Shown here one piece after another: positions 1 to 53,515 of a stretch of DNA of 53,515 bases (its first letter is position 1; each line of letters opens with the position of its first letter). A model generated the notes under the pieces. That model was not told where the DNA came from. It did no database searches and was given only the letters and a program-made list of their open reading frames with translations. This DNA comes from a virus. The stretch is taken from the IMG/VR virus record IMGVR_UViG_3300036828_000767, positions 1 through 53,515 of that record; one strand, 5' to 3'. A program made the position numbers and the translations under genes.

Positions 1-265
1 CCTGAAAAGTGGGATTGGAAGTGGTGCCGTTTCCGCCGAGGAACGTTCCCGTGGCGCCGGGTGCCAGCGAAGCCGCGGTCCGCAAAGCAGCAACAGCCGT
101 CACGTTGCTGGCGTTGTTAGCCGGGTCGGCGTGGGTGCCGCCACCAGCGAACTGTGTCAGCAACGCCACAATCAGCCCGAGCATGTCCGCCACGCTGTTC
201 ATGTCACCAGGCGGGTCGGCGGTGCCTACTGACCTGGTGTCCGGCGGAATCGAGTACGTCGGAAT
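1..265 (-). CDS. Tail fibre/baseplate-type protein, N-terminal part (runs off the left edge)
   Basis: The reading frame is open from 265 to the window edge and reads like the N-terminus of a phage tail protein: a Pro-rich start (IPTYSIPPDTRSVGTADPPG), a helix with MNSVADMLGLIVALL, then a Gly/Thr/Asn-rich stretch. The frame has a TGA just upstream and no ATG, GTG or TTG before the ATG at 202. A strong AGGAGG (274-279) lies 8 bases before an ATT codon at 265, so I chose ATT as the start, with the ATG at 202 as the alternative. It follows the big fibre gene in the same direction, but an HNH gene on the other strand lies between them. The exact function is not recognisable. Confidence 0.6.
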   Translation of the reverse strand, partial: MPTYSIPPDTRSVGTADPPGDMNSVADMLGLIVALLTQFAGGGTHADPANNASNVTAVAALRTAASLAPGATGTFLGGNGTTSNPTFQ

Positions 266-283
266 AGCTCAGCCCTCCTGTGG

Positions 284-295
284 TAGACTGTAATC
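284..295 (+). promoter_or_regulatory. Extended -10 promoter for the leaderless HNH gene at 296
   Basis: TGG-TAGACT (hexamer 284-289) is followed by 6 bases and then the ATG at 296. There is no ribosome-binding site, so the mRNA would start at the start codon. Confidence 0.5.
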
Positions 296-820
296 ATGGC
301 CGAAAGCTGGCTGCCCATTCTTGGACACGAAGGACGCTACGAAGTTAGCGATCAGGGTCGGGTACAAAGCCTGCGGCACAAGTGGGGACCGAGACAGCAA
401 CCGTATTTGCTGAAGCCTCGCCTTGGCGACGACGGCAAGTACCGTGTGAACCTTTCTAGTGGCACATCGCCCCGGACCCGTGAAACGCGGCTGGTACATC
501 ACCTCGTGCTGGAAACGTTCATTGGCCCGCGTCCTGACGGGCAAGAAGCCAGACACGGCCCCGGCGGGGGGCAGGATAACCGTCTGGTGAACCTGCGCTG
601 GGGCACGAGAGAAGAAAACCAGATGGACAGGTTGCGTGACGGAACTAGCAACCGAGGCGAACGGCACGGCATGTCCAAACTTACCGTTACGGACGTACGA
701 GCTATCCGTTACCGCCATGTTGGAGGTGAATCGCAACGAGCACTTGCTCGCCGGTTCAACGTGGCACCCGAGACTGTGCGCTCCATAATCAGAGGACGTA
801 CGTGGGCACACATCCCTTGA
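296..820 (+). CDS. NUMOD4-HNH homing endonuclease
   Basis: A 174-residue free-standing homing-endonuclease-type protein. The N-terminal 30 residues (SWLPILGHEGRYEVSDQGRV) match the NUMOD4 DNA-binding motif; the middle (HHLVLETFIG, RHGPGGGQDNRLVNLRWGT, REEN) is the HNH nuclease; the last 50 residues (KLTVTDVRAIRYRH ... VRSIIRGRTW) form a helix-turn-helix. It is transcribed against the surrounding tail genes and lies exactly between two of them. It is clearly related to the HNH protein at 46157-46690, with the same domain order and a matching C-terminus. Such genes normally act for their own spread; a role in the phage cycle is not needed. Confidence 0.88.
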   Translation: MAESWLPILGHEGRYEVSDQGRVQSLRHKWGPRQQPYLLKPRLGDDGKYRVNLSSGTSPRTRETRLVHHLVLETFIGPRPDGQEARHGPGGGQDNRLVNLRWGTREENQMDRLRDGTSNRGERHGMSKLTVTDVRAIRYRHVGGESQRALARRFNVAPETVRSIIRGRTWAHIP

Positions 821-847
821 TCGTTGGTAAGTCGGCACTTGGCCTCC

Positions 848-3800
848 CTATCCGGTGACTTGAACTGTGAACGGGAAATGCCCAGCAGCCTGCAAAGTGC
901 CGGAAACGACACCGTCGCTGCTAAGCGTAAGCCCCGGCGGGAGGGTGCCTGAGATAACCACCCACGTGTAAACACCGCCGCCGCCGACCGCTGTGAACTG
1001 CGCACTGTACGACTGCCCGAGCGTTCCAGGCGGCAGCGAGGTGGTGACAATTTCCAGCGCGCCTGACACCACCGAGATGGACAAAGCGGCGCTGGCCTGC
1101 ACGCTGAGATGGTCGGTGACAGTGGCCGTGAAGGTGAACACGCCTGCGAGCAGCGGCGTCCCGGAGATGTGCCCGTCGCTGCCGAGCGACAACCCCGGCG
1201 GCACCGCACCGGCGGTGACCGCCCACGTGTACGGCGACGCGCCGCCGGTCACGCCGAGGAACTGTGAGTAGCCCGCACCGACAGCGCCGTTCAGCAGGGT
1301 GACCGTGGTGATAGTGAGCCCGGCGGCGATGTTGATTGAGAACGTGCTGGTGGCGGTTTGCGCAGCGGAGTCGGTGACAGTGACGGTGAAACTGAACGGC
1401 CCCGGCACGGTGGGGGTGCCGGTGATCTGCCCGCCGGCGGACAACGACAAGCCGTCTGGGAGCGCGCCGCCGGTGACCGCCCATGCGTACGGGGTCGCAC
1501 CGCCGGACGCCGAAATGGTCGCGGTGGGGTATGCAGCGCCGAGGGTGCCGTCCGGCAGCGACGACGTCGTGATGTTCACCGGCGTCGCTGCTGTCGCGGC
1601 GTAGGTCGCAACGGCGGCGGCCCACGCGACCATCGTCCCGCCGGAACCGGGGACGATGGTGCCGGTTACCGAAGTAGGCCCGGCGGCGATGTTCGTCTGG
1701 TAGTAGGTGGCGAAGTTCAGCGTCGAGTTGTTCACCGAGCCGTCAATGTTCCACCCAGCAGGTGTTGTCCACGACTGCCCGCTGCCGGAAACCGACCAGT
1801 TCGCCGCGTAGTCCACCATGGCAAGGCCGCCGGTGAAGTTGTTCGCCGCCGAAGCGGCAACAGGAAGCGTCGTCACGGACGCTTGCGCGCCTGCGCCGCC
1901 GGTCTGGTCGAGGAACTGCACGGTCCCGGTCGGTGTGGAGTACTCGAACAGTTTGCCTTTGAAGATGAACCCGGCGGTGCTGTTGAAAACCACCGGGTTC
2001 GCGGGCACAACAGTCCCGGAAATGAGCAGCGGCGCCTGCGTCCGCGACGGCAACGCGGACTGCCGGCCGCTGCTGGTGTATCCGGTGCCGGAGCTGCCGA
2101 ACTTCACCGGCGACCTGTCACCAATGTTCGGCCTGATGAAGTTTTGCGCGATACCCGGCCCGGCGATGCCACCTGGGTTGTTGAAGTAATGCCAAATCTG
2201 CACCCGTGCCGTGCCGGAACCCGCTTGTGCGGGGAAGTCAACGGCGAGCTGCCAGTTCGGGTCAGCGGGTGTCACCACGGCGGACCCGTCGGTGAGTTCG
2301 AGCCGCGCCGACAGCATCGTCCCCCGTGTGGATGCGGCGCCGCCGGTCTGGTTGAACCAGACAAGCAACTGCCCAGCGGCACCGGTGGTGTTGGCGGACT
2401 GCTGAACTTCGGTGAACGGCGCTGACACCCCAGGCGGGGCACCCCCGGAGGCGGGGAAACCTTGCGTGACCACGTTCGAACCGGAAACGTAGATTCGTGC
2501 CGCGCCCGCGGCGGGTTCCACCGGGCCGACGGTGATGAACTCCGGGTTGCAGTTACACCTGGCGAATGACCCGTCGCCGCCGGTGATGTCAGTCCACGTG
2601 ACACCGTCGTCGCCGGTGGACCACAGACCCGATCCGAGGCCGTCGTCTTGCGCCGCAAGAATAATGTTCCCCAGGCCGTCGGTTCCCAAAGGTCCCGCGC
2701 TGGTCACCTGCGGCGGGTTCGCCACATGCCCCTGCCCGGTGACACCACCACCGGCGACGGTGCCGGTGTTCGCACCGGCCAACTGGTACAGGTTCCCCGC
2801 GGCGGACACCCATAGCCTTCCCGGCCGGGTGACGTCGTAGGCCACGGTGCCTGACAGGTGGTCGTTGGTGGTTTTGTTCCACATCAGCACCCACGTCTGC
2901 CCGTAGTCGTTGCTGCGGTAAATGCCGTTTTTCCGGTCGAAAACGAAACATAGCCCGTTGCCGTAGTAGGTGACCGGGACCTGGTTCCCTGCACTGCCTG
3001 AGGCGGCGATGGTCGCGTTCACCGGCGCGGTTCCCCACGTGGTCCCGTTCCACCGCCACAAACCGCTGCCCCACACCGCGGCGAGGAGAATCTTGTTGCC
3101 GCTGGGATGTTCAGTGAACGCCGCCGCGCCGATAGCGACCTTCCCGCCGGTGTGGACACCCAGGGCCATGGAGGTGAAGGCGTTCGGTGAGTTCCACGGG
3201 CGGGACCACATTTGCCCGCCGGAGTTGGTGTACTTCGCCCCTTGGGAGGAGTACACGGTGTTGCCGTCTTCGCTGAACGCCAGCGCCTGCCCTTCGGTGG
3301 AGCTGACCGGCGGGTTGTTGGTCAGCGTGGAAGCGTTCTCGGCGCCTGGGTTGGTGTCGTCGAACATGCACCAGTCGGAGTCGCCCCACACCACATGCCC
3401 AGCGTGGACCGGGTTCGCTGCGACCGGGTGGGCGAGGAACTGCGGCATCCCCGAGTTCGCCACCGTCCATGAGGTGGCGTTCCCGATGCTGCGGTAACCG
3501 CCGCCGGAACCGGCGCAGTAGAAGTTCGGCGCCGACGGGACTGTGGCGTCCACGGTGACCATGGGGCAGATGTAACCGCCGCCGCCGAGGTACTCATGCA
3601 ACCCGGCAGCGGGAAGCCACCACGTGTACGAACCGGTGGGCGTGGGGACGTTGGTGTGCTGCATCGTCCCGGTGAGGCTGGCGTAGGTGATCGAACCGGT
3701 GCCGGCGCCGGGGGCACCGGTCAGGGACATCAGCGTCGAAGCGACCGTGGTCGGGTTGGAGTCGCCGATGATCACCACGTGGTTGCCGCCGGGGGCGATG

Positions 3801-5884
3801 TACCCGTTGACGGTGGACCACCAGTTCTGCCCTGTCGTCCCGGTGGGCACCGATGAACCGTTCAGCACGGTGAAAACGGGGGTGGTGGACAGCGGGCCGT
3901 ACCTGTAGATTCCTTGGTTCGCCGCGGCGATATACAGGTAGTCGCCGATGCCGATGATGTCCTGCACGATCGCGGGACCGCCAGCGACCTGGGTGAAGTT
4001 CGGTGCGCCGGCGGCGTGCGCGTTGGCGCATTTCCACAGTCCCGCACCGGCGCCGGTGGAGTCGAAAAACCCGGCCCACAACGTGGTCGAGCTGGCCGGG
4101 TCGGGGACGACACAGTTGCAGAACCAGTTGTTGCCCGGTGCGACGGTAGCCATGGTGCACGCGATGGGGAAGTTGTCAGCGCCGGGCTGCCCGCCGCCGC
4201 TGGACAGCGCGGTGACAAGGTTCTGGAGGAGTGCCACCCGGTAGTCGGTGGTCTGGTTGTTTTTGAACGCCCATACGGCGGCGAACTTCCCGGACGTGAT
4301 ACTGCCACCGGCGGAACCTTCGATGGTGCTGAGGAAAACGACACCGTTCAGCGTGTTGGAGGTGACGCTGGCGTAGGAGAACGCTGCCACACCGGATGCG
4401 GTTTGGATGAAAATGTTTTCGCCGGCGCTGTTGAGCGCCGCCGCGCTGGCCACTGTGAGCGACCCGGGGCTGCCCACAGTCCAGCCGGTGTAGGTGGCGC
4501 TGGTGATGGTGGACCCGGTGGTTGTGGTGGTAGGCCCGCTCAGCGTGTTTATGTTGGGGTCGTTTTTGTTGCCGTTGTACCAGATGACATCAGAGTTGAC
4601 CTTGCCGGCGTTGAGCCGGTTCGTCATGGTGGTCTGGATGTACTGGATGTATGTGAGGAACTGGGCGCTGGTCACAGTGGCCGGGATGATCGCCGAGCCG
4701 ATTTCACCGAACCCGAATGGCAGGTTGTGGCTGTCGGCGAAGTTCCGCAACAGCCCGGTGGGGTCTTGGGTGCCTGTGCCCTGGCCGGGGGTGCCTGCGT
4801 TGTACTGGTTGGTGAAAATGCTGGCGTAGTAGTCGATGACGACTTCGTCGATGTTCGCGACGATGCCGTTCGCCCACGTCACCCACTGGGTGGGGGCGTG
4901 CCCGGCGGCGTCGTAAATAACTTTCGCGCCAAGCGCACGGATGGCTGGGGCGTACCAGTTGTGCGTGTTGTTGTAGGTGGTCTGGGTGAAACCCCAGGAG
5001 GCGTTCTGCGGTTCCTGGTAGATGACAACTTTCACCGGCACGCCGGGGTTCACGGCACCCTGCCAGAATGACACGCTGGCTTGCATCGAGGCCAGGTCGG
5101 CGTTCATCGCTGCCGCGTTCGCACCGGTGCCGGTGGTCCAGATGGTCGGCTGGTAGCACAGCCAGAATTCCACCCCAGCGGTCACCATCGACGACACGGT
5201 GGCGTTGGAACCATCAACCAGGGTGGTGGGGAAGCTGCCGAACTGGTAGTAAATCTTCTGCGCGCCGGGGGTTGCGGCGGACATCGTCTCCCCGGCGGCG
5301 GTGTCGAAGTTCTGCGCGGCAAGCAGGCGGGTCGTGCCGGTGGTGTACTGGCCGATGTTCGTGGAGGAACCGACCCGCCCGGAGGTGCCGCTGCCGCTGG
5401 CGTTAGCGGAACGGAGAATCCCCTGGTTGTACGTCCCGGCGAACAGGAACTGGGAATCGTGGTACAGCAGCCGTCCGGTGGTCCGCTGCCACCCGCTGTT
5501 CGTCTGGATGGCGTTGGTGACCTGGTTGCCTGAAAACTGCGGCTTCGTTGCCCGCATCGCCCAGCGGATGTTCCCGTCGGTGCCGATGGTCCCGGCGAGG
5601 ATGCCGCCGCTGCCAGCGTTCCCGTGTTCGCCGGTTGCCGCGTACACCACCTGCGGCGACGTTTCCGTGGTGGAGAAAATCAGCGAAGCGCATTGCCGCC
5701 AGTAGCTCGTCACGCCGATGCCGGTGTTCTGCACCGTCCACTTGTTTCCCAGCGTGCCGGTCGCGGTGGTGGTCATGTAGTAGCCCTGCGTGTCCGCGCC
5801 GCCGATGAGCATGGTCCCGTCCGGCGACAGGGCGTGCACGTTGCAGCAGCCACCGCCGTCCAGTCTGACCGGTGCGAAACTCAT
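848..5884 (-). CDS. Giant tail fibre: beta-propeller, glycosidase-like barrel and three Ig-like (He_PIG) domains
   Basis: A 1678-residue protein, probably the receptor-binding or depolymerase fibre. Residues 1-180 and about 560-1100 hold propeller/BNR-like blades (PDGTMLIGGADTQGYY; RSNDYGQTWVLMW; STGDDGVTWTDITGG), resembling GH74 or sialidase-type repeats. Between them, residues about 185-450 look like a clan-A glycosidase barrel: IYQEPQN with E291 as possible acid/base and GFGEIGS with E394 as possible nucleophile. The last 240 residues are three putative Ig domains of about 87 residues (1436, 1523, 1610 onwards), each with a PPGLSLSSDGxISGTP-type motif. It starts 4 bases after the preceding baseplate gene. 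Domain calls are from motifs only; enzymatic activity is inferred. Confidence 0.75.
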   Translation of the reverse strand: MSFAPVRLDGGGCCNVHALSPDGTMLIGGADTQGYYMTTTATGTLGNKWTVQNTGIGVTSYWRQCASLIFSTTETSPQVVYAATGEHGNAGSGGILAGTIGTDGNIRWAMRATKPQFSGNQVTNAIQTNSGWQRTTGRLLYHDSQFLFAGTYNQGILRSANASGSGTSGRVGSSTNIGQYTTGTTRLLAAQNFDTAAGETMSAATPGAQKIYYQFGSFPTTLVDGSNATVSSMVTAGVEFWLCYQPTIWTTGTGANAAAMNADLASMQASVSFWQGAVNPGVPVKVVIYQEPQNASWGFTQTTYNNTHNWYAPAIRALGAKVIYDAAGHAPTQWVTWANGIVANIDEVVIDYYASIFTNQYNAGTPGQGTGTQDPTGLLRNFADSHNLPFGFGEIGSAIIPATVTSAQFLTYIQYIQTTMTNRLNAGKVNSDVIWYNGNKNDPNINTLSGPTTTTTGSTITSATYTGWTVGSPGSLTVASAAALNSAGENIFIQTASGVAAFSYASVTSNTLNGVVFLSTIEGSAGGSITSGKFAAVWAFKNNQTTDYRVALLQNLVTALSSGGGQPGADNFPIACTMATVAPGNNWFCNCVVPDPASSTTLWAGFFDSTGAGAGLWKCANAHAAGAPNFTQVAGGPAIVQDIIGIGDYLYIAAANQGIYRYGPLSTTPVFTVLNGSSVPTGTTGQNWWSTVNGYIAPGGNHVVIIGDSNPTTVASTLMSLTGAPGAGTGSITYASLTGTMQHTNVPTPTGSYTWWLPAAGLHEYLGGGGYICPMVTVDATVPSAPNFYCAGSGGGYRSIGNATSWTVANSGMPQFLAHPVAANPVHAGHVVWGDSDWCMFDDTNPGAENASTLTNNPPVSSTEGQALAFSEDGNTVYSSQGAKYTNSGGQMWSRPWNSPNAFTSMALGVHTGGKVAIGAAAFTEHPSGNKILLAAVWGSGLWRWNGTTWGTAPVNATIAASGSAGNQVPVTYYGNGLCFVFDRKNGIYRSNDYGQTWVLMWNKTTNDHLSGTVAYDVTRPGRLWVSAAGNLYQLAGANTGTVAGGGVTGQGHVANPPQVTSAGPLGTDGLGNIILAAQDDGLGSGLWSTGDDGVTWTDITGGDGSFARCNCNPEFITVGPVEPAAGAARIYVSGSNVVTQGFPASGGAPPGVSAPFTEVQQSANTTGAAGQLLVWFNQTGGAASTRGTMLSARLELTDGSAVVTPADPNWQLAVDFPAQAGSGTARVQIWHYFNNPGGIAGPGIAQNFIRPNIGDRSPVKFGSSGTGYTSSGRQSALPSRTQAPLLISGTVVPANPVVFNSTAGFIFKGKLFEYSTPTGTVQFLDQTGGAGAQASVTTLPVAASAANNFTGGLAMVDYAANWSVSGSGQSWTTPAGWNIDGSVNNSTLNFATYYQTNIAAGPTSVTGTIVPGSGGTMVAWAAAVATYAATAATPVNITTSSLPDGTLGAAYPTATISASGGATPYAWAVTGGALPDGLSLSAGGQITGTPTVPGPFSFTVTVTDSAAQTATSTFSINIAAGLTITTVTLLNGAVGAGYSQFLGVTGGASPYTWAVTAGAVPPGLSLGSDGHISGTPLLAGVFTFTATVTDHLSVQASAALSISVVSGALEIVTTSLPPGTLGQSYSAQFTAVGGGGVYTWVVISGTLPPGLTLSSDGVVSGTLQAAGHFPFTVQVTG

Positions 5885-5887
5885 CGC

Positions 5888-6856
5888 CTACCCCAGCCTC
5901 GACACGCGCAGCCACGCCCCTGCTTCAATGGCGGTGCCGTTGGCGCTGTCACTGTTCTGCGCCCATTGCAGCACCGCGAACGCCGGGGCGGCGCCGGTGA
6001 TGATCGTTCCCGTGATGCCGATGCCTTGCAGGGTGCCGCCGCCGGCGGTAAGCCCGGTCGGCGTGTCCGTCACTGCGAACCCTGTGTTCAGGATAACCGC
6101 GCCACCTGCGGAGACGTGCGGCGCGGTGTAAAACATGGTGGTGCCGCCGGAGACCCGCCACGCCCAGGTGAAGTCACCTTCGGTTGGGCCGGGGCCGCCG
6201 GAACCTCCGGTGTACAGAAGGTTCCCCCACAGTGCGTACTTCGAGTTTGCCTGCAAGTTCAGCAACTGCAAATCGGGGTCGTCGATGAACGACGTGGCGT
6301 GCGTCCGCTGCGTGCGCGCCGTTTTGAACACGCTCACCGGGCCGATGCGCTGCCGGTAGTCGTTGATCATCGCGTTGGTGATCGACCCGGACCCGGACGG
6401 GATGTCGATGGTGGCCAGAGTGATACACGAGGGGTCCTCCGCCCGGAGGCCGCCGCCGATGTCGAGCAGCGGGACCAGGTTCCCCGTATAGCCCGGGTAG
6501 GAGCCGTTCAGCTTGTCTTGGACTTGGAGTTCGAGCCGGTGGTGGAACGTCCCGGAACCGGGCACCGTCCACCCGGTGACGTTAACCGTGCCGTCATTCC
6601 AGCACTGATAGGTGCCCTGGTTGGTGACGTCGTCGCCGACCACGTAGCCGAACCCTGACGCCACGTCCACGGACAGGTTCCCCGCGCCGTGCTGGGTGAC
6701 GGTCAAGTTGTTCGCGGTGAGGACGCCTTGTTCGCCGCCGACGCCGCTGGCCATGGAGAGCTGCGACCGCACGTACTGGCGGAATTCCTGCCCCGTGTAG
6801 GTGATCGCGGGGTCAGTGATCGCCGGCTGCATGAACGGAGGCGTATGAATAGTCAC
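5888..6856 (-). CDS. Minor tail / baseplate protein
   Basis: A 322-residue protein of the type found after the Dit gene in actinophages. The N-terminus (PAITDPAITYTGQEFRQYV) is followed by a beta-rich part with a YVVGDD...YQCWNDGTV segment, the Asn-Asp-Tyr-Arg motif INDYRQRIGP near residue 165, and a C-terminal Gly/Thr-rich beta domain that could carry a carbohydrate-binding fold. It lies between the Dit-like gene (10 bases) and the giant fibre gene (3 bases), so all three are surely one operon. A structural role at the tail tip is inferred from order; no enzyme motif is visible. Confidence 0.7.
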   Translation of the reverse strand: MTIHTPPFMQPAITDPAITYTGQEFRQYVRSQLSMASGVGGEQGVLTANNLTVTQHGAGNLSVDVASGFGYVVGDDVTNQGTYQCWNDGTVNVTGWTVPGSGTFHHRLELQVQDKLNGSYPGYTGNLVPLLDIGGGLRAEDPSCITLATIDIPSGSGSITNAMINDYRQRIGPVSVFKTARTQRTHATSFIDDPDLQLLNLQANSKYALWGNLLYTGGSGGPGPTEGDFTWAWRVSGGTTMFYTAPHVSAGGAVILNTGFAVTDTPTGLTAGGGTLQGIGITGTIITGAAPAFAVLQWAQNSDSANGTAIEAGAWLRVSRLG

Positions 6857-6865
6857 GGTGGGCTC

Positions 6866-7750
6866 CTATGCGGGCCAGGCGGCGCGGAAGGTGAGCTGAG
6901 CCTGCGAACCAGAATCAGCGGAAACCGGGTGGTAGCGGATGACGTTCAAGCCGGGTTGTATCTGCCACCATGTCGAGGAGGGAAAGTCGATGAACTGGGT
7001 GACCGGCACGGAAGTGTCACTGTTCAAATATGCCGTCTGTGTCTGCGAGTCCACCAGCACATAGTCGCCGAGGTTCAGCATCAGGTCGGTGGTGAAGTTC
7101 AGGCTGGTGCCTGTCGTGTCATTGGACAGTTGCGGGGCAACGCATGGTCCGTATAGCAGTGCTTGCCAGTCAGAAGTGGTGGAACCGGCGGAAGTCACCA
7201 TAGACGGCGCAGGTTCGCTGGACGCCGGGAACACGTACCCGGCGGGGGTGATAACAGCCCCGGTGGTGGGGTCGAATTCGAAGCCGGTGGTTGACAGGAT
7301 GATTGTCGGCAAGTTCGCGACGGTGAGTCCCACCGACTCCCACACCGCGTCCGGCGCCTGCCAGGAAACCTGCACAGGCCAGTTCGTCGGGTCACTGAAA
7401 GGCTTGGTGACGGAGTCGTACCGGAGGGTTATCTGCCGGTCGGTTGCGTACTGGTCGTTGCTGACAATCAGTACTGGCCGCAGCCCCGGGTCCAGCAGCG
7501 GGCCGAGGGAATCCATGAACAGCTCGGGGGTTTGCGTCAGGCCCGGGAACAGGATCATCGACAAGGACACCGCCGACGCGGACAGATACCGGGTCACGTC
7601 GTAGGAACCGCGAGCTGCGACGCGATCTTCGGTGACCGCCCTGGCGGGTGTGGCGACGTCGAGCACCTGCGCCGACACCCCGTCAGCGGGCATGAGCACC
7701 ACGGCGTATCCCGAACTGGGATCGGTGAGGGTGATCGCGGTGACGGTCAT
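6866..7750 (-). CDS. Distal tail (Dit-like) minor tail protein
   Basis: A 294-residue protein directly after the tape measure, overlapping its stop by 4 bases (ATGA). The pattern fits siphovirus Dit / phage tail component proteins: an N-terminal beta domain with ARAVTEDRVAARGSYDVTRYL, a mid part with DPTNWPVQVSWQAPDAVWES, and a C-terminal galectin-like half ending in IDFPSSTWWQIQPGLNVIRYHP, a signature often seen in these proteins. Dit forms the hub that joins tail tube and baseplate. The call rests on order and on these motifs. Confidence 0.8.
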   Translation of the reverse strand: MTVTAITLTDPSSGYAVVLMPADGVSAQVLDVATPARAVTEDRVAARGSYDVTRYLSASAVSLSMILFPGLTQTPELFMDSLGPLLDPGLRPVLIVSNDQYATDRQITLRYDSVTKPFSDPTNWPVQVSWQAPDAVWESVGLTVANLPTIILSTTGFEFDPTTGAVITPAGYVFPASSEPAPSMVTSAGSTTSDWQALLYGPCVAPQLSNDTTGTSLNFTTDLMLNLGDYVLVDSQTQTAYLNSDTSVPVTQFIDFPSSTWWQIQPGLNVIRYHPVSADSGSQAQLTFRAAWPA

Positions 7751-10700
7751 CCGCCCATCCCCGCAGACGTCACCGCGAAGGATAGCCGCTGGCTGACCAT
7801 TGCCATGTCGGTTTCGTCCTTTACGTTCATGGTGTCGATGTGAACCAGCGGGCCACCCCGCCCGGCCTGGCTGGTACCAGGTGTCACGGTTTCCGGGCCA
7901 CGCTCACCGAACATGTACCTGCGGCCCGACCGTCCGACGCCATAGACGGGCTCGTTGATGATGCCGCCCATCGCGAAATGCTTCCCGCCGCCAGGCTTCA
8001 GCCACCTCGCTGCTTCCTTACCAAGGTCGTCACCCAGGCGCCGGAACATGGCCCTCAGCTTCGGCTCCGCCGCCAGGACACTCTGCGCCGCCCCCTGACC
8101 CGTCTGATACCCGGCGCCGTAAGCGTACGACGCCGTGCCGCGGCTGATATTCCGCTCCTGCCGGCTGATCGCACGTTCCGTGCCAGCAAGCTGACCGATA
8201 AGAGCAGACCCGCCGGACAGAATCTCCTGCCCGTACAAAATGCCCTGATCCGGGCCAAGCGCAACAATCTGCTGCAACAGCGAATTAGGTAGCTTCTTCC
8301 CGGCCAGCCGCCGCAGGACACTGTTGAACTTCCGCAACGTGGCCAGTTTCTGGCCCAGTTGCCTGCCCAGTTCCTGCCCCGCATTGATCGACTTCCCACC
8401 GACGAAAGCGCCGCCGAGACCAAGCCCCGACAAGCCCGCGAAACCGGACAGGCCCGACCGGGTGCTCTGCTGAAGCGACCGGGCCGCTGAAGCGTTCGCC
8501 GTGGTCGCATGCACGTCCCTGCGGATGCTCGCCATGTCGCTGGCCTGCTCCTCGACAAGCCGGTCCAGCTTCCGCTGCTCGCTGCCGTGGAACCGGTCAT
8601 TGATGGCTTCCAGGAACCGGTGAATGTCCGCCCACAGGTGCCCCCCGGCAACAGTCAGCCCCGACAAGTCACCGACCCCCTTGGCGTGCCCGGGAATCCT
8701 GTGGGTCGGGATGACTTGTTCACCGCCGCGCATCTTGACCAGCTCCGGCCCCTTCTCACCCACCCACGCCCACCCCGGTGCCGCACCGGAGGTGCCGTTC
8801 GCGTAGAACTGCCGGTACGCGCCGTCGGTAAATGTGACCCAGGGCGAAAAGCCGCCTGCGTCCCGCCATTTCTTCACAGCGTTTTCCGCGTTGACGAACG
8901 GGTTGAAAATATTTCCCGGCACCACCTGGCCCAGAATCTGCCACAACCCCGATGCGCCCGACGGGTTCCGGGCATCGGCCCGGCCGCTCGATTCGGCGAG
9001 CGCGATAGCCGCGGCGATATGCGCGGTCCCGCCGCCGGGGCCGCCGGCGCTCTCCCACAGGCGCTCTAGGCCGGGCAGGCCGTTGATGGGACCGTTGCCG
9101 CCCTGGCCGGCGCCGCCGAAACCACCGCGCGGAACGCCGGTGAACATGAGCGGCATCGACCGCAAGGGCACGAGCTGCGGCCCCATTCCGCCGCCCTGGG
9201 AGATGACTTTCCCGCCGAACCCGACGATGGCCACGTGACCGGGTGGTGGCCCGCCGGCGGGGGAGTTGTAGAACGCCAGGCCGCCGGGGACGGGCGGGGA
9301 ATGCTTCACCCACGCGCCCTGCGCTTCGGAGGTGCGGGGCGCGGAGATGCCATGCTGGCGGTAAATGGTCTGCACGAACCCGGAGCAGTCCGCGCCGCCG
9401 GGGACCGCGGTGCCACCCCACACGTACGGGATTTTCCCCAGCCAGCGCATCGCGTCCGCGACGATCCCCGTGCCGCCGCTGGCCGCCGCTTCGGCAGCTT
9501 TCAGCGCCTGGGAGATGCCCTTTGACATCGTGGTGACCATCATGGACTGGAACTTGTGGTCGAACGCCACCGGCGCGTCACCGGTGAGCACGCCAAGGTC
9601 ACCGGTGAACCGCGGGTTCGTCCCCACCGAACCGCCGCTGGCGAACTTCCCGGCGTTGATCCTGTTCATCATGTGGGTGCCGTACTTCGCTACCGACGAC
9701 GCCTTCACGAAGTATTCGCCACGGGAAGCGAGCACCGGCACCGTGTCACTGGTCGGCCCGCCGTGCCCGCCGACCATGCCACCCGCCGCGAACACGGTCC
9801 CGGGGTTCAGCAAAGAAGTTGACGTCCTGCCACCCTGCCCAGGCGGCGTGTACAGGCCCTTGATGGAGAACTTGCCCGTGCCTTCTTCGACGATCTGAAT
9901 GGCACGCTTCAGCGGAATCTTGTCCACCTGGGCGATCATGCCCGCGATAGCCAGGTTGCTCTTCCCCGCCGCGACCCCCCCGTCGATGATCGCCGTGTTC
10001 AGCTTGTTCTGCGCATCGTGGGCCTGCTGCGACTGCGGCCCGAACTTAGCCAGCGCCGTCCCGTACGCCGTCGCTGCCTTCGTCACACCGAAATAGGCGA
10101 AAGCTGCGTCGTTGATCGAGTTGATCAGCTTACTGGTGAGGAACTTCGATTGGGCGTCCATCGCCGATGTCAGCATCGACTCCTGAATCGTCGCCTGGTC
10201 GGTGATCTGCTGCACCTGCGCCGTAGCGTCATGGGTGTTACCCAGCCAGCCCACCAGACTCTTCAGATTGTTCGGCAACTGGTACCCGGCCTCTTGCGCG
10301 AGCGCGACCAGTTCCGCGGTGGCTGCGTGACTGCCTTTCGCGTACGGCACCAGCAGCGAGATGGAGTCCTTGACGCCCCGGTTGAACAGGTTCGAGGAAA
10401 CACCGGCGGTGCGCCACGTGTCGATCATCGCGTTGGCGTTCACCACCGACTGGGTGAACGCCTGGTTTAGCCTGATCGACGCGGGAGACAGCCCGTTGAT
10501 GGTCGCCTTCCCCGCGGACAGAAGGATGTTCAGGTGCTGCTGCGCGGCGCTGAGCCTGCCCTGCGCGGCGGCAAGCGAACCCGTTGAGGTCGCCGCACGG
10601 GTGGTGGTTGTCGTCCCCCGGGCCTGAAGGGTGTTGAGCGTGTTCTGCGCCGACGCGACCCTCGCCTGGGCGCCAGCCAGAACCCCCGCGGCGTGCGCTG

Positions 10701-13065
10701 CGGGGTTCGCCTGCACTGAGGCCAGGGCCTGCTGCGCGGCCCGCAGCCGGTCCGTGGCTGCGGTGACTTGCAGTGCTGTTGCGGGCGTGCCGGTGCTGGT
10801 GGTCGGGTTCTGCATCCGGTTGACGGTGTTCTGCGCCGACGCGACCCGCGCCTGCGCGGTGGTGATGGCCTGGGCGGCTGCTGCGCTTGCCTGGGGGATT
10901 TGCTGAAGCCCCTGGATGAACGTGCTGAACGTGGACTGGGAGCCGGTCACGTCGGCGATGAAACTGTCCCACGCCTGGTTCAGCTTCTGCATCGCCTGGT
11001 ACTGGTCGGTGGCGGTGCGGTCCAGCACCTGCAAGTCATTACCAAGCGTCCCGGCGCGCTGCCCCATCGCCTCGTAGCCCTGGATGACGCCCTGGACCTG
11101 CTGCTGGATGATCAGCCACGTCTCTTTGCTCTTGTCGAGCATCTGCTTCATCGTCACGCCGGACGCGATCAGCGCCCCCTGCGCCGACGTCGCCGAACCG
11201 GTGGTCTTAGCAACCTGCCCGACCCGGTAGTTGTACAGGGTGGTCTGGTCGTTGACCTGCTTGATCGCCGCTTCCAGTTCATTGTTCTTCTGAATCTGCG
11301 CCTGCACCGCGGTGCTGGGCGAAGAGACACCGGTGCGGATGTTCCTCGTTATCCCTTGCGGCGAATTTTGCAGCTTGGCAAGTTCCTGCCTGCCCTGGAC
11401 CAGCGACGTGGTGAAAAGGTTCGACGCATCGGTCATCTGATGCAGGCCGCCGGCCAGGGTGGGTGCGTCCTGGATGCCCTGCTGGATACCGGCGATCCAC
11501 TTCTGGGTGGCGTCTTTGCTGGTGAGGATCGCGAACGTCATCACGCCGATCGCCGCGGCGGCCAGCCCCACCCACACCAGCGGGTTCACCGCATCCAAAG
11601 CGGCCATGGCACCCGTCAAGGCGAACGTGGACGTGGTGGCAATGTCTTCGGTTGCTGCCGTCACCAGAAGGTCACCGATCCACACGGCGAACGTCTTGAC
11701 GACACTGGCAAGCCATGCACCAATTTTTGTCCCCAGCAGGAGCGAGATGCCCTTTTGCACGGCCAGTAGTGCGGTGACCGCCAGCCCGGACCAGACAATC
11801 AGCCCATGGGCGAGCATGAGGAAATGCAGCAGCGGCACCGAGTTCTGGGTCAGCGTCTCCCCGAAATGGGTCACTGCCACAGCCGCGTTGAGGAAAAACG
11901 CGGCGAAACCAGGCATGGCTTTGAGGAAGCTGCCGATGATGCCGCCCAGGTTGGCGAACACCGTGCCCAGCTTGAACACGTCCGAGGTGGCGTTTTTCAT
12001 GAACTCGGAGAACCCGCGCCCGTGGGTGATCGCTACGGTCAGTCGCGCGGCAAGCTGGTCCACCACCGTGCCGGTGCCTTTCGCCAGGACGGTGAACTCA
12101 TGCGACCGGTTGTTCATGACAGTCAGGGCGTCGCCGAACAACTGGAACACCTGCGGCTGGACAGCCTGGTGCAGCTTTTCCAGGGTGCTGGTCATGGGCG
12201 CGATTGTTTTACCGGTGGCGTCCATGACGGTATGCAGGTTTGTCATGTGGGTGAAGATCAGCTTCGCCGCGTCGGACCCGGCGACGCCGAACGCGACCAT
12301 GGCGATAGTCGCGGGGATGAGGATTGCGGCGATTTCCGCTAGCGCCTCGAAAGCCAAGTGGAAGCCGCTAATAGCCAGCGCACCGCCGAACAGCGGAACA
12401 GACCGGCCCAGAACACCCAGAATCCCGAATCCGAACCCGCCGAAAAGCCCAGCCCGGCCACCACCACCACCACCAGCTCCCCCGGCTGCCGCGCCGGCTG
12501 CCGCGCCAGCAGCAGCACCCGCGCCGGCTTTCCACCAGCCCATCTTCGACTGCATTTCATTAGCGTCAGCAAGCGCCCGCGCGTACTCGTCCATGCCGAA
12601 CGCAGCAGCTCCTGCCGCCATCCCGGCGGAATGCAGCCTCCCCGCCAGAAGGTCAGCGTTCAACGCGGCGACGTCTTCTTCTTCGGCCATCTTTTCGTAC
12701 ATGCCGACAAGCTGCGTGTCGGACATGAACGCTGCCTGCGCGGCCCGGCTTTCCTCAGCAAGAGACGCCACCAGTGCCTGTTCAGCTTTCACCCGGCGGG
12801 TCGTCCACGACGTCGCTGCGGCCTGCTGCTTGCTCAGTTTGTCCGCAGCCGCGGCGGCGGCCTCATCAGCGAGCGCGAGCTTCCCGGTAGCACCAGCGGC
12901 TGCGTCCGCTGCGGCCTGCTGCGCGGCGAGCATCTTGTTCAGGTTCTCGGTGGCGGTGTTTGCGCCACGTTCCGCGGCTTGCAACTTGACCAGGGACCGC
13001 TCAACCTGGTCAATGACAGCCGACGAATTGTTCACGGCGTTCAGGATGTAGGTCACTGTTGCCAA
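7747..13065 (-). CDS. Tape measure protein with NlpC/P60 and lytic transglycosylase domains
   Basis: At 1772 residues this is the longest gene here and the tape measure; its length would give a tail of very roughly 265 nm by the usual 0.15 nm per residue rule. The first 180 residues are Ala-rich coiled coil, then a Gly-rich linker, a hydrophobic helical zone (about 220-500), and more Ala/Gln-rich coiled coil. Near residue 1205-1300 lies an NlpC/P60 peptidase (WGGTAVPGGADCSGFVQ with the Cys near 1225, GHVAIVGFGG with the His near 1277). Near 1340-1420 follows a transglycosylase-type domain (IALAESSGRADARNPSGASG, Glu near 1357, GLWQI). Both would open the cell wall during DNA entry. The start ATG follows AGGAGG and the GT chaperone stop by 14 bases. 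Confidence 0.93.
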   Translation of the reverse strand: MATVTYILNAVNNSSAVIDQVERSLVKLQAAERGANTATENLNKMLAAQQAAADAAAGATGKLALADEAAAAAADKLSKQQAAATSWTTRRVKAEQALVASLAEESRAAQAAFMSDTQLVGMYEKMAEEEDVAALNADLLAGRLHSAGMAAGAAAFGMDEYARALADANEMQSKMGWWKAGAGAAAGAAAGAAAGGAGGGGGGRAGLFGGFGFGILGVLGRSVPLFGGALAISGFHLAFEALAEIAAILIPATIAMVAFGVAGSDAAKLIFTHMTNLHTVMDATGKTIAPMTSTLEKLHQAVQPQVFQLFGDALTVMNNRSHEFTVLAKGTGTVVDQLAARLTVAITHGRGFSEFMKNATSDVFKLGTVFANLGGIIGSFLKAMPGFAAFFLNAAVAVTHFGETLTQNSVPLLHFLMLAHGLIVWSGLAVTALLAVQKGISLLLGTKIGAWLASVVKTFAVWIGDLLVTAATEDIATTSTFALTGAMAALDAVNPLVWVGLAAAAIGVMTFAILTSKDATQKWIAGIQQGIQDAPTLAGGLHQMTDASNLFTTSLVQGRQELAKLQNSPQGITRNIRTGVSSPSTAVQAQIQKNNELEAAIKQVNDQTTLYNYRVGQVAKTTGSATSAQGALIASGVTMKQMLDKSKETWLIIQQQVQGVIQGYEAMGQRAGTLGNDLQVLDRTATDQYQAMQKLNQAWDSFIADVTGSQSTFSTFIQGLQQIPQASAAAAQAITTAQARVASAQNTVNRMQNPTTSTGTPATALQVTAATDRLRAAQQALASVQANPAAHAAGVLAGAQARVASAQNTLNTLQARGTTTTTRAATSTGSLAAAQGRLSAAQQHLNILLSAGKATINGLSPASIRLNQAFTQSVVNANAMIDTWRTAGVSSNLFNRGVKDSISLLVPYAKGSHAATAELVALAQEAGYQLPNNLKSLVGWLGNTHDATAQVQQITDQATIQESMLTSAMDAQSKFLTSKLINSINDAAFAYFGVTKAATAYGTALAKFGPQSQQAHDAQNKLNTAIIDGGVAAGKSNLAIAGMIAQVDKIPLKRAIQIVEEGTGKFSIKGLYTPPGQGGRTSTSLLNPGTVFAAGGMVGGHGGPTSDTVPVLASRGEYFVKASSVAKYGTHMMNRINAGKFASGGSVGTNPRFTGDLGVLTGDAPVAFDHKFQSMMVTTMSKGISQALKAAEAAASGGTGIVADAMRWLGKIPYVWGGTAVPGGADCSGFVQTIYRQHGISAPRTSEAQGAWVKHSPPVPGGLAFYNSPAGGPPPGHVAIVGFGGKVISQGGGMGPQLVPLRSMPLMFTGVPRGGFGGAGQGGNGPINGLPGLERLWESAGGPGGGTAHIAAAIALAESSGRADARNPSGASGLWQILGQVVPGNIFNPFVNAENAVKKWRDAGGFSPWVTFTDGAYRQFYANGTSGAAPGWAWVGEKGPELVKMRGGEQVIPTHRIPGHAKGVGDLSGLTVAGGHLWADIHRFLEAINDRFHGSEQRKLDRLVEEQASDMASIRRDVHATTANASAARSLQQSTRSGLSGFAGLSGLGLGGAFVGGKSINAGQELGRQLGQKLATLRKFNSVLRRLAGKKLPNSLLQQIVALGPDQGILYGQEILSGGSALIGQLAGTERAISRQERNISRGTASYAYGAGYQTGQGAAQSVLAAEPKLRAMFRRLGDDLGKEAARWLKPGGGKHFAMGGIINEPVYGVGRSGRRYMFGERGPETVTPGTSQAGRGGPLVHIDTMNVKDETDMAMVSQRLSFAVTSAGMGG

Positions 13066-13079
13066 GTGCCTACCTCCTG

Positions 13080-13624
13080 TCAGGCCAGGCCGCGTGTCAG
13101 CGGGTTATCGGTAGCGGTACCGCTTTTTGCCTGCTCGCTTTCGTACTCGAACCAGGCTAGCCACTGGGTTAGTTCAGCGGAGTCGGTGTTGGCTAGGACT
13201 TCTTGGACTGTTCTGCCGAGCTTGACTGCGAGTGTGAAGACGAACTGGAGCCAGGGCTCCTTTCTGATTTTCCCACCATTTCATCTACGTCTTCGTCAGA
13301 CAGGCCGGACATCTTCGCGGCGACGGTGTAAATACGGTTCACCGCGGAGGCGGAATGCTCACCCAGGTCGGTGATGTCGCCGTTGGTGAACAGCCGGTCA
13401 CCCGTCTCATCGACAACAGACCAGGCGACCAGCTTGGCCCGCATATTCGCGGTGTTCATCACCGCCTTACCGCGCCGCTGCTCGATCATCGACCCTTCGA
13501 ACTCGTCACGCTGACGGCCGGACAGGCTTTTGACGATGACCGTGCCACCCCATTCAGGCACATCGACACGTTCGGTTTTCATGTCGTCGGCCTTCAGGAT
13601 TTCGTCGCGGGTGAGAATCGCCAT
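13080..13624 (-). CDS. Tail assembly chaperone GT-type fusion made by -1 frameshift
   Basis: The G frame reaches the heptamer GGGAAAA (minus strand, 13274-13268) in the phase G GGA AAA, a canonical slippery site. A slip of -1 there continues into a frame reading IRKEPWLQFVFTLAVKLGRT, then VQEVLANTDSAELTQWLAWFEYE, ending at TGA 13082-13080, just before the tape measure. The 62-residue extension is typical of lambda gpT-like domains (KLGRTVQEVL, W..WFEYE). The fused product would be 181 residues and helps assemble the tail tube on the tape measure. The T frame has no start of its own with a ribosome-binding site. Confidence 0.88.
13193..13624 (-). CDS. Tail assembly chaperone, G-type (unshifted product)
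   Basis: A 143-residue protein, read without frameshifting. The N-terminus (ILTRDEILKADDMKTERVDV, then PEWGGTVIVKSLSGRQRDEFE) is the usual start of actinophage tail chaperones; the tail after the slippery site is a low-complexity Ser/Gln/Lys run, which is what one expects from out-of-frame translation over the T coding region. AAGGAG stands 8 bases before the ATG. It acts in the cytoplasm during tail assembly and is not part of the virion. Confidence 0.9.
   Translation of the reverse strand: MAILTRDEILKADDMKTERVDVPEWGGTVIVKSLSGRQRDEFEGSMIEQRRGKAVMNTANMRAKLVAWSVVDETGDRLFTNGDITDLGEHSASAVNRIYTVAAKMSGLSDEDVDEMVGKSERSPGSSSSSHSQSSSAEQSKKS
13268..13274 (-). promoter_or_regulatory. Programmed -1 frameshift slippery heptamer GGGAAAA
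   Basis: The plus strand reads TTTTCCC. On the coding strand it is in the X XXY YYZ phase of the G gene, and the -1 frame beyond it is open and gpT-like. Confidence 0.88.
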
Positions 13625-13697
13625 GACTTGGGCTCCTTACGTTGAAAGGCTTAAAGTCATTGTCTAGTCTGCGTGGCGAGCCGTCAAGTAGACAGAG

Positions 13698-13709
13698 TAT
13701 GCTGTCGAT
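13698..13709 (+). promoter_or_regulatory. -10 promoter for the leaderless XRE gene
   Basis: TATGCT (13698-13703) is followed by 6 bases and the ATG at 13710; no ribosome-binding site is present. Confidence 0.5.
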
Positions 13710-14132
13710 ATGACACGTCCCAGCGATTTCGCCGCAGCCCGGATCAGAGCAGTCCGCCGCGCCCGCGGCCTCACCGTCGCGCAGCTCGCCGAACAATGCA
13801 CCCAGCTAGGCGCACCGCAGCTCACGCAAGCAGTCATCGACAACATCGAAACCGGCCGCCGCCACGAAGACGGCACCCGCAGGCGGCACGTCACCGTAGA
13901 CGAACTCCTCGCCCTCGCCCTGGCACTGAACGCACCGCCGCTATACCTGCTCATTCCCCCGGACGACCTCGAAGCGCCCTACCCGATCACCAGCACCGAA
14001 GTATTGCCCCGTTACCAAGTGGCAGCCTGGTTCGCTGGCGTCGGCCCAATCCTGCGGGCCATGTCTTCAGCGGGCGACACCAGGCTGTACTACGCCGAAC
14101 GGCCCCTCACCGAATCCGCGCCAGTCAACTAG
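13710..14132 (+). CDS. XRE/Cro-type helix-turn-helix regulator
   Basis: A 140-residue protein with an N-terminal HTH of the XRE class: RIRAVRRARGLTVAQLAEQC as helices 1-2, LTQAVIDNIETGRR as the recognition helix and turn, then TVDELLALALALNAPPLYLL, the closing part typical of this class. The C-terminal 50 residues are of unknown function. It faces against the tail operon between the chaperone gene and a neck/tail gene, with its own -10 box and a two-way terminator behind it, so it is an independently expressed accessory gene. It could be an immunity or host-gene regulator; nothing here shows its target. Confidence 0.82.
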   Translation: MTRPSDFAAARIRAVRRARGLTVAQLAEQCTQLGAPQLTQAVIDNIETGRRHEDGTRRRHVTVDELLALALALNAPPLYLLIPPDDLEAPYPITSTEVLPRYQVAAWFAGVGPILRAMSSAGDTRLYYAERPLTESAPVN

Positions 14133-14137
14133 GAAAA

Positions 14138-14214
14138 GGGCACCAGGCAGAGCGCTTCACCCGTTACGGCCCCCACGGGTGAACAGGGGCCTTGCTGTCC
14201 GATACCTGGTGCCC
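14138..14214. terminator. Nested hairpins between convergent genes, probable two-way terminator
   Basis: Outer arms GGGCACCAGG (14138-14147) and CCTGGTGCCC (14205-14214) enclose a perfect inner hairpin TTCACCCGT / ACGGGTGAA (14156-14164, 14175-14183). It lies between the stop of the XRE gene and the stop of the minus-strand gene at 14224. Confidence 0.6.
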
Positions 14215-14223
14215 GGCAGAATA

Positions 14224-14691
14224 CTAACCGTCGAGCCGCCTGGTGATTTCGCTCGCCACGTTCTCCAAAGTCCGCCTCGACGCAGGGCCATACCACGAAA
14301 CCGCCGAGTAGAAGTAGGGGTGCGGCGTCTGCTCCACCCAGTTCCCCGTATCCCCAAAGGTGGGGTGGCGCCACGGCGCCTTCGCACCTTCCATGTACAG
14401 CGGAAGCGCCTTCTGCCCGTCCGGCATCCGTGCACCGTTCACCGCGATACCAACCTGCACCTGCGGGCCGTTGACCCAAGTCCACGCCTCGACACAGTCA
14501 GCGATACGCAACCGCAAACCTGGGGGCTGCCGGTATGGGACGGTGCCTTTCGAGGGAAGGTTGAGGATCGCTGAGCGGACCTGCGGCAGCAAAGGAGACG
14601 CAGCTTGCCGTAGCCGCAGCCGCATGAGCCTGGTGATCTGGTCGTTGTTCATGCGATGCAACTCGGCGATAAGCACCGACAGTTCAGCCAT
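14224..14691 (-). CDS. Neck/tail completion-like protein (HK97 gp10-like, tentative)
   Basis: A 155-residue protein with an N-terminal helix (MNNDQITRLMRLRLRQAASP), then RSAILNLPSKGTVPYRQPPG, resembling the R..I......YRTGxLR pattern of gp10-like head-tail joining proteins, and a C-terminal EQTPHPYFYSAVSWYGP segment similar to their GPHPFL motif. It sits just after the tail tube gene, whereas gp10-like genes usually sit before it, so a minor tail role is equally possible. No Shine-Dalgarno sequence; a TAATCT box lies 6 bases before the ATG. Confidence 0.6.
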   Translation of the reverse strand: MAELSVLIAELHRMNNDQITRLMRLRLRQAASPLLPQVRSAILNLPSKGTVPYRQPPGLRLRIADCVEAWTWVNGPQVQVGIAVNGARMPDGQKALPLYMEGAKAPWRHPTFGDTGNWVEQTPHPYFYSAVSWYGPASRRTLENVASEITRRLDG

Positions 14692-14703
14692 GAACCCAGA
14701 TTA
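14692..14703 (-). promoter_or_regulatory. -10 box for the leaderless gene starting at 14691
   Basis: TAATCT (minus strand, 14703-14698), 6 bases, then ATG. It lies in the short gap after the tail tube gene. Confidence 0.35.
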
Positions 14704-14712
14704 GCTAGCCGA

Positions 14713-15192
14713 TTACGGGATGGTGATGTTGGTGGCGGGCAGCTTCGACGCGGCGAACGAGAACGTGGTCTTCCCCGGGTCTTCCACGGTGGAGTCCACA
14801 GCCTGGGCCATGACCCTGACCGGGAAAACGTCCATCTTCTGCCCGGCTACGTCGCCTTCCCATAGCAGCACGATGAAGCCGTTGGTGTCACGGATCAGCA
14901 ACGTCCGGGCGTCGTTGGAGTTCTGCGAGTTGTAGCAGGTGACGTCGTTGGTGGCGGAAGTCAGACGACCCGGCACCTGCGACGTGAACCTGGACCCCAT
15001 GTCCGGCACGTCCACCGTGTTCGACGTCACCGACCAGCCGGACATCGTTTCGATTTCACCGGTCAGGTCAGTACCCGCGTTCAGCTCCGGGCGTGTCGGC
15101 GCCAGGTAGTTGCCGATGACAGGCACCCAGTAGACGCGCCGGATACCAGGCGGGAAGTACCTGGTGGTCGGCGTCAGTGGCGTGGCGACCAT
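14713..15192 (-). CDS. Major tail protein (tail tube)
   Basis: A 159-residue protein with a pattern typical of siphovirus tail tube proteins: YFPPGIRRVYWVP at the start, PTRPELNAGTDLTGEIETM, a mid region with DTRLTSxxxxxTCYNSQNS-like strands, and WEGDVAGQKMDVFPVRVMAQ followed by PGKTTFSFAASKLP near the end. About 80 percent is predicted by eye as beta strand. Its place before the chaperones and tape measure agrees. A GGAG lies before the ATG, which follows the small upstream gene directly. Confidence 0.85.
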   Translation of the reverse strand: MVATPLTPTTRYFPPGIRRVYWVPVIGNYLAPTRPELNAGTDLTGEIETMSGWSVTSNTVDVPDMGSRFTSQVPGRLTSATNDVTCYNSQNSNDARTLLIRDTNGFIVLLWEGDVAGQKMDVFPVRVMAQAVDSTVEDPGKTTFSFAASKLPATNITIP

Positions 15193-15416
15193 TACTTCGA
15201 CTCCTTATCCGCCGTCAGCCTGCGCAGCTTCGCCGGCATGTCCTCACCTGCGGTGTCATCCAGCACCGGCCCAGGGGGCGCGGCCTGCAACGCCCGGAGA
15301 CGTTCCAGCTCGGCCCATTCCTCCCGGGTCACCCAACCGGATTGCCGGTAATGGTGAAGCGACTCGGGGGGCACTTCGACGCTGCCCTGAGTCTCGGGAT
15401 GGTAGATGACGGTCAT
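15192..15416 (-). CDS. Small head-tail region protein of unknown function
   Basis: A 74-residue protein starting MTVIYHPETQGSVEVPPESL, followed by HHYRQSGW, then REEWAELERLRALQ and a charged tail. Similar short proteins (a beta hairpin with a V.HP.T pattern, then a W and a Glu-rich helix) occur in the capsid or neck region of many actinophages. Stop and next start share a base with the tail tube gene, showing translational coupling. Role unknown. Confidence 0.7.
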   Translation of the reverse strand: MTVIYHPETQGSVEVPPESLHHYRQSGWVTREEWAELERLRALQAAPPGPVLDDTAGEDMPAKLRRLTADKESK

Positions 15417-15418
15417 GA

Positions 15419-15769
15419 TTACGGAATCCTGATCGCCGCAACGAAAATGCTGGTGACGGTTGAATACTGCACCGCCGTGGTTCCCACGCCGTACACGTTG
15501 TCGGGAACCGGGATGAGCGCCACACCGGCGTTCACGCCAGCGGGACCTACGCCCGCAGGAACGGTCACCACACGGTTCGACACGGGCAGACCGTCATACG
15601 TGGGGCTTACCGGAAGCACCACCGTCATGGAAGCCGTGGTGCTGTTGTTGACCACAAGCAGCCCAATGCCCTGACCGGTAGGCGTCACGTCCCCGACGGT
15701 CCCACCGGGCGCAGAAGTGGTCACTGTCGCCCCAGCGTGCGGGGGACCTTGCAGGGGGTACGTTGCCAT
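15419..15769 (-). CDS. Small beta-rich structural protein
   Basis: A 116-residue protein almost wholly made of Val/Thr/Gly-rich strands (GIGLLVVNNSTTASMTVVLP; RVVTVPAGVGPAG) and ending in a hydrophobic strand. It looks like a decoration or tail-surface protein with an Ig- or jelly-roll-like fold. AAAGGG stands before the ATG. It leads the tail-tube group; upstream an HNH gene on the plus strand interrupts the operon. Confidence 0.65.
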   Translation of the reverse strand: MATYPLQGPPHAGATVTTSAPGGTVGDVTPTGQGIGLLVVNNSTTASMTVVLPVSPTYDGLPVSNRVVTVPAGVGPAGVNAGVALIPVPDNVYGVGTTAVQYSTVTSIFVAAIRIP

Positions 15770-15870
15770 GCCCGTTGCCCTTTCGCTTTGCCTGGTAGAA
15801 CTCTAGCTCATTATTAGCCAGGTTAAGGCTTTACTGCGCCGAAAACAGCAGTGCCTACTGTTGCGCCATA

Positions 15871-15883
15871 TATGATTTAGACT
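15871..15883 (+). promoter_or_regulatory. -10 promoter for the leaderless HNH gene at 15884
   Basis: TATGAT (15871-15876), 7 bases, then the ATG; no ribosome-binding site. Confidence 0.45.
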
Positions 15884-16456
15884 ATGAATACCCCCGACTC
15901 GGCCATGAAGTGGTGCTCCGGCTGCCAGCAATGGAAGACACGAACACGCGACTTCCAGCGAAACAGGGCTCAACCAGACGGACTACAGAACTACTGCAAG
16001 GACTGTCGCTGGCTCGTCGAACAAGGCAGGAAGGAGAAGTCCCGCGAATACACTAGGAAATACCGGCTTACACATCCGGCGGAGGAGCAGGCGCGGCACC
16101 AACGTGACTACGCGGCCAACCCTGCCGGGCACTATCAAAAGGTCAAGGAATACCGTGCGCGTCTAGCAGCCCAAGTCTTCGGTCATTACGGCACCATGTG
16201 CGCCTGCTGCGGTAGCACCGAGAGGCTCACCATCGACCACATCAACGGTGATGGCGCCGAACATAGGATCGCAATATCAGGCACCCCTACAGGCAATGCG
16301 GCAACCACCTACCTGTGGCTCATTAGGAACGACTTCCCGCCGGGGTTTCAGACGCTCTGTGGCACATGTAACCAGAGTAAGAGACGGGGACCGAGGTGCC
16401 GTATCCACTTCCGTTGCCCCTGCTGTGGAACACTCCTAGACCGACGAAAGGTATAA
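15884..16456 (+). CDS. HNH endonuclease with zinc-binding Cys pairs
   Basis: A 190-residue HNH protein. An N-terminal zinc knuckle (WCSGCQQW ... YCKDCRW), a basic helical linker rich in Arg/Lys/Tyr, then the nuclease: CACCGSTERLTIDHINGDGA with the catalytic DH, NDFPPGFQTLCGTCNQSKRR as the second half, and a last CPCC pair. This Cys-pair HNH type is common in phages of actinobacteria. It faces the virion operon and ends 6 bases from the stop of the next minus-strand gene, without room for a terminator. Confidence 0.88.
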   Translation: MNTPDSAMKWCSGCQQWKTRTRDFQRNRAQPDGLQNYCKDCRWLVEQGRKEKSREYTRKYRLTHPAEEQARHQRDYAANPAGHYQKVKEYRARLAAQVFGHYGTMCACCGSTERLTIDHINGDGAEHRIAISGTPTGNAATTYLWLIRNDFPPGFQTLCGTCNQSKRRGPRCRIHFRCPCCGTLLDRRKV

Positions 16457-16462
16457 ATCCTA

Positions 16463-16993
16463 TCATTGTTGGGCGAATGCCTCACAGCGTATCCCGAACG
16501 TGACAACGGTAAGCAGGCCGCGGCGGTCCTGAATCGGGAAGTAGGACGCGGTGCTGCCCATCAGCATCCGGGCGACGCTGCCATTCAGGTTGTTCGGCCC
16601 CTGCACAACCGTGGACACCACCTTGATGTTTTCGTACGCAGTACGCCGCGCGGCTCGCATTCCAGCCTGATTCGTAGTACCGACACGCACCAAAGACGCG
16701 CACGCGATAGTGAACGTCTCGATCACGCCAGGGGCCAGGCCCTGCAACGCGCCCTGCGACGACACCGCCGCGTTACCGGTTTCCTCAGACATCGACCGCG
16801 ACGGGTACTCATACCCGGGCTGGAAACCGGGCCAGCCTAGTTGCAGCACCTGCGGCGCGCTGCCACCACCGATGAACCCGCCGTCGGAAACCTTGATGTC
16901 CAGGCCCTGCAACGCCACCTGCTGCTCAACCAGATCAACCAGCGCGTCGAGGGCATCCGGGACGTGGGACTCCCACGGGCGGAAAGCAGTCAT
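16463..16993 (-). CDS. Neck / tail terminator-like protein
   Basis: A 176-residue protein starting TAFRPWESHVPDALDALVDL. The N-terminal helix, the central beta part (KVSDGGFIGGG; GWPGFQPGYEYPS) and the segment TFTIACASLVRVG fit tail terminator/completion proteins, which set tail length and attach it to the head. It lies between the connector and tail tube genes, where such a protein is expected. A 10-codon reading frame with a good ribosome-binding site ends directly at its ATG and may couple its translation. Confidence 0.65.
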   Translation of the reverse strand: MTAFRPWESHVPDALDALVDLVEQQVALQGLDIKVSDGGFIGGGSAPQVLQLGWPGFQPGYEYPSRSMSEETGNAAVSSQGALQGLAPGVIETFTIACASLVRVGTTNQAGMRAARRTAYENIKVVSTVVQGPNNLNGSVARMLMGSTASYFPIQDRRGLLTVVTFGIRCEAFAQQ

Positions 16994-17026
16994 CTACGCC
17001 ACCGCCAGTCTCAGGTAGTATTCCAT
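16994..17026 (-). CDS. 10-codon leader reading frame
   Basis: ATG at 17026 follows GAGGAA and encodes MEYYLRLAVA, with the TAG touching the ATG of the next gene (TAGATG). The next gene has only a weak ribosome-binding site, so translation of this mini-ORF could feed ribosomes into it. It may be chance. Confidence 0.3.
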   Translation of the reverse strand: MEYYLRLAVA

Positions 17027-17032
17027 ATTTCC

Positions 17033-17902
17033 TCACGCCACGGCAGGGAACGGAGGGCCGAAAAATTCCTGCGCCTTACGGGGAATCAGGTACGGGTGTG
17101 CGCTGCTCATCGCATGCAGTTCCTCCGCGCCGATCACCCCCTGCAACCCGCCGGGGCCACGCCGGGTTTCCCACAACCACTGCAACATCACCCTCGAACC
17201 TGCCAGGTAGTTGTAGGGGATGATCTGGTAACCGGCGGTGTACCCGGCGACCACCCACCCGGTGATAGGCGTGCCGCGGACCACGTTGACAATGCCGGTG
17301 GACGAATCAATGTACAAATTCCGGCCCGTGGTGTTAGCGGGAAGCGGGCCACCGTCGGACAGCCAGTTCACCACGCCGTCTTCGCTGACCAGCGTGTCCA
17401 GCGAAATCACCGGCGTCGAAGCCACCTTCATCCTCGGCGTCTGCCAGCTCCACGACCACACGTCGAACTGGTGACTTTCACCTGTCACGGCACGGCGGGC
17501 GATTACCTCGTTCTTATAGTTCTCCACACTGCGGGTGATGCCGAACAGCATTTCCCGCAGTTCCTCATCGTCGTCAGTGTTCGCGGCGTCAATGCCGAGG
17601 GACTTCTTCCCCATCGCCAAAGACAGGATCATCGGCGGCGACGCCTCGGCAACGTCGAAGGCGTCTGTGTAGCCAACATTCGGGTTTTGCGTCACCCACC
17701 GGACCAGGTGCCTGCCAGCCTGAACGGTCTGATACGAAACCCGTAGCTGCCCATGAACAGTCGATGGCAACGACACTGTCGGGGTCACCGTGGTGCCGTC
17801 CGGCAACGTGATAGTCAGCGTTACCGAACCAGGATCGGTAAGCACCCCAGCGGCGTTAAACACATCGAGTGCCGCCGGGTAGATCGAACCGAGGTCGAAC
17901 AT
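17033..17902 (-). CDS. Head-tail connector (gp6-like adaptor) with N-terminal Ig-like domain
   Basis: A 289-residue protein. The first 85 residues (IYPAALDVFNAAGVLTDPGS ... RHLVRWVTQNP) look like an Ig/fibronectin fold; from about residue 95 follows the helical adaptor: KKSLGIDAANTDDDEELREM, then a long helix, and VMLQWLWETRRGPGG near the end, matching gp6-like connectors of actinophages. The ATG at 17902 is preferred over a GTG at 17953 because the latter lies inside the previous gene and lacks homologous-looking sequence. Confidence 0.78.
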   Translation of the reverse strand: MFDLGSIYPAALDVFNAAGVLTDPGSVTLTITLPDGTTVTPTVSLPSTVHGQLRVSYQTVQAGRHLVRWVTQNPNVGYTDAFDVAEASPPMILSLAMGKKSLGIDAANTDDDEELREMLFGITRSVENYKNEVIARRAVTGESHQFDVWSWSWQTPRMKVASTPVISLDTLVSEDGVVNWLSDGGPLPANTTGRNLYIDSSTGIVNVVRGTPITGWVVAGYTAGYQIIPYNYLAGSRVMLQWLWETRRGPGGLQGVIGAEELHAMSSAHPYLIPRKAQEFFGPPFPAVA

Positions 17903-17912
17903 GACACCAACC

Positions 17913-20183
17913 TTAACTGCCCTTAACGTACGGCACCGGCACCTGACCCTCACGAACCGTCGCTATGGCCGGCTGGTCAATTCCAGGTGCCAGCACCGAC
18001 CCGTATGAACTTCGCCCACCTGCTACTGAGGGCACCAGGGAAACCCCGCCATCAACGTGGGGCGCCGGGAACACGCCCGCATGAGCGAACCCGTCCGTGA
18101 CGAGCGCGACCACCGTGCCAGCCGCAGTGACCAGACCCACGCCCGCAATGTTCGCAACGGCAGACAGCCGGCCTGTGGTGACAACGTTCCCCTGGCCGTT
18201 AATGGAAACCGTTACCGATATGACCGCGGGGGCGGTGTTCACACTGCCCAGCCCGGTGATCGCCATACTGCCAAACGCGGTAACGGTCAGCAGGCCCTGC
18301 CCCGTGATGGACATGGTGGCCTGCTGAATCCCAGCGGTGACAACAGCGCCGGCGCCAGCTATCGAAGCAGGCGACGTCACCACCGCTGGCACGGTAAGCG
18401 AACCGGCACCAGCCATGGTGACCGCGGCGGCCAGAACTCCGGCGACAATGATCGACCCGGCACCGGTGAGCGTCGCCCCGTTAGCACCACCGGGGCTGGC
18501 GGTAACCGAACCAGCTCCCGTGAGCGTCAGCCCAGCGAACTGCACCGCTGCTGTGGTGACGGTCCCGGCGCCGGCGAGGCTCAGCGTGGCCGGGATAATA
18601 ATGGCCGGTGCGCTGATCGTGCCGGCACCGATGACCGTGACCCCGGCCCGAGTGATGGCCGTATTGGTCACCAGGCCGGCGCCTGCCAGTGTGAGTCCAG
18701 CAAGCTGCACAGCGACTGTGGTAACCGACCCGGCACCCGCCAGGGACAAGGCGGCGAGCTGCACCGCCGCTGTGGTCACGCTGCCCGCGCCGGTCATGGT
18801 GACCGCGGCACTCTGAACGCCGAGGACCACAATGGACCCTGCGCCGGTGATCGTAACCCCGTTGATGTTGGCTGCGGTGACCAGGCCCGCACCTGTGAGC
18901 GTCAACCCGGCTAGCTGCACCGCTGGGAGGATGATGGTTCCTACGCCCGCGATAGCCAGGGCCGCGGGGACGATCACCGCTGGTGCGTTTACCGTCCCCG
19001 CGCCGATAACTGTGATCCCGGCACTGATGATGTCGCTATTGGTGACCAGGCCCGCACCCGTGAGCGTCAATGCGGCTAGCTGAACCGCTGAAAGAGCGAT
19101 GGTTCCTGCGCCAGCGATTGACAGTGACGCAGGGATGATCACCGCGGGCGCAGCGATGGTCCCAGCGCCGATAATCGTGTTCCCGCCGCTGATGATGTCC
19201 GAGTTCGTCACCGACCCGGCGCCGGCGAGGGTGTCAATGGCGGACTGCACCGCCGTGTTCGTCAAGGCACCCGCACCGGCTAGGGTGACCGGCGACGAAA
19301 CAACCGAGGTGGTGGTCACCGCCCCCGCGCCGGCGAACCCAGCCGGGTCGTTCGGCGCCAGAATCGTCGCCGCCGTGGTTACCGAACCAGCGCCGGTGAT
19401 AGATAGCGCACCCTGGAAGGTGACCGGGCCGCCCGCATCCATCGAGGACGGCGGCGGTGCGGTGGGGCGGCGGCGCATCCGGCGCATCTTGTCCCGGCGG
19501 CGGGACACCGCGATGGGGAAGCTGTCTGGCGCTGGTGAGACAACGATCGTCTCGATGTTGCTGCTGACCGTGGTGGAAACGGTGGCGGTCTGCTGCGTCA
19601 CCGTAGTAGCGGCGGTGAGTTGCTGAGTGAGGACTGCCTGTTCTTCCTCTGCCGACCCGGAGACGTTCGTGCAGCCGTCAGCCTGGCTGGTGACCGTGCC
19701 CCCGGTGCCCCCGGCCGGAGCCACTGCGGTCACCTGCACGGACGCGGTGGTCGGCCGTAGACCTGTGATGTATATGATCAGGTCAGACGCGGTGGCCGGG
19801 GTGATCGCCCCATAGGTGATGGTCGTGGATGCGGTGCCGCCGAGCGTGTTGACGTAGACCGCGGTACCGGCCCAGTTCCCCAGCGCCAGGCAGGAGACGA
19901 TGAACGTCACCGCCGACGAAATAGTCAGCGTCGGCGTATCAGTCGCGGACCCGTCAGAAACTCGCTCGTAAACGGCAAGGTTGTCGTTAGTCTGCTGGGT
20001 CTTGTGTTTGAGCGTCCAGCCGGTCGGGTCGGTCAGCGTGACCGCGGACCCGGACCAGGCCGCCGCCAGAATCAGCTTGTCCCCGGCTACCGTTCCAGCT
20101 GGGACGCCCGGTGCCCGGGTTGCGCTGGCCGTAGTAGAAGCCGCGCCATCTTGTGCAACACCACGGAATATGACCTGCCCCAT
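17913..20183 (-). CDS. Repeat protein: adhesin-like N-terminal domain plus 24 copies of an 18-residue GAG repeat
   Basis: A 756-residue structural protein. Residues 1-220 form a beta domain seen in phage and surface proteins (GDKLILAAAWSGS, LTDPTGWTLKH). A very basic hinge follows (RRRDKMRRMRRRP, 228-240). Residues about 259-693 consist of 24 units of about 18 residues with consensus GAGSVTTAAVQLAALTLT, the period of a beta-solenoid turn. Units 4-6, 7-9 and 14-16 form a higher-order three-unit repeat, a sign of recent block duplication. The last 60 residues are unlike the rest. AGGAGG precedes the ATG. A head or tail fibre role is inferred from its place between capsid-side genes and the connector. 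Confidence 0.75.
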   Translation of the reverse strand: MGQVIFRGVAQDGAASTTASATRAPGVPAGTVAGDKLILAAAWSGSAVTLTDPTGWTLKHKTQQTNDNLAVYERVSDGSATDTPTLTISSAVTFIVSCLALGNWAGTAVYVNTLGGTASTTITYGAITPATASDLIIYITGLRPTTASVQVTAVAPAGGTGGTVTSQADGCTNVSGSAEEEQAVLTQQLTAATTVTQQTATVSTTVSSNIETIVVSPAPDSFPIAVSRRRDKMRRMRRRPTAPPPSSMDAGGPVTFQGALSITGAGSVTTAATILAPNDPAGFAGAGAVTTTSVVSSPVTLAGAGALTNTAVQSAIDTLAGAGSVTNSDIISGGNTIIGAGTIAAPAVIIPASLSIAGAGTIALSAVQLAALTLTGAGLVTNSDIISAGITVIGAGTVNAPAVIVPAALAIAGVGTIILPAVQLAGLTLTGAGLVTAANINGVTITGAGSIVVLGVQSAAVTMTGAGSVTTAAVQLAALSLAGAGSVTTVAVQLAGLTLAGAGLVTNTAITRAGVTVIGAGTISAPAIIIPATLSLAGAGTVTTAAVQFAGLTLTGAGSVTASPGGANGATLTGAGSIIVAGVLAAAVTMAGAGSLTVPAVVTSPASIAGAGAVVTAGIQQATMSITGQGLLTVTAFGSMAITGLGSVNTAPAVISVTVSINGQGNVVTTGRLSAVANIAGVGLVTAAGTVVALVTDGFAHAGVFPAPHVDGGVSLVPSVAGGRSSYGSVLAPGIDQPAIATVREGQVPVPYVKGS
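18104..19409 (-). repeat. Array of 24 degenerate 54-bp repeats inside the coding sequence
   Basis: Each unit encodes GxGxVTxxAVxxAxLTLx. Unit length is mostly 54 bases and stays in frame. Confidence 0.85.
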
Positions 20184-20196
20184 GCAGGCCCTCCTG

Positions 20197-20247
20197 TCAG
20201 CCGCCCTGGGTGACGGTGACCGTCATCGCCACGATGGCATAGGTCAA
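20197..20247 (-). CDS. 16-codon TTG-started reading frame (doubtful)
   Basis: The frame overlaps the previous stop (TTGA) and reads TYAIVAMTVTVTQGG. It fills the gap before the next gene and carries its AGGAGG just behind the stop. It looks protein-like but may be a remnant of a longer C-terminus of the gene before it. Confidence 0.25.
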   Translation of the reverse strand: MTYAIVAMTVTVTQGG

Positions 20248-20831
20248 CTTTCCGCGTACAGCTTGGCCCAGTCAGGGGTGACCGTGTTCCCGGCGGTGCC
20301 CGCGCCGAGAATGATCGCCGGCCACAGGTACATAACCTGCTGCGGGTCGAACGTGGTGAACGTGACAGCGGTGTTGGCCGCCGGGCAGGACACCTTGAAC
20401 GGTGAGGCGAACGCCAGCGACTCCACCCAGCCTGAGGTGACCAGGGTCGAGTTCGCCCCCGGTGCGCCAAGCGCCCGCAGTTTGATGTGCCATTCGGCGC
20501 GGAACCGGGCCAGGGTCACCGCCCCGCCGGGGGTGTTGGTGCCGGAGACCGCATGCAACTGGTTGGTGGTGCTGAAGGCCGCCGGGTTGGCCTGGCTCAT
20601 GTACAGCAGGAACGCGAACGTGGGGATGGTCGCGGTGGCGGTCAGGCCGCCTTCGATTACCAGCTTCAAACTGGACGCCTGGTCGCCCAGTTTGAACATT
20701 TGCCCGGCCGGGACCGTGATAGCGGGCCACCCGTTGCACATCGTGGACCCGGGGCTGGCGGTCGGGACACTGGCCGACGCCGCTTGCGAGTAGGAGAACA
20801 GAGTCTCAACAACCCGGTCATAACCGGCCAC
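20244..20831 (-). CDS. Structural protein, head-fibre type, unknown
   Basis: A 195-residue beta-rich protein: MFKLGDQASSLKLVIEGGLT, then TFAFLLYMSQANPAAF and FRAEWHIKLRALGAPG, ending VMYLWPAIILGAGTAGNTVT. The segments alternate strands as in jelly-roll or capsid-fibre proteins. It starts with GTG after GGAGG. It is grouped with two similar-sized proteins (20847, 22202) that share the Thr/Ala/Gly-rich style, so they may be parts of one surface structure. Confidence 0.6.
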   Translation of the reverse strand: MAGYDRVVETLFSYSQAASASVPTASPGSTMCNGWPAITVPAGQMFKLGDQASSLKLVIEGGLTATATIPTFAFLLYMSQANPAAFSTTNQLHAVSGTNTPGGAVTLARFRAEWHIKLRALGAPGANSTLVTSGWVESLAFASPFKVSCPAANTAVTFTTFDPQQVMYLWPAIILGAGTAGNTVTPDWAKLYAES

Positions 20832-20846
20832 AGGGCCTCCGTCCTT

Positions 20847-21278
20847 TTAAGCCGCGCTAACCGACACAGCGTTTTGAGCGACAGCGAACGTGTTCCCGTT
20901 CGCCACCACAACAGGGTCGCCGTTCCAGTTCCCGAACCAGCCACGCGCCTGCGACGAGTCGATGATTTCCAGCGAGTGAATGCTCCAGTTGCCGCCGGAA
21001 CCGTTCACCCACTGCACACCGGCGAAGTTCGGCAGTGTCACCGCTGAGCCTGCGGAGGAAGCAGTCGAAGCGGTAGTGAGCACGAACCCGTTAGCGGTGT
21101 ACCCGGTGCCGGTCAGTTCCGTGCCGGACGCCGCCGCGGTCGAGTCGGTGGACGTCAGCTTCATCGTCATCGCTGTCGTGGTGGCGTACTGGGTGAACGC
21201 GGTCGGCTTCGCACCTGTCGCAGTCGGCAGCGAACCGTTCAAAAGGTTGGTGATCAGCGTGTTCGAAATGCCAGACAT
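20847..21278 (-). CDS. Structural protein, tail/head-fibre family, unknown
   Basis: A 143-residue protein starting ISNTLITNLLNGSLPTATGA and ending FAVAQNAVSVSAA. The pattern N-terminal helix, then TGYTANGFVLTTA and FAGVQWVNGSGGNWSIHSLE with GWFGNWNGDPV, is common among small phage virion proteins next to head genes. It has no enzyme motif. Confidence 0.65.
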   Translation of the reverse strand: MSGISNTLITNLLNGSLPTATGAKPTAFTQYATTTAMTMKLTSTDSTAAASGTELTGTGYTANGFVLTTASTASSAGSAVTLPNFAGVQWVNGSGGNWSIHSLEIIDSSQARGWFGNWNGDPVVVANGNTFAVAQNAVSVSAA

Positions 21279-21281
21279 GGC

Positions 21282-21662
21282 CTACCCCGTTGCCAGTTGC
21301 ATGTTCACCGGAGACGTCGCCGTCTTCGAACCAGGAACCACCGTGATCGTCAGCGGGCGGCACACCGTGCAGCCATCAATCCCAAGCCCGCAGTGACCGC
21401 CGGGGCACGGCTCACCAACCGGGGTAAGCACCGCGCAATCCACCACCGCGCAACCGCCGTGGCCACCGGCGCAGTTGTTCGCAGCCTTACCGTGGTGGTG
21501 GTCCTGCGGGCAACAGGAACAGGCACTTCCCGCACCAAGGTCAAACGCGGCATCAGGGTCAGTGTGCGGACAATCCGGCTTTCCGCAGCGCATCGCCTGC
21601 GGGGCCATCTCACATTCGGCGTAATGCGTACGGTGACACTGGTTGCAACTGATAGCCAGCAT
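21282..21662 (-). CDS. Cysteine-rich protein with 15 Cys, probably metal-binding
   Basis: A 126-residue protein. Fifteen cysteines and a His cluster (PQDHHHGKAANN) are spread in CxxC-like pairs (CNQCHRTHYAEC, CGKPDC, CSCC, CTVC), with the last 20 residues (LTITVVPGSKTATSP) beta-like and without Cys. It lies between two structural genes in the virion operon and ends 3 bases before the next start. It may be a zinc-stabilised virion part, or a cytoplasmic factor. I do not recognise the family. Confidence 0.65.
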   Translation of the reverse strand: MLAISCNQCHRTHYAECEMAPQAMRCGKPDCPHTDPDAAFDLGAGSACSCCPQDHHHGKAANNCAGGHGGCAVVDCAVLTPVGEPCPGGHCGLGIDGCTVCRPLTITVVPGSKTATSPVNMQLATG

Positions 21663-21689
21663 CCGGCCATCCTTTCGTCCAGGTCAACC

Positions 21690-22199
21690 TTACTCGGCGA
21701 CCCGCCTGAGTTGGTGATTGTAGAGACCCCAGCCAGCTTTGCCTTCCGCGTTGAGTTGCTGCATCCGGGCAGAGGAAGCAGCCCTGCGCTCCGGCGTCAT
21801 AGCCCGCGAAAGAGCAACGCGCGTCTCTGGCGTGAAGTCGTAGCGCCGATGACACGAGTGACACAAAGGCACGTAGTCAGCCCACGGGGCCTTACCGTCT
21901 TCACCGTGGACCTGTGCCCATTCGTGAGCGGTCTTGCTGATACCGTCCTCGGCGCAGCGCACACATTCGTGTTCGGTGGCCTTACCCCGCAGCCTGCGCA
22001 CCCGGCGGTGCAAGTTCATATAGCCGTTACCATCGCCCAGATCAGGACGGCTGTGATGACCGCATGTACAGCTCGGCGGACACATCACTCCCTTCCGGGG
22101 ATGGCCCTTATGCCGGTTGCAGGTACACCCTGACGCGCAAGGATGACTACGACTGGCGGGGTCATGCTTACCGCACCGACAATTAGGAGGGCATTTCAT
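21690..22199 (-). CDS. HNH endonuclease with Cys-rich DNA-binding repeats
   Basis: A 169-residue protein from the ATG at 22199. The N-terminus carries three Cys-rich units (CPPNCRCGKH, CASGCTCNRH, CPPSCTCGHH), a zinc module seen before HNH domains in phages. Then comes the HNH core: HECVRCAEDGISKTAHEWAQVH, WADYVPLCHSCHRRYD. The C-terminal basic helix (TPERRAASSARMQQLNAEGK) is NUMOD-like. Unlike most HNH genes here it points with the virion genes. It starts 2 bases after the preceding stop and has no ribosome-binding site, so it depends on coupling. A longer start at 22292 would lie inside the previous gene. Confidence 0.82.
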   Translation of the reverse strand: MKCPPNCRCGKHDPASRSHPCASGCTCNRHKGHPRKGVMCPPSCTCGHHSRPDLGDGNGYMNLHRRVRRLRGKATEHECVRCAEDGISKTAHEWAQVHGEDGKAPWADYVPLCHSCHRRYDFTPETRVALSRAMTPERRAASSARMQQLNAEGKAGWGLYNHQLRRVAE

Positions 22200-22201
22200 G
22201 T

Positions 22202-22666
22202 TTATTCGGCTATTTTCACGTAAAAGTCGAAACCGACGGCCAGCGCGGAAATCTGCCAAATCACAAGCTGGTTCACCGCCGCGCCGGCCCACAGGACGAA
22301 CTCACCAGGTGCCCACGTGAAAATCGACCCGGCACCGGGAACCGCCTGCAACTCCCACCTGCGCATGAAGTTCGCTGGCGCGGTGGGCTGCAAGGTGCCG
22401 AACGACGTGGTGACCACAGTGTGACCAGCGGCACGCCACGGCGTAAGCGCCTGCACCGTGGAACCACCGACGGTGCCTGTGCCTGCCGCGGAGGGAACAC
22501 CAATGCCAAGTTCTGCGGCGACACCGGTGACGTTGAAAATGCCAATTTCCCGGATTTCCGGTGGCCCCGTCCCCACGGCGATGGTCGCTGGGACGACGGT
22601 GCCGACCGGCCCAGCGGCAGCGCCTGTCGTCTTAGCAAGGCCGATCTCGTAGATGATTTCAGCCAT
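22202..22666 (-). CDS. Small structural protein, unknown
   Basis: A 154-residue protein starting AEIIYEIGLAKTTGAAAGPV, with IREIGIFNVTGVAAELGIGV in the middle and a hydrophobic end (FVLWAGAAVNQLVIWQISAL). The series of strands with EIGIFN and TSFGTLQPTAP is a pattern found in small phage virion proteins. It directly follows the gene at 22667 (no gap). Confidence 0.6.
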   Translation of the reverse strand: MAEIIYEIGLAKTTGAAAGPVGTVVPATIAVGTGPPEIREIGIFNVTGVAAELGIGVPSAAGTGTVGGSTVQALTPWRAAGHTVVTTSFGTLQPTAPANFMRRWELQAVPGAGSIFTWAPGEFVLWAGAAVNQLVIWQISALAVGFDFYVKIAE

Positions 22667-22942
22667 TTATTCGCTCCGGGTGCTGGTCCTGCTGCGCGCG
22701 CCACGCTGGTCAGCGCGATGCGGGTTGGCCGGTACCGGGTCGTTCTCCGATTCCAGTTCGGCGGCCGGTTCGGGCCTGGCCACGTCGTAGTGCACCCGCA
22801 GCGGCTCGAACAGGGCCTGGTGGTCACGGAGAATCGGATGCCCGGCGGCGACGATAGTCACCCCGGCGGTCAGGAAAATCGGCTGCCCGCCGAAGTCGAA
22901 GTTGGCCGACTCCTTGGCGACGTAAAAATCTGGTGCTGCCAT
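22667..22942 (-). CDS. Small head-region protein, unknown
   Basis: A 91-residue protein: APDFYVAKESANFDFGGQPI, then FLTAGVTIVAAGHPILRDHQ, LFEPLRVHYDVARPEPAAE and a charged end. Proteins of this kind (a small beta domain with V.AGHP....P..F.P) often lie after the capsid gene in actinophages. It begins right after the FkbM-type methyltransferase gene stop. Confidence 0.65.
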   Translation of the reverse strand: MAAPDFYVAKESANFDFGGQPIFLTAGVTIVAAGHPILRDHQALFEPLRVHYDVARPEPAAELESENDPVPANPHRADQRGARSRTSTRSE

Positions 22943-23647
22943 TTAGTCCCTCCTGGGTATGGCGCGGAGCCAGCCATGCTGATGCCACATGTCACTACCT
23001 TCAGGGTAATGCGGGTGGCGTACAGTTTCCACATCGTGGCCGCTGGCGGTGAGCAGGGTTTCGCATTCTTCTTTCAGCCCTGGGGCGTGGAACTCTATCA
23101 GCCACTTCGTCCCGCATGCGGCCATGAGCATCTGACCGCCGCGGAGAACCGCCGCTTCGTGGCCTTCGGTGTCGATGACCACCAGGTCCGGGTCGCCGAT
23201 GTCATCGGCGAGAGTGTCGAGGGTGGTGCACGGCACCGCGTGCAGTTTCGCCTCACCCCAGTCCGGCAGCGACCACTCCATCCCGTCGGTGCCGGGGGTG
23301 ACCCATTCCCCCTTGCTGATAGCCATGGGTACTTCAGCGAGCTGCACCGTGCCGACATGGTCGGAGACAGCGACATTCATCAGCAGCGCCCACGGGATAT
23401 GCGCTTCACGTCTTTGGTCTTCCAGGTCAGGTTCAGCCCACGCATGGAACCGCTGCCGGAGGTCACCGTAGGAACCAGGTTCGGGTTCGCAGGCGATGAT
23501 GCCCCGGTACCCGAGGGCAGCGAACTGGGCGAAGTTTTCACCTTTCCTCGCGCCGATGTCGAACGCGAGGTCACCAATAAGGTCACGCCATAGGACCGGT
23601 TCGACGGAAGGCGGGTCAGATGGCACCAGAGGAGGCAGTTCAGGCAC
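22943..23647 (-). CDS. FkbM-family methyltransferase
   Basis: A 234-residue SAM-dependent methyltransferase, which in this family usually O-methylates sugars or related hydroxyls. Motif I is LAFDIGARKGENFAQFAALG; the acidic loop is IIACEPEPGSYGDL; motif IV region is DLVVIDTEGHEAAVLRGG, the FkbM hallmark. I chose the GTG at 23647, which follows GGAGGA by 5 bases and lies just inside the end of the previous gene; an ATG at 23812 would overlap that gene by 170 bases. As last enzyme of the sugar block it may cap a glycan. Confidence 0.85.
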   Translation of the reverse strand: MPELPPLVPSDPPSVEPVLWRDLIGDLAFDIGARKGENFAQFAALGYRGIIACEPEPGSYGDLRQRFHAWAEPDLEDQRREAHIPWALLMNVAVSDHVGTVQLAEVPMAISKGEWVTPGTDGMEWSLPDWGEAKLHAVPCTTLDTLADDIGDPDLVVIDTEGHEAAVLRGGQMLMAACGTKWLIEFHAPGLKEECETLLTASGHDVETVRHPHYPEGSDMWHQHGWLRAIPRRD

Positions 23648-24530
23648 TGATTCCTCCACGGACGGTGTCGAGCTGGTATTTGCCTGGTTCGCGGTGCGGG
23701 CGGAACGATTGCGCCTGGGAGAACGCAAACGACGTTTCGCTTGACGCCCAGCCTTCGAGGCGGCCGATGTTCTGCGACCTGGAAGCATCCGGCACCACGC
23801 ACAGCTTGTCATGGTTCGGCAGGATACGGGTCGCTATGTTCCAGTCCCAGCCAGAATCGAACCCCTTGGTGCCGGAAGTGCAATCCCAGTCCCAGTCCTT
23901 GGCGAACATGGGCCACCGGTCCCACCACGTACCCCAGCACCAGGCATTGAAGTACGGCGTAAGCCGCACCTGCCACTGGTCCGCGTCACCGTCATCAGCA
24001 GGCTCGTGTTTGTCCCACCCCTGCCCGCCAGGCGAATGAGCGCATACCGCAGCGACCTGCTCGTTGCTGGCGAACTCCGTTGCGGCCCAGGCGAAGTACT
24101 CCAGGATGTCGTCGGACACCACCACGTCTTCTTCGCCGAAAATCACAAACGCCGGTTCGGGGGACCAGTTCACCATGTCAGCGAACAAGGCGTCGCCCAT
24201 GTCGCCGATAGCCCTGTGCATGCCCATGTTCGGCACGGGGTCAGGGTGAACAATCACACCAGGGCGGTGCATCAGTTCGCTCTGCTGGAGGACGGCTGTC
24301 ATTTCCCGTTCCCGGTCGCTACGGCCCATCGCGACGTAGAACTCTTGCACTTCGCCGATACCCCGGGCTTGTTCCCACGATTTGACAGTTTCCCGCCAGT
24401 AGTAGGGACGCTTACAAGCGGTCGTGGCGACAGCCATGTCGGCTGGGGTCACCAGGATGCACCCTTCGGCACGTAGGCCCGCACCGTGCCGCAGCGGACC
24501 GGCAGGGGGTATCTCACGCGCCTTCCTCAT
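23640..24530 (-). CDS. Glycosyltransferase, GNT-I-like nucleotide-sugar transferase fold
   Basis: A 296-residue protein. VATTACKRPYYWRETVKSWE is the usual start of this GT-A group, FVIFGEEDVVVSDDILEYFA holds the acidic metal-binding motif (EED), and FNAWCWGTWWDRWPMFAKDW with FDSGWDWNIATRI near the C-terminus resembles the acceptor part of GNT-I/POMGNT-like enzymes. The start is uncertain: the ATG at 24530 overlaps the end of the gene before it, and the conserved part begins only about 25 residues later. Confidence 0.75.
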   Translation of the reverse strand: MRKAREIPPAGPLRHGAGLRAEGCILVTPADMAVATTACKRPYYWRETVKSWEQARGIGEVQEFYVAMGRSDREREMTAVLQQSELMHRPGVIVHPDPVPNMGMHRAIGDMGDALFADMVNWSPEPAFVIFGEEDVVVSDDILEYFAWAATEFASNEQVAAVCAHSPGGQGWDKHEPADDGDADQWQVRLTPYFNAWCWGTWWDRWPMFAKDWDWDCTSGTKGFDSGWDWNIATRILPNHDKLCVVPDASRSQNIGRLEGWASSETSFAFSQAQSFRPHREPGKYQLDTVRGGISA

Positions 24531-24693
24531 GCGCCGAATGGAACAGCCCGGTGCCGCACGCCACGCAAGCCGCCATGTTCATCGGGTCCGGCGTGAACGG
24601 GTGCTTCACCTCCTGCGCGTCCGCGGTGGTGCCGTCGATGCCGTACGCCTGACGCACCGGCTCACCGCGGTTCTCGAACTGCTGGTCAGTCAC
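24514..24693 (-). CDS. 59-residue protein with a CxxC pair
   Basis: GTG overlaps the stop of the previous gene (GTGA). It reads TDQQFENRGEPVRQAYGIDG, then KHPFTPDPMNMAACVACGTG and ends LFHSAHEEGA. CVACG and the following His suggest a zinc knuckle. Function unknown; such short Cys-pair proteins recur between the sugar genes. Confidence 0.6.
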   Translation of the reverse strand: MTDQQFENRGEPVRQAYGIDGTTADAQEVKHPFTPDPMNMAACVACGTGLFHSAHEEGA

Positions 24694-24902
24694 GACTGCC
24701 TCGCAATTGCGGCATTACCCCAGAACATGACTTCCTCCAGATGAGTGATGGCCAGGGACTTCTCCCGGCCTTCGGGAAGCATCGCGTTCAGGTTGTAGGC
24801 GAGCACCTTGCAGCCCTGCCTCACATCGTGATGCTCGTTGACCCGGAACTGGTCCGGCGGGGGATGATGGCCGAACCTGGCATCAAGATCGTCAGGGCTC
24901 AC
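24690..24902 (-). CDS. Probable Acb2/Tad1-type cyclic-nucleotide sponge (hairpin family)
   Basis: A 70-residue protein of two long helices: N-terminal DLDARFGHHPPPDQF, a first helix EHHDVRQGCKVLAYNLNAML and the conserved end PEGREKSLAITHLEEVMFWG + NAAIARQS. The block LPExREKSLAxTxLEEAMxWANAAIAR is, as far as I remember, the signature of a widespread phage family annotated as Acb2/Tad1 hairpin domain. Acb2 binds cGAMP-type and related cyclic nucleotides and blocks CBASS; Tad1 binds Thoeris gcADPR signals. Whether this member binds any signal is inferred. Its GTG start overlaps the preceding stop by 4 bases, and it is translated with the sugar genes. Confidence 0.62.
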   Translation of the reverse strand: MSPDDLDARFGHHPPPDQFRVNEHHDVRQGCKVLAYNLNAMLPEGREKSLAITHLEEVMFWGNAAIARQS

Positions 24903-25066
24903 TTGTGACCCTTCTTCTTCTCGTCCTTGGTGCCGTCAAGCTGGAACGGCACCGCGTACCCGCCAGCGGAATCGACATCCAGTGACATGACACGCATCTG
25001 CCCGTCACCGGTACCAGCGTCCTGCACCTCGACGATCTGCGGCTGCTCAGTCTTCTTGTCGGGCAT
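24899..25066 (-). CDS. 55-residue protein carrying a near-copy of a major capsid segment
   Basis: ATG after GGAGGAAGCA. Residues 29-44 read LDVDSAGGYAVPFQLD, while the phage's own capsid protein has LGVDSAGGFAVPFQLD (coding 35292-35339): 14 of 16 identical, and about 38 of 48 bases. The N-terminal half (KKTEQPQIVEVQDAGTGDGQ) is acidic and the C-terminus (KDEKKKGHK) is basic. It could be a small virion protein that keeps the capsid N-arm contact, or a decoy of the capsid. Function unknown. Confidence 0.7.
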   Translation of the reverse strand: MPDKKTEQPQIVEVQDAGTGDGQMRVMSLDVDSAGGYAVPFQLDGTKDEKKKGHK

Positions 25067-25075
25067 TGCTTCCTC

Positions 25076-25216
25076 CTATCGCGCGGGCCACCCGGCCTCG
25101 AACCCGGGGATACCCAACCGGAACAACCACGGCAGCGACCGGACACGCGGGTCATCCGCTGCCACCATCCCGAACGAGTTGCCGTTGCTGTACGCGCTGT
25201 TGCCATTAAGCAACAT
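25076..25216 (-). CDS. 46-residue protein, unknown
   Basis: The ATG at 25216 follows GGAAGG; upstream in-frame starts (to 25282) lie nearly in the previous gene. It reads LLNGNSAYSNGNSFGMVAAD, then DPRVRSLPWLFRLGIPGFEA. Asn/Ser-rich start and a short amphipathic end. No family recognised. Confidence 0.45.
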   Translation of the reverse strand: MLLNGNSAYSNGNSFGMVAADDPRVRSLPWLFRLGIPGFEAGWPAR

Positions 25217-25288
25217 GACTACCTTCCTTGAACGTAGTGACCTGCCGTTATGTCGAGCGGCTAACATTTCGGCCATGGACAAGCCTTT

Positions 25289-26053
25289 TCATACACTACC
25301 AGGCCGTGGTCTGAACCAGTTTGGCGGACAACGCCGCTCCCGGACGTAGCGCGGCCACGTCCCGTCCACATCCACGGCCACCATCTGTACATCATGATGC
25401 TCACCGTGGTAGTACCCGTGCCCCCCCGCGAGGATGCGCCGTTCCAGGTCCGGCAACTCCCGGTGACATGACACTGTCAGCTTCTCGTTCTGCGCCTGCG
25501 GACCACCCAACCAGGACAAATGCCACCCACCGTCCGCAAGCAGCCGGTACGCAGGCCGCCCATCACGAACCGCAGACAGCTTCTGCCCCTTGATGTACTT
25601 CGCCAGGCCGATCACCGAACCAGGCATCGGCGCCGGGTACAGCCAGTCCACCGCACTATGACAGGTCCGCATCAGCAGCCCCGCCGGCGGCCCGCCGTAC
25701 GTCATCAGGTGCTGCGCCGGGATTTCGTCCGCGTCGGCGATCAGCACCAGGTCGTCGTCGGCGGCGAGCTTGTCAATGGTGGCGCACATGGCGTCCCGCT
25801 GGGCATGTTCACGCACCCACGGGTCCTCTGCGTCGGGCAGCTCCGGCACCACCACGTGGAATATCTTGTCCCACCACCGGTTGAACCGGCCTTCGTTCGC
25901 CGCGTAGAAAAGCGGCTTGTCCCGGCCGTGGAAATCCTGCAACGACTCGACAAGGACATGGTTCACTTCCACGCCGTATGCCTCGAACTCCTCGAACCGG
26001 CACTGGGCCATATCCAGCTCGTTGCGGAACATGAACGTGTCCCAGATCATCAT
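25289..26053 (-). CDS. Glycosyltransferase family 17-like
   Basis: A 254-residue protein. The opening WDTFMFRNELDMAQCRFEEF is the hallmark of GT17 (the MGAT3-type beta-1,4-GlcNAc transferase family), and AADDDLVLIADADEIPA holds the metal-binding DAD motif. FYAANEGRFNRWWDKIFHVV and GGWHLSWLGG fit the same family. In bacteria and phages the substrate is unknown; it would act on a nucleotide sugar in the cytoplasm. The start overlaps the stop of the previous transferase by 4 bases. Confidence 0.88.
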   Translation of the reverse strand: MMIWDTFMFRNELDMAQCRFEEFEAYGVEVNHVLVESLQDFHGRDKPLFYAANEGRFNRWWDKIFHVVVPELPDAEDPWVREHAQRDAMCATIDKLAADDDLVLIADADEIPAQHLMTYGGPPAGLLMRTCHSAVDWLYPAPMPGSVIGLAKYIKGQKLSAVRDGRPAYRLLADGGWHLSWLGGPQAQNEKLTVSCHRELPDLERRILAGGHGYYHGEHHDVQMVAVDVDGTWPRYVRERRCPPNWFRPRPGSV

Positions 26054-26766
26054 GAGATGTGCAGCCCCTCTTTAAACGCCGCCCATGTTTGCGCCGTGTA
26101 AGGCTCACCGCCGAGTTTCTCAATATCAGCGTTCAGCCCGTCCGCGCAATACGTGTCAAACGCGATCCTGTCTTTCCATGCCAGCCCCACGGACCTGGCG
26201 TACGTGTCGTCGTACTCGGCACCACCGCCGCCGGTGAAGTGCAGGTGCGGTATCTCCACGTCATGCAGGTATGTGATGCCGCATGCCTTCCCCCAGGCCA
26301 TCCACACCGGGTCCAGCCACATGTGCCTGATCGACGGCACAGCCAGGTAACCGAGCGTGGTGACAGTGTCCGCGCTGGTGAACAAGTGGCAGCACAGCGA
26401 CCCGGGCTCGCGCGGGTACTTGTCGTTGCCGAACGCGAACCGGGTCTCCTCCAGGGCATCTATCAGGTGAACATCCCACCCGTTTGTCACCGGCACGTTA
26501 TCGTCGCCGATATGGCCAAGGAACTTGTACCCCTCCGCGGCGGCGTCCTCAGCGAGCCGGTTGATCCACGGGCCTACGTTGGTGAGCGAATCACTGACTG
26601 TGTATTCAACCCCGTCCAGCCGGGGATAGCTGGCCTCATCATCAGCGTCCAGGCCAACGATGAGCCTGGTGAAGCCCTGGCACGTGCCCTGCATCGCGTC
26701 ATGCAGGCGCTGAATGTTCCGCGGGCGCCCACGTGACGGGACGATCACCGCCAGGTCTTTACGCAT
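26050..26766 (-). CDS. GT2-like glycosyltransferase
   Basis: A 238-residue GT-A-type protein: LAVIVPSRGRPRNIQRLHDA, then FTRLIVGLDADDEASY, KFLGHIGDDNVPVTNGWDVH with GDD as the probable metal-binding motif, and a C-terminal HFTGGGGAEYDDTYAR. It is clearly related to the transferase at 30778, which has the same PSRGRP start and a FGDDHLPRTVGWD segment, so the two may be old paralogues. Overlaps the next gene upstream by 8 bases. Confidence 0.82.
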   Translation of the reverse strand: MRKDLAVIVPSRGRPRNIQRLHDAMQGTCQGFTRLIVGLDADDEASYPRLDGVEYTVSDSLTNVGPWINRLAEDAAAEGYKFLGHIGDDNVPVTNGWDVHLIDALEETRFAFGNDKYPREPGSLCCHLFTSADTVTTLGYLAVPSIRHMWLDPVWMAWGKACGITYLHDVEIPHLHFTGGGGAEYDDTYARSVGLAWKDRIAFDTYCADGLNADIEKLGGEPYTAQTWAAFKEGLHIS

Positions 26767-27691
26767 CCCTGATCACCTGATCCCAGTCTTCCACTTCGGG
26801 GAACGTGCCCCGCATCACAACATGAGCGCCGTTGGCGAAGCTTTTCACCTGCATCGAGTCGCTGGACGGATGCACCTGGCTCATACCCATCAAGCCTGCT
26901 ATTTCCAGGGCCTGCCTGTACTCCCGGTCTTTATTACCGCCGATCACGACGAACTCCACCTCGCCTGGTTCATCAGCAAGAAGCACCAGGCGGGACAGGT
27001 CCGCGGCCAGGGTCGGCTCAGCTCCGGTGACCACCGACACCAGCCGCGGGTTCGCAGGGACACCTTCCAGCAGCGCAGCGAGCTTCGCCAGGTCTTTCGC
27101 CCGTTCCCGTTCCATCTCCACCGCGTGGAAAGTAGCCACATTGGCAAGCTGATCCCGTGCCAGGGCTGTGGCGTCGCGGACCTTCCGGTGGCTTACCGTC
27201 ACCGGGATGTGCCTGGTCCGGCGGAGCTGCTCACCCAGGGCAATGATCCACATGTCGATGGAGTGGTCAAGGCTGAGCCGCCCCAGGCATTCGAACCAGG
27301 CCGCCGGGATCACCGGGAAACAATTCATCCCAAGCGCCTCGGGCACATAAGACCACAGCACCGAGAACGGCAGCCCGCGGATGTAAGCGTCCCAGCCGTG
27401 TGTCCGCATGACCGCGTCGTCGTTCCAGATGAAAAGCCAGTCACCCGTTGCGAACTCGGCCAGGTCGTTGTAATACCGGTGCAGTCCGCCGTACCCGTAA
27501 CGCTCAGGCGACACGTGGACGCGGATGCTCGGCGTGCCCGGGGGGTAGGGAATGTGGTCGTCGGGGTCAACGGCGATGCAGATTTCCACGTCGTCGGGCC
27601 GGGTGGCGTTGTTAAGCAGGGATTCGACACTGTGCCGCATCATCGTGTCCCTGCTGCGGGTGGGCAGCAGAACCGAAATCTTCTCGGTCAC
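26759..27691 (-). CDS. GT2-like glycosyltransferase
   Basis: A 310-residue protein. ISVLLPTRSRDTMMRHSVES and IAVDPDDH give the nucleotide-binding half; ATGDWLFIWNDDAVMRTHGW holds NDD in place of DXD. The second half (about 200-310) is unlike a usual GT2: VSVVTGAEPTLAADLSRLVL and VEFVVIGGNKDREYRQALEI suggest an extra small alpha/beta domain. Start overlaps the end of the cupin gene by 4 bases. Acceptor unknown. Confidence 0.82.
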   Translation of the reverse strand: MTEKISVLLPTRSRDTMMRHSVESLLNNATRPDDVEICIAVDPDDHIPYPPGTPSIRVHVSPERYGYGGLHRYYNDLAEFATGDWLFIWNDDAVMRTHGWDAYIRGLPFSVLWSYVPEALGMNCFPVIPAAWFECLGRLSLDHSIDMWIIALGEQLRRTRHIPVTVSHRKVRDATALARDQLANVATFHAVEMERERAKDLAKLAALLEGVPANPRLVSVVTGAEPTLAADLSRLVLLADEPGEVEFVVIGGNKDREYRQALEIAGLMGMSQVHPSSDSMQVKSFANGAHVVMRGTFPEVEDWDQVIRDA

Positions 27692-28083
27692 GGCGCCAGA
27701 AGCGGCACATCAAGCCGCTCGGTGTCTGTTTCGTAGTCCTCCCCGGTGCGCGGCCCCCTGGTGAACACCAGCACCGTGGTGTCTTCCAGAGCCCGCCAGG
27801 CATGCGCGATACCAGCGGGCTCGCAGAGCATCGTGCCGGCGCCGAATTCCACGGGGACGCCGTCAACGGCGACGTGCTTACCAGCGACGAGCATCCGGCC
27901 GGACAGGATGTACGTCCACTGGGTTGTGCGTTTGTGAATGTGGTTGCCGCGTACCGCGCCCGCACGGGTGAAGATGTGCGTCACGCCGTCGATGATGGTG
28001 CTGCCGAACATGTTCAGCAGCGGCTGCAACGGCAAGTCCTGGATGATGCCACGGCGGTCTTCGAACCGGTCAGCCACGTGCAA
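27688..28083 (-). CDS. Cupin, sugar epimerase/isomerase-like
   Basis: A 131-residue single cupin domain. GNHIHKRTTQWTYILSGRML is cupin motif 1 with two His, CEPAGIAHAWRAL is motif 2, and the end RGPRTGEDYETDTERLD is typical of cupins in polysaccharide clusters related to RmlC/FdtA-type epimerases and ketoisomerases. Such enzymes act on NDP-4-keto-6-deoxysugars. It overlaps its neighbours on both sides, next to the C-methyltransferase and the SDR, with which it could form one pathway. Confidence 0.78.
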   Translation of the reverse strand: MHVADRFEDRRGIIQDLPLQPLLNMFGSTIIDGVTHIFTRAGAVRGNHIHKRTTQWTYILSGRMLVAGKHVAVDGVPVEFGAGTMLCEPAGIAHAWRALEDTTVLVFTRGPRTGEDYETDTERLDVPLLAP

Positions 28084-29200
28084 CCTCCGCGATCTTCGGT
28101 TCGGGCAGCGGGATGATGAACTTCCCCTGGTAGCCCTTGCCGGTCAGGGACTTCATGATGTCGCCGGCGATATGCCAGGAAAAGATTAGCGCGTACGGAG
28201 GCTGGTCTGCGATGAGCTTCGCCTCATCCACAACGGGAATCTGAGTTCCCGGCATCGTCTTGCCGATTTTCTCGCTGCCGGGAACCTCGCACACGCAGGA
28301 CACATAACCAGAAATCCCGGCGAAGTGGATCAGCGGCGTCGCCCTTGTGGTCGCCCCGATGCCGTAGATGCCGCCGGAAAGCCCGCCGAGCAGCCTTCGC
28401 AGTTCCAGGCCGGCCTGGTTCGCCCGGTTGGTCAGTCCGCCGAACTGTGGTGCCTTCGCGGCGAACACCCGCATCGACCCGCCGTGGGTGTCGATATGCT
28501 CCACGGCCTTTACTTGAAGCCCGCCGTTTTCCAGCAGCCGGGTGAGCGTCCCAGGCGTGTAGTACCGCAAGTGCTCGTGGTAAACCGTGTCGATCTGCAA
28601 GCCGTGCTCCACGGCGCTGAAGTCGTGGCACTCGGTGACGAACACGCCCGTGGGGGACAGCAAATCAGCGACGCCGCAGACAAAATCCACCGGTTCCGGG
28701 ACATGCGCCAGAACATTCGTCGCGGTCACCACCTCCGCCTGGCCGTAATCCTGAACGATCCGCCACGCCAGGTACGAGGTGAAAAAGTCCTGGTAGACGT
28801 TCATGCCTTTGGACTGGCATTTCAGTGCCTGCCTGGTGGGCTCCACCGCCACCTTGGTGCACGCCTGCGGGAACGCTTCCAGCAGCGTCCCGTCGTTCGC
28901 GCCGATATCCACCACCAGGTCGTTTTCCCGCAGCAGCCACGACACCTTGTTCGCCAAGCCCTCAAAATGCCACCGCAGCGCCTTAGTGTTCCCCGAAGCG
29001 TACGGGTGATCCGGCGGGAACAGTTTCTCCTGCGGCACCGCGTAAGACAGTTGCACCAGGAAACAGTTCGTGCACCGCCGCAGCTTCAACGGGAACACTT
29101 CACTGCTGCCGTAAGCCTCAGCGACAGGCTGATCACCCATGTCAAGCAGGACCACGAAGTTATGCCCGCCGCACAGCGCGCAGGACCGAATCTCAGCCAT
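28070..29200 (-). CDS. Sugar C-methyltransferase (TylCIII/NovU-like)
   Basis: A 376-residue protein with the three-part build of NDP-sugar C-methyltransferases. N-terminal zinc site: CALCGGHNF ... RRCTNCFLVQL (residues about 7-60). SAM domain: DLVVDIGANDGTLLEAFPQA, then VFVTECHDFSAVEHGLQIDT with YHEHLRYYTP, the conserved H-Y-E-H loop of this family. C-terminal domain: GATTRATPLIHFAGI. The reaction would put a methyl on C3 of a 4-keto-6-deoxysugar. The ATG at 29200 overlaps the preceding stop (ATGGCTGA). Confidence 0.88.
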   Translation of the reverse strand: MAEIRSCALCGGHNFVVLLDMGDQPVAEAYGSSEVFPLKLRRCTNCFLVQLSYAVPQEKLFPPDHPYASGNTKALRWHFEGLANKVSWLLRENDLVVDIGANDGTLLEAFPQACTKVAVEPTRQALKCQSKGMNVYQDFFTSYLAWRIVQDYGQAEVVTATNVLAHVPEPVDFVCGVADLLSPTGVFVTECHDFSAVEHGLQIDTVYHEHLRYYTPGTLTRLLENGGLQVKAVEHIDTHGGSMRVFAAKAPQFGGLTNRANQAGLELRRLLGGLSGGIYGIGATTRATPLIHFAGISGYVSCVCEVPGSEKIGKTMPGTQIPVVDEAKLIADQPPYALIFSWHIAGDIMKSLTGKGYQGKFIIPLPEPKIAEVARG

Positions 29201-30155
29201 TGTTCTGGTACCACGTAACAGTCGCCGACAGGCCGTCCTTGAACGGCGTCCTGACAAGGTTCCCGATGCCGGCGAGCTGGTCCATCTTCGTGGTGTCGGG
29301 CAACCGCTTCGGCGGGGAGCCCTTAGGCAGCGTCCCGGGGATCACCTTGACCTGCTTCCCGTAGCAGGCCGCTACCTCGTGGGCGACCTGCTCGATGCTC
29401 CGCTCCACCATGGTGCCGACGTGGTACACGCCGGTCTGCCCCTTCTCCAGCAGCAACGCCAACTGCTCCACACAATCGCTGATGTAGCAGAAAGACCTGG
29501 TTTCCAGGCCGGTGCCCTGGATGGGGAACGGCAGAATCGCCGCGCTGGGCTGCTCCTTAACAAGCTGGTTCATCCGCAGGCAGAACTCCGGGATGACATG
29601 CTCACGGCCCATGTCGGGACCGTAAATGTTATGCGGGCGGGCGATCACGGCCCGGTCCAGCACCCCGGTGCGCTGCCACGCCAGCGTCACCAGCTCGGAG
29701 GCGATCTTTCCGCCGCCGTAGGAGTACCGGGGGTTCAGCACATCCGGGACTGTCAGCGGCACATCCTCACCGGTAGGTACTTCCGGTGCCACCTGGTACG
29801 CCTCGCTGCTGGACACCAAGAGGAAATCACCGCAGCCCCACTGTTCGCACGCCGACATCAGGTTCAGGACGCCCCGCAGCGCCACGTCCAGTACCTGCCT
29901 GGGCTCCGCGTAGAACGTCTGCGTGCCTTGCAGGTACGCCAGGTGAATAACAGCGTCCTGACCCTGCACAGCCCGGTGGACCTTCATCTCGTCGCGGATG
30001 TCGCCAGGGATCAGGTTCACCGGGGTGTTCCGCAGCCGTTCAGCCTTCCCCCTGGACAGGTCATCCAGCACGGTGACCTCATGGCCGAGGCCGTACAGGT
30101 GCTTGCAAAGACTGCTGCCGATGAACCCGGCGCCGCCGGTGACTAGAACCCTCAT
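29193..30155 (-). CDS. NAD-dependent sugar epimerase/dehydratase (extended SDR)
   Basis: A 320-residue extended SDR. RVLVTGGAGFIGSSLCKHLY is the NAD-binding GxxGxxG; DLSRGK and PGDIRD follow; SSSEAYQVAP supplies the catalytic Ser, YSYGGGKIASE the Tyr-x3-Lys; RPHNIYGPDM and SFCYISDCVEQL are usual substrate-side motifs. It probably epimerises or reduces an NDP-sugar, and together with the C-methyltransferase and cupin could finish a branched deoxysugar from host dTDP-4-keto-6-deoxyglucose. Confidence 0.9.
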   Translation of the reverse strand: MRVLVTGGAGFIGSSLCKHLYGLGHEVTVLDDLSRGKAERLRNTPVNLIPGDIRDEMKVHRAVQGQDAVIHLAYLQGTQTFYAEPRQVLDVALRGVLNLMSACEQWGCGDFLLVSSSEAYQVAPEVPTGEDVPLTVPDVLNPRYSYGGGKIASELVTLAWQRTGVLDRAVIARPHNIYGPDMGREHVIPEFCLRMNQLVKEQPSAAILPFPIQGTGLETRSFCYISDCVEQLALLLEKGQTGVYHVGTMVERSIEQVAHEVAACYGKQVKVIPGTLPKGSPPKRLPDTTKMDQLAGIGNLVRTPFKDGLSATVTWYQNNG

Positions 30156-30781
30156 TACGCCTCCACGTAGCGGAAGTGCGGACTGTCTATTTCCACCCGG
30201 CCGGGCTTGGGCATGTTCGGCAGCATCCCTGCCTGGACGCTGTCACTGCTCGAATGCCGGTAGTAGTACAGAACCCTATCCAGGTAAACCTCCGCCTTCA
30301 CGTGCGGCCTGACACCGCCCCGCCAGGTGAAATCCTCCGGCCAACCCTGCGAAAAGTCACCTATTCGCGCCAGATCGGCACGTACCGGCTGCACGTGGGT
30401 CAGGTCCCGGTACAACACGCCAGCGGCCCAATCGTCACGCGGGGTGTTGACGATACTGTTCAGCACCCTCACCGGCAGGCCGCCGTCCCGGGTGTAGATC
30501 GTCTCGAATCCCACCACGTCAGGACCAGCTTCGAGGGCAGCCAAAATGACCGGCACATAGTCGTCGGCTACAGCGTCGTCGTCATCTATGAAACTGACGT
30601 ACTCGCCGCGGGCCGCATCCAGCAGCACCTGCCGGTACACGCCCACCGGCTTCTCGCCGTTGTTGTGCAGTGCGACTATCTCCACGTCATCGCCGGTTAT
30701 CTGCGACAGAACCATCCCAACCAACCCAAGGAACCGGGACTGCCGGTAACCAATCGTCGGGATCAGGATGCTCCACTTCAC
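30155..30781 (-). CDS. GT2 glycosyltransferase
   Basis: A 208-residue minimal GT2: WSILIPTIGYRQSRFLGLVG, ARGEYVSFIDDDDAVADDYV with the DDD metal motif, and QGWPEDFTWRGGVRPHVKAE with the ED of the acceptor side. GTG at 30781 overlaps the previous stop (GTGA), which fixes the start. Acts on a nucleotide sugar; acceptor unknown. Confidence 0.85.
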   Translation of the reverse strand: MKWSILIPTIGYRQSRFLGLVGMVLSQITGDDVEIVALHNNGEKPVGVYRQVLLDAARGEYVSFIDDDDAVADDYVPVILAALEAGPDVVGFETIYTRDGGLPVRVLNSIVNTPRDDWAAGVLYRDLTHVQPVRADLARIGDFSQGWPEDFTWRGGVRPHVKAEVYLDRVLYYYRHSSSDSVQAGMLPNMPKPGRVEIDSPHFRYVEA

Positions 30782-31467
30782 CGCAGTGCCTTCACTGTCG
30801 CGACATCCGCCGCCATCCGGTGAGCCTGCCATTCCAGGTAGGCCCGGTAGTCCCGGTGGTCGGTGTGGAAGCCTCCGGCGTCGCCGTAGGTGGCATCCAT
30901 GGAGGCTTTGCCGGTGGTGTGGTGGAGGTGCTCAACTATCACGTCAGGGTTATACACCAGGCACCCGGCGGCGTGGCCCAGGTCTGACCACACGTTGTCC
31001 ACGCAGTAATGACCCAGGGCGGGCAGGCACATCCAGCCCAGCGCACGAACTATCTCCACACTGATCACCGGCGCTGTCGCCAGGCGTTTACCCATCGCCA
31101 GGTCATCCCCGTAAGCGATACCAGGCCCGCCGGTTTTCGACACCGACATCATCAGCTTCTGGTCCCACCCCACCGTGCGAGGCAGGTGATCGTCGCCGAA
31201 CGACGCAAAATGGGTGAACCCTTTATCCAGCGCGGCCAAGGCCAAGACGTTCGTCCACCCGGCCAGAGACTTCCGTGGCCCCACCGTGTACGTCACGTCC
31301 GCCCCACCAGCGGCATCCATGTACACCGGCAGGTACACGTCGTCATCGTCGAGGCCAACCGCCACCGTGGTGTCCTTCGCCCTGGTGACACGCAAAGCGT
31401 CGATCATCCTTGCCAGCCCCGCCGGCCTGCCTCTGGACGGGACAATCACCAGCAGCCGGTACAGCAT
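30778..31467 (-). CDS. GT2-like glycosyltransferase
   Basis: A 229-residue protein starting at the ATG at 31467: LYRLLVIVPSRGRPAGLARM, VAVGLDDDDVYLP, FTHFASFGDDHLPRTVGWDQ and a C-terminal YNPDVIVEHLHHTTGKASMD. It shares its outline with the transferase at 26050. The frame is open upstream to 31626, but that stretch belongs to the small gene at 31472 in another frame. Confidence 0.82.
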   Translation of the reverse strand: MLYRLLVIVPSRGRPAGLARMIDALRVTRAKDTTVAVGLDDDDVYLPVYMDAAGGADVTYTVGPRKSLAGWTNVLALAALDKGFTHFASFGDDHLPRTVGWDQKLMMSVSKTGGPGIAYGDDLAMGKRLATAPVISVEIVRALGWMCLPALGHYCVDNVWSDLGHAAGCLVYNPDVIVEHLHHTTGKASMDATYGDAGGFHTDHRDYRAYLEWQAHRMAADVATVKALR

Positions 31468-31471
31468 CTGG

Positions 31472-31651
31472 TCAGTCTTCTTCGCCGGAGGTGACACGCT
31501 CTGCCTCCGGGCACGGGGAAACGTGGTGAATGGACCGGATTTGACTACGCCAGAGTTTGACAATGGGCGCTCCGCAGCCGGTACAGACAAGCAAACCATC
31601 GGCGTTCCTGACCACCCTGACACCATCGGCAGGTGTCACCGGCCCGCTCAC
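31472..31651 (-). CDS. 59-residue zinc-knuckle-like protein
   Basis: GTG overlaps the stop of the GT4 gene (GTGA). It reads SGPVTPADGVRVVRNADGLL, VCTGCGAPIVKLW, then IHHVSPCPEAERV. One CxxC, a His pair and another Cys could hold one zinc. Unknown; expressed with the sugar genes. Confidence 0.62.
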   Translation of the reverse strand: MSGPVTPADGVRVVRNADGLLVCTGCGAPIVKLWRSQIRSIHHVSPCPEAERVTSGEED

Positions 31652-32847
31652 AGCTTCGCCTCTATGGCGGCAAGAGCCGGAATCCAGTACTTCTCCAGCA
31701 CCGTATCCACGTCATACTCCTGAGCGTGCGCCCGGGAAGCGGCACACTTCGCCCGATACGGCCCGTCTCGTTTGTACGCCTTCTCGAACGCTTTGACAAG
31801 CTCAGCAATGAGCGGCTTGTCCCACCAGGAGTCATGACCAGGCCGCCAGTACGGTTCCGACTTCACCTCGTACGCGACCGGGCCGACCACCTCGTGCATG
31901 GCGCTGCCCCACCCGCCGGCGCCGTGCTTCCCCGGCCCGTACTGGTCCTCCCCAGTGCCCCTGGTGGACACCACCGGAACACCGCATGACAGGGCCTGCA
32001 ACGCGGGCAAGCCAAACCCTTCGGCGAGAGACGCACCAGCGTAAAGGTCAGCGATGCCGTAGTTGGACCGGAGCGTTTCCGCACGGATCATCCCGGCGGT
32101 CAGCAGGTACTGGTCGGTCCAGGCGATCCCGTCGAGGCAGCCCATCCGCGCTGCGGTGTACGGCAAGTCCAGCCCGCTGTTTGTCGTTTGCAACGTGTGG
32201 CACATCAGCAGGGCGTCAGGGTGCTTGACACGGAACCGGGAGAACGCCGCGAACAGTTCCGCGTAGCCTTTCCGGTCATGGGACAGGTTCGCCGCGTCGG
32301 TGAAGATGATGAACCGGTCGTCGAGACCGAGGGCTTCCCTGGCGGCTTTCTTATCCGCCGGCGGCACCCACAGCGTCTTGGTGTCGATGCCGTGCGGCAC
32401 ATAGGTGGAGCTGTGACCAACTTCGGCGAGCTGCTTCTGCGCGAAATGTGTTAGTGCCAGCAGGTGCGTCTTCACGCCGGCGTTTTTGGCGTTTTCCAGT
32501 TCGTTGCTGTCACGGGTGGACAGCGGCGAACAGTCCACCGGAATCCAGAACGCCACGTGACGGCCGCGGAGTGTTTCCTTCGGCAAGGCCCACTGATCCA
32601 TGAGCGCTATCACAAGGTCGGCTTTGAAATGTTCGGCGTGCTTCCCGATGATGTCGCCGCCGTAGTTATGCTGCCCGCCAGGGTAGACGGGGATGCCTTC
32701 CCATCTGGTCATCCCTCCTAGATGACCGTAAAACGACGAGATCGCCACCTCGTGACCGAGTTCAACCAGTTTCCTAGTCCATACGCCTGTCTGTACCCCG
32801 TATCCGGTGCCTGCCCAGGCGGCATTACTATGCCACAAGATACGCAT
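31648..32847 (-). CDS. GT4-type glycosyltransferase (GT-B fold)
   Basis: A 399-residue retaining transferase of the GT4 kind. N-half: RILWHSNAAWAGTGYGVQTG; C-half: DRFIIFTDAANLSHDRKGYA, ADLYAGASLAEGFGLPALQA with the E-x7-E motif (EGFGLPALQA), and SCGVPVVSTRGTGEDQ. These are the classical nucleotide-sugar-binding elements. The start ATG is in TAATG, overlapping the stop of the short gene before it. As first long gene of the block it probably starts or extends the glycan. Confidence 0.9.
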   Translation of the reverse strand: MRILWHSNAAWAGTGYGVQTGVWTRKLVELGHEVAISSFYGHLGGMTRWEGIPVYPGGQHNYGGDIIGKHAEHFKADLVIALMDQWALPKETLRGRHVAFWIPVDCSPLSTRDSNELENAKNAGVKTHLLALTHFAQKQLAEVGHSSTYVPHGIDTKTLWVPPADKKAAREALGLDDRFIIFTDAANLSHDRKGYAELFAAFSRFRVKHPDALLMCHTLQTTNSGLDLPYTAARMGCLDGIAWTDQYLLTAGMIRAETLRSNYGIADLYAGASLAEGFGLPALQALSCGVPVVSTRGTGEDQYGPGKHGAGGWGSAMHEVVGPVAYEVKSEPYWRPGHDSWWDKPLIAELVKAFEKAYKRDGPYRAKCAASRAHAQEYDVDTVLEKYWIPALAAIEAKL

Positions 32848-33026
32848 TACGAACAATCAGGGCAGTTGCGGCCCACCCGGTCAATACGCTGGCGGCGTAT
32901 CTCGGCGACACGGATAAACACCGAAACGTTGGACCGCCAGGACTCGTTGCTGCGGCCCACGTGCCCGCAAGAGAACTGCGACAGCGGCGCGTTGACCGCA
33001 ACACTGCGACTGCTACCTTCGGTCAT
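32847..33026 (-). CDS. 59-residue zinc-knuckle-like protein, first gene of the sugar block
   Basis: Reads TEGSSRSVAVNAPLSQFSCG, HVGRSNESWRSNVSVFIR, ending VGRNCPDCS. Cys-x-His in the middle and a CxxC at the very end suggest a zinc site. AAAAGG lies before the ATG. Its stop is shared with the ATG of the GT4 gene. Confidence 0.62.
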   Translation of the reverse strand: MTEGSSRSVAVNAPLSQFSCGHVGRSNESWRSNVSVFIRVAEIRRQRIDRVGRNCPDCS

Positions 33027-33060
33027 AGACGGTGCCTTTTCTCGACTAGGCGCCGTTTGC

Positions 33061-33093
33061 GGGGCCGGGAGTTTCGCTCATGCTCCCGGCCCC
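33061..33093 (-). terminator. Hairpin terminator before the sugar block
   Basis: Perfect 11-bp stem GGGGCCGGGAG / CTCCCGGCCCC with an 11-base loop, 31 bases beyond the stop of the gene at 33125. No T run follows, as is common in actinobacteria. Confidence 0.65.
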
Positions 33094-33124
33094 TTCACGC
33101 CTGGCTGATACCCGATTCAGGATA

Positions 33125-33373
33125 CTACTTGTCCGCAGGCTCCGCGGGAATCTGCCCCGTAGCGGGATCGCGCTGCTCGGCGTACGGATCGCTTTGACCA
33201 TCCACGTAGGGCCGCTCCGGGTCAACCATCACCGGAACCTGCTCCCGGGGCTGGGCCGTCGGGTCAACACTGGGAGCCTGCGGGTCAAACTCCCCCTCAG
33301 ACTCCGTGCCGGACCGCTCGTCAGCACCGGCCTTCTTGCCGTCCTTGCTCTCCATGCTCTTGTTCCCAGTCAT
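33125..33373 (-). CDS. Small acidic hydrophilic head-region protein
   Basis: An 82-residue protein without hydrophobic core: KSMESKDGKKAGADERSGTE, then FDPQAPSVDPTAQPREQVPV and YVDGQSDPYAEQRDPATGQI. It seems intrinsically disordered. AGGAAGG precedes the ATG. Unknown role; last gene before a terminator. Confidence 0.6.
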   Translation of the reverse strand: MTGNKSMESKDGKKAGADERSGTESEGEFDPQAPSVDPTAQPREQVPVMVDPERPYVDGQSDPYAEQRDPATGQIPAEPADK

Positions 33374-33440
33374 GCCTCAACCTTCCTCTTGGGGATTGAA
33401 CCACGACCTGTCTTGCCCACACGCGGAAGGCCAAACCTGT

Positions 33441-33785
33441 CTACCCAGCGGACTTCTGCTGGGCCTTCTTCCGCTGCGACCGCACCAGCACCGTCAGCGG
33501 GACACCCTGCGCCGACCACGCGATCTCCTGCTTCGGCACCGCCGCCCAAACCTCGTCGCCCTGCTCAACCTGCGTGGTGAACTGAGACGTCATCACGTAC
33601 AGGCCACCACCGCCGTCTTCGGCAAGCTCCGGGCCGCCCACGTAGAAGTTATAACCGGACGAAGCCTGAGACTGCCCCGGCAGAGGCAGGGACGCGATCG
33701 TCACTTCCAGGTCACCCGCCTCTGCCGTATACACGCACTGAGAGGTACCCGGCTCGATGTCCTTGAAAAACGTGCGCAACGGCAT
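33441..33785 (-). CDS. Head decoration-like small structural protein
   Basis: A 114-residue beta-rich protein: FFKDIEPGTSQCVYTAEAGD, LEVTIASLPLPGQ, LYVMTSQFTTQVEQGDEVWA, and a basic end. AAGGGA lies before the ATG. Place just behind the capsid group suggests a head protein; no family recognised. Confidence 0.62.
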   Translation of the reverse strand: MPLRTFFKDIEPGTSQCVYTAEAGDLEVTIASLPLPGQSQASSGYNFYVGGPELAEDGGGGLYVMTSQFTTQVEQGDEVWAAVPKQEIAWSAQGVPLTVLVRSQRKKAQQKSAG

Positions 33786-33794
33786 GAGGTTCCC

Positions 33795-34007
33795 TTAGGG
33801 CATGTAGTCGATGGGCAGAACCAGGCCCGCGAAGTAGGTAGGACACTGGACGAACAAAGGCGACGGGCTCACCGTACCGCTTTGCGTGAGGGTGCCGAGC
33901 TGCTGCCCCTCACGTGGATGCAGGACCACAAGTTGCCCGCCGACGACGACTTCGGCGTCAACGATCGCCTCAGCTACGTTCGGTACCGCCACCGTGCCAG
34001 ATTGCAT
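33795..34007 (-). CDS. 70-residue head protein, unknown
   Basis: Starts at the ATG 34007 after GGAGG: QSGTVAVPNVAEAIVDAEVV, VGGQLVVLHPREGQQLG, SPLFVQCPTYFAGLVLPIDY. Nearly all strand-forming; resembles small capsid-associated proteins. It begins a new transcription segment behind the hairpin at 34045. Confidence 0.62.
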   Translation of the reverse strand: MQSGTVAVPNVAEAIVDAEVVVGGQLVVLHPREGQQLGTLTQSGTVSPSPLFVQCPTYFAGLVLPIDYMP

Positions 34008-34044
34008 TACAGCCTCCAGGTCAGATACCTGATTGTAGACATGA

Positions 34045-34079
34045 AACCGCCCCTCCCGGTGCGACCGGGAGGGGCGGTT
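34045..34079 (-). terminator. Strong hairpin terminator (16-bp stem)
   Basis: Perfect arms AACCGCCCCTCCCGGT / ACCGGGAGGGGCGGTT with a 3-base loop. It lies just beyond the stop of the gene at 34090. Confidence 0.75.
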
Positions 34080-34089
34080 CGCCTGGGGA

Positions 34090-34386
34090 TTAAGGCGCGG
34101 GCGGCGGCACCGCGGCCTGCTCGGAAGCAGCCGCAGTGTCAAGGTCAGCCACGGCAGCCTTCAGCCCGGTGAGGTCCGGGGCCACGCCGGCGGCAACCTG
34201 CGCCTCCAGGGCGGCGATCTCGGCCTTGATCGCCGCGGTCGCGGTGTTCTCGGCCGCTACGTCAGTCTCGATTTCCTGCGCTGCGGCGTTGATGTCATCC
34301 TGTGCAGTCATGATCACGTCCAGTTTCTGGTTGATTTCGGCGAGCTGCGCCAGCACCCGTTGCTGGAACACCGTCTCAATGGCCAC
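34090..34386 (-). CDS. Coiled-coil protein, 98 residues
   Basis: A long helix in heptads: VFQQRVLAQLAEINQKLDVI, then AQDDINAAAQEIETDVAAEN and AIKAEIAALEAQVAAGVAPD, ending AAVPPPAP. Proteins of this pattern are common in phages near head or tail genes and probably trimerise. It has a hairpin before and behind it and its own -10 box, so it is expressed alone; start is GTG at 34386 without ribosome-binding site. Confidence 0.7.
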   Translation of the reverse strand: MAIETVFQQRVLAQLAEINQKLDVIMTAQDDINAAAQEIETDVAAENTATAAIKAEIAALEAQVAAGVAPDLTGLKAAVADLDTAAASEQAAVPPPAP

Positions 34387-34398
34387 AACGCCAGCGTA
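34387..34398 (-). promoter_or_regulatory. -10 box for the leaderless coiled-coil gene
   Basis: TACGCT (minus strand, 34398-34393), 6 bases, then GTG. It lies right behind the capsid-gene terminator. Confidence 0.45.
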
Positions 34399-34405
34399 GC
34401 AAGGG

Positions 34406-34442
34406 ATTGGCCCCTCCCGTCTGCGAACCGGGAGGGGCCAAT
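34406..34442 (-). terminator. Hairpin terminator behind the capsid gene
   Basis: Perfect 14-bp stem ATTGGCCCCTCCCG / CGGGAGGGGCCAAT with a 9-base loop, 21 bases beyond the capsid stop. The core shares GCCCCTCCCG with the hairpin at 34045. Confidence 0.75.
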
Positions 34443-34463
34443 TCGGTCCCCAGTGGAGAGAGC

Positions 34464-37400
34464 CTACAGGGTGCTGAGCAGGCGGAATGCGTTGGGCACG
34501 AGCACCCGGCTGTTGTTAAACCAAATCGCGAGAATCCCTCGTTGGCCGACCGGGAACCGGTTGGTCGAGCCGAACAGGTGCGGGATCAGCTCGATGCCCA
34601 TGCCGATCCGGTCCACGATCAGGAACTGGCTGAAGTCGCCCTGGAGCAGGACGAGGGAGCCAGACGAAATCGCCGTGGTCATCGTGGACAGTTCGTACGC
34701 CGGGTAGCCGTTGAACGTCGCCGGAGTACCAGCGGAAGGCCGCACCCACGAGTCGAACGCGGCCGAGGCGAGAGCCTGGAAGAGCTGACGGAACCGGTTG
34801 AAGGTCGTCTTCGACGCCAGGTAGGCGCTCTGCTGACGGAACCGGGGAGCCATCTGGTTTTCCAGGTTGTACAGGTCACCAATCGCCAGGGTCGCCGTAC
34901 CCGCCGTGTTCACCAGCGAAGCGGGGCTGGAGTCATGCAGCGTCTGGATGACACCGTTGGCGTTCGGGGCGGTGCCGTTGCCGAGGGCGAACGAAGTTGC
35001 TTCCTCAACGTCCTTGGCATCCATCAGCAGGTTCGTCATCTGGGACCGCAGCGCGCCCCAGGAGACGTCCAGCTCGATGTTGAACGGCACGAAACCCTGC
35101 ACCCGCGTGGTGCGGACGTTCGGCTGCACCAGCAGCGGGTCACCGGTCGCGGCTTCAGTTCCTTCAGCGACACGGTTGACAACCACACCAGCGGACGTCA
35201 CGCCGTCCCATTCCTTGCCGGTGATCTGCTCCACCCGGGAAATCTGGCGAAGCGGGTTGATGGCCCCATTTGAGGACAAAATCACCGTTGGGTCGAGCTG
35301 GAACGGTACGGCGAAACCGCCTGCGGAGTCCACACCGAGCTGAAGGGCTCGCTGCTCCTCAGTGTTCAGGCCATTCACGCTCAGCGACCCAAGCATCTTG
35401 CCGAACGCCCGGTCGTAAAGCGGCGAACCGGTGACCAGGACACGCCGGGCCAGGGAGCCGCCCTCGTCATCCACCCGGTCAAGCAGGTTCGCGACCGTCT
35501 CCTGGCAGTCCTCGCGGGACTTCGGACCGGAATACCGGACCGCGTCCAGGGCACGCATCGCGTGCTCCCGGTACAGGGTGGGCACCTCGTCGAAGTTGTG
35601 CGCCTTGTGCCGGATCGCCGTCAGGTCGAAAATCTGCTCCGGCTTCATCGGGTTGTAGAACATCGGCCCGGTGCCGAGACGGTCCTTGACATAGGCGGGC
35701 GCGTTCCTGACCGTGGTGCCGTAACCACCCTGGCCCCCGCCGGGAGTGAACCCAACACCGGGGAAACCGATGCCAGCGTTGTCGATGCCCTCCATGGCAC
35801 CCTCGTCGCCGCTCTCAACGATGGTCCGCAGGTACTGGGCGCGAGCCGTGGCGTCCTTAATGGCCCGCTGATGCTCGATCAGTTCCTGCTGAAGGGAAGT
35901 CCACTCGGTTCGGGTGTCGGCCGGAAGTTCGGCACCCATGTTTTCGGTGTCGATCTCTTGCAGCCGGTGCTGGACTTCCATGAGCCGCGCCTGCCGCTGG
36001 TCGATGGACATAAGTCCTTCCATCGTCTCGCTCTCCTTGATAGTGCTCGGGGGTGCCGGGTGCGGCTGCGGCCCTGGCTTAACGGCGGCCCCAGTGCTTG
36101 CGTCTGCGTTACGCGGGACGGCGGCGGCTGGCTTCCTGCCGGAACTGCTAGAACTCTTTGTATCACCCTTTGCCGCCTGAATGGCGCGTTCATGCGCCTC
36201 CAGGTGCGCCCTTGCTGCCGTCGCGTTCATCAAACCCTGAGCGCCGGCAAGGCGGCCGAGTGCATTACTGACACCATGCGCGTTCGGCGGGTCGCCTGGC
36301 TTGTAGTGGTGCGGGAGACCCCACGTGGCTTGCAACTTCGGGTCGCCCTTACGGCGGCCCGCGCAAACCGCGGCGTAAAACTTGGCCGGGTCATTCGACG
36401 CCGAACCCGCAGCCCACACCTTCCCCGCATCCCACGCGGAAGTGTCCACACTGCCATGGCTGTCATCGGCAGGTTCGGCGGCATCAGGTGCGGCACGCCC
36501 TTCCTTGTCCTTCATCGGCTTCCCCGGTACCGGCTTCTTCTGCTTCCCATCGGCCGTCCAATAATCATGGTCGGTGTCGGTGGAAGCCTTCGAGTCGTCG
36601 TCGCCGTCCTTATCGGGGTCAAACTTGCCAGCCTTCGACGCGGCGACACCAGTCGGCGTGCCCATATCGTCGGCGTCCGGCTCAGTTTCCTTCTTCTTCT
36701 TGCCCTTACCAGCGCGGCCTGAAGTACCGGGGTCGTGGTCGTGGTCGTGCAGCGCGTCGCCCTCGTGGTCGTGTTCATGGCCGTGCATTCCGTCGCCGTT
36801 GTCGTCGGGGCCGTCATAAGCGTTGTGGTTGTGGGAATGCGAACCGGTATGGGTGCCATGCGTGGCCACCGTAGTGTCACGCGCCGGTACTGGGCTTGCC
36901 ATGTCATCGGCGGCCGGTGCCGCCGTGGCCCGCTCAGCTTCCACGTCGTCGTCCCTGGCTGAATTGGAAGTCATTCCTGCGGCTCCTGTCACCACCGCCG
37001 GGTACGCCTTATTGTCCGCCTGCGCGGACGCACCAGCGTCTTCGATATGCGCCCGCAGGTGCGCCTTCGCCTTCTGCTTGCTGTCGGTGGGGAACCCTTC
37101 GATGGAATCAGCCTTCAGAAGCGCGTTCCGGGAGGCGATAAGGTTCGCCGCGCCGGGGGTGCCATCGTCGTTGACGTGGTGGTGCGGCAGGTAACCATGC
37201 TCGGGCATGTAGTTGCCGCCGTTTCCCGCACCAGCGGCCTGATCGGCAAGGGCGTACACCGACTGCATGTGGTCCCAGGACGTGGGGAACTTCAACTTGC
37301 CGATTTCGGCCTTGGGGTCGTAGTCGGTCGTGGCCACGTCGGTGTGGTGAACCGGCACACCGGTCCGGCTCTGCCCGTTCAAATTGACGATCTCCATTGC

Positions 37401-38036
37401 CTGCTCAGGCGAGATGCCCATAGCCGCTAGTTCCTTCGCCCGGACCCCCATGATTTCCGCTGTGACAAACGCGGGGATCGGCGTCGGCCCGTACTCGATC
37501 AGGGCGATTTCCTGCCGGGTCACCAACGCCAGGTCGCCGTTGCGGTCAGGCATGTACTGCCCGCGGCCCTTATCCGGCGAAGACTTAACGAATACGCCGG
37601 TGTAGCTCATGCCCCGCAACGACTGAGACTTGATCGCCTCCAGAATCCTGTCGTTCTCCGGGCCTGGGTCGAACCGGGTGACGGTGTACAGTCCCCGCTG
37701 GTCCGGTTTCATCTCCAGCGGCTTGCCGAGTGGCACCGACCACATGTCCGACGGTGTGCCATCGAGGGACTTGGCGTGGTTGTACACGGAGAAAATCTGG
37801 TCGGCGCGGTCGGCGAGGGAACGGTTAAAAGAAGCCGGGTCGTTCTGCTCGTTGTAGTGCCCGTCCTGGTCTACGATCTCCGTCGGCGTGTTAAACACTG
37901 CCGCGTAGGCGATCACGTCACGGCCGGTGCCGCCCTTACGGATGTGGATGTCGTCGAAGACGTGAGCGCGGGTGACGGTGACAGAACGGTCGCCGTCCAG
38001 CGCGCGGCGTACCCGGCGTGCACTGTCAGTGCTCAT
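34464..38036 (-). CDS. Fused prohead protease - linker - HK97-type major capsid protein
   Basis: A 1190-residue polyprotein. Residues about 25-200 are an S78/U35-type prohead protease (AYAAVFNTPTEIVDQDGHYN; VYNHAKSLDG with H87; SLRGMSYTGVF with S144). Then comes a region with KAKAHLRAHIEDAG, an extremely His/Asp-rich stretch (about 393-440, HSHNHN, HGHEHDHEG), Lys/Asp-rich linkers and a SNALGRLAGAQGLMNATAAR segment. From residue 672 the capsid begins (SIDQRQARLMEVQHRLQEID), with the N-arm LGVDSAGGFAVPFQLD and the HK97 fold to the end (MTNLLMDAKDVEEATSFALG; FDSWVRPSAGTPATFNGYPA). AAGGAG with 9 bases to ATG 36023 allows a separate 519-residue capsid start. Confidence 0.9.
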   Translation of the reverse strand: MSTDSARRVRRALDGDRSVTVTRAHVFDDIHIRKGGTGRDVIAYAAVFNTPTEIVDQDGHYNEQNDPASFNRSLADRADQIFSVYNHAKSLDGTPSDMWSVPLGKPLEMKPDQRGLYTVTRFDPGPENDRILEAIKSQSLRGMSYTGVFVKSSPDKGRGQYMPDRNGDLALVTRQEIALIEYGPTPIPAFVTAEIMGVRAKELAAMGISPEQAMEIVNLNGQSRTGVPVHHTDVATTDYDPKAEIGKLKFPTSWDHMQSVYALADQAAGAGNGGNYMPEHGYLPHHHVNDDGTPGAANLIASRNALLKADSIEGFPTDSKQKAKAHLRAHIEDAGASAQADNKAYPAVVTGAAGMTSNSARDDDVEAERATAAPAADDMASPVPARDTTVATHGTHTGSHSHNHNAYDGPDDNGDGMHGHEHDHEGDALHDHDHDPGTSGRAGKGKKKKETEPDADDMGTPTGVAASKAGKFDPDKDGDDDSKASTDTDHDYWTADGKQKKPVPGKPMKDKEGRAAPDAAEPADDSHGSVDTSAWDAGKVWAAGSASNDPAKFYAAVCAGRRKGDPKLQATWGLPHHYKPGDPPNAHGVSNALGRLAGAQGLMNATAARAHLEAHERAIQAAKGDTKSSSSSGRKPAAAVPRNADASTGAAVKPGPQPHPAPPSTIKESETMEGLMSIDQRQARLMEVQHRLQEIDTENMGAELPADTRTEWTSLQQELIEHQRAIKDATARAQYLRTIVESGDEGAMEGIDNAGIGFPGVGFTPGGGQGGYGTTVRNAPAYVKDRLGTGPMFYNPMKPEQIFDLTAIRHKAHNFDEVPTLYREHAMRALDAVRYSGPKSREDCQETVANLLDRVDDEGGSLARRVLVTGSPLYDRAFGKMLGSLSVNGLNTEEQRALQLGVDSAGGFAVPFQLDPTVILSSNGAINPLRQISRVEQITGKEWDGVTSAGVVVNRVAEGTEAATGDPLLVQPNVRTTRVQGFVPFNIELDVSWGALRSQMTNLLMDAKDVEEATSFALGNGTAPNANGVIQTLHDSSPASLVNTAGTATLAIGDLYNLENQMAPRFRQQSAYLASKTTFNRFRQLFQALASAAFDSWVRPSAGTPATFNGYPAYELSTMTTAISSGSLVLLQGDFSQFLIVDRIGMGIELIPHLFGSTNRFPVGQRGILAIWFNNSRVLVPNAFRLLSTL
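36023..36038 (-). promoter_or_regulatory. Internal ribosome-binding site and start for a free capsid protein
   Basis: AAGGAG (minus strand, 36038-36033), 9 bases, then an in-frame ATG at residue 672 of the fusion, exactly at the border of linker and capsid. Confidence 0.55.
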
Positions 38037-39792
38037 CCGGCCCTCCGATGGCCCGCCTGTTTCCGTTAGAGCTAACCGTAACTGGTATATGGCGTTTTTG
38101 CTTTATCACCACGGGGTCCGAGTTCGTATCGGCGGGATGTGCGGCTTCGAGCTTCACCAGCTCTTCGCCTTCGGCCGGATAGTGCTTACGAAGGTGGTTA
38201 GCGAGCCGTTGCGCATGATCCGCCGCTGATTCCAGGTGATTGCCAAGATGGTCCTGGTTGAACTCAATGTTGTCAGGCGTATTTGAATCCCGCAGATGAC
38301 CAAGGTGCCTGCGGGCGTGCGCCAGGTCATGCGACACCGTTTCCAGCAGATGCGCCGTGGAAATCTCCACATGGTCCGAACCGCCGGGCTTCACCTTCCC
38401 GCGGCTCACCTCCACCAGGTCAACCACCGGCCTCGACTTCGCCAGCTTCGGCAAGCCAGGCTGCTGCGGCTCCGACGGCGCCGCCATGCCCGGGGGCTGC
38501 AACTGCACCGACAGCAAGCCGGTGTGCTTCAGCAAGCTCATGTCATTGTTCGCGACAGCCTGAATCACCGAATCGGGTTCGAAGCCTTCCCGCACCAGGG
38601 TGGTGATCGTGGATGCTTGCGACTGCGCCACCGCGGCGATGTCCTGCGCGTCTTCCCGCATGAACGGCACCCGCGCGTCGAACCACAGGTTCGCCCCCGG
38701 CGGCACCTGCATGACCGATTCCAGCGCCGCACACGCGGACATCCACAGGTGGTACATGGTGCCGTCAGAAAAACGCCTGCGGGCGGAGTTGAAGTTCCCC
38801 GCGTTCAGCGACGATCCCTGAAGTCCCTCGGAGAAGCCCACCCAGGACGGCGGGACACCCGCCGCAGCAGCCAGCCGGGATTCGCCTTTCCCCTGCGTTG
38901 CGGCGAAATCAAGCTGCTGGAAGTCCTTGCCGACCGTGACCGGGTCCGCGCCGCCACCAAGGTAGAGAGTCTTGTACGCATTGAACGCGCCCTTGTGCTC
39001 CTCTTCCATCAGGGCCTTGAACTTCGTCACCATGTCAATGGGGATGGTGGGGTCAAACTTGATCGCCAGGTTCGGCGTCGCGGCGTTCTGGAAAAACCTG
39101 GCCTTGTGCTCCACCGCCAGCGAGTCCGCCTGCACTTCGCGGATACACGAAGTAAGCCACGACATGCCGAGGAACTGGAAGTTCGGGTCCGGCTGCGACG
39201 CGTAATGCGCCACCTCTTCCGGGAGGAAAAACTTCGCCCTGCCCGACCGCGGCCAGTACGCGTACCCGGCGACTTCGACGTCTTCGGCGTCCATCGGGAA
39301 ATCGGCGTCGAGCTGAGACCCGAGGATGATCGTCACTAGGTCAGGGCGGAGCCTGGCCAGCCGGTCGCCACGGGGCCGGACGATGTAAGCGTTCCCGGCG
39401 ATGGAATTGTCAATTTCCATCCGTGCCAGCAGGTTCGAAGTGAGACCGCCTGGCCACGGGTGCTCCAGCACCGACAGGTCGGGGGAGCCGAACAGGTCAC
39501 CAGGGTCGGAGCCCTTGAACCTGGTCCACTGGAACCTGATCTGGGAGAAAGCCTGCATCCTGGCCTGGACCAGGGCGAACACTGCGGTGTTGCCGTGATG
39601 GGCGGCGATGGTGGAGCCAACAATGCGCTCCTCCTTGACGTTGCCCATCGTGGTCTGGATGAGCGGGTACGTCAGGCCGCCGAACTCGAAAAGGGCGGAC
39701 CATTCGTCGATGTTCAGGGACATGTCACGCTGCGACGGCGCGGGAGAGTTCCGCTTAGCCACCGCGGCGTTGACGCGTTCCAGAACGCCCAT
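38026..39792 (-). CDS. Portal protein
   Basis: A 588-residue HK97-type portal. Typical pieces are LVQARMQAFSQIRFQW near residue 80, PWPGGLTSNLLARMEIDNSI, GNAYIVRPRGDRLARLRPDL, FLPEEVAHYASQPDPNFQFL with GMSWLTSC, and AAAAGVPPSWVGFSEGLQGS with NAGNFNSARRRFSDGT. The last 130 residues, with a His-rich helical part (SHDLAHARRHLGHL; HLGNHLESAADHAQRL), are an added tail unlike the portal core. GGAGGG precedes the ATG; the stop overlaps the protease-capsid start by 11 bases. The dodecamer forms the DNA gate of the head. Confidence 0.92.
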   Translation of the reverse strand: MGVLERVNAAVAKRNSPAPSQRDMSLNIDEWSALFEFGGLTYPLIQTTMGNVKEERIVGSTIAAHHGNTAVFALVQARMQAFSQIRFQWTRFKGSDPGDLFGSPDLSVLEHPWPGGLTSNLLARMEIDNSIAGNAYIVRPRGDRLARLRPDLVTIILGSQLDADFPMDAEDVEVAGYAYWPRSGRAKFFLPEEVAHYASQPDPNFQFLGMSWLTSCIREVQADSLAVEHKARFFQNAATPNLAIKFDPTIPIDMVTKFKALMEEEHKGAFNAYKTLYLGGGADPVTVGKDFQQLDFAATQGKGESRLAAAAGVPPSWVGFSEGLQGSSLNAGNFNSARRRFSDGTMYHLWMSACAALESVMQVPPGANLWFDARVPFMREDAQDIAAVAQSQASTITTLVREGFEPDSVIQAVANNDMSLLKHTGLLSVQLQPPGMAAPSEPQQPGLPKLAKSRPVVDLVEVSRGKVKPGGSDHVEISTAHLLETVSHDLAHARRHLGHLRDSNTPDNIEFNQDHLGNHLESAADHAQRLANHLRKHYPAEGEELVKLEAAHPADTNSDPVVIKQKRHIPVTVSSNGNRRAIGGPDEH

Positions 39793-39798
39793 TACGGG

Positions 39799-40062
39799 TT
39801 ACCCTCCGGTGTTACGTGCAGCCTTCATTTCGCGCAGCGTCTTGGTGTCGGCGCGTGCGGCGCTCCACCCCTCAGCGAACGCCAGCGCCGTCCACACGGC
39901 AGCGAACCACACCACGGTGAACATTTTCGCGACCGCCCAGCCCATGACGAAAAGTGTCACAGCGAACAACCGGGCCACGGTTTCGATGAAACTGACTTCA
40001 CGGGCACGGGCGGTGACGTCTTCGTAGTCCACCCGTTCCAAAAAGGTTGTCATTGAGGCCAT
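39799..40062 (-). CDS. Small membrane protein with two hydrophobic helices
   Basis: An 87-residue protein: ASMTTFLERVDYEDVTARAR, then ETVARLFAVTLFVMGWAVAK and FTVVWFAAVWTALAFAEGW as membrane segments, and a basic end. The start at 40062 follows a TACGAT box by 6 bases; an ATG-like start at 40092 lies inside a hairpin. Its position upstream of the portal gene is unusual for a membrane protein; a holin or superinfection role is possible but unproven. Confidence 0.65.
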   Translation of the reverse strand: MASMTTFLERVDYEDVTARAREVSFIETVARLFAVTLFVMGWAVAKMFTVVWFAAVWTALAFAEGWSAARADTKTLREMKAARNTGG

Positions 40063-40074
40063 GACAGCATCGTA
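40063..40074 (-). promoter_or_regulatory. -10 box for the leaderless membrane-protein gene
   Basis: TACGAT (minus strand, 40074-40069), 6 bases, then ATG 40062. The box touches the hairpin at 40071-40110. Confidence 0.45.
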
Positions 40075-40110
40075 GCCGCGGCGAGCAGGCAAAGCCTCGT
40101 CGCGGCTACG
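40071..40110 (-). terminator. Hairpin (15-bp stem with one G-T pair), probable terminator
   Basis: Arms CGTAGCCGCGGCGAG and CTCGTCGCGGCTACG with a 10-base loop, behind the small gene at 40174 and before the next promoter. Confidence 0.6.
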
Positions 40111-40173
40111 TTTGCCAGGCTAATTCGCCGGCGTCGCAGCGGCGCACTTCCCGGCAGTTACGGCGCCGCATGA

Positions 40174-40383
40174 CTAGCAGGCGACGCCGGTGTGCTTCAT
40201 CTCGTCGTAGCTGTTCATGTGCGCCCCGCCGGTCGGCGGATTGCTCGACATCTTGTCGTAGCTGACACCAGATACGGTGCCGGCGCCAGCCTCCCGGGAC
40301 GCCTGCTGCGCAAGCCATGCGGCGTCGCCGTTCGGGTCACCATGCGGGCCGATCTGTCCCAGCTCACCCATAGGGTCCGGCAT
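40174..40383 (-). CDS. 69-residue hydrophilic protein, unknown
   Basis: Reads PDPMGELGQIGPHGDPNGDA, AWLAQQASREAGAGTVSGVS, ending HMNSYDEMKHTGVAC. GGAGGACAAA precedes the ATG, a good ribosome-binding site. Mostly polar; no family recognised. It closes the terminase transcription unit. Confidence 0.6.
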   Translation of the reverse strand: MPDPMGELGQIGPHGDPNGDAAWLAQQASREAGAGTVSGVSYDKMSSNPPTGGAHMNSYDEMKHTGVAC

Positions 40384-40417
40384 TTTGTCCTCCTGGTCAG
40401 CGGAGCGTCATCAGGGC

Positions 40418-40531
40418 TTAGCCTACGCGCATCGAATCGCCGTAGCGGTAACGGCCACGCAGCTTGTTTGCCATCTGCCGGTAAGCGTCTGCTTCGGCGG
40501 GTGTCGCCGCGGGGTCATTCGCCTTCGTCAG
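40418..40531 (-). CDS. 37-codon frame overlapping the terminase end (doubtful)
   Basis: In the 131-base gap between the terminase stop and the next gene one frame reads NDPAATPAEADAYRQMANKL followed by RGRYRYGDSMRVG, which looks like real protein. Starts would be CTG at 40531 (GGAA 6 bases before) inside the terminase end, or ATG at 40474. It could also be the old terminase C-terminus after a frame change. Confidence 0.3.
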   Translation of the reverse strand: MTKANDPAATPAEADAYRQMANKLRGRYRYGDSMRVG

Positions 40532-42095
40532 GAGTTTCCGAATCCTGATCGCCTTCAGGATGTCCGCCCGTGTCAGGACCATCGCTGCCCTCAATCAGGA
40601 AAAACGGCTGCGGCGGCTTCTTGTCGCCGAAGGTGACCAGTCCATGCAACGCCAGGGTAACGCTTACCAAGGGTGTGATGTCGTATCCCGGTGCCGCGTC
40701 CCACGCCCACGCCTGCGCAACCGGCCGGGACCGCGCACCCTCCACCGCACTGTTCAACGGCACCTGCGACGGGTGCCCCAGTTCCTGATTCGTCACCATG
40801 TTGGTGAAATCGCCGCACGACTGTGCATACGCGCGGCTGGTCGTCAAAACCAGGCGGTGCTTCCCGAACGGGGTCGGCTTGTCGTCGGCAAGCGTGATGA
40901 AGCCGCGGTTCCGCAGGTGCTGCTCAAACGCGCCAGCAGGACCCGACGGGTTCAGCACCACCGCCACCGGGTTCCGCCGCTCGGTGATACCCATGAGACG
41001 GTCCAGCACCCAGCCGGTGCCAGGCAGGTGCTCGACCAGTTCCACGTGCGGCTTGCCGTCGTCCCGCCACGTCGCGATGCCGATAGCCGACACCGCACTG
41101 TCCGGCGAGATGTCCACCCCGACCGCCACAACCGGTGCCATACCCGGCCGCGAGCCGCCAAGCTGGCGCCACAGTTGCGGCGACAACGGCGCAGCGCCTT
41201 CTTCGCCTTGGTCCCACCAGCCCATCCGTTCCCGGCAGAACTCCGACACCGGAAGCGCACGCCGTTCCGCAGCGATGTACTCAAACGACAACCCGGTGCC
41301 ATTCGCTCGCCGCTTCCCCAGTGCAGGGTTCGCCATCGCCCAGAAGTCCGGCTTGTCGCAACCGCAGCCGACAGCGGTTTTCACATGGGTGCAACGGTCA
41401 CCTGCGTCACATGCCATCACCGGGTCTGGCGCGCACCATTCAAGCCATGCCAGGGAAGGCTCACCGCCGGCGCGGCCACGGTCGCGGACTTCCCGCAGTA
41501 CCTCCGATTCGACCATCCCAGCCGACGAGCCATAGAACACTTGCGGGTCGGGCTGTGCGGACATCGTCGGCAAGAGCGCACCGAGGTGAGGGGCCTTCAG
41601 GAACATGCCTTCGTCGAGCACGACCTTGTTGCCGGACAGGCCACGGCCGCCGCCCTTGGTCCTGGTGCGGAAAATGGCCCTGGCGCCGGATTTAAGCTCA
41701 ATGGCTTCTTCGCCGTGGTTGCGGACGACCTTTTTGACCTCGCGGCGGAGCAAATCGGAGTTCGTTACCAGGTCCACCATCAGGCGGAACACTTCCATTG
41801 CGGTGCCGAACTCGTGAGCCGAGTAAACGACCAGTCTGGTGTCGAAAATGTACAGCCAGCCATTGATTGCCATGATTTCCAGGGCCGTTTTGATGTTTTG
41901 CCGACCGCAAACGACGCCTATTTCGAATGCCGCGGACCTGCCGTTCTCCTTTTTAGCAAAAATGGCGTCTAGTGCGAGTCGCTGTTCCGGGTCTGGTTCA
42001 AAACCGGCAGCAGTATTCAAATCGGCGACCTCGTCGCCGAAGGTTTTATACACCGGCGGTACCCAAAGGTACGTCGGCTTTACGAGCCCCTGCAT
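40515..42095 (-). CDS. Terminase large subunit
   Basis: A 526-residue packaging motor and nuclease. The ATPase half has VCGRQNIKTALEIM as a variant Walker A (GRQNIKT), the segment KSGARAIFRTRTKGGGRGLS and KVVLDEGMF as Walker B (DE). The nuclease half has VVAVGVDISPDSAVSAIGIA with the first Asp, VVLNPSGPAGAFEQHL, and the Asp-rich C-terminus. An inserted Cys cluster (CDAGDRCTHVKTAVGCGCDK) may bind zinc. I prefer the ATG at 42095, which follows a TACGCT box by 6 bases, over the GTG at 42140, which lies inside a palindrome. Confidence 0.92.
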   Translation of the reverse strand: MQGLVKPTYLWVPPVYKTFGDEVADLNTAAGFEPDPEQRLALDAIFAKKENGRSAAFEIGVVCGRQNIKTALEIMAINGWLYIFDTRLVVYSAHEFGTAMEVFRLMVDLVTNSDLLRREVKKVVRNHGEEAIELKSGARAIFRTRTKGGGRGLSGNKVVLDEGMFLKAPHLGALLPTMSAQPDPQVFYGSSAGMVESEVLREVRDRGRAGGEPSLAWLEWCAPDPVMACDAGDRCTHVKTAVGCGCDKPDFWAMANPALGKRRANGTGLSFEYIAAERRALPVSEFCRERMGWWDQGEEGAAPLSPQLWRQLGGSRPGMAPVVAVGVDISPDSAVSAIGIATWRDDGKPHVELVEHLPGTGWVLDRLMGITERRNPVAVVLNPSGPAGAFEQHLRNRGFITLADDKPTPFGKHRLVLTTSRAYAQSCGDFTNMVTNQELGHPSQVPLNSAVEGARSRPVAQAWAWDAAPGYDITPLVSVTLALHGLVTFGDKKPPQPFFLIEGSDGPDTGGHPEGDQDSETPDEGE

Positions 42096-42107
42096 GCCGT
42101 AAGCGTA
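42096..42107 (-). promoter_or_regulatory. -10 box for leaderless terminase
   Basis: TACGCT (minus strand, 42107-42102), 6 bases, then ATG 42095. The 18-bp palindrome at 42128 would cover or touch the -35 region. Confidence 0.45.
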
Positions 42108-42127
42108 CCTAGCCCGCCCAAGGCTCC

Positions 42128-42158
42128 AAGCTGTGTACACAGCTTGTCACAACGTGAC
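42128..42158. promoter_or_regulatory. Operator-like double inverted repeat between divergent genes
   Basis: AAGCTGTGTACACAGCTT (42128-42145) is a perfect 18-bp palindrome; directly behind it GTCAC-AAC-GTGAC (42146-42158) is a second inverted repeat. Together they lie between the terminase start and the small plus-strand gene at 42210. Confidence 0.55.
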
Positions 42159-42209
42159 TACGCGGTGTTAAATGCCGGCAGTAGACGTTCCCGCCACCCG
42201 GAGGTTCCC

Positions 42210-42320
42210 ATGACTAGGCGTTTCATCATCGTCGTGACCACCACAGTCCTCACCGCCGCTGCCATGATCGCCAACGCCGCGGTGGCGCTCGCCGACCCGC
42301 TGATGCACTACCACGGGTAG
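42210..42320 (+). CDS. 36-residue secreted or membrane-anchored peptide
   Basis: GGAGG stands 5 bases before the ATG. Reads TRRFIIVVTTTVLTAAAMIA followed by NAAVALADPLMHYHG: basic start, one hydrophobic helix and an ALADP signal-peptidase-like site. A mature peptide of about 8 residues would remain, so it is more probably a membrane peptide. It lies head-on to the terminase unit. Confidence 0.6.
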   Translation: MTRRFIIVVTTTVLTAAAMIANAAVALADPLMHYHG

Positions 42321-42323
42321 CGT

Positions 42324-42815
42324 TTATTCGCCCATACTGCGCAGCTTGCGGTCCCGGGCGGCGCGCAGCTCGTCGAGCTTGTTCGGCGGCTCGGTCGGCT
42401 CGGTGCCGAACTTCGCGTCCAGGCCAACCAGGCTGGCCCGGCGTTCACCGACCCGCAGGAGGGTCTGCGACGCTTTGATGGCCAGGCCGGGGTCGCCGCC
42501 CCGGCCGCAGGCGTTGCACCGGCCGCCCTGAGAACCTCGCAGCACGGTTTCCATGATGCGCTGGACCGCGTCGAGGCGTTCCACTTCCAGGGCGATTTGC
42601 ATGGCGCGTTCGCCGTCGCCGGATTCGCGGCGTTCGGTGATCGCGGCGCGGATGTCGCCGGTGATTTGGGAAGCCGCACGGGGTGGGTCGCCGGTTTCTT
42701 CGGCTTCTTGCCGTGCGATCTGCGCGGGGGATAGTCCTGCGGCGCGCAAGGAAAGGACGCGTGCCCTGCGCCGGGAGAGTTCTTCCTCGGTGGGCTTTGG
42801 TTTCCGTGTTGCCAT
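42324..42815 (-). CDS. Putative terminase small subunit
   Basis: A 163-residue protein from the ATG at 42815 behind a perfect AAGGAGG. N-terminal HTH-like helices (EEELSRRRARVLSLRAAGLS, PAQIARQEAEETGDPP), a long helix, a CNACGRGG knuckle, and the end SLVGLDAKFGTEPTEPPNKL with the R..L.GLDA motif usual in small terminase subunits. Its position before the large subunit agrees. It would recognise the packaging site. Confidence 0.75.
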   Translation of the reverse strand: MATRKPKPTEEELSRRRARVLSLRAAGLSPAQIARQEAEETGDPPRAASQITGDIRAAITERRESGDGERAMQIALEVERLDAVQRIMETVLRGSQGGRCNACGRGGDPGLAIKASQTLLRVGERRASLVGLDAKFGTEPTEPPNKLDELRAARDRKLRSMGE

Positions 42816-42863
42816 GGTGCCTCCTTCCATGCGGCATATGCAGTGTATGCTGGTGGTATGGTG

Positions 42864-42872
42864 TGGTATACT
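42864..42872 (+). promoter_or_regulatory. Extended -10 promoter of the plus-strand accessory operon
   Basis: TGG-TATACT (hexamer 42867-42872). Transcription would start near 42879, giving a 36-base leader with AAGGAA before the ATG at 42915. The same nonamer recurs at 50200 and 52614. Confidence 0.55.
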
Positions 42873-42914
42873 TGACTTAGGGAATGAACCAGACCACGCC
42901 CCAAGGAAACCACC

Positions 42915-43208
42915 ATGCTCAGCCCCGAGGACTACCAGCTTTCCATGCGGGTCAGCGCCCGTGCCAAGACCGACACCCCCGACCTGCGGACTCTGCTCGT
43001 CCACCGGCTCCGCCACGCCCCTAAAGCGGTGCTGCGACTATCCAACTCACGTGACATCGCCACCGCGGACATGGAGCATTACGGTGCGTTCTGCGAACCA
43101 TGCGGCCGGTGGGTCAGGCGCCCGGACTGGGCTGACGACTGGGAGTGTCCCTACTGCGGCATCAAATACCGGATCGAGTTCGCGGTGTTCTCCGCCGTGC
43201 ACCCATGA
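42915..43208 (+). CDS. Zinc-ribbon protein, 97 residues
   Basis: N-terminal helices (SPEDYQLSMRVSARAKTDTP; LLVHRLRHAPKAVLRLSNSR) and a C-terminal zinc ribbon FCEPCGRWV ... WECPYCGIKY (residues about 60-85). First gene of the rightward operon; may bind nucleic acid or protein. No family name recognised. Confidence 0.72.
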   Translation: MLSPEDYQLSMRVSARAKTDTPDLRTLLVHRLRHAPKAVLRLSNSRDIATADMEHYGAFCEPCGRWVRRPDWADDWECPYCGIKYRIEFAVFSAVHP

Positions 43209-43220
43209 AAGGAGAAACCT

Positions 43221-43775
43221 ATGCCTGAAGACATCAGGACCGCACTGCTGCGCGCCGCCGAGGAAGCCCTCGCAGCGCTTGCCAAGGCTGCGGCAGGTAA
43301 TAGCAACGACGCCGAGATTGAAGCGGGAGTGGATTGCGCCGACGCCCTGATGCGGCTCTGCGAATACGTCGTAACACTCCCCGCCGTTTCCTACAGCGAG
43401 GACGCCGTGTCCCAGGCGCTGAACTGGGCAGCAGACACGGCCCAGGAAATAACCAATCCAGAAGGCGGCGAGTCCAGCGGGTCCATCGAAACCGACGACG
43501 CCATCAACCTCGTAGTAAACCTCACCAGTGAACGCCTCAGGGGCGCCGGCAGCGCAGCGGAAGCGATCGGGTCTGCGTACAGCGAGGATATCCAGCCGTG
43601 GCACGGCTGGAAGGTCGAAGGCTGGCCCGAAGGCGAAGAATGCGCCACCTGCGGCGACGACATCCACCAGGATGACAACGGTGCCTGGCACCACGGCCCC
43701 TCAGCAGAAAACGCCGACCCTGGTCTCGACAGCACCCACACACCCGAGCCTTACGTGGAGGACGTCGGTGACTGA
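43221..43775 (+). CDS. Acidic helical protein with a CxxC, 184 residues
   Basis: AAAGGAGAAACC precedes the ATG. Helical first two thirds (ALLRAAEEALAALAKAAAGN; DALMRLCEYVVTLPAVSYSE), then GWPEGEECATCGDDIHQDDN + GAWHHG, a possible zinc knuckle, and an acidic tail. Its stop overlaps the GTG of the ASCH gene. Function unknown. Confidence 0.7.
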   Translation: MPEDIRTALLRAAEEALAALAKAAAGNSNDAEIEAGVDCADALMRLCEYVVTLPAVSYSEDAVSQALNWAADTAQEITNPEGGESSGSIETDDAINLVVNLTSERLRGAGSAAEAIGSAYSEDIQPWHGWKVEGWPEGEECATCGDDIHQDDNGAWHHGPSAENADPGLDSTHTPEPYVEDVGD

Positions 43776-44199
43776 CCTGCCCACCTACGCGGTGACACTG
43801 TGGCAGCCGTGGGCCTGGGCGGTGATCTTCGGCGGGAAGGACATCGAAAACCGGACCAGGCGGATCAGCCCCTGCAACCTGCTCATCCACGCCGGACTGT
43901 CTTACGACGACGACGCCGTGGACATGATCCTGAAACTGACCGGGCGGAAGCGGCTGCCGGAACTGGCGACCCGCGGCGGGTTCATCATCGGACGGGTCAC
44001 CGTCACCGACGCAACATTCGGCACACGGGACACCAGGAGCCCGTGGGCGTTCAAAAAAACGTGGCACTGGCACCTGGAACGCCCCCAGCGTGCTGACCCC
44101 CCCATCGTCTGCCGGGGTTACCCGTCGCTATGGCGCCCCCCTGAGGACTGGGAGAGGTCATTCACCGGGAGGCCGACGAAGCGAAGGCACACATCATGA
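43768..44199 (+). CDS. ASCH-domain (PUA-like) protein
   Basis: A 143-residue protein from the GTG at 43768. TLWQPWAWAVIFGGKDIENR is the typical ASCH opening (LSI.QPWA..I..G.K..E.R), LLIHAGLSYDD and RGGFIIGRVTVTDA follow, and WHLERPQ closes the domain. ASCH proteins bind RNA or modified nucleosides; in phages they often lie in accessory operons and some act as modified-base readers. Substrate unknown. Confidence 0.82.
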   Translation: MTDLPTYAVTLWQPWAWAVIFGGKDIENRTRRISPCNLLIHAGLSYDDDAVDMILKLTGRKRLPELATRGGFIIGRVTVTDATFGTRDTRSPWAFKKTWHWHLERPQRADPPIVCRGYPSLWRPPEDWERSFTGRPTKRRHTS

Positions 44200-44426
44200 T
44201 TAGGCTCATCCACAACCTGACCCACCACCACACGTTCGGCAACAAGGACGGCGTAGGGGAGTTCCTCTCCTGCGGGTGGCGGTTCTTCCCGAACGTGCAT
44301 GTCCTGTACCGTCCCGATCTGGCGGACGCCGGGTGGCATGAGGTCGCAGACATCGACACTATGAGGAGGATGTTGGCCGCGGATGACGCGCTCGCGGCGA
44401 TGGCCATGCTGCGCGCCAGCCAGTGA
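44196..44426 (+). CDS. 76-residue protein, unknown
   Basis: Reads IRLIHNLTHHHTFGNKDGVG, FLSCGWRFFPNVHVLY, DIDTMRRMLAADDALAAMAM. Starts in a 4-base overlap (ATGA) with the ASCH gene. Beta start and a C-terminal helix; no family recognised. Confidence 0.65.
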   Translation: MIRLIHNLTHHHTFGNKDGVGEFLSCGWRFFPNVHVLYRPDLADAGWHEVADIDTMRRMLAADDALAAMAMLRASQ

Positions 44427-44437
44427 GGAGCAACCTG

Positions 44438-44671
44438 ATGGGAACGATCTTCCGCTGTGGCAAGCACCACAAGGAAGCCTTCACCTCGAAACAGCGCGCA
44501 CTGGACCGCCTTGAAGAAGTACTAGCCGAAAAACGAATCGGAACCAGGAAGGCGCCTCACCGGGTGCATTACGACGACGGTTGCGGGTTCTGGCATTTGA
44601 CCAGTGAACACCGGCCCCGTTCAGATGTGGCCGCGGAGGAAAATCTCGCCAAGCAAAGAGGGAGGCTGTAA
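44438..44671 (+). CDS. 77-residue basic protein, unknown
   Basis: ATG at 44438 is 8 bases behind GGAG. Reads GTIFRCGKHHKEAFTSKQRA, LDRLEEVLAEKRIGTRKAPH, then VHYDDGCGFWHLTSEHRPRS. The opening C-x2-H-H with the later C-x2-W-H suggests a zinc-binding fold like small phage HNH-less knuckles. Unknown. Confidence 0.65.
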   Translation: MGTIFRCGKHHKEAFTSKQRALDRLEEVLAEKRIGTRKAPHRVHYDDGCGFWHLTSEHRPRSDVAAEENLAKQRGRL

Positions 44672-44875
44672 ATGTCGAAGAAGCCTGAGGTTGAGTACCT
44701 GACCCCCAGAGAGGTTGCCGCGATGTTCCGCGTGGACCCCAAGACGGTGACCCGGTGGGCGAAGGCTGGGAAGATCGGCTCGATCCGCACGCTGGGTGGC
44801 CACCGGCGGTACGCGGAATCTGAGGTGCGGGCTTTGCTTCAGCGGTACGAACCGCCGCAGAACCCCGAGCAATAG
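44672..44875 (+). CDS. Small helix-turn-helix protein, BldC/excisionase-like
   Basis: A 67-residue MerR-superfamily HTH: EYLTPREVAAMFRVDPKTVT as HTH, RWAKAGKIGSIRTLGGHRRY as wing, SEVRALLQRYE as end helix. This is the BldC/AlpA/Xis type. It binds DNA and may act as excisionase or as regulator of phage genes; no integrase is present in the window to decide. Confidence 0.85.
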   Translation: MSKKPEVEYLTPREVAAMFRVDPKTVTRWAKAGKIGSIRTLGGHRRYAESEVRALLQRYEPPQNPEQ

Positions 44876-45082
44876 GTGGACATCTACGTTGCCGTAGCGG
44901 ACTATCCCTGCCAGGACCGGTACACACCCAGTGCCATCTTCGGAGCATTCAGCACCGAAGAAAGGGCTCGGGCGGCAGTGGAAGAAGACGCCGGACCGCT
45001 GGAATGGAAAGAAGATAGGGCCACCGACGCTGCCGGCGTTAACTTTACGGTGATGCTGGTCAGCCTGGATGAGGCTATTTGA
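44876..45082 (+). CDS. 68-residue protein, unknown
   Basis: GTG start directly behind the HTH stop. Reads DIYVAVADYPCQDRYTPSAI, FGAFSTEERARAAVEEDAGP, VNFTVMLVSLDEAI: a beta-alpha-beta fold resembling small phage proteins with a F.T.E.A...V element. It ends 8 bases inside the minus-strand ABC/GNAT gene's end region. Confidence 0.6.
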   Translation: MDIYVAVADYPCQDRYTPSAIFGAFSTEERARAAVEEDAGPLEWKEDRATDAAGVNFTVMLVSLDEAI

Positions 45083-46172
45083 CCGGCAGGTACTCGAACG
45101 ACCTGGTACCGAGTGAACGAGGGTCTAGGGCGCGGGCGGTCATACCGCCACGTTTTGGGCCAACACGTTTCCCGGTGCCGAGCTGACGCGATCTGACCGT
45201 GGAACGCCACCTTGGTGACGCGACAAAGTAATGCACCAGGCCGGGATGTGCGGTGACGAACCGGTACCGGTAGCCCCGGTCGGCGAGGTACTGGCCCTGC
45301 CACTCGCACAGGTGCTTGGCGATGCCCAGCCCCTGCCAGTCGGGCAGCACCACCACCCGGTGCGCCATCTGGATGTCCCGCACCTTCGGGTGGGGGAAAT
45401 GCCGGTAAGAGGAGAACGCGACAGGCCGGCCGTCGCAGTACACGCCGAAACATTTAGCCGTGGTATGGAGGGAGGCGCTCAGATAGTGATACCTAGCAAA
45501 CAGGGGCCAGATGGCGCGACTGCATTGGTGAATCTGGAGACTGATCGGCGGATGGGGTCTTTTAGACCTCCAGGCGAACTCGCCAAGCGGCATCTCAACC
45601 ACCCAATCGGGCTGAAGCCATTCGAGGACATCTTCGTGACAAGTTACCGCGATGAGCCTACGGTCTGTTTTACGGATCGCCTTTTGCAAGGCATGGGAAG
45701 CCACCCGCGCCACGTGCCTATCAACGACAGAACTGTATTCATCTATTACCGCAACGCCACCGGCAGGCGTTTCTGCGATGGCCCTTGCAACATCGGCCCG
45801 GAAGGCTTCACCGGTACTGAGCGTGGAGTAGGGCCGGACCCAGGCAGGCACGCTGCCCAGCCCCACGGCGGTCAGGAGCTTGACGGTCTCGCCTACGCCC
45901 ACCGGGAACCCGTCTATCAGCGCCTTATCCTCCGGCCAGTTGTACCGCTGAGTACATTGTGGCCATGCTTCTTCTGCAAGGAGACTCTTACCTGCCCCAG
46001 ATGGACCGGTGACAAGGCCGATATTCCACGGTTTTTCGTCGAGAGGCATCCTTACGTCAAGGTCAACTCGCAGTTTTTGGTCGAGTGGAATGTCCATGAG
46101 GCCCGCGACCTGCAACGCCCGAGGCGTCCGGGTTATTGTGTAGTCCTTACTAATTCTTATATGTGTTTCCAT
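45075..46172 (-). CDS. ABC-type ATPase fused to a GNAT (Mom-like) acyltransferase domain
   Basis: A 365-residue fusion. The N-terminal ABC-ATPase has Walker A GPSGAGKS (56-63), an LSTGE signature (118-122), Walker B GVAVIDEYSS (139-148) and CHED with the switch His 179, but lacks membrane partners. From about 210 follows a GNAT fold: ARYHYLSASLHTTAK (226-240), FGVYCDGRPVAFSSY, and VVVLPDWQGLGIAKHL (273-288) with the CoA-binding Q-G-x-G. An HY-x-S block before the GNAT core is, to my memory, seen in Mom-type DNA modifiers. A ParB-like gene is upstream. AAAGGAAGG precedes the ATG, which overlaps the HNH stop. Confidence 0.8.
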   Translation of the reverse strand: METHIRISKDYTITRTPRALQVAGLMDIPLDQKLRVDLDVRMPLDEKPWNIGLVTGPSGAGKSLLAEEAWPQCTQRYNWPEDKALIDGFPVGVGETVKLLTAVGLGSVPAWVRPYSTLSTGEAFRADVARAIAETPAGGVAVIDEYSSVVDRHVARVASHALQKAIRKTDRRLIAVTCHEDVLEWLQPDWVVEMPLGEFAWRSKRPHPPISLQIHQCSRAIWPLFARYHYLSASLHTTAKCFGVYCDGRPVAFSSYRHFPHPKVRDIQMAHRVVVLPDWQGLGIAKHLCEWQGQYLADRGYRYRFVTAHPGLVHYFVASPRWRSTVRSRQLGTGKRVGPKRGGMTARALDPRSLGTRSFEYLPVK

Positions 46173-46690
46173 AGCCTTCCTTTGATGATGCTGCATACGG
46201 CACTACGGCTTATCCCAAATTCGGCAGCAAGGTTCTTCTGCTGTTCGCCTTCCTGGTGGCGCAGTCTGATTTGCCGTACGTCCTCAGCGGTCAGTTTGGC
46301 GTTGCCATGATTCTCACCCCTAGGCGAACGCTCTCCGTTACCGTCACGGATATCGCGATCCCAAGCATTTTCGGCCGCAGTGCCCCACCGCAGGTTTGGC
46401 AAAGAATTGTCGAATGGCCCAGCAGGGCCGTGCAGGGCCATAGCCCCGGGAGGTGGCGGGCCAGCGAAGGCTTCAAGAACCAGTCGTGCGACCGAGTAAA
46501 ACCTTTCTTCCTGAACGCCATCTTCGAACCGGCAGAGCCTCACCCGGATGTACCGCTCCTTGACACCACCTAGAAGCCGTCCGCCGCGCATGCCGTAATG
46601 GTGACGCCGGGGAAGACTTCGGACCCTGCCCAGATCGGAGACCTCGTAAAGATGCACCCAGCCTGGCACTGGCCGCCAACATTCCGTCAT
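46157..46690 (-). CDS. NUMOD4-HNH homing endonuclease inside the ParB / ABC-GNAT cassette
   Basis: A 177-residue relative of the protein at 296-820: NUMOD4 start CWRPVPGWVHLYEVSDLGRV, HNH part LVLEAFAGPP ... ALHGPAGPFDNSLPNLRWGT, and HTH end KLTAEDVRQIRLRH ... VCSIIKGRLWKH. It lies between the ParB-like gene (24 bases) and the ABC-GNAT gene (16-base overlap), and so has probably entered an existing two-gene unit. No ribosome-binding site; TACGTT box 6 bases before the ATG. Confidence 0.87.
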   Translation of the reverse strand: MTECWRPVPGWVHLYEVSDLGRVRSLPRRHHYGMRGGRLLGGVKERYIRVRLCRFEDGVQEERFYSVARLVLEAFAGPPPPGAMALHGPAGPFDNSLPNLRWGTAAENAWDRDIRDGNGERSPRGENHGNAKLTAEDVRQIRLRHQEGEQQKNLAAEFGISRSAVCSIIKGRLWKHI

Positions 46691-46705
46691 AGAGTTAACG
46701 TACCA
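46691..46705 (-). promoter_or_regulatory. Extended -10 box for the leaderless HNH gene at 46690
   Basis: TGG-TACGTT (minus strand, hexamer 46702-46697), 6 bases, then ATG. Confidence 0.4.
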
Positions 46706-46714
46706 CGGGGCACG

Positions 46715-47254
46715 TCAAGTCATAAGTGCACGAACGGACAGCCCCTGGGTGGACAGCGTTTCGAGGAGGCGAAGCTGCTCATCCTCCGAGCCGCATTCAA
46801 CAATTACACCCCAGCGCATTCCGGCTTCCTCACCGTCACCGAGTTCGTCGGGGAGGGGCGGGTCGATCATCCGATCGACTTCCACTGCCGTGAACCCAGT
46901 GCCCTCGTAGTCGCCGTCGAGGTAGGAGAGGAGTTCAACGAGGGCATCCTTGTCGTCAGTCGCCAGATCGCTGATCCGGTTGTCGGCGATGTTGATACGA
47001 GCGGCCTCGTCGTCGCTGCATTTGAGGAGGGCACAGTCGCCTTCGGTGAAACCTTCAGCTTCCATGGCGTCGGCGGTGCCGTTGCCAGCAAGTATCACCA
47101 TCGAGTCGTCGTCCAGTACGCGGACAACAAGTGGACGGTACTGCCCGAGCCGTTTCACCGAAGCCCTGATCTGGTCGTCCGCATGGATGCGGGCGTTGCC
47201 GGGGAACCGGGCGAGGTCTGACAGATGAAGTCGCTGCTCTCCAAGGCGTTCCAT
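46715..47254 (-). CDS. ParB-like nuclease-domain protein
   Basis: A 179-residue protein with a ParB/Srx domain: RLHLSDLARFPGNARIHADD, GQYRPLVVRVLDDDSMVILA with GNGT (57-60) at the place of the GERR motif, then EEARINIADNRISDLA-like helix. The C-terminal 35 residues (GVIVECGSEDEQLRLLETLS) form a second small domain usual in phage ParB proteins linked to DNA modification. It lacks a partitioning partner. In such cassettes ParB-like proteins act with an ATPase and a modifying enzyme on DNA. Start ATG 47254 is 6 bases behind TAGACT. Confidence 0.85.
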   Translation of the reverse strand: MERLGEQRLHLSDLARFPGNARIHADDQIRASVKRLGQYRPLVVRVLDDDSMVILAGNGTADAMEAEGFTEGDCALLKCSDDEAARINIADNRISDLATDDKDALVELLSYLDGDYEGTGFTAVEVDRMIDPPLPDELGDGEEAGMRWGVIVECGSEDEQLRLLETLSTQGLSVRALMT

Positions 47255-47266
47255 GCCTGGAGTCTA
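47255..47266 (-). promoter_or_regulatory. -10 box for leaderless ParB-like gene
   Basis: TAGACT (minus strand, 47266-47261), 6 bases, then ATG 47254. A divergent gene starts at 47288. Confidence 0.45.
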
Positions 47267-47287
47267 CAAAGGAAGAAGGGCCGTCGT

Positions 47288-47650
47288 ATGAATCATTCGC
47301 TTGACGTGAACGAGCGAGTCATGGTCGAGGCACGCGGTGCTCTAGCGACCCTGGAAGCCTGGAATGAGCCCATCGCCAAATACCTGTACGCCGCAGGCAT
47401 CAGGGGGGAGCGTAAGTCCGCCTACTTCTGTCCGATAACCAACTTCCTGGTCACGGTGGTGAAGGCACGCGGAGTGCCAATTCGGGAGAACATACTGGCC
47501 GTGGGACAGACAACCATGAGTATCCACGACCCGGCCGCACCGACGCAGTCGCTGATCCTGGCAGTTCGCGTCGGGAAGTTCATCGCTGACTTCGATGCAG
47601 GGCTATACCCGGAACTGGAAACCAATGCCTACAACAGCGTGGTAGTGTAG
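47288..47650 (+). CDS. 120-residue protein, unknown
   Basis: ATG 47288 behind GGAAGAAGGG. Reads NHSLDVNERVMVEARGALAT, YLYAAGIRGERKSAYFCPIT, FLVTVVKARGVPIRENILAV, and AVRVGKFIADFDAGLYPEL. A mixed alpha/beta protein with clear codon structure. Its promoter faces away from the ParB gene. Confidence 0.65.
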   Translation: MNHSLDVNERVMVEARGALATLEAWNEPIAKYLYAAGIRGERKSAYFCPITNFLVTVVKARGVPIRENILAVGQTTMSIHDPAAPTQSLILAVRVGKFIADFDAGLYPELETNAYNSVVV

Positions 47651-47655
47651 GTTAA
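47641..47655 (+). promoter_or_regulatory. Extended -10 box for the leaderless gene at 47656
   Basis: TGG-TAGTGT (hexamer 47643-47648), 7 bases, then ATG 47656; it overlaps the end of the previous gene. Confidence 0.4.
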
Positions 47656-47817
47656 ATGTGTCCCTGCCATGACCCCCGCGTGTTCGGCCACCGGTGCAAG
47701 CACGAGCCCTGTGGCGACGTCTACGCGCCCACCGCGATGGCCGACCTTGACCCCGAACTGACCGCCATCCTCACCGCACTGAGCACGCTCGGCAACAAGA
47801 TCGGGGCCGCGGCATGA
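47656..47817 (+). CDS. 53-residue Cys/His protein
   Basis: Reads CPCHDPRVFGHRCKHEPCGD, VYAPTAMADLDPELTAILTA. Four Cys and three His in the first 19 residues would bind zinc; the rest is one helix. Stop overlaps the next start (ATGA). Confidence 0.62.
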   Translation: MCPCHDPRVFGHRCKHEPCGDVYAPTAMADLDPELTAILTALSTLGNKIGAAA

Positions 47818-48182
47818 AGAAGTGGTGGCTACTCTGCGCCGCCCTGGCGCTCGCCGGCATTGCTCTCTGGTGGGACAACGGCCTGCAAGGCTGGTTCGCC
47901 ATCCAGACCGGCACCAGATGCGGCACCACTGGCCCGCAGTATTGCTACTGGTCGGGGTTTGGCAGCGTCTGGCCGTGGTCGGTGTTCGTCCTCGCCCCGC
48001 TGATTACCGGCGGCATCCTTCTTTGGCGGCACCACACCTGCGCGCATTCCTGGTGGTGCTGGCGGCGGCCCGACCACCAGGTCGGTGACACCACGCACTT
48101 CATCTGCGCCCACCACCACCCAGACATCACACCCACCACCGCCAAGGAGGCGGTGGCTAAACTGAACGGAGATAGCCCATGA
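47814..48182 (+). CDS. Membrane protein, 122 residues
   Basis: Two membrane segments (KWWLLCAALALAGIALWWDN at the N-terminus; WPWSVFVLAPLITGGILLW near 60-78) and an external or internal Cys/His/Trp-rich tail (HHTCAHSWWCWRRP; FICAHHHP). Opening resembles a signal anchor. Unknown. Confidence 0.65.
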   Translation: MKKWWLLCAALALAGIALWWDNGLQGWFAIQTGTRCGTTGPQYCYWSGFGSVWPWSVFVLAPLITGGILLWRHHTCAHSWWCWRRPDHQVGDTTHFICAHHHPDITPTTAKEAVAKLNGDSP

Positions 48183-48310
48183 TTCCGACTGCCCGCCCTC
48201 CGAACGTTCCCGTCTCCTGGTATCGGCGGGCGCTTGAACTCGCCACGAATTTGGGCTCATCGAGCGCGTGGCGAGAGCGTGGCGAAGAAATCTTGCGAGG
48301 CGAGTTGTGA
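48179..48310 (+). CDS. 43-residue protein, unknown
   Basis: Overlaps the stop before it (ATGA). Reads IPTARPPNVPVSWYRRALEL, ATNLGSSSAWRERGEEILRG. Mostly one amphipathic helix. Confidence 0.55.
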   Translation: MIPTARPPNVPVSWYRRALELATNLGSSSAWRERGEEILRGEL

Positions 48311-48447
48311 CCTTCTTGGACAAGCTCACTTCCGCCGAGGTGATGATCCTGTGCGTTCTGGTTGTGGTCGCCGGTGCGGCGGTGCTGATTTCCTTCGCTG
48401 AAGCCTACGGCAAGCGGGGTGGGAAGCGAGGCGGTTCGGATGGGTGA
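48307..48447 (+). CDS. 46-residue single-helix membrane protein
   Basis: GTG overlaps the previous stop (GTGA). Reads TFLDKLTSAEVMILCVLVVV, AGAAVLISFAEAYGKRGGKR. One membrane helix, positively charged end. Unknown. Confidence 0.6.
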   Translation: MTFLDKLTSAEVMILCVLVVVAGAAVLISFAEAYGKRGGKRGGSDG

Positions 48448-48637
48448 CAGGCTCTTCGGCGGCGATGGGAGCCGGTACCAGAATTGGGCTGGCCGTCCGG
48501 CGCACTGGTGGAACATCAGCTACGACACGCATAGCCGGGCGCAGCGAGCGGTGCGGGATGTGTTCCGGCTGTTGTACGTGGTGATGATTGTCGCCTTTTT
48601 CGTGGCCTTCGTCTTCGGCGTGCTGAAGCCTCATTAG
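48440..48637 (+). CDS. 65-residue protein with C-terminal membrane helix
   Basis: Starts at ATG 48440 in overlap with the previous gene. Reads GDRLFGGDGSRYQNWAGRPA, HWWNISYDTHSRAQRA, then LLYVVMIVAFFVAFVFGVLK as a tail anchor. Unknown; with the three genes before it, it forms a cluster of small membrane proteins. Confidence 0.6.
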   Translation: MGDRLFGGDGSRYQNWAGRPAHWWNISYDTHSRAQRAVRDVFRLLYVVMIVAFFVAFVFGVLKPH

Positions 48638-48646
48638 GCTGTCGAT

Positions 48647-48681
48647 TTGACAGGACCATACGTCGTATGTACAATGTAGGT
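48647..48681 (+). promoter_or_regulatory. Full promoter with internal operator for the RHH gene
   Basis: -35 TTGACA (48647-48652), 17 bases, -10 TACAAT (48670-48675), 6 bases, ATG 48682. Between the boxes lies the inverted repeat CATACG-T-CGTATG (48657-48669). This suits autoregulation by the RHH protein. Confidence 0.65.
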
Positions 48682-48930
48682 ATGACTACCAAACAGGTCA
48701 ACCTGACCGCCAAGCCCCGTACCGCCCTCCGCAAGGTCACCGTGAACTTCACCGGCCGCGCCTGGGACTCCATCCGCCGCTCCGCCAGCGTGTTCGAGCT
48801 GACGCAAACCGAAACCATCAACAAGGCCGCCGCGCTCATCGGCGAGGCCGCCAACGCGACGGCCAACGGCGGCGCCGTGTACATCAGGCACCACGAAGGT
48901 GACAAGCTGGAGCGCGTGACGTTCCTCTAA
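48682..48930 (+). CDS. Ribbon-helix-helix-like DNA-binding protein
   Basis: An 82-residue protein: KPRTALRKVTVNFTGRAWDS as strand and first helix start, RRSASVFELTQTETINKAAA as helices 1-2 (L-x-x-T-E-T-I-N-K-A, an Arc/MetJ-like pattern), and GGAVYIRHHEGDKLERVTF as end strands. It is leaderless and has the best promoter of the window, with an operator-like repeat between the boxes. Confidence 0.72.
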   Translation: MTTKQVNLTAKPRTALRKVTVNFTGRAWDSIRRSASVFELTQTETINKAAALIGEAANATANGGAVYIRHHEGDKLERVTFL

Positions 48931-49004
48931 ACCTCTGGCCCGGCGGTTGCACAGACTTCCAGCGTTGCCTCCGCCGGGCCAGACCCATCGTCGAGGGTCA
49001 CCGA

Positions 49005-49172
49005 ATGGAAAGCAAAGAACTAGCCGCGCTGCTGCTGGTGGTTTTCGTTGGCGTGTCCGCGCTGATGGTGGCGGGGAGCCTGACCTTGCGGCAATACTTC
49101 CTGACGCAAGGCGCGCAGCAGGTTCAGCACTCGCTGCGGCACCTATGCCAGGCCAACGCCAAATTCTGCTAG
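49005..49172 (+). CDS. 55-residue membrane protein
   Basis: GAGGG before the ATG. Reads ESKELAALLLVVFVGVSALM, VAGSLTLRQYFLTQGAQQVQ, ending LCQANAKFC. One membrane helix and a helical outside part with two Cys. Unknown. Confidence 0.6.
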   Translation: MESKELAALLLVVFVGVSALMVAGSLTLRQYFLTQGAQQVQHSLRHLCQANAKFC

Positions 49173-49180
49173 GGGCAACG

Positions 49181-49678
49181 ATGGTTAAGGACCACAAAGG
49201 TCAGGCGTCACCGCGGTGGGCGTTCATGAACGGCTTCCAGGTGCGGAAGGCGGACAGCCCGTACCTGGACCGGCTGCGACTCGTCCAGACGCCACTGTTC
49301 GGCGTCTTCCTGCACCGCATCCACCTGCCCGACCTGGACCATGACCCGCACGACCACCCGTGGGCGTTCTGGTCGCTGATCCTGTCCGGCGGTTACGTCG
49401 AACAGGTGTGGGCGGGGAAGAACCCCGGCTGGCGGCACGACGTGCATTCGCTGAGGTTTCACCGGCGCCGCGGCTCCCTGCATAAGATGCCAGTGAACCG
49501 GGCACACAAGATCACCGAGGTCGAAGGTGAACTATGGACTCTCGTCATCACCGGGAGGCGCTGCCGTAACTGGGGTTTCTGGACCATGGACGGGCCGGTT
49601 CCCTGGCGGGACTACCTGGGAGATGATGTGAGCGAGTACAGCGCCCTGTGGGAATCCCCTGCGGAGCGCCCGCACTAA
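49181..49678 (+). CDS. Cupin-like protein, 165 residues
   Basis: ATG 49181 behind AGGGG. Core: PLFGVFLHRIHLPDLDHDPH, DHPWAFWSLILSGGYVEQVW, HKMPVNRAHKITEVEGELWT, LVITGRRCRNWGFW. The HDPHDHP and the later H with E are cupin-type metal ligands, and this sequence is common in phages of actinobacteria as an unassigned cupin. Function unknown; a small-molecule or sugar enzyme is possible. Confidence 0.72.
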   Translation: MVKDHKGQASPRWAFMNGFQVRKADSPYLDRLRLVQTPLFGVFLHRIHLPDLDHDPHDHPWAFWSLILSGGYVEQVWAGKNPGWRHDVHSLRFHRRRGSLHKMPVNRAHKITEVEGELWTLVITGRRCRNWGFWTMDGPVPWRDYLGDDVSEYSALWESPAERPH

Positions 49679-49693
49679 GGAAGGGCTCTCACC

Positions 49694-49783
49694 ATGCTGC
49701 TTCTGGTTATCCACCACGTCATGCAAGCGATGCAGCACCTGCACGGCCTCGTTGTGGGGCCGGACATGTACCACCACGCCTGA
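49694..49783 (+). CDS. 29-residue His/Met-rich peptide
   Basis: Reads LLLVIHHVMQAMQHLHGLVV + GPDMYHHA. Six His in 29 residues. It follows AAGGGCTCTC and ends before AGGAGG of the next gene. Confidence 0.45.
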   Translation: MLLLVIHHVMQAMQHLHGLVVGPDMYHHA

Positions 49784-49792
49784 GGAGGCTAA

Positions 49793-49924
49793 ATGAACAA
49801 GGACAAAGGCAACTCTTTCAGTAACGGTCTCCGTGCGGGCGACATCGACGCATCGCAGACGCTGCCGGTCGTGCATCCTCCCGAGCACTGCACGTGCATC
49901 TGGTGCCTGGACGGCCACAAGTAA
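49793..49924 (+). CDS. 43-residue zinc-knuckle-like protein
   Basis: GAGGAGG before the ATG. Reads NKDKGNSFSNGLRAGDIDAS, QTLPVVHPPEHCTCIWCLDG. HCTCIWC near the end could bind zinc. It closes this transcription segment. Confidence 0.6.
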   Translation: MNKDKGNSFSNGLRAGDIDASQTLPVVHPPEHCTCIWCLDGHK

Positions 49925-49934
49925 ATCCACCGAC

Positions 49935-49977
49935 GCGAGACCCCGGCCTGTTTCGCCCCCAGCGGCCGGGGTCTCGC
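49935..49977 (+). terminator. Hairpin terminator (14-bp stem)
   Basis: Perfect arms GCGAGACCCCGGCC / GGCCGGGGTCTCGC with a 15-base loop, 10 bases beyond the last stop. Confidence 0.75.
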
Positions 49978-49985
49978 CTAAGGCG

Positions 49986-49997
49986 TAATATCGGGTC
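49986..49997 (+). promoter_or_regulatory. -10 box for the leaderless gene at 49998
   Basis: TAATAT (49986-49991), 6 bases, then ATG; it stands directly behind the terminator. Confidence 0.5.
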
Positions 49998-50192
49998 ATG
50001 GCCAAGCAAAACGCGTTCTCGGGTGGCACCGCTGAGGTGCAGTACCAGCAGGCGGTCACGAGCGGGTTCGTGCGGGTAGGCAGCCAGGAAGTGTTCGTGA
50101 AAGCCGGTGAAACCACCGTTGGCACGAACAGTCCGCTGTACCAGGCCGCACCGCAGTTGTTCGTGCCGTTCCAGGTCACTACCTGGCCCTAA
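49998..50192 (+). CDS. 64-residue protein, unknown
   Basis: Reads AKQNAFSGGTAEVQYQQAVT, SGFVRVGSQEVFVKAGETTV, LYQAAPQLFVPFQVTTW. Beta-rich; could be a small virion or surface protein. Leaderless, and alone between a terminator and the next promoter. Confidence 0.6.
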   Translation: MAKQNAFSGGTAEVQYQQAVTSGFVRVGSQEVFVKAGETTVGTNSPLYQAAPQLFVPFQVTTWP

Positions 50193-50199
50193 AAGGGGT

Positions 50200-50213
50200 G
50201 GTATACTAGGTGG
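50200..50213 (+). promoter_or_regulatory. Extended -10 promoter TGGTATACT for the gene at 50214
   Basis: TGG-TATACT (hexamer 50202-50207), 6 bases, then ATG. Identical nonamer to 42864 and 52614. Confidence 0.6.
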
Positions 50214-50426
50214 ATGACCACCACGACACCGTCCAAACCCGTACCTGAACTAGTCGCGCAAGACGCCGTCGGGGGAGTATTCGGCTTGTGTGCCTTCGTT
50301 GCAGGGTTCGCGTTCCACTGGCCGCTGCTGCTAACCGCAATCGAAGGCGTCGCCGTCGGCCTGGTCGCCTGGTACGGCATGGGCCTGTTTTACAGTTACG
50401 CACGCCGAAGGGGGTTCGATGTCTAA
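50214..50426 (+). CDS. Membrane protein with two helices, 70 residues
   Basis: Reads TTTTPSKPVPELVAQDAVGG, VFGLCAFVAGFAFHWPLLLT, AIEGVAVGLVAWYGMGLFYS. Two hydrophobic helices and a basic end. A holin-like outline, but too short a clue to name. Leaderless. Confidence 0.62.
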   Translation: MTTTTPSKPVPELVAQDAVGGVFGLCAFVAGFAFHWPLLLTAIEGVAVGLVAWYGMGLFYSYARRRGFDV

Positions 50427-50559
50427 GATTCTAACCGAGAAGGCCGAGGGTGCTCATGTACCCGACTGCGGCTCCTGCGGCGGGAAGGTGACCGGCGGTT
50501 CCTGCCCTCGGTGCGGCGCGGACTTCATCGGCCAGAAGAACCTCAAAAATGAGCCGTAG
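50419..50559 (+). CDS. 46-residue zinc-ribbon protein
   Basis: Overlaps the membrane gene by 8 bases. Reads SKILTEKAEGAHVPDCGSCG, GKVTGGSCPRCGADF. Two CxxC pairs make a full zinc ribbon. Unknown. Confidence 0.62.
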   Translation: MSKILTEKAEGAHVPDCGSCGGKVTGGSCPRCGADFIGQKNLKNEP

Positions 50560-50749
50560 CGACGACATCCTCGCCGTGCTTGCCGAGAGACCACGTGACT
50601 CGCGGGAAATCGCCCTCGCGCTGGGCCTCGGTGGTTCTCGTGCCGCCGCGTCGAACATACTCGGGACGCTCCGGCGCATGAAAGCCAGGAACCTGGTGCA
50701 GCGCGGGCAGAAAACCGAATATGGCACCTGGATTTGGGAGCCAAAATGA
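50549..50749 (+). CDS. Winged helix-turn-helix protein, 66 residues
   Basis: Overlaps the zinc-ribbon gene by 11 bases. SRSDDILAVLAERPRDSREI, ALALGLGGSRAAASNILGTL as HTH, RRMKARNLVQRGQKTEYGTW as wing. A small MarR/ArsR-style DNA-binding fold without a sensor part. Confidence 0.72.
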   Translation: MSRSDDILAVLAERPRDSREIALALGLGGSRAAASNILGTLRRMKARNLVQRGQKTEYGTWIWEPK

Positions 50750-50907
50750 AAATCAAGGACCTTGATCCTGATGTCAGGGAAACTATCCGTCTCCTGATCG
50801 CCTTGGTTTGGGAACTGCATCTTTACCCGGGGCCGTTGGTCCCCGAAGCCCTGGAAAGGTTCCGCTATCTAGCCGACACGTTCGGCGTACCCCTGGAGGA
50901 AGAATGA
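50746..50907 (+). CDS. 53-residue helical protein
   Basis: ATGA overlap with the gene before and with the vWA gene behind. Reads KIKDLDPDVRETIRLLIALV, WELHLYPGPLVPEALERFRY. Unknown; coupled to the vWA gene. Confidence 0.6.
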   Translation: MKIKDLDPDVRETIRLLIALVWELHLYPGPLVPEALERFRYLADTFGVPLEEE

Positions 50908-51587
50908 CGAAGAAGGCTAAGGCAAAGCGCGTCCTGCACCTTTTCATCCTGGACCGGACCGGTTCGATGGGTGACCCGGCCGACCCCGGGTCGAAACTAA
51001 CTAAGGCCGAGGTGGCGACCACCGGCATCGCCGGGTATGTCGAGGCGCAGAAAGGAGACGGCGTCCTGTTCACCGCCTACGAGTTCGACACCTACGGCAC
51101 CGATAAGATCGCCGACAGGGCCTCGTGGTTCAACTGGACGTGCGTTCCCCGTAACGGCACCCCTCTCCTCGACGCCGTCGGCACCGTCCTCCAAACCGAA
51201 GCCCCGGCGATCGACGCGCTACCCAAGGCTGAGAAGCCGGACCGGGTGTTCGTGGTCATCGCCACCGACGGCCAGGAGAACGCTTCCAGGGAGTGGAGCA
51301 AGCAGGCCGTTGGGAAGCTCATCGCAGACCGCACCAAGGCCGGGTGGGACGTCGTGTTCATCGGCGCGAACTTCGACGCCTTCTCCGAAGCAGGCGGCAT
51401 CGGTGTCCGTCGCGGCTCCACCATGTCCACCAACACGGCGAACAAGGGCGCGTACGCGGCGTCGTTCGCGGCGACTAGTTCCGCGGTGACCCGCGCCGCC
51501 GCGGGCGGGCAGTCGGTGTCTTACACGCCTGCTGAGCGGACCTGGGCCGAACAAGGCGACGAGGCGGAGACCAAGACGGAGAAGTAG
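50904..51587 (+). CDS. von Willebrand factor A-domain protein
   Basis: A 227-residue single vWA domain. MIDAS parts: FILDRTGSMGD (D-x-T-G-S), NGTPLLDAVG (Thr) and VVIATDGQENASREW (Asp). VGKLIADRTKAGWDVVFIGA continues the Rossmann-like fold; the last 50 residues are Ala/Ser/Thr-rich and end acidic. Single-domain vWA proteins of this build are frequent in actinophage accessory regions, with unknown role, perhaps as metal-dependent protein-binding adaptors. GGAGGA before the ATG. Confidence 0.85.
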   Translation: MTKKAKAKRVLHLFILDRTGSMGDPADPGSKLTKAEVATTGIAGYVEAQKGDGVLFTAYEFDTYGTDKIADRASWFNWTCVPRNGTPLLDAVGTVLQTEAPAIDALPKAEKPDRVFVVIATDGQENASREWSKQAVGKLIADRTKAGWDVVFIGANFDAFSEAGGIGVRRGSTMSTNTANKGAYAASFAATSSAVTRAAAGGQSVSYTPAERTWAEQGDEAETKTEK

Positions 51588-51596
51588 CATTTGGGC
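51585..51596 (+). promoter_or_regulatory. -10 box for the leaderless gene at 51597
   Basis: TAGCAT (51585-51590), 6 bases, then ATG; starts at the vWA stop. Confidence 0.4.
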
Positions 51597-51764
51597 ATGA
51601 CCGTTCTTCTGGCTGACGGCACCACGCGCACCGTCAACGGCGACGAGTTCTCCATCGACGAGCAGGGCAACATGGTGGTCACTTCCAGTGGCCAGTCTGT
51701 TGCCGGGTTCGCCGTGGGGCGCTGGGCCGCTGTTTATCTCACCAACCAGGTGTCCACGCCGTGA
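51597..51764 (+). CDS. 55-residue beta-rich protein
   Basis: Reads TVLLADGTTRTVNGDEFSID, EQGNMVVTSSGQSVAGFAVG. The turn-rich strand pattern (LADG..R...GDEF..D..G.L.V) is common among small phage proteins. Unknown. Confidence 0.62.
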   Translation: MTVLLADGTTRTVNGDEFSIDEQGNMVVTSSGQSVAGFAVGRWAAVYLTNQVSTP

Positions 51765-51967
51765 CCCGTGAACTTGTGCTTCTCACGTTCCACAACTGGG
51801 GCGCGCTGACCAACTTCGACGTCAGCGAGGCGTGCGACCGTGCCCGGGACAACCCGGGGACGCGGCAGCGGCTGACCATCAGCGAGAATTGGTTCGCCGA
51901 CATCACCTACGAAGACGGCGACTATACCCTGGCGCAGGGCAGGACGATGCAAGGAGGCGGGCGCTGA
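51761..51967 (+). CDS. 68-residue protein, unknown
   Basis: GTG overlaps the stop before it (GTGA). Reads TRELVLLTFHNWGALTNFDV, SEACDRARDNPGTRQRLTIS, ENWFADITYEDGDYTLAQG. Alpha/beta; no family recognised. Confidence 0.6.
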   Translation: MTRELVLLTFHNWGALTNFDVSEACDRARDNPGTRQRLTISENWFADITYEDGDYTLAQGRTMQGGGR

Positions 51968-52275
51968 TGATTCATTCCTATTACCGGGCGCAGCAGATCG
52001 GCGGGTATTCCGGCCCGGTGGATTGTGTCCTCGCCGACGCGACGTCGTTGCGTCTTGATGCGCAGCTTCACGCTGAGGCGAACGGCAGCGGGATGGTGGG
52101 GTCGCTGACGTTGAAGGGCGGTGTGACGCACCTGTTCCACGGCGGCGACGCGGTGACGTTGCGGCTGATTAACACGCTCCCGGCGGGGATGGAGCGGAAG
52201 TTTGTGGTGTCGGGCGTGGTGACAACATCCCGCGCGGATTTCGCGCAGGTCGGCTCGGTTGGGGGCTGGTTCTGA
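51967..52275 (+). CDS. 102-residue beta-rich protein, unknown
   Basis: TGATG overlap start. Reads IHSYYRAQQIGGYSGPVDCV, LADATSLRLDAQLHAEANGS, TLKGGVTHLFHGGDAVTLRL, ERKFVVSGVVTTSRADF. Strands throughout; may be a small OB- or barrel-like protein. Directly before the DUF397 gene (1-base overlap). Confidence 0.6.
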   Translation: MIHSYYRAQQIGGYSGPVDCVLADATSLRLDAQLHAEANGSGMVGSLTLKGGVTHLFHGGDAVTLRLINTLPAGMERKFVVSGVVTTSRADFAQVGSVGGWF

Positions 52276-52601
52276 TGACGTGGCGTAAGTCCAGTTACAG
52301 CGCGTGCAACGGCAACTGCGTAGAGATTGACATGGACTGGTACAAGTCCAGCCGCAGTGCGTACAACGGCTCTTGCCTCGAAGTCGCTTACCGCAAATCC
52401 AGCCGCAGCAACGGCGACAGTTACTGCCTGGAGGCTGCTTACCGCAAATCCAGCCGCAGCAACTTCCACAGTTGCTGCACCGAGGCTGCCCTGCGCAGCG
52501 GGACCGTGCTGGTGCGGGACTCCAAACTGGGCGACGCCTCTCCGGTGCTGGAGTTCAGTCCGGCTGCGTGGGCGGACTTCATCGGTGGGATCAAGGGGTA
52601 G
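52275..52601 (+). CDS. DUF397 protein with four tandem copies of its first motif
   Basis: A 108-residue protein. The C-terminal part (RSGTVLVRDSKLGDASPVLE, FSPAAWADFIGGIKG) is a normal DUF397 end. The N-terminal motif, usually present once, occurs four times: WRKSSYSACNGNCVEID, WYKSSRSAYNGSCLEVA, YRKSSRSNGDSYCLEAA, YRKSSRSNFHSCCTEAA. The last two units share 27 identical bases at a 51-base period (52386, 52437). In actinomycetes, DUF397 proteins pair with XRE-type regulators (WhiJ/BldB-like systems). Here a partner gene is not next to it. Confidence 0.85.
   Translation: MTWRKSSYSACNGNCVEIDMDWYKSSRSAYNGSCLEVAYRKSSRSNGDSYCLEAAYRKSSRSNFHSCCTEAALRSGTVLVRDSKLGDASPVLEFSPAAWADFIGGIKG
52386..52463 (+). 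repeat. 51-bp tandem duplication in the DUF397 gene
   Basis: A 27-base identical segment starts at 52386 and again at 52437; two more, older copies of the unit precede it. Confidence 0.8.
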
Positions 52602-52613
52602 TCACCGCTAAGG

Positions 52614-52629
52614 TGGTATACTAGATGGT
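52614..52629 (+). promoter_or_regulatory. Extended -10 promoter TGGTATACT for the gene at 52630
   Basis: TGG-TATACT (hexamer 52617-52622), 7 bases, then ATG. Confidence 0.6.
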
Positions 52630-52884
52630 ATGACCACGGTCCTGCGTACCGAGCACAACGCCCGGCACGCCTACCGCTGTGACTCATGCCGCAACCCCAT
52701 CCACCCGGGACAACGGTACGAACGTATCGCCATTCCCCCCAACAGTGACATTGGTAACACTGGCTGGTTTCATCACCGGCAGCACATCCCGCCAGGGGCC
52801 TGCAACTGGGGCGAACCCGACCACGTACACACCACCACCTGCCTTGAATGCGACCAGCTCGACCTTTTCCAGGAGCCCCTATGA
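52630..52884 (+). CDS. Zinc-binding protein, 84 residues
   Basis: Reads TEHNARHAYRCDSCRNPIHP, GQRYERIAIPPNSDIGNTGW, FHHRQHIPPGACNWGEPDHV, TCLECDQLDLFQ. CDSC and CLEC with a His/Cys middle give one or two zinc sites; the R-C..C...I..G..Y.R pattern is common in actinophage proteins. Leaderless. Confidence 0.7.
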   Translation: MTTVLRTEHNARHAYRCDSCRNPIHPGQRYERIAIPPNSDIGNTGWFHHRQHIPPGACNWGEPDHVHTTTCLECDQLDLFQEPL

Positions 52885-53090
52885 CAGATTGGTCTTTGCT
52901 TGGCATGGACCTTATCCCGCCGGACGATGACGAAAACGACCTGCAACAGCCTCTCGACGCCCTCACCATCGTCAAAGGCTTCGACTCGAACGGAGAAATA
53001 GCCTGGTGGCTCGCCAGGACGCCTGACCTTAACGACATGGAGACCGTAGGCATGCTCCACTGGGCACTGAAGAAGATCGAAGACACGTGA
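52881..53090 (+). CDS. 69-residue acidic protein, unknown
   Basis: AGGAG before the ATG, 4-base overlap with the gene before. Reads TDWSLLGMDLIPPDDDENDL, VKGFDSNGEIAWWLARTPDL, then METVGMLHWALKKIED. The GMLH.AL end helix is frequent in small phage proteins of unknown role. Confidence 0.65.
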   Translation: MTDWSLLGMDLIPPDDDENDLQQPLDALTIVKGFDSNGEIAWWLARTPDLNDMETVGMLHWALKKIEDT

Positions 53091-53302
53091 GCGTTGAGAT
53101 AACCGATGGCCAGCGCGCTGAGCTAGTAAGGGCGCTGGCCGACGCCATTTACTATCGGGGCGATGTCGAATCCGGCCCAGATTCGTGCCACGACTGTCAG
53201 ATGGACCCGGACGGCACCTGCGACGACCACTTGAACGACATGCAAATGGCCGAAACCTGGCGGGAACTGCGCGCCTTCCTGTGGCGGGAAGGAGACGAGT
53301 AG
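53087..53302 (+). CDS. 71-residue Cys-containing protein
   Basis: GTG overlaps the stop before it (GTGA). Reads TDGQRAELVRALADAIYYRG, SCHDCQMDPDGTCDDHLND. The C-x2-C...C-x2-H block suggests zinc. Similar short proteins occur in actinophages; unknown. Confidence 0.65.
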   Translation: MSVEITDGQRAELVRALADAIYYRGDVESGPDSCHDCQMDPDGTCDDHLNDMQMAETWRELRAFLWREGDE

Positions 53303-53311
53303 TATGCCAGA
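53300..53311 (+). promoter_or_regulatory. -10-like box before the GTG at 53312
   Basis: TAGTAT (53300-53305), 6 bases, GTG. It overlaps the stop of the gene before it, so it may be chance. Confidence 0.25.
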
Positions 53312-53515
53312 GTGCCTATCCGGCCGGAGAACAAGCACCGGTACCCGGCTAACTGGAACGACATTTCCAGGGCGATCAAGGAACGCGCCGGGTGGCGGTG
53401 CGAATGCCTGGGCGAATGTGGCCGCGGCACCCACGACGGGCGCTGCCCCAACGAACACGGCATGCCCGCGTATGGGAGCGGGTCCAAGGTGATCCTCACC
53501 ACCGCCCACCTGAAC
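53312..53515 (+). CDS. HNH endonuclease, N-terminal part (runs off the right edge)
   Basis: GTG-started frame, open to the window edge: PIRPENKHRYPANWNDISRA, IKERAGWRCECLGECGRGTH, then VILTTAHLN as the first half of the HNH site. RYP..W..I...I..RA..RCE.CG is the usual start of phage HNH nucleases of this type. The GTG is the only start, since a TAG lies just before it in frame. Confidence 0.78.
   Translation, partial: MPIRPENKHRYPANWNDISRAIKERAGWRCECLGECGRGTHDGRCPNEHGMPAYGSGSKVILTTAHLN

What the first reader, a model, noticed from the sequence alone, without database searches (positions are those of the whole stretch)
24690..24902. Probable Acb2/Tad1-type anti-CBASS/anti-Thoeris sponge hidden in the sugar block
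The 70-residue protein ends in PEGREKSLAITHLEEVMFWG, the block I associate with the Acb2/Tad1 hairpin family. Acb2 and Tad1 bind cyclic-nucleotide or gcADPR signals and so disarm CBASS or Thoeris. Lying between glycosyltransferases and late genes would be a strange timing for an anti-defence protein, which raises the question whether it serves in the virion or for another ligand.
Basis: partly seen in the sequence, partly recalled or inferred. Interest (0 to 1): 0.6.

Follow-up and report, generated by a model that had tools for sequence, protein, structure and literature searches.

The report
Acb2-family cyclic-nucleotide sponge gene in phage
The 70-residue protein is a genuine member of the Acb2 family, small phage proteins that soak up the alarm molecules of bacterial antiviral systems; it is an ordinary member of a known family, notable mainly for its place in the virion-building gene block and for one unusual residue in the predicted binding pocket.

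Summary
The minus-strand ORF 24902-24690 (GTG start, 70 aa) matches Pfam PF24729 (Acb2/Tad1 hairpin) over the whole model (E = 2e-19, 69.9 bits, cut-off 27), about as well as T4 Acb2 itself (71.4 bits). Its model (pLDDT 93) shows a short N-terminal helix plus two long antiparallel helices, the Acb2 layout. It lacks Tad1's N-terminal beta domain, so the call narrows to Acb2. Hundreds of phage genomes, mostly actinophages, carry relatives, nearly all 'hypothetical protein'; a few have been annotated as Acb2. The late position is not peculiar: a sister contig keeps the gene in the same late operon, and relatives elsewhere repeatedly sit beside terminase, portal or capsid genes. Two details are of some interest. 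The position aligned with the base-stacking tyrosine (T4 Y8) is His, where 50 of 54 relatives have Phe or Tyr. The overlapping upstream gene carries a copy-like segment of the phage's own capsid N-arm. Most likely function: a hexameric sponge for cyclic oligonucleotides (CBASS, perhaps type III CRISPR), possibly favouring trinucleotides. No binding, hexamer or protection was tested.

The parts
24690..24902 (-). acb2-like gene, 70 aa (PF24729, phrog_1454); predicted helices 3-10, 21-41, 46-68
24696..24776 (-). conserved turn and second hairpin helix, residues 43-69 (PEGREKSLAITHLEEVMFWGNAAIARQ); P43, R46, K48, N63, A67 invariant in 54 relatives
24864..24869 (-). residues 12-13 (HH): H12 aligns with the base-stacking tyrosine T4 Y8 / p26 Y11 (F or Y in 50 of 54 relatives); H13 invariant
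24899..25066 (-). 55-aa gene directly upstream; residues 23-46 resemble residues 894-917 of the phage's own capsid fusion protein (67%); conserved in the sister contig
24514..24693 (-). 59-aa gene directly downstream with CxxC motif; no family; 88% identical in the sister contig
22667..32856 (-). glycosyltransferase / methyltransferase / epimerase block within the late operon, host of the gene
34464..38036 (-). prohead protease-major capsid fusion (PF04586 + PF05065), upstream in the same direction

Best explanation
The gene encodes an Acb2-type sponge. Shown here: membership of the Acb2/Tad1 hairpin family, the short-helix-plus-hairpin layout of Acb2, conservation of the family's invariant residues, and synteny in a sister phage. 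Inferred from the solved and tested family members: six copies assemble into a hexamer and bind cyclic oligonucleotides made by CBASS (and possibly the cyclic tri-adenylate of type III CRISPR) without cutting them, so that suicide effectors are not switched on before virions are finished. Because the base-stacking aromatic of the dinucleotide pocket is replaced by His, while the basic residue R28 that aligns with Acb2 K26 is kept, I expect altered or weaker dinucleotide binding and possibly a preference for trinucleotides bound at the trimer axis; this last step is a guess.
For: PF24729 full-length match at 69.9 bits, level with T4 Acb2 at 71.4 bits. Profile match to solved 'Acb2 homolog 43' 9ptq (E = 4.7e-10) and weak match to the Tad1 hairpin. 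AlphaFold2 model pLDDT 93 with helices 3-10, 21-41, 46-68, as described for Acb2 (one short N-terminal helix, two long antiparallel helices: PMC10419184; PMC12043709). R28, R in 53 of 54 relatives, lies 15-16 residues after the aromatic position, as K26 does in p26 and K23 in T4. Same gene at the same place in sister contig L076. T4 Y8A loses dinucleotide binding (PMC12657218). Actinophage genes have already been annotated as Acb2 (PMC13348362; PMC11953737).
Against: No ligand, hexamer or protection was tested, and the role of such proteins in mycobacteriophage infection is called unknown in PMC11953737. H12 departs from the aromatic consensus. Foldseek against PDB gave no significant match, and no Acb2 structure appeared in the second look, which is uninformative for a 70-residue two-helix hairpin. 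Direct hhalign with the single T4 sequence was weak (10% probability). The host and its defences are unknown.
Confidence: 0.8

Rival explanations
1. It is a Tad1-type anti-Thoeris sponge that binds gcADPR.
For: Shared PF24729 hairpin; RENACALTHVEEALMWMN of Tad1 resembles REKSLAITHLEEVMFWGN; Tad1 7uav and 8kbf appear in the VIA list (Z 4.6 and 4.5).
Against: Tad1 chains are 123-138 residues with an N-terminal beta sheet, and the gcADPR pocket involves conserved loops (PMC12043709); the window protein is 70 residues and all helical. The Z values are at the level of unrelated hairpins in the same list.
Confidence: 0.05
2. It has lost dinucleotide binding and acts only as a cyclic trinucleotide sponge, or for another nucleotide signal (a sub-case of the best explanation).
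For: H12 in place of F/Y at the stacking position; solved homolog 9ptq has Thr at the aligned position; variation between the two sister phages is concentrated in codons 1-41 (pN/pS 0.58 against 0.17).
Against: His can also stack; the basic R28 is kept; trinucleotide pocket residues could not be mapped here.
Confidence: 0.3
3. It serves the sugar block, for example by binding a nucleotide sugar for capsid glycosylation.
For: Conserved place among glycosyltransferases in two sister phages; Sparky and a few loci also have glycosyltransferases near.
Against: Most relatives are not in sugar blocks; neighbours differ from phage to phage.
Confidence: 0.03
4. It is a minor virion component carried in the late module.
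For: Late operon position here and terminase/portal/capsid neighbourhood in many relatives.
Against: The neighbourhood count has no proper background control, other relatives lie among DNA-metabolism genes, and no Acb2 is known to me as structural.
Confidence: 0.05

Closest known systems
Acb2 (T4 Vs.4; Pseudomonas phage p26 / PaMx33)
   Same: PF24729 match of equal strength; short N-helix plus hairpin; basic residue 15-16 after the stacking position
   Different: 70 against about 90 residues, shorter turn between the long helices; His at the stacking position; late operon instead of T4's vs region
Acb2 homolog 43 (PDB 9ptq)
   Same: nearest solved relative by sequence (profile E = 4.7e-10); shares F10, H13 and the LPEGREKS block
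   Different: Thr at position 12; no paper on it found in the library
phrog_1454 and actinophage genes annotated as cyclic oligonucleotide sequestration protein (e.g. phages Statler, Xandras)
   Same: phrog_1454 match E = 3.6e-26; several hundred phage records with relatives; some actinophage genes annotated as Acb2
   Different: about 56% identity to the best phage hits; that the annotated Statler and Xandras genes belong to phrog_1454 was not checked
Tad1
   Same: C-terminal hairpin of the same Pfam domain
   Different: Tad1 has an added N-terminal beta domain and binds gcADPR

Membership tests
Acb2 | Acb2/Tad1 hairpin domain (PF24729) above the curated cut-off | tested here: met
   69.9 bits against cut-off 27, positions 1-58 of 58; T4 Acb2 71.4 bits
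[quoted passage not shown]
   AlphaFold2 model, pLDDT 93
Acb2 | aromatic base-stacking residue of the dinucleotide pocket (T4 Y8 / p26 Y11) | tested here: inconclusive
   His at the aligned position; F or Y in 50 of 54 relatives; solved homolog 9ptq has Thr
Acb2 | basic residue corresponding to p26 K26 / T4 K23 (role of K26 from memory) | tested here: met
   R28, R in 53 of 54
Acb2 | homo-hexamer | not testable with these tools
   only monomer prediction available
Acb2 | binds cyclic oligonucleotides and protects phage from CBASS | not testable with these tools
   needs bench work
Tad1 | N-terminal antiparallel beta sheet before the hairpin | tested here: not met
   70-residue all-helical model; solved Tad1 chains 123-138 residues

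The most novel reading that the evidence does not exclude
The overlapping pair upstream-gene/acb2 is a two-part late counter-defence: a 55-residue protein carrying the N-arm segment of the phage's own capsid acts as a decoy for whatever capsid feature provokes CBASS, while the Acb2 sponge mops up the signal that still forms. Capsid mutations are reported to help acb2-deleted phage escape CBASS (PMC10419184).
Probability: 0.05. Interest if true: 0.75.

Novelty: new member of a known kind. Interest (0 to 1): 0.3.

Why it matters
It extends the Acb2 family among phages of actinobacteria, where hundreds of relatives are filed as hypothetical proteins and the role is untested, and it gives a natural variant at the stacking position of the dinucleotide pocket, with a sister protein that keeps Tyr, for testing ligand choice. 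The repeated place beside head and packaging genes raises a testable question about when sponges are made.

Tried and rejected
Foldseek and VIA-align on the monomer model: only generic hairpins, no use for a 70-residue protein. hhalign of the family alignment with the single T4 sequence: weak. Search for relatives of the downstream 59-aa gene: only the sister contig; of gene 17913-20183: none. Nearby terminase relatives (L067-L075) were too short or did not reach the acb2 position, so their lack of a match says nothing. Megablast of the sugar block against phages: no match. Two key papers on Acb2 and Tad1 binding (Cao et al. 2024, Li et al. 2024) are not held, so the trinucleotide pocket was not mapped. 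The neighbourhood count was considered as evidence of enrichment and rejected as proof: a window of 6 kb on each side covers much of a phage genome by chance and no background was computed. No paper on 9ptq was found.

Full report
What is there. The ORF is on the minus strand at 24902-24690, 70 aa with a GTG start, overlapping both neighbours by 4 bases. The window is part of a 117,515-base virus record. Terminase (42140-40515), portal (39792-38026) and a protease-capsid fusion (38036-34464) come first on the minus strand; then the sugar block (32856-22667: glycosyltransferases, epimerase, C- and FkbM-type methyltransferases), then the head-tail adaptor and tail genes. The best terminase relatives listed are in mycobacterial and Gordonia phages, and most of the 1182 matching records are actinophages, so an actinobacterial host is likely but not shown.

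Family. Pfam PF24729 (Acb2/Tad1 hairpin) matches at E = 2e-19 over the whole model and phrog_1454 at 3.6e-26. T4 Acb2, read from NC_000866 as Vs.4, scores 71.4 bits on the same model. tblastn finds 411 phage records, chiefly Mycobacterium, Paenibacillus, Gordonia and Streptomyces phages, with the best-ranked hits at about 56% identity and almost all listed ones annotated as hypothetical protein; 57 IMG/VR loci encode relatives. A profile of 54 members matches the solved 'Acb2 homolog 43' (9ptq) at 4.7e-10 and the Tad1 hairpin weakly. AlphaFold2 gives helices 3-10, 21-41 and 46-68 at pLDDT 93, the Acb2 layout described in PMC10419184 and PMC12043709. There is no Tad1 beta domain.

Pocket. Pfam places T4 G7-Y8 on window G11-H12, and phmmer aligns T4 Y8 with Y11 of p26. 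Y8A is reported to disrupt dinucleotide binding by T4 Acb2 (PMC12657218). In 54 members this position is F 34, Y 16, H 2, C 1, S 1; the window protein has H. R28 (R in 53 of 54) stands 15-16 residues later, matching the spacing to K26 of p26 (K26's role is from memory). F10, H13, P43, R46, K48, N63 and A67 are invariant.

Sister phage. L076 carries capsid fusion, glycosyltransferases, GT17, the 55-aa gene, acb2, the 59-aa gene, then an added methyltransferase-like ORF and the rest of the block. Between the two phages acb2 is 65% identical; in the seven genes compared, the others range from 70% (GT17) to 87%. pN/pS for acb2 is 0.45, with 0.58 over codons 1-41 and 0.17 over codons 42-70; the 55-aa gene has 0.48 and GT17 0.37, so acb2 is not the only gene with a high ratio. 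Two sequences are too few to claim positive selection.

Position. In annotated phages, relatives lie just upstream of terminase genes (Ibantik, Krueger), between lysin B and holin (prophi91-3), two genes before a minor tail protein (Mimi), near glycosyltransferases (Sparky), or among DNA-metabolism genes (Anon, DatBoi, Sephiroth). Among 45 non-redundant IMG/VR loci, by my count from phmmer clusters with representatives named by PHROGs (with tallies in 67 and 68), about 27 have a terminase, portal or major head gene within 6 kb and about 30 if tail genes are added. Gene calls were made with a home-made scorer, and no background rate was computed, so this shows recurrence, not enrichment.

Neighbour. 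Residues 23-46 of the 55-aa upstream gene share 67% identity with residues 894-917 of the capsid fusion, spanning the start of the Phage_capsid domain at 906. The best hit among phages is a 'major capsid and protease fusion protein'. What this small protein does is open.

Verdict. A new member of a known family, correctly spotted. Sponge function is likely by homology; ligand, hexamer and protection remain untested.

Noticed in passing
24899-25066 (-): 55-aa gene with a segment resembling the N-arm of the phage's own capsid protein (67% over 24 aa, 67% at DNA level over the aligned 72 bases); pS to the sister copy is only 0.15 against 0.36-0.58 in the other genes compared.
   Followed up: partly
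34464-38036 (-): Prohead protease and major capsid protein fused in one 1190-aa ORF with a long middle part; such fusions are annotated in Rhodococcus phages Shagrat and Madraxi.
   Followed up: partly
L076:9471-10028: Sister contig has an extra methyltransferase-like ORF between the 59-aa gene and gene 23640, absent from the window.
   Followed up: no
22667-32856 (-): Large sugar block (glycosyltransferases, epimerase, C- and FkbM-type methyltransferases) between capsid and head-tail genes, suggesting virion glycosylation.
   Followed up: no
L053:7569-9989: Large ORF ending at the acb2 homolog start matches an ADP-ribosyltransferase PHROG and a head maturation protease PHROG.
   Followed up: no

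Follow-up and report, generated by a model that had tools for sequence, protein, structure and literature searches.

A GNAT domain coupled to an ABC ATPase was predicted by Iyer et al. in 2013 to carry out DNA acyl modification, with Tenacibaculum phage pT24 as the example, and in the account given by PMC7824862 this role of ABC-GNAT proteins is already a published prediction. The same source describes Mom as having a GNAT fold. In the (PIN)-GNAT-EVE plus ASCH operons the GNAT is likewise proposed to have nucleic-acid bases as its substrates, and an ASCH gene lies next to it; the passages of PMC7641849 on these operons describe no ABC ATPase, and ParB is mentioned nowhere in that paper.

The locus that we analysed lies in a virus record of IMG/VR, the whole of which (53,515 nucleotides) is referred to here as the window. 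It shares the ABC-GNAT domain pair with the predicted pT24 system, the two proteins being homologous (for the pT24 prediction, see PMC7824862), and the ABC-GNAT family is widespread. What we counted here is the company that ABC-GNAT genes keep: the ParB partner, the place beside the terminase gene, the ASCH gene, and the pair of aspartate decarboxylase (PanD) and CoA-transferase genes. Our preferred reading, to which we give somewhat better than an even chance, is that the ParB-like and ABC-GNAT proteins work as a single cassette to acylate a base of the phage's own DNA late in infection, shortly before packaging.

The ParB-like and ABC-GNAT genes

The genes for the ParB-like protein (46715-47254, 179 aa), a NUMOD4/HNH endonuclease with a C-terminal HTH (46157-46690) and the ABC-ATPase/GNAT fusion (45075-46196, a 373-aa ORF) all lie on the minus strand where the first-pass annotation had put them. 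Its claim that ATPase and GNAT are joined in a single chain also held, as the 45075-46196 ORF encodes both an intact ABC ATPase and a GNAT domain. The HNH gene, which matches NUMOD4 in Pfam (PF07463, E 5.2e-10) and phrog_1492 in PHROG (E 6.6e-33), had been said to split the unit: it is indeed inserted between the ParB and ABC-GNAT genes, but it interrupts neither. No HNH gene was found at this junction in L006 and L007, the nearest relatives. Both its domain content and its insertion between adjacent genes are those of NUMOD4/HNH homing endonucleases, with nothing unusual about it. The first ATG of the ABC-GNAT ORF (46196) falls within the HNH gene, and the true start is likely the ATG at 46172, which overlaps the stop of the HNH gene and gives a protein of 365 aa (METHIRISKDY...).

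The ParB-like protein was assigned by the family alignment and by its matches to the PHROG ParB families phrog_723 (E 6.9e-37) and phrog_620 (E 2.6e-30); Pfam ParB_N gave E 0.083, below the Pfam cut-off. We read GNGT at residues 57-60, the place of GERR, as had been noted before. The last letter of this motif is R in 97 of 125 family ParB proteins, T in 24 and a gap in 4, and at least 81 of the 125 relatives carry GHxR; since T recurs in this way, the sequence marks GNGT as a lineage variant and no oddity of the window protein. A C-terminal motif of these proteins, CxxExxQ, is conserved in the family alignment (C154 in 106/125, E157 in 120/125, Q160 in 121/125). By profile count, a same-strand ParB match is present at 125/129 representative ABC-GNAT loci, and the two genes lie within 200 bases of each other at 115/129; at 45 loci, with genes called from first start codons, they overlap by exactly 21 bases. 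PX29, Komp_PAO1_1, L167 and L225 gave no ParB match within the stretch of sequence examined. We used the profile count instead of an alternative count from single-linkage BLAST clusters (64/66 viral and 54/55 genome loci), in which offsets reach 3.7 kb.

The ABC-GNAT protein was defined by its match to phrog_11143, a family filed as of unknown function (residues 14-346, E 3.7e-93), by conservation and by an AlphaFold2 model (mean pLDDT 91.6, pTM 0.86). Residues ~8-213 of the model resemble ABC ATPases (Z 13-14). The ABC domain (45582-46169, minus strand) has all the hallmarks of its class: Walker A (G60-K70), signature (L126-S127-x-G129), Walker B with its catalytic Glu (D152-E153), D-loop (D159-R160) and H-switch (H187) are kept in 128 or 129 of 129 sequences. 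The GNAT domain (residues 206-373; 45078-45581, minus strand) is matched by Pfam Acetyltransf_1 above cut-off (PF00583, E 9.6e-07), and residues 216-372 of the full model resemble GNATs (1y9k, Z 14.7, rmsd 3.8, 136 aligned). When modelled separately (pLDDT 88.5) the domain gave Z 14.7 to 1y9k and 14.4 to RimI 5isv. The CoA-binding loop of the GNAT superfamily is Q/R-x-x-G-x-G/A, and the corresponding residues are conserved here (Q288 in 127/129, G289 in 129/129, G291 in 124/129), so that both the fold and the loop of the superfamily are present. H237 and Y238 of the HYL motif (H237-Y238-L239; 45480-45488, minus strand) and R280, the Arg of an HRxVxLPD strand (45357-45359, minus strand), are each found in 129/129 sequences of the family alignment.

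ABC ATPases in the company of ParB recall chromosome-handling systems, and one of the proteins that the ABC part weakly matches in sequence is UvrA. Both observations would suit a module for partition, condensation or the handling of DNA ends, with a purely structural part for the GNAT domain. We regard this as quite improbable: the invariance of HY and R speaks against it, and in one subfamily the cassette is accompanied by donor-making genes (see below) that would have no purpose unless the transferase were active.

The terminase gene lies close by as well. In the window the large-subunit gene (40515-42140, minus strand; phrog_9, E 1.6e-58) is found 2938 bases downstream of ABC-GNAT on the same strand. 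Across 51 records with both genes placed, which are not independent of one another, the two are within 4 kb and on the same strand in 39, where random placement would give ~5.7, and the terminase gene is downstream in 38. This link was not seen in G027, pT24, PX29 and Komp_PAO1_1. The usual place of the cassette is just before the DNA-packaging genes. A search with the window's own terminase returned nine loci, three of which have ABC-GNAT, ASCH and ParB, the other six having less than 1 kb of sequence before the terminase gene.

Were the cassette to acylate phage DNA at this stage, ParB would load the complex onto DNA, the ABC domains would clamp or open the DNA by dimerising under the drive of ATP, and the GNAT domain would pass an acyl group from an acyl-CoA on to an exocyclic amine of a base. 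The earlier proposal of a unit that modifies phage DNA can be kept as a putative role, given the printed prediction, the ParB partner, ASCH genes at a minority of loci and donor genes in some relatives, but its label "Mom-like" proved loose.

Comparison with Mom and the question of a protein target

Phage Mu Mom (PF25680, phrog_1384, PDB 8bv8) shares with the window family the GNAT fold and the order of an HY pair and an Arg. H237, Y238 and R280 match Mom H58, Y59 and R111, the HY register being set by hhalign, which aligned HY with HY across 51 columns, and the Arg being placed by eye. In the Mom alignment the HY pair is present in 6/7 rows (the seventh is without the region) and R111 in 7/7, and Mu Mom reads KHYS at the place of the window's HYL motif. 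These features might suggest a true Mom homologue that makes the Mom modification, but the remaining comparisons make this very improbable indeed. The hhalign probability for the ABC-GNAT family against Mom was 8.3%. Mom-family profiles recovered Mu Mom itself (PF25680, E 2.4e-75; also 7.8e-84), whereas neither PF25680 nor phrog_1384 was among the Pfam and PHROG matches of the window protein up to E 1. By eye, the Mom motifs E108-L109-x-R111 and S146-x-A148-D149 are absent from the ABC-GNAT family, their places being occupied by HRxVxLPD and TSHP-type sequences. The annotation of Mu shows neither an ABC nor a ParB gene within the 3.2 kb examined around mom. Direct kinship with Mom thus found no support in profile search, profile-profile comparison or fold search, and of the earlier comparison with Mom there stand the superfamily fold and the HY...R residues.

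The nearest solved structures among the matches listed are protein or small-molecule acetyltransferases (for example an IAA acetyltransferase, RimI and N-terminal acetyltransferases), and such likeness is one part of what the first-pass annotation had set against its own reading. Mom 8bv8 is not in the best 50 structural matches listed for the GNAT model, an absence that does not exclude likeness, and rank among GNAT folds does not fix the substrate. The presence of RimI and N-terminal acetyltransferases among the closest listed folds does lend something to a different view, in which the GNAT has a protein as its target (terminase, portal, RNA polymerase or some other host protein) and the cassette, placed near pac by ParB and the ABC domain, regulates packaging or host takeover. 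The strong link to the terminase gene would suit a packaging regulator too, and phage GNATs such as phiKMV Rac acetylate host proteins, according to PMC7824862. We nonetheless consider a protein target unlikely, as it leaves the company of ParB, ASCH and donor genes unexplained, and PUA-type domains, the class of the ASCH-like protein, include modified-base binders (described in PMC7641849 and PMC12707154).

ASCH genes near ABC-GNAT

The window's ASCH-like (PUA-type) gene (43768-44199, plus strand) is convergent with ABC-GNAT and likely starts at GTG 43768. Its product matches an ASCH profile built from neighbours at E 1.9e-36, a profile that may contain that very sequence, and phrog_3193 (function unknown) at E 2.3e-19; Pfam gave no match. 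ASCH matches were found in 17/65 ABC-GNAT records, and in 13 of the 16 distinct ones (the Jace duplicate removed) the ASCH gene lies within 1.5 kb of ABC-GNAT (p ~1e-11 under a uniform model). Within this distance it is present at only 23/129 representative loci. Among 78 control loci without ABC-GNAT we found no ASCH and one ParB within 6 kb, using an ASCH profile trained on ASCH genes near ABC-GNAT; a repeat with Pfam's own ASCH model, which covered 50 of the 78 control records, gave 0/50. The control records were drawn from relatives of a single terminase type, and many of them are short. The two control loci that do carry ABC-GNAT have ParB in both cases and ASCH in one.

If DNA is the substrate, the ASCH protein may read the acylated base or clear acylated nucleosides. 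A comparison for the latter is YqfB, an ASCH N4-acylcytidine amidohydrolase with a Thr24 nucleophile, Lys21 and Arg26 (PMC6972931). The window protein reads K-D-I-E-N-R here, and the neighbours among the matches listed have K-x-x-E-x-R, so that Lys and an Arg five residues on are shared with YqfB, whereas the position three residues past Lys, Thr in the enzyme as described there, is Glu in the window protein. Because this nucleophile is missing, we have lowered an eraser role of the YqfB type, which appears doubtful.

These ASCH genes also bear on the possibility of a toxin or of a module that controls translation, in which the GNAT would acylate tRNA, other RNA or aminoacyl-tRNA. Aminoacyl-tRNA is a substrate of GNAT toxins and GNAT-EVE/ASCH operons are proposed as toxin-antitoxin systems (both as given in PMC7641849), and the N4-acylcytidines hydrolysed by YqfB-type ASCH proteins (PMC6972931) would fit an RNA target as well. 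However, at 23/129 loci ASCH is too infrequent for an obligate antitoxin, and the ParB partner and the packaging-side place suit DNA better; we judge an RNA target improbable.

Donor genes and split relatives

In one subfamily, genes for PanD and a family III CoA-transferase come after ABC-GNAT, and together they possibly provide a route to beta-alanyl-CoA. Both assignments were above cut-off in 5/5 proteins scanned (PF02261 for PanD, E 2e-33 in Jace; PF02515 for the CoA-transferase, E 2.2e-08 in Jace), and PanD K8, Y21, G23-S24, R53, Y57 and N69, which we take to be its core residues, are invariant in 6/6. ABC-GNAT is present at 36 of 39 viral CoA-transferase loci, the remaining three being cut by the contig end on the ABC-GNAT side; at 35 of the 36 a single HY-bearing ORF precedes the CoA-transferase, and at one there are two overlapping ORFs. 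Among 47 viral PanD loci, 24 have both CoA-transferase and ABC-GNAT. At five (L410, L411, L414-L416) PanD is followed after ~1.2 kb by an HY-bearing ABC-GNAT (401-409 aa), with no match for the CoA-transferase; at one (L419) the CoA-transferase is present and the contig breaks off; and 17 have neither gene in the stretch examined.

The subfamily is a small one: within 1.5 kb of ABC-GNAT at the 129 representative loci, PanD was found at only 5 and CoA-transferase at only 6. The frequency of PanD in ABC-GNAT records (5/65, with 0/50 in control records) is biased, because L108, L112 and L123 were listed for carrying PanD. Fifteen records of the 'phages' collection match PanD; Jace accounts for two of them, and many of the rest appear to be bacterial contigs that were classed as phage. 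Searches of the window's record, run without a positive control, detected neither PanD nor CoA-transferase; since donor-making genes were not detected there, the window phage would take a host acyl-CoA, perhaps acetyl-CoA, whereas the PanD and CoA-transferase subfamily would draw on beta-alanyl-CoA. A formyltransferase gene follows ABC-GNAT in two phages.

A more specific reading, which we hold tentatively and think rather less likely to be right than wrong, is that the ParB-ABC-GNAT proteins are ATP-gated nucleobase acyltransferases distinct from Mom, with donor genes in some cassettes. PanD and a dedicated phage CoA-transferase would then make beta-alanyl-CoA for the GNAT to add N-beta-alanyl to a base, which the ASCH protein would read, and the formyltransferase variant would change the product in other phages. 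If this is true, a base modification with its own small-molecule pathway would be new DNA chemistry and would probably shield phages from restriction. Read chemically, the gene order suggests an N-beta-alanyl base (+71.04 Da), a defined guess; Jace has been isolated and its genome is public, and phrog_11143 gains a function to test.

The single chain of the window is not universal. The pT24 match to the window protein (36.7% identity, E 2e-52) is annotated as two genes, and the same tentative reading has ABC and GNAT of Firmicutes phages in overlapping frames, putatively joined by a -1 frameshift. Our slip-site search found no single site fitting all Firmicutes frameshift records; L003 carries AAAGGGC, and a T-rich stretch, GGTTTTTC, is common to the four Lactococcus and Streptococcus records.

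Cassette genes in the window and comparison with Mom

To follow up the first-pass annotation, we examined the window (positions 1–53515 of a 117515-base IMG/VR virus record) for the proposed ParB-like gene and the ATPase joined to a GNAT domain in a single chain. Both are present on the minus strand: a ParB-like gene with profile matches (46715–47254) and an ABC-ATPase/GNAT fusion that forms one open frame (45075–46196; likely start codon at 46172) with its ABC motifs intact. The C-terminal half of the AlphaFold2 model (mean pLDDT 91.6) adopts a clear GNAT fold, and the GNAT domain modelled alone reached a mean pLDDT of 88.5. The claim that an HNH gene splits the unit was likewise confirmed: a NUMOD4/HNH gene with profile matches (46157–46690, minus strand) lies between the two, its stop overlapped by the likely ABC-GNAT start codon, and in the related locus L006 ParB and ABC-GNAT are consecutive without an HNH gene. 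In another relative, L007, ~200 bases of unrelated sequence separate them. Elsewhere in the window are a further HNH gene, related to the inserted one (296–820, plus strand; E 7.4e-37), and a BldC/excisionase-like HTH protein (44672–44875, plus strand; NF033787, E 1.4e-30).

The proposed likeness to Mom held in part. Mu Mom has KHYS followed by ELNR and the window family has HYL followed by HRxVxLPD, in the same order, and in a profile–profile comparison HY aligned to HY (probability 8.3%, E 0.0041, 51 columns). However, Mom's ELxR and SxAD are missing from the family, and the Pfam Mom profile was absent among the window protein's matches up to E 1. A Mom-like mode of action is therefore possible for this GNAT, but the comparison does not support calling the protein a Mom. 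Elsewhere, in Salinibacter phage B2_17 (L296, 340–948), a Mom homologue is directly followed by a tRNA-Gly gene.

PMC7824862 credits Iyer et al. 2013 with the prediction that GNAT–ABC ATPase pairs make an uncharacterised acyl modification of a DNA base; its example is phage pT24, which the window protein matched. We assign the window cassette to this predicted, uncharacterised phage DNA acyl-modification family. By themselves its genes add one more member; seen against the family context analysed here (donor genes, ASCH, packaging side and the −1 layout of the frames), it becomes a variant whose chemistry can be tested. Searches of a limited literature collection, judged by titles, abstract openings and selected passages, listed no paper describing the donor genes, the cassette's ASCH and terminase links or the frameshift.

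Conservation and frame arrangement of the family

By tblastn, ABC-GNAT matched 81 of 50,697 phage records, some by the ABC part only. Further relatives came from viral contigs (the best 80 of 89 in one search and of at least 591 in another) and from a genome search (the best 80 of 476). Among 129 representatives sharing <75% identity, 128 or 129 keep the residues of Walker A, the signature, Walker B, the D-loop and the H-switch, and all 129 keep H237, Y238 and R280 of the GNAT half (numbered on the 373-aa ORF). A same-strand ParB match accompanies 125 of the 129; none was found in the locus stretch searched for L167, L225 and phages PX29 and Komp_PAO1_1. The two genes lie ≤200 bases apart in 115 of the 125 pairs; when each gene is taken from its first start codon, 45 pairs share an overlap of exactly 21 bases. 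At the GERR place, at least 81 of the 125 ParB relatives read GHxR and 21 read GNHT or GNGT.

Other arrangements were seen. SSU5-like, Rhizobium and Stenotrophomonas phages (L087, L088, L089, L097) carry two ParB-like genes and an unfused ABC ATPase, then the terminase; the three in which the protein was scanned (L088, L089, L097) have a separate phrog_886 protein, which in pJN2-26 was noted to have a predicted acyl-CoA N-acyltransferase domain. In Pseudanabaena phage Pam4 (L096, 3908–6397) a ParB-like region is part of an 829-aa protein with the annotation pyridoxal-phosphate dependent enzyme, which may represent a further modification route tied to ParB.

Seven phage records picked for two-piece tblastn matches (L003, L004, L094, L465–L468; phages of Oenococcus, Lactococcus, Streptococcus, Enterococcus and Thomasclavelia) have ABC and GNAT frames that overlap by 97–136 bases. 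GNAT occupies the −1 frame, and out-of-frame reading of the HYL codons creates the stop of the ABC frame. Five of the seven have no ATG, GTG or TTG ahead of HY in the GNAT frame, an arrangement suggestive of −1 frameshifting between the two halves. L467 and L468 do have such a start codon, so their GNAT could be a gene of its own. The ABC-GNAT frame is also interrupted by a stop or frame change in pT24 (L086), L165, L202 and L085, the last at a run of ~11 A; real decay, slippage and assembly error are all candidate explanations.

Candidate donor-making genes among relatives

Phage Jace and several loci from viral contigs and genomes have PanD (aspartate decarboxylase, PF02261) and a family III CoA-transferase (PF02515) after ABC-GNAT. 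In Jace (L001, 4489–7254) ParB, ABC-GNAT, PanD and CoA-transferase are consecutive, the last annotated merely as a hypothetical protein. PanD residues K8, Y21, G23-S24, R53, Y57 and N69 are kept in 6/6. In the reverse test from the CoA-transferase, 36 of 39 viral loci had ABC-GNAT, 30 of them also PanD, and the other three meet a contig edge on the side expected for ABC-GNAT. ABC-GNAT is one HY-bearing ORF ahead of the CoA-transferase in 35 of the 39 and two overlapping ORFs in L452. The near-identical contigs L387–L389, L438–L441 and L444 have a second ABC-GNAT (408 aa) after the CoA-transferase. Of 47 PanD loci, 24 had both CoA-transferase and ABC-GNAT; five more (L410, L411, L414–L416) had an HY-bearing ABC-GNAT ~1.2 kb after PanD and no CoA-transferase match. 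Several loci in these CoA-transferase and PanD counts are near-identical contigs.

Read directly, this company would imply a route from aspartate through beta-alanine and beta-alanyl-CoA to an acylated base. In phages NHagos and Komp_PAO1_1 a formyltransferase (PF00551) directly follows ABC-GNAT instead. Searches of the window's record, run without a positive control, found neither PanD nor CoA-transferase.

Terminase and ASCH neighbours

To place terminase large subunits, we searched 65 records with phrog_2 and phrog_9. With the window added, and with terminase positions taken from annotation for P335, LE3 and NHagos (whose weak phrog_2 match elsewhere was set aside), a terminase was placed in 51 of 66 records and not found by these means in 15. 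It lies on the same strand ≤4 kb from ABC-GNAT in 39 of the 51 versus ~5.7 expected at random, and downstream in 38 of these, G025 having a weak upstream match. This is a pattern rather than 39 independent events, since many records are related. Among the other 12, joining the record ends would bring the terminase to ≤2.4 kb in Oenococcus phage Vinitor-27, SSU5 and G037 and to 5.6–6.9 kb in Jace (present twice, G020 and W01), EastWest and G021; G030 has it at 5.4 kb, and G027, pT24, PX29 and Komp_PAO1_1 show no link. The window, with its terminase 2938 bases downstream of ABC-GNAT, fits the pattern.

Between these two genes lies an ASCH-like gene (~43768–44199, plus strand), convergent with ABC-GNAT, whose protein Pfam does not recognise. 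Pfam ASCH matches occurred in 17 of the 65 records (13 over cut-off), or 16 distinct records, as Jace is counted twice. ASCH is ≤1.5 kb from ABC-GNAT in 13 of the 16, convergent in eight of those 13, and equally close in 23 of the 129 representatives, window included. The control was 80 loci retrieved with a terminase type that occurs in some cassette phages; the 78 without ABC-GNAT held no ASCH and one ParB within 6 kb, and the Pfam ASCH model had no match in the 50 of these 78 records tested. ASCH falls within the PUA-like domains, a group in which several members bind modified bases (PMC7641849, PMC12707154). The ASCH enzyme YqfB strips acyl groups from N4-acylcytidines and N4-acyl-dC using a Thr nucleophile (PMC6972931), whereas the cassette ASCH has Glu at that place; judged by this residue, it is therefore likelier to read an acylated base than to erase it.
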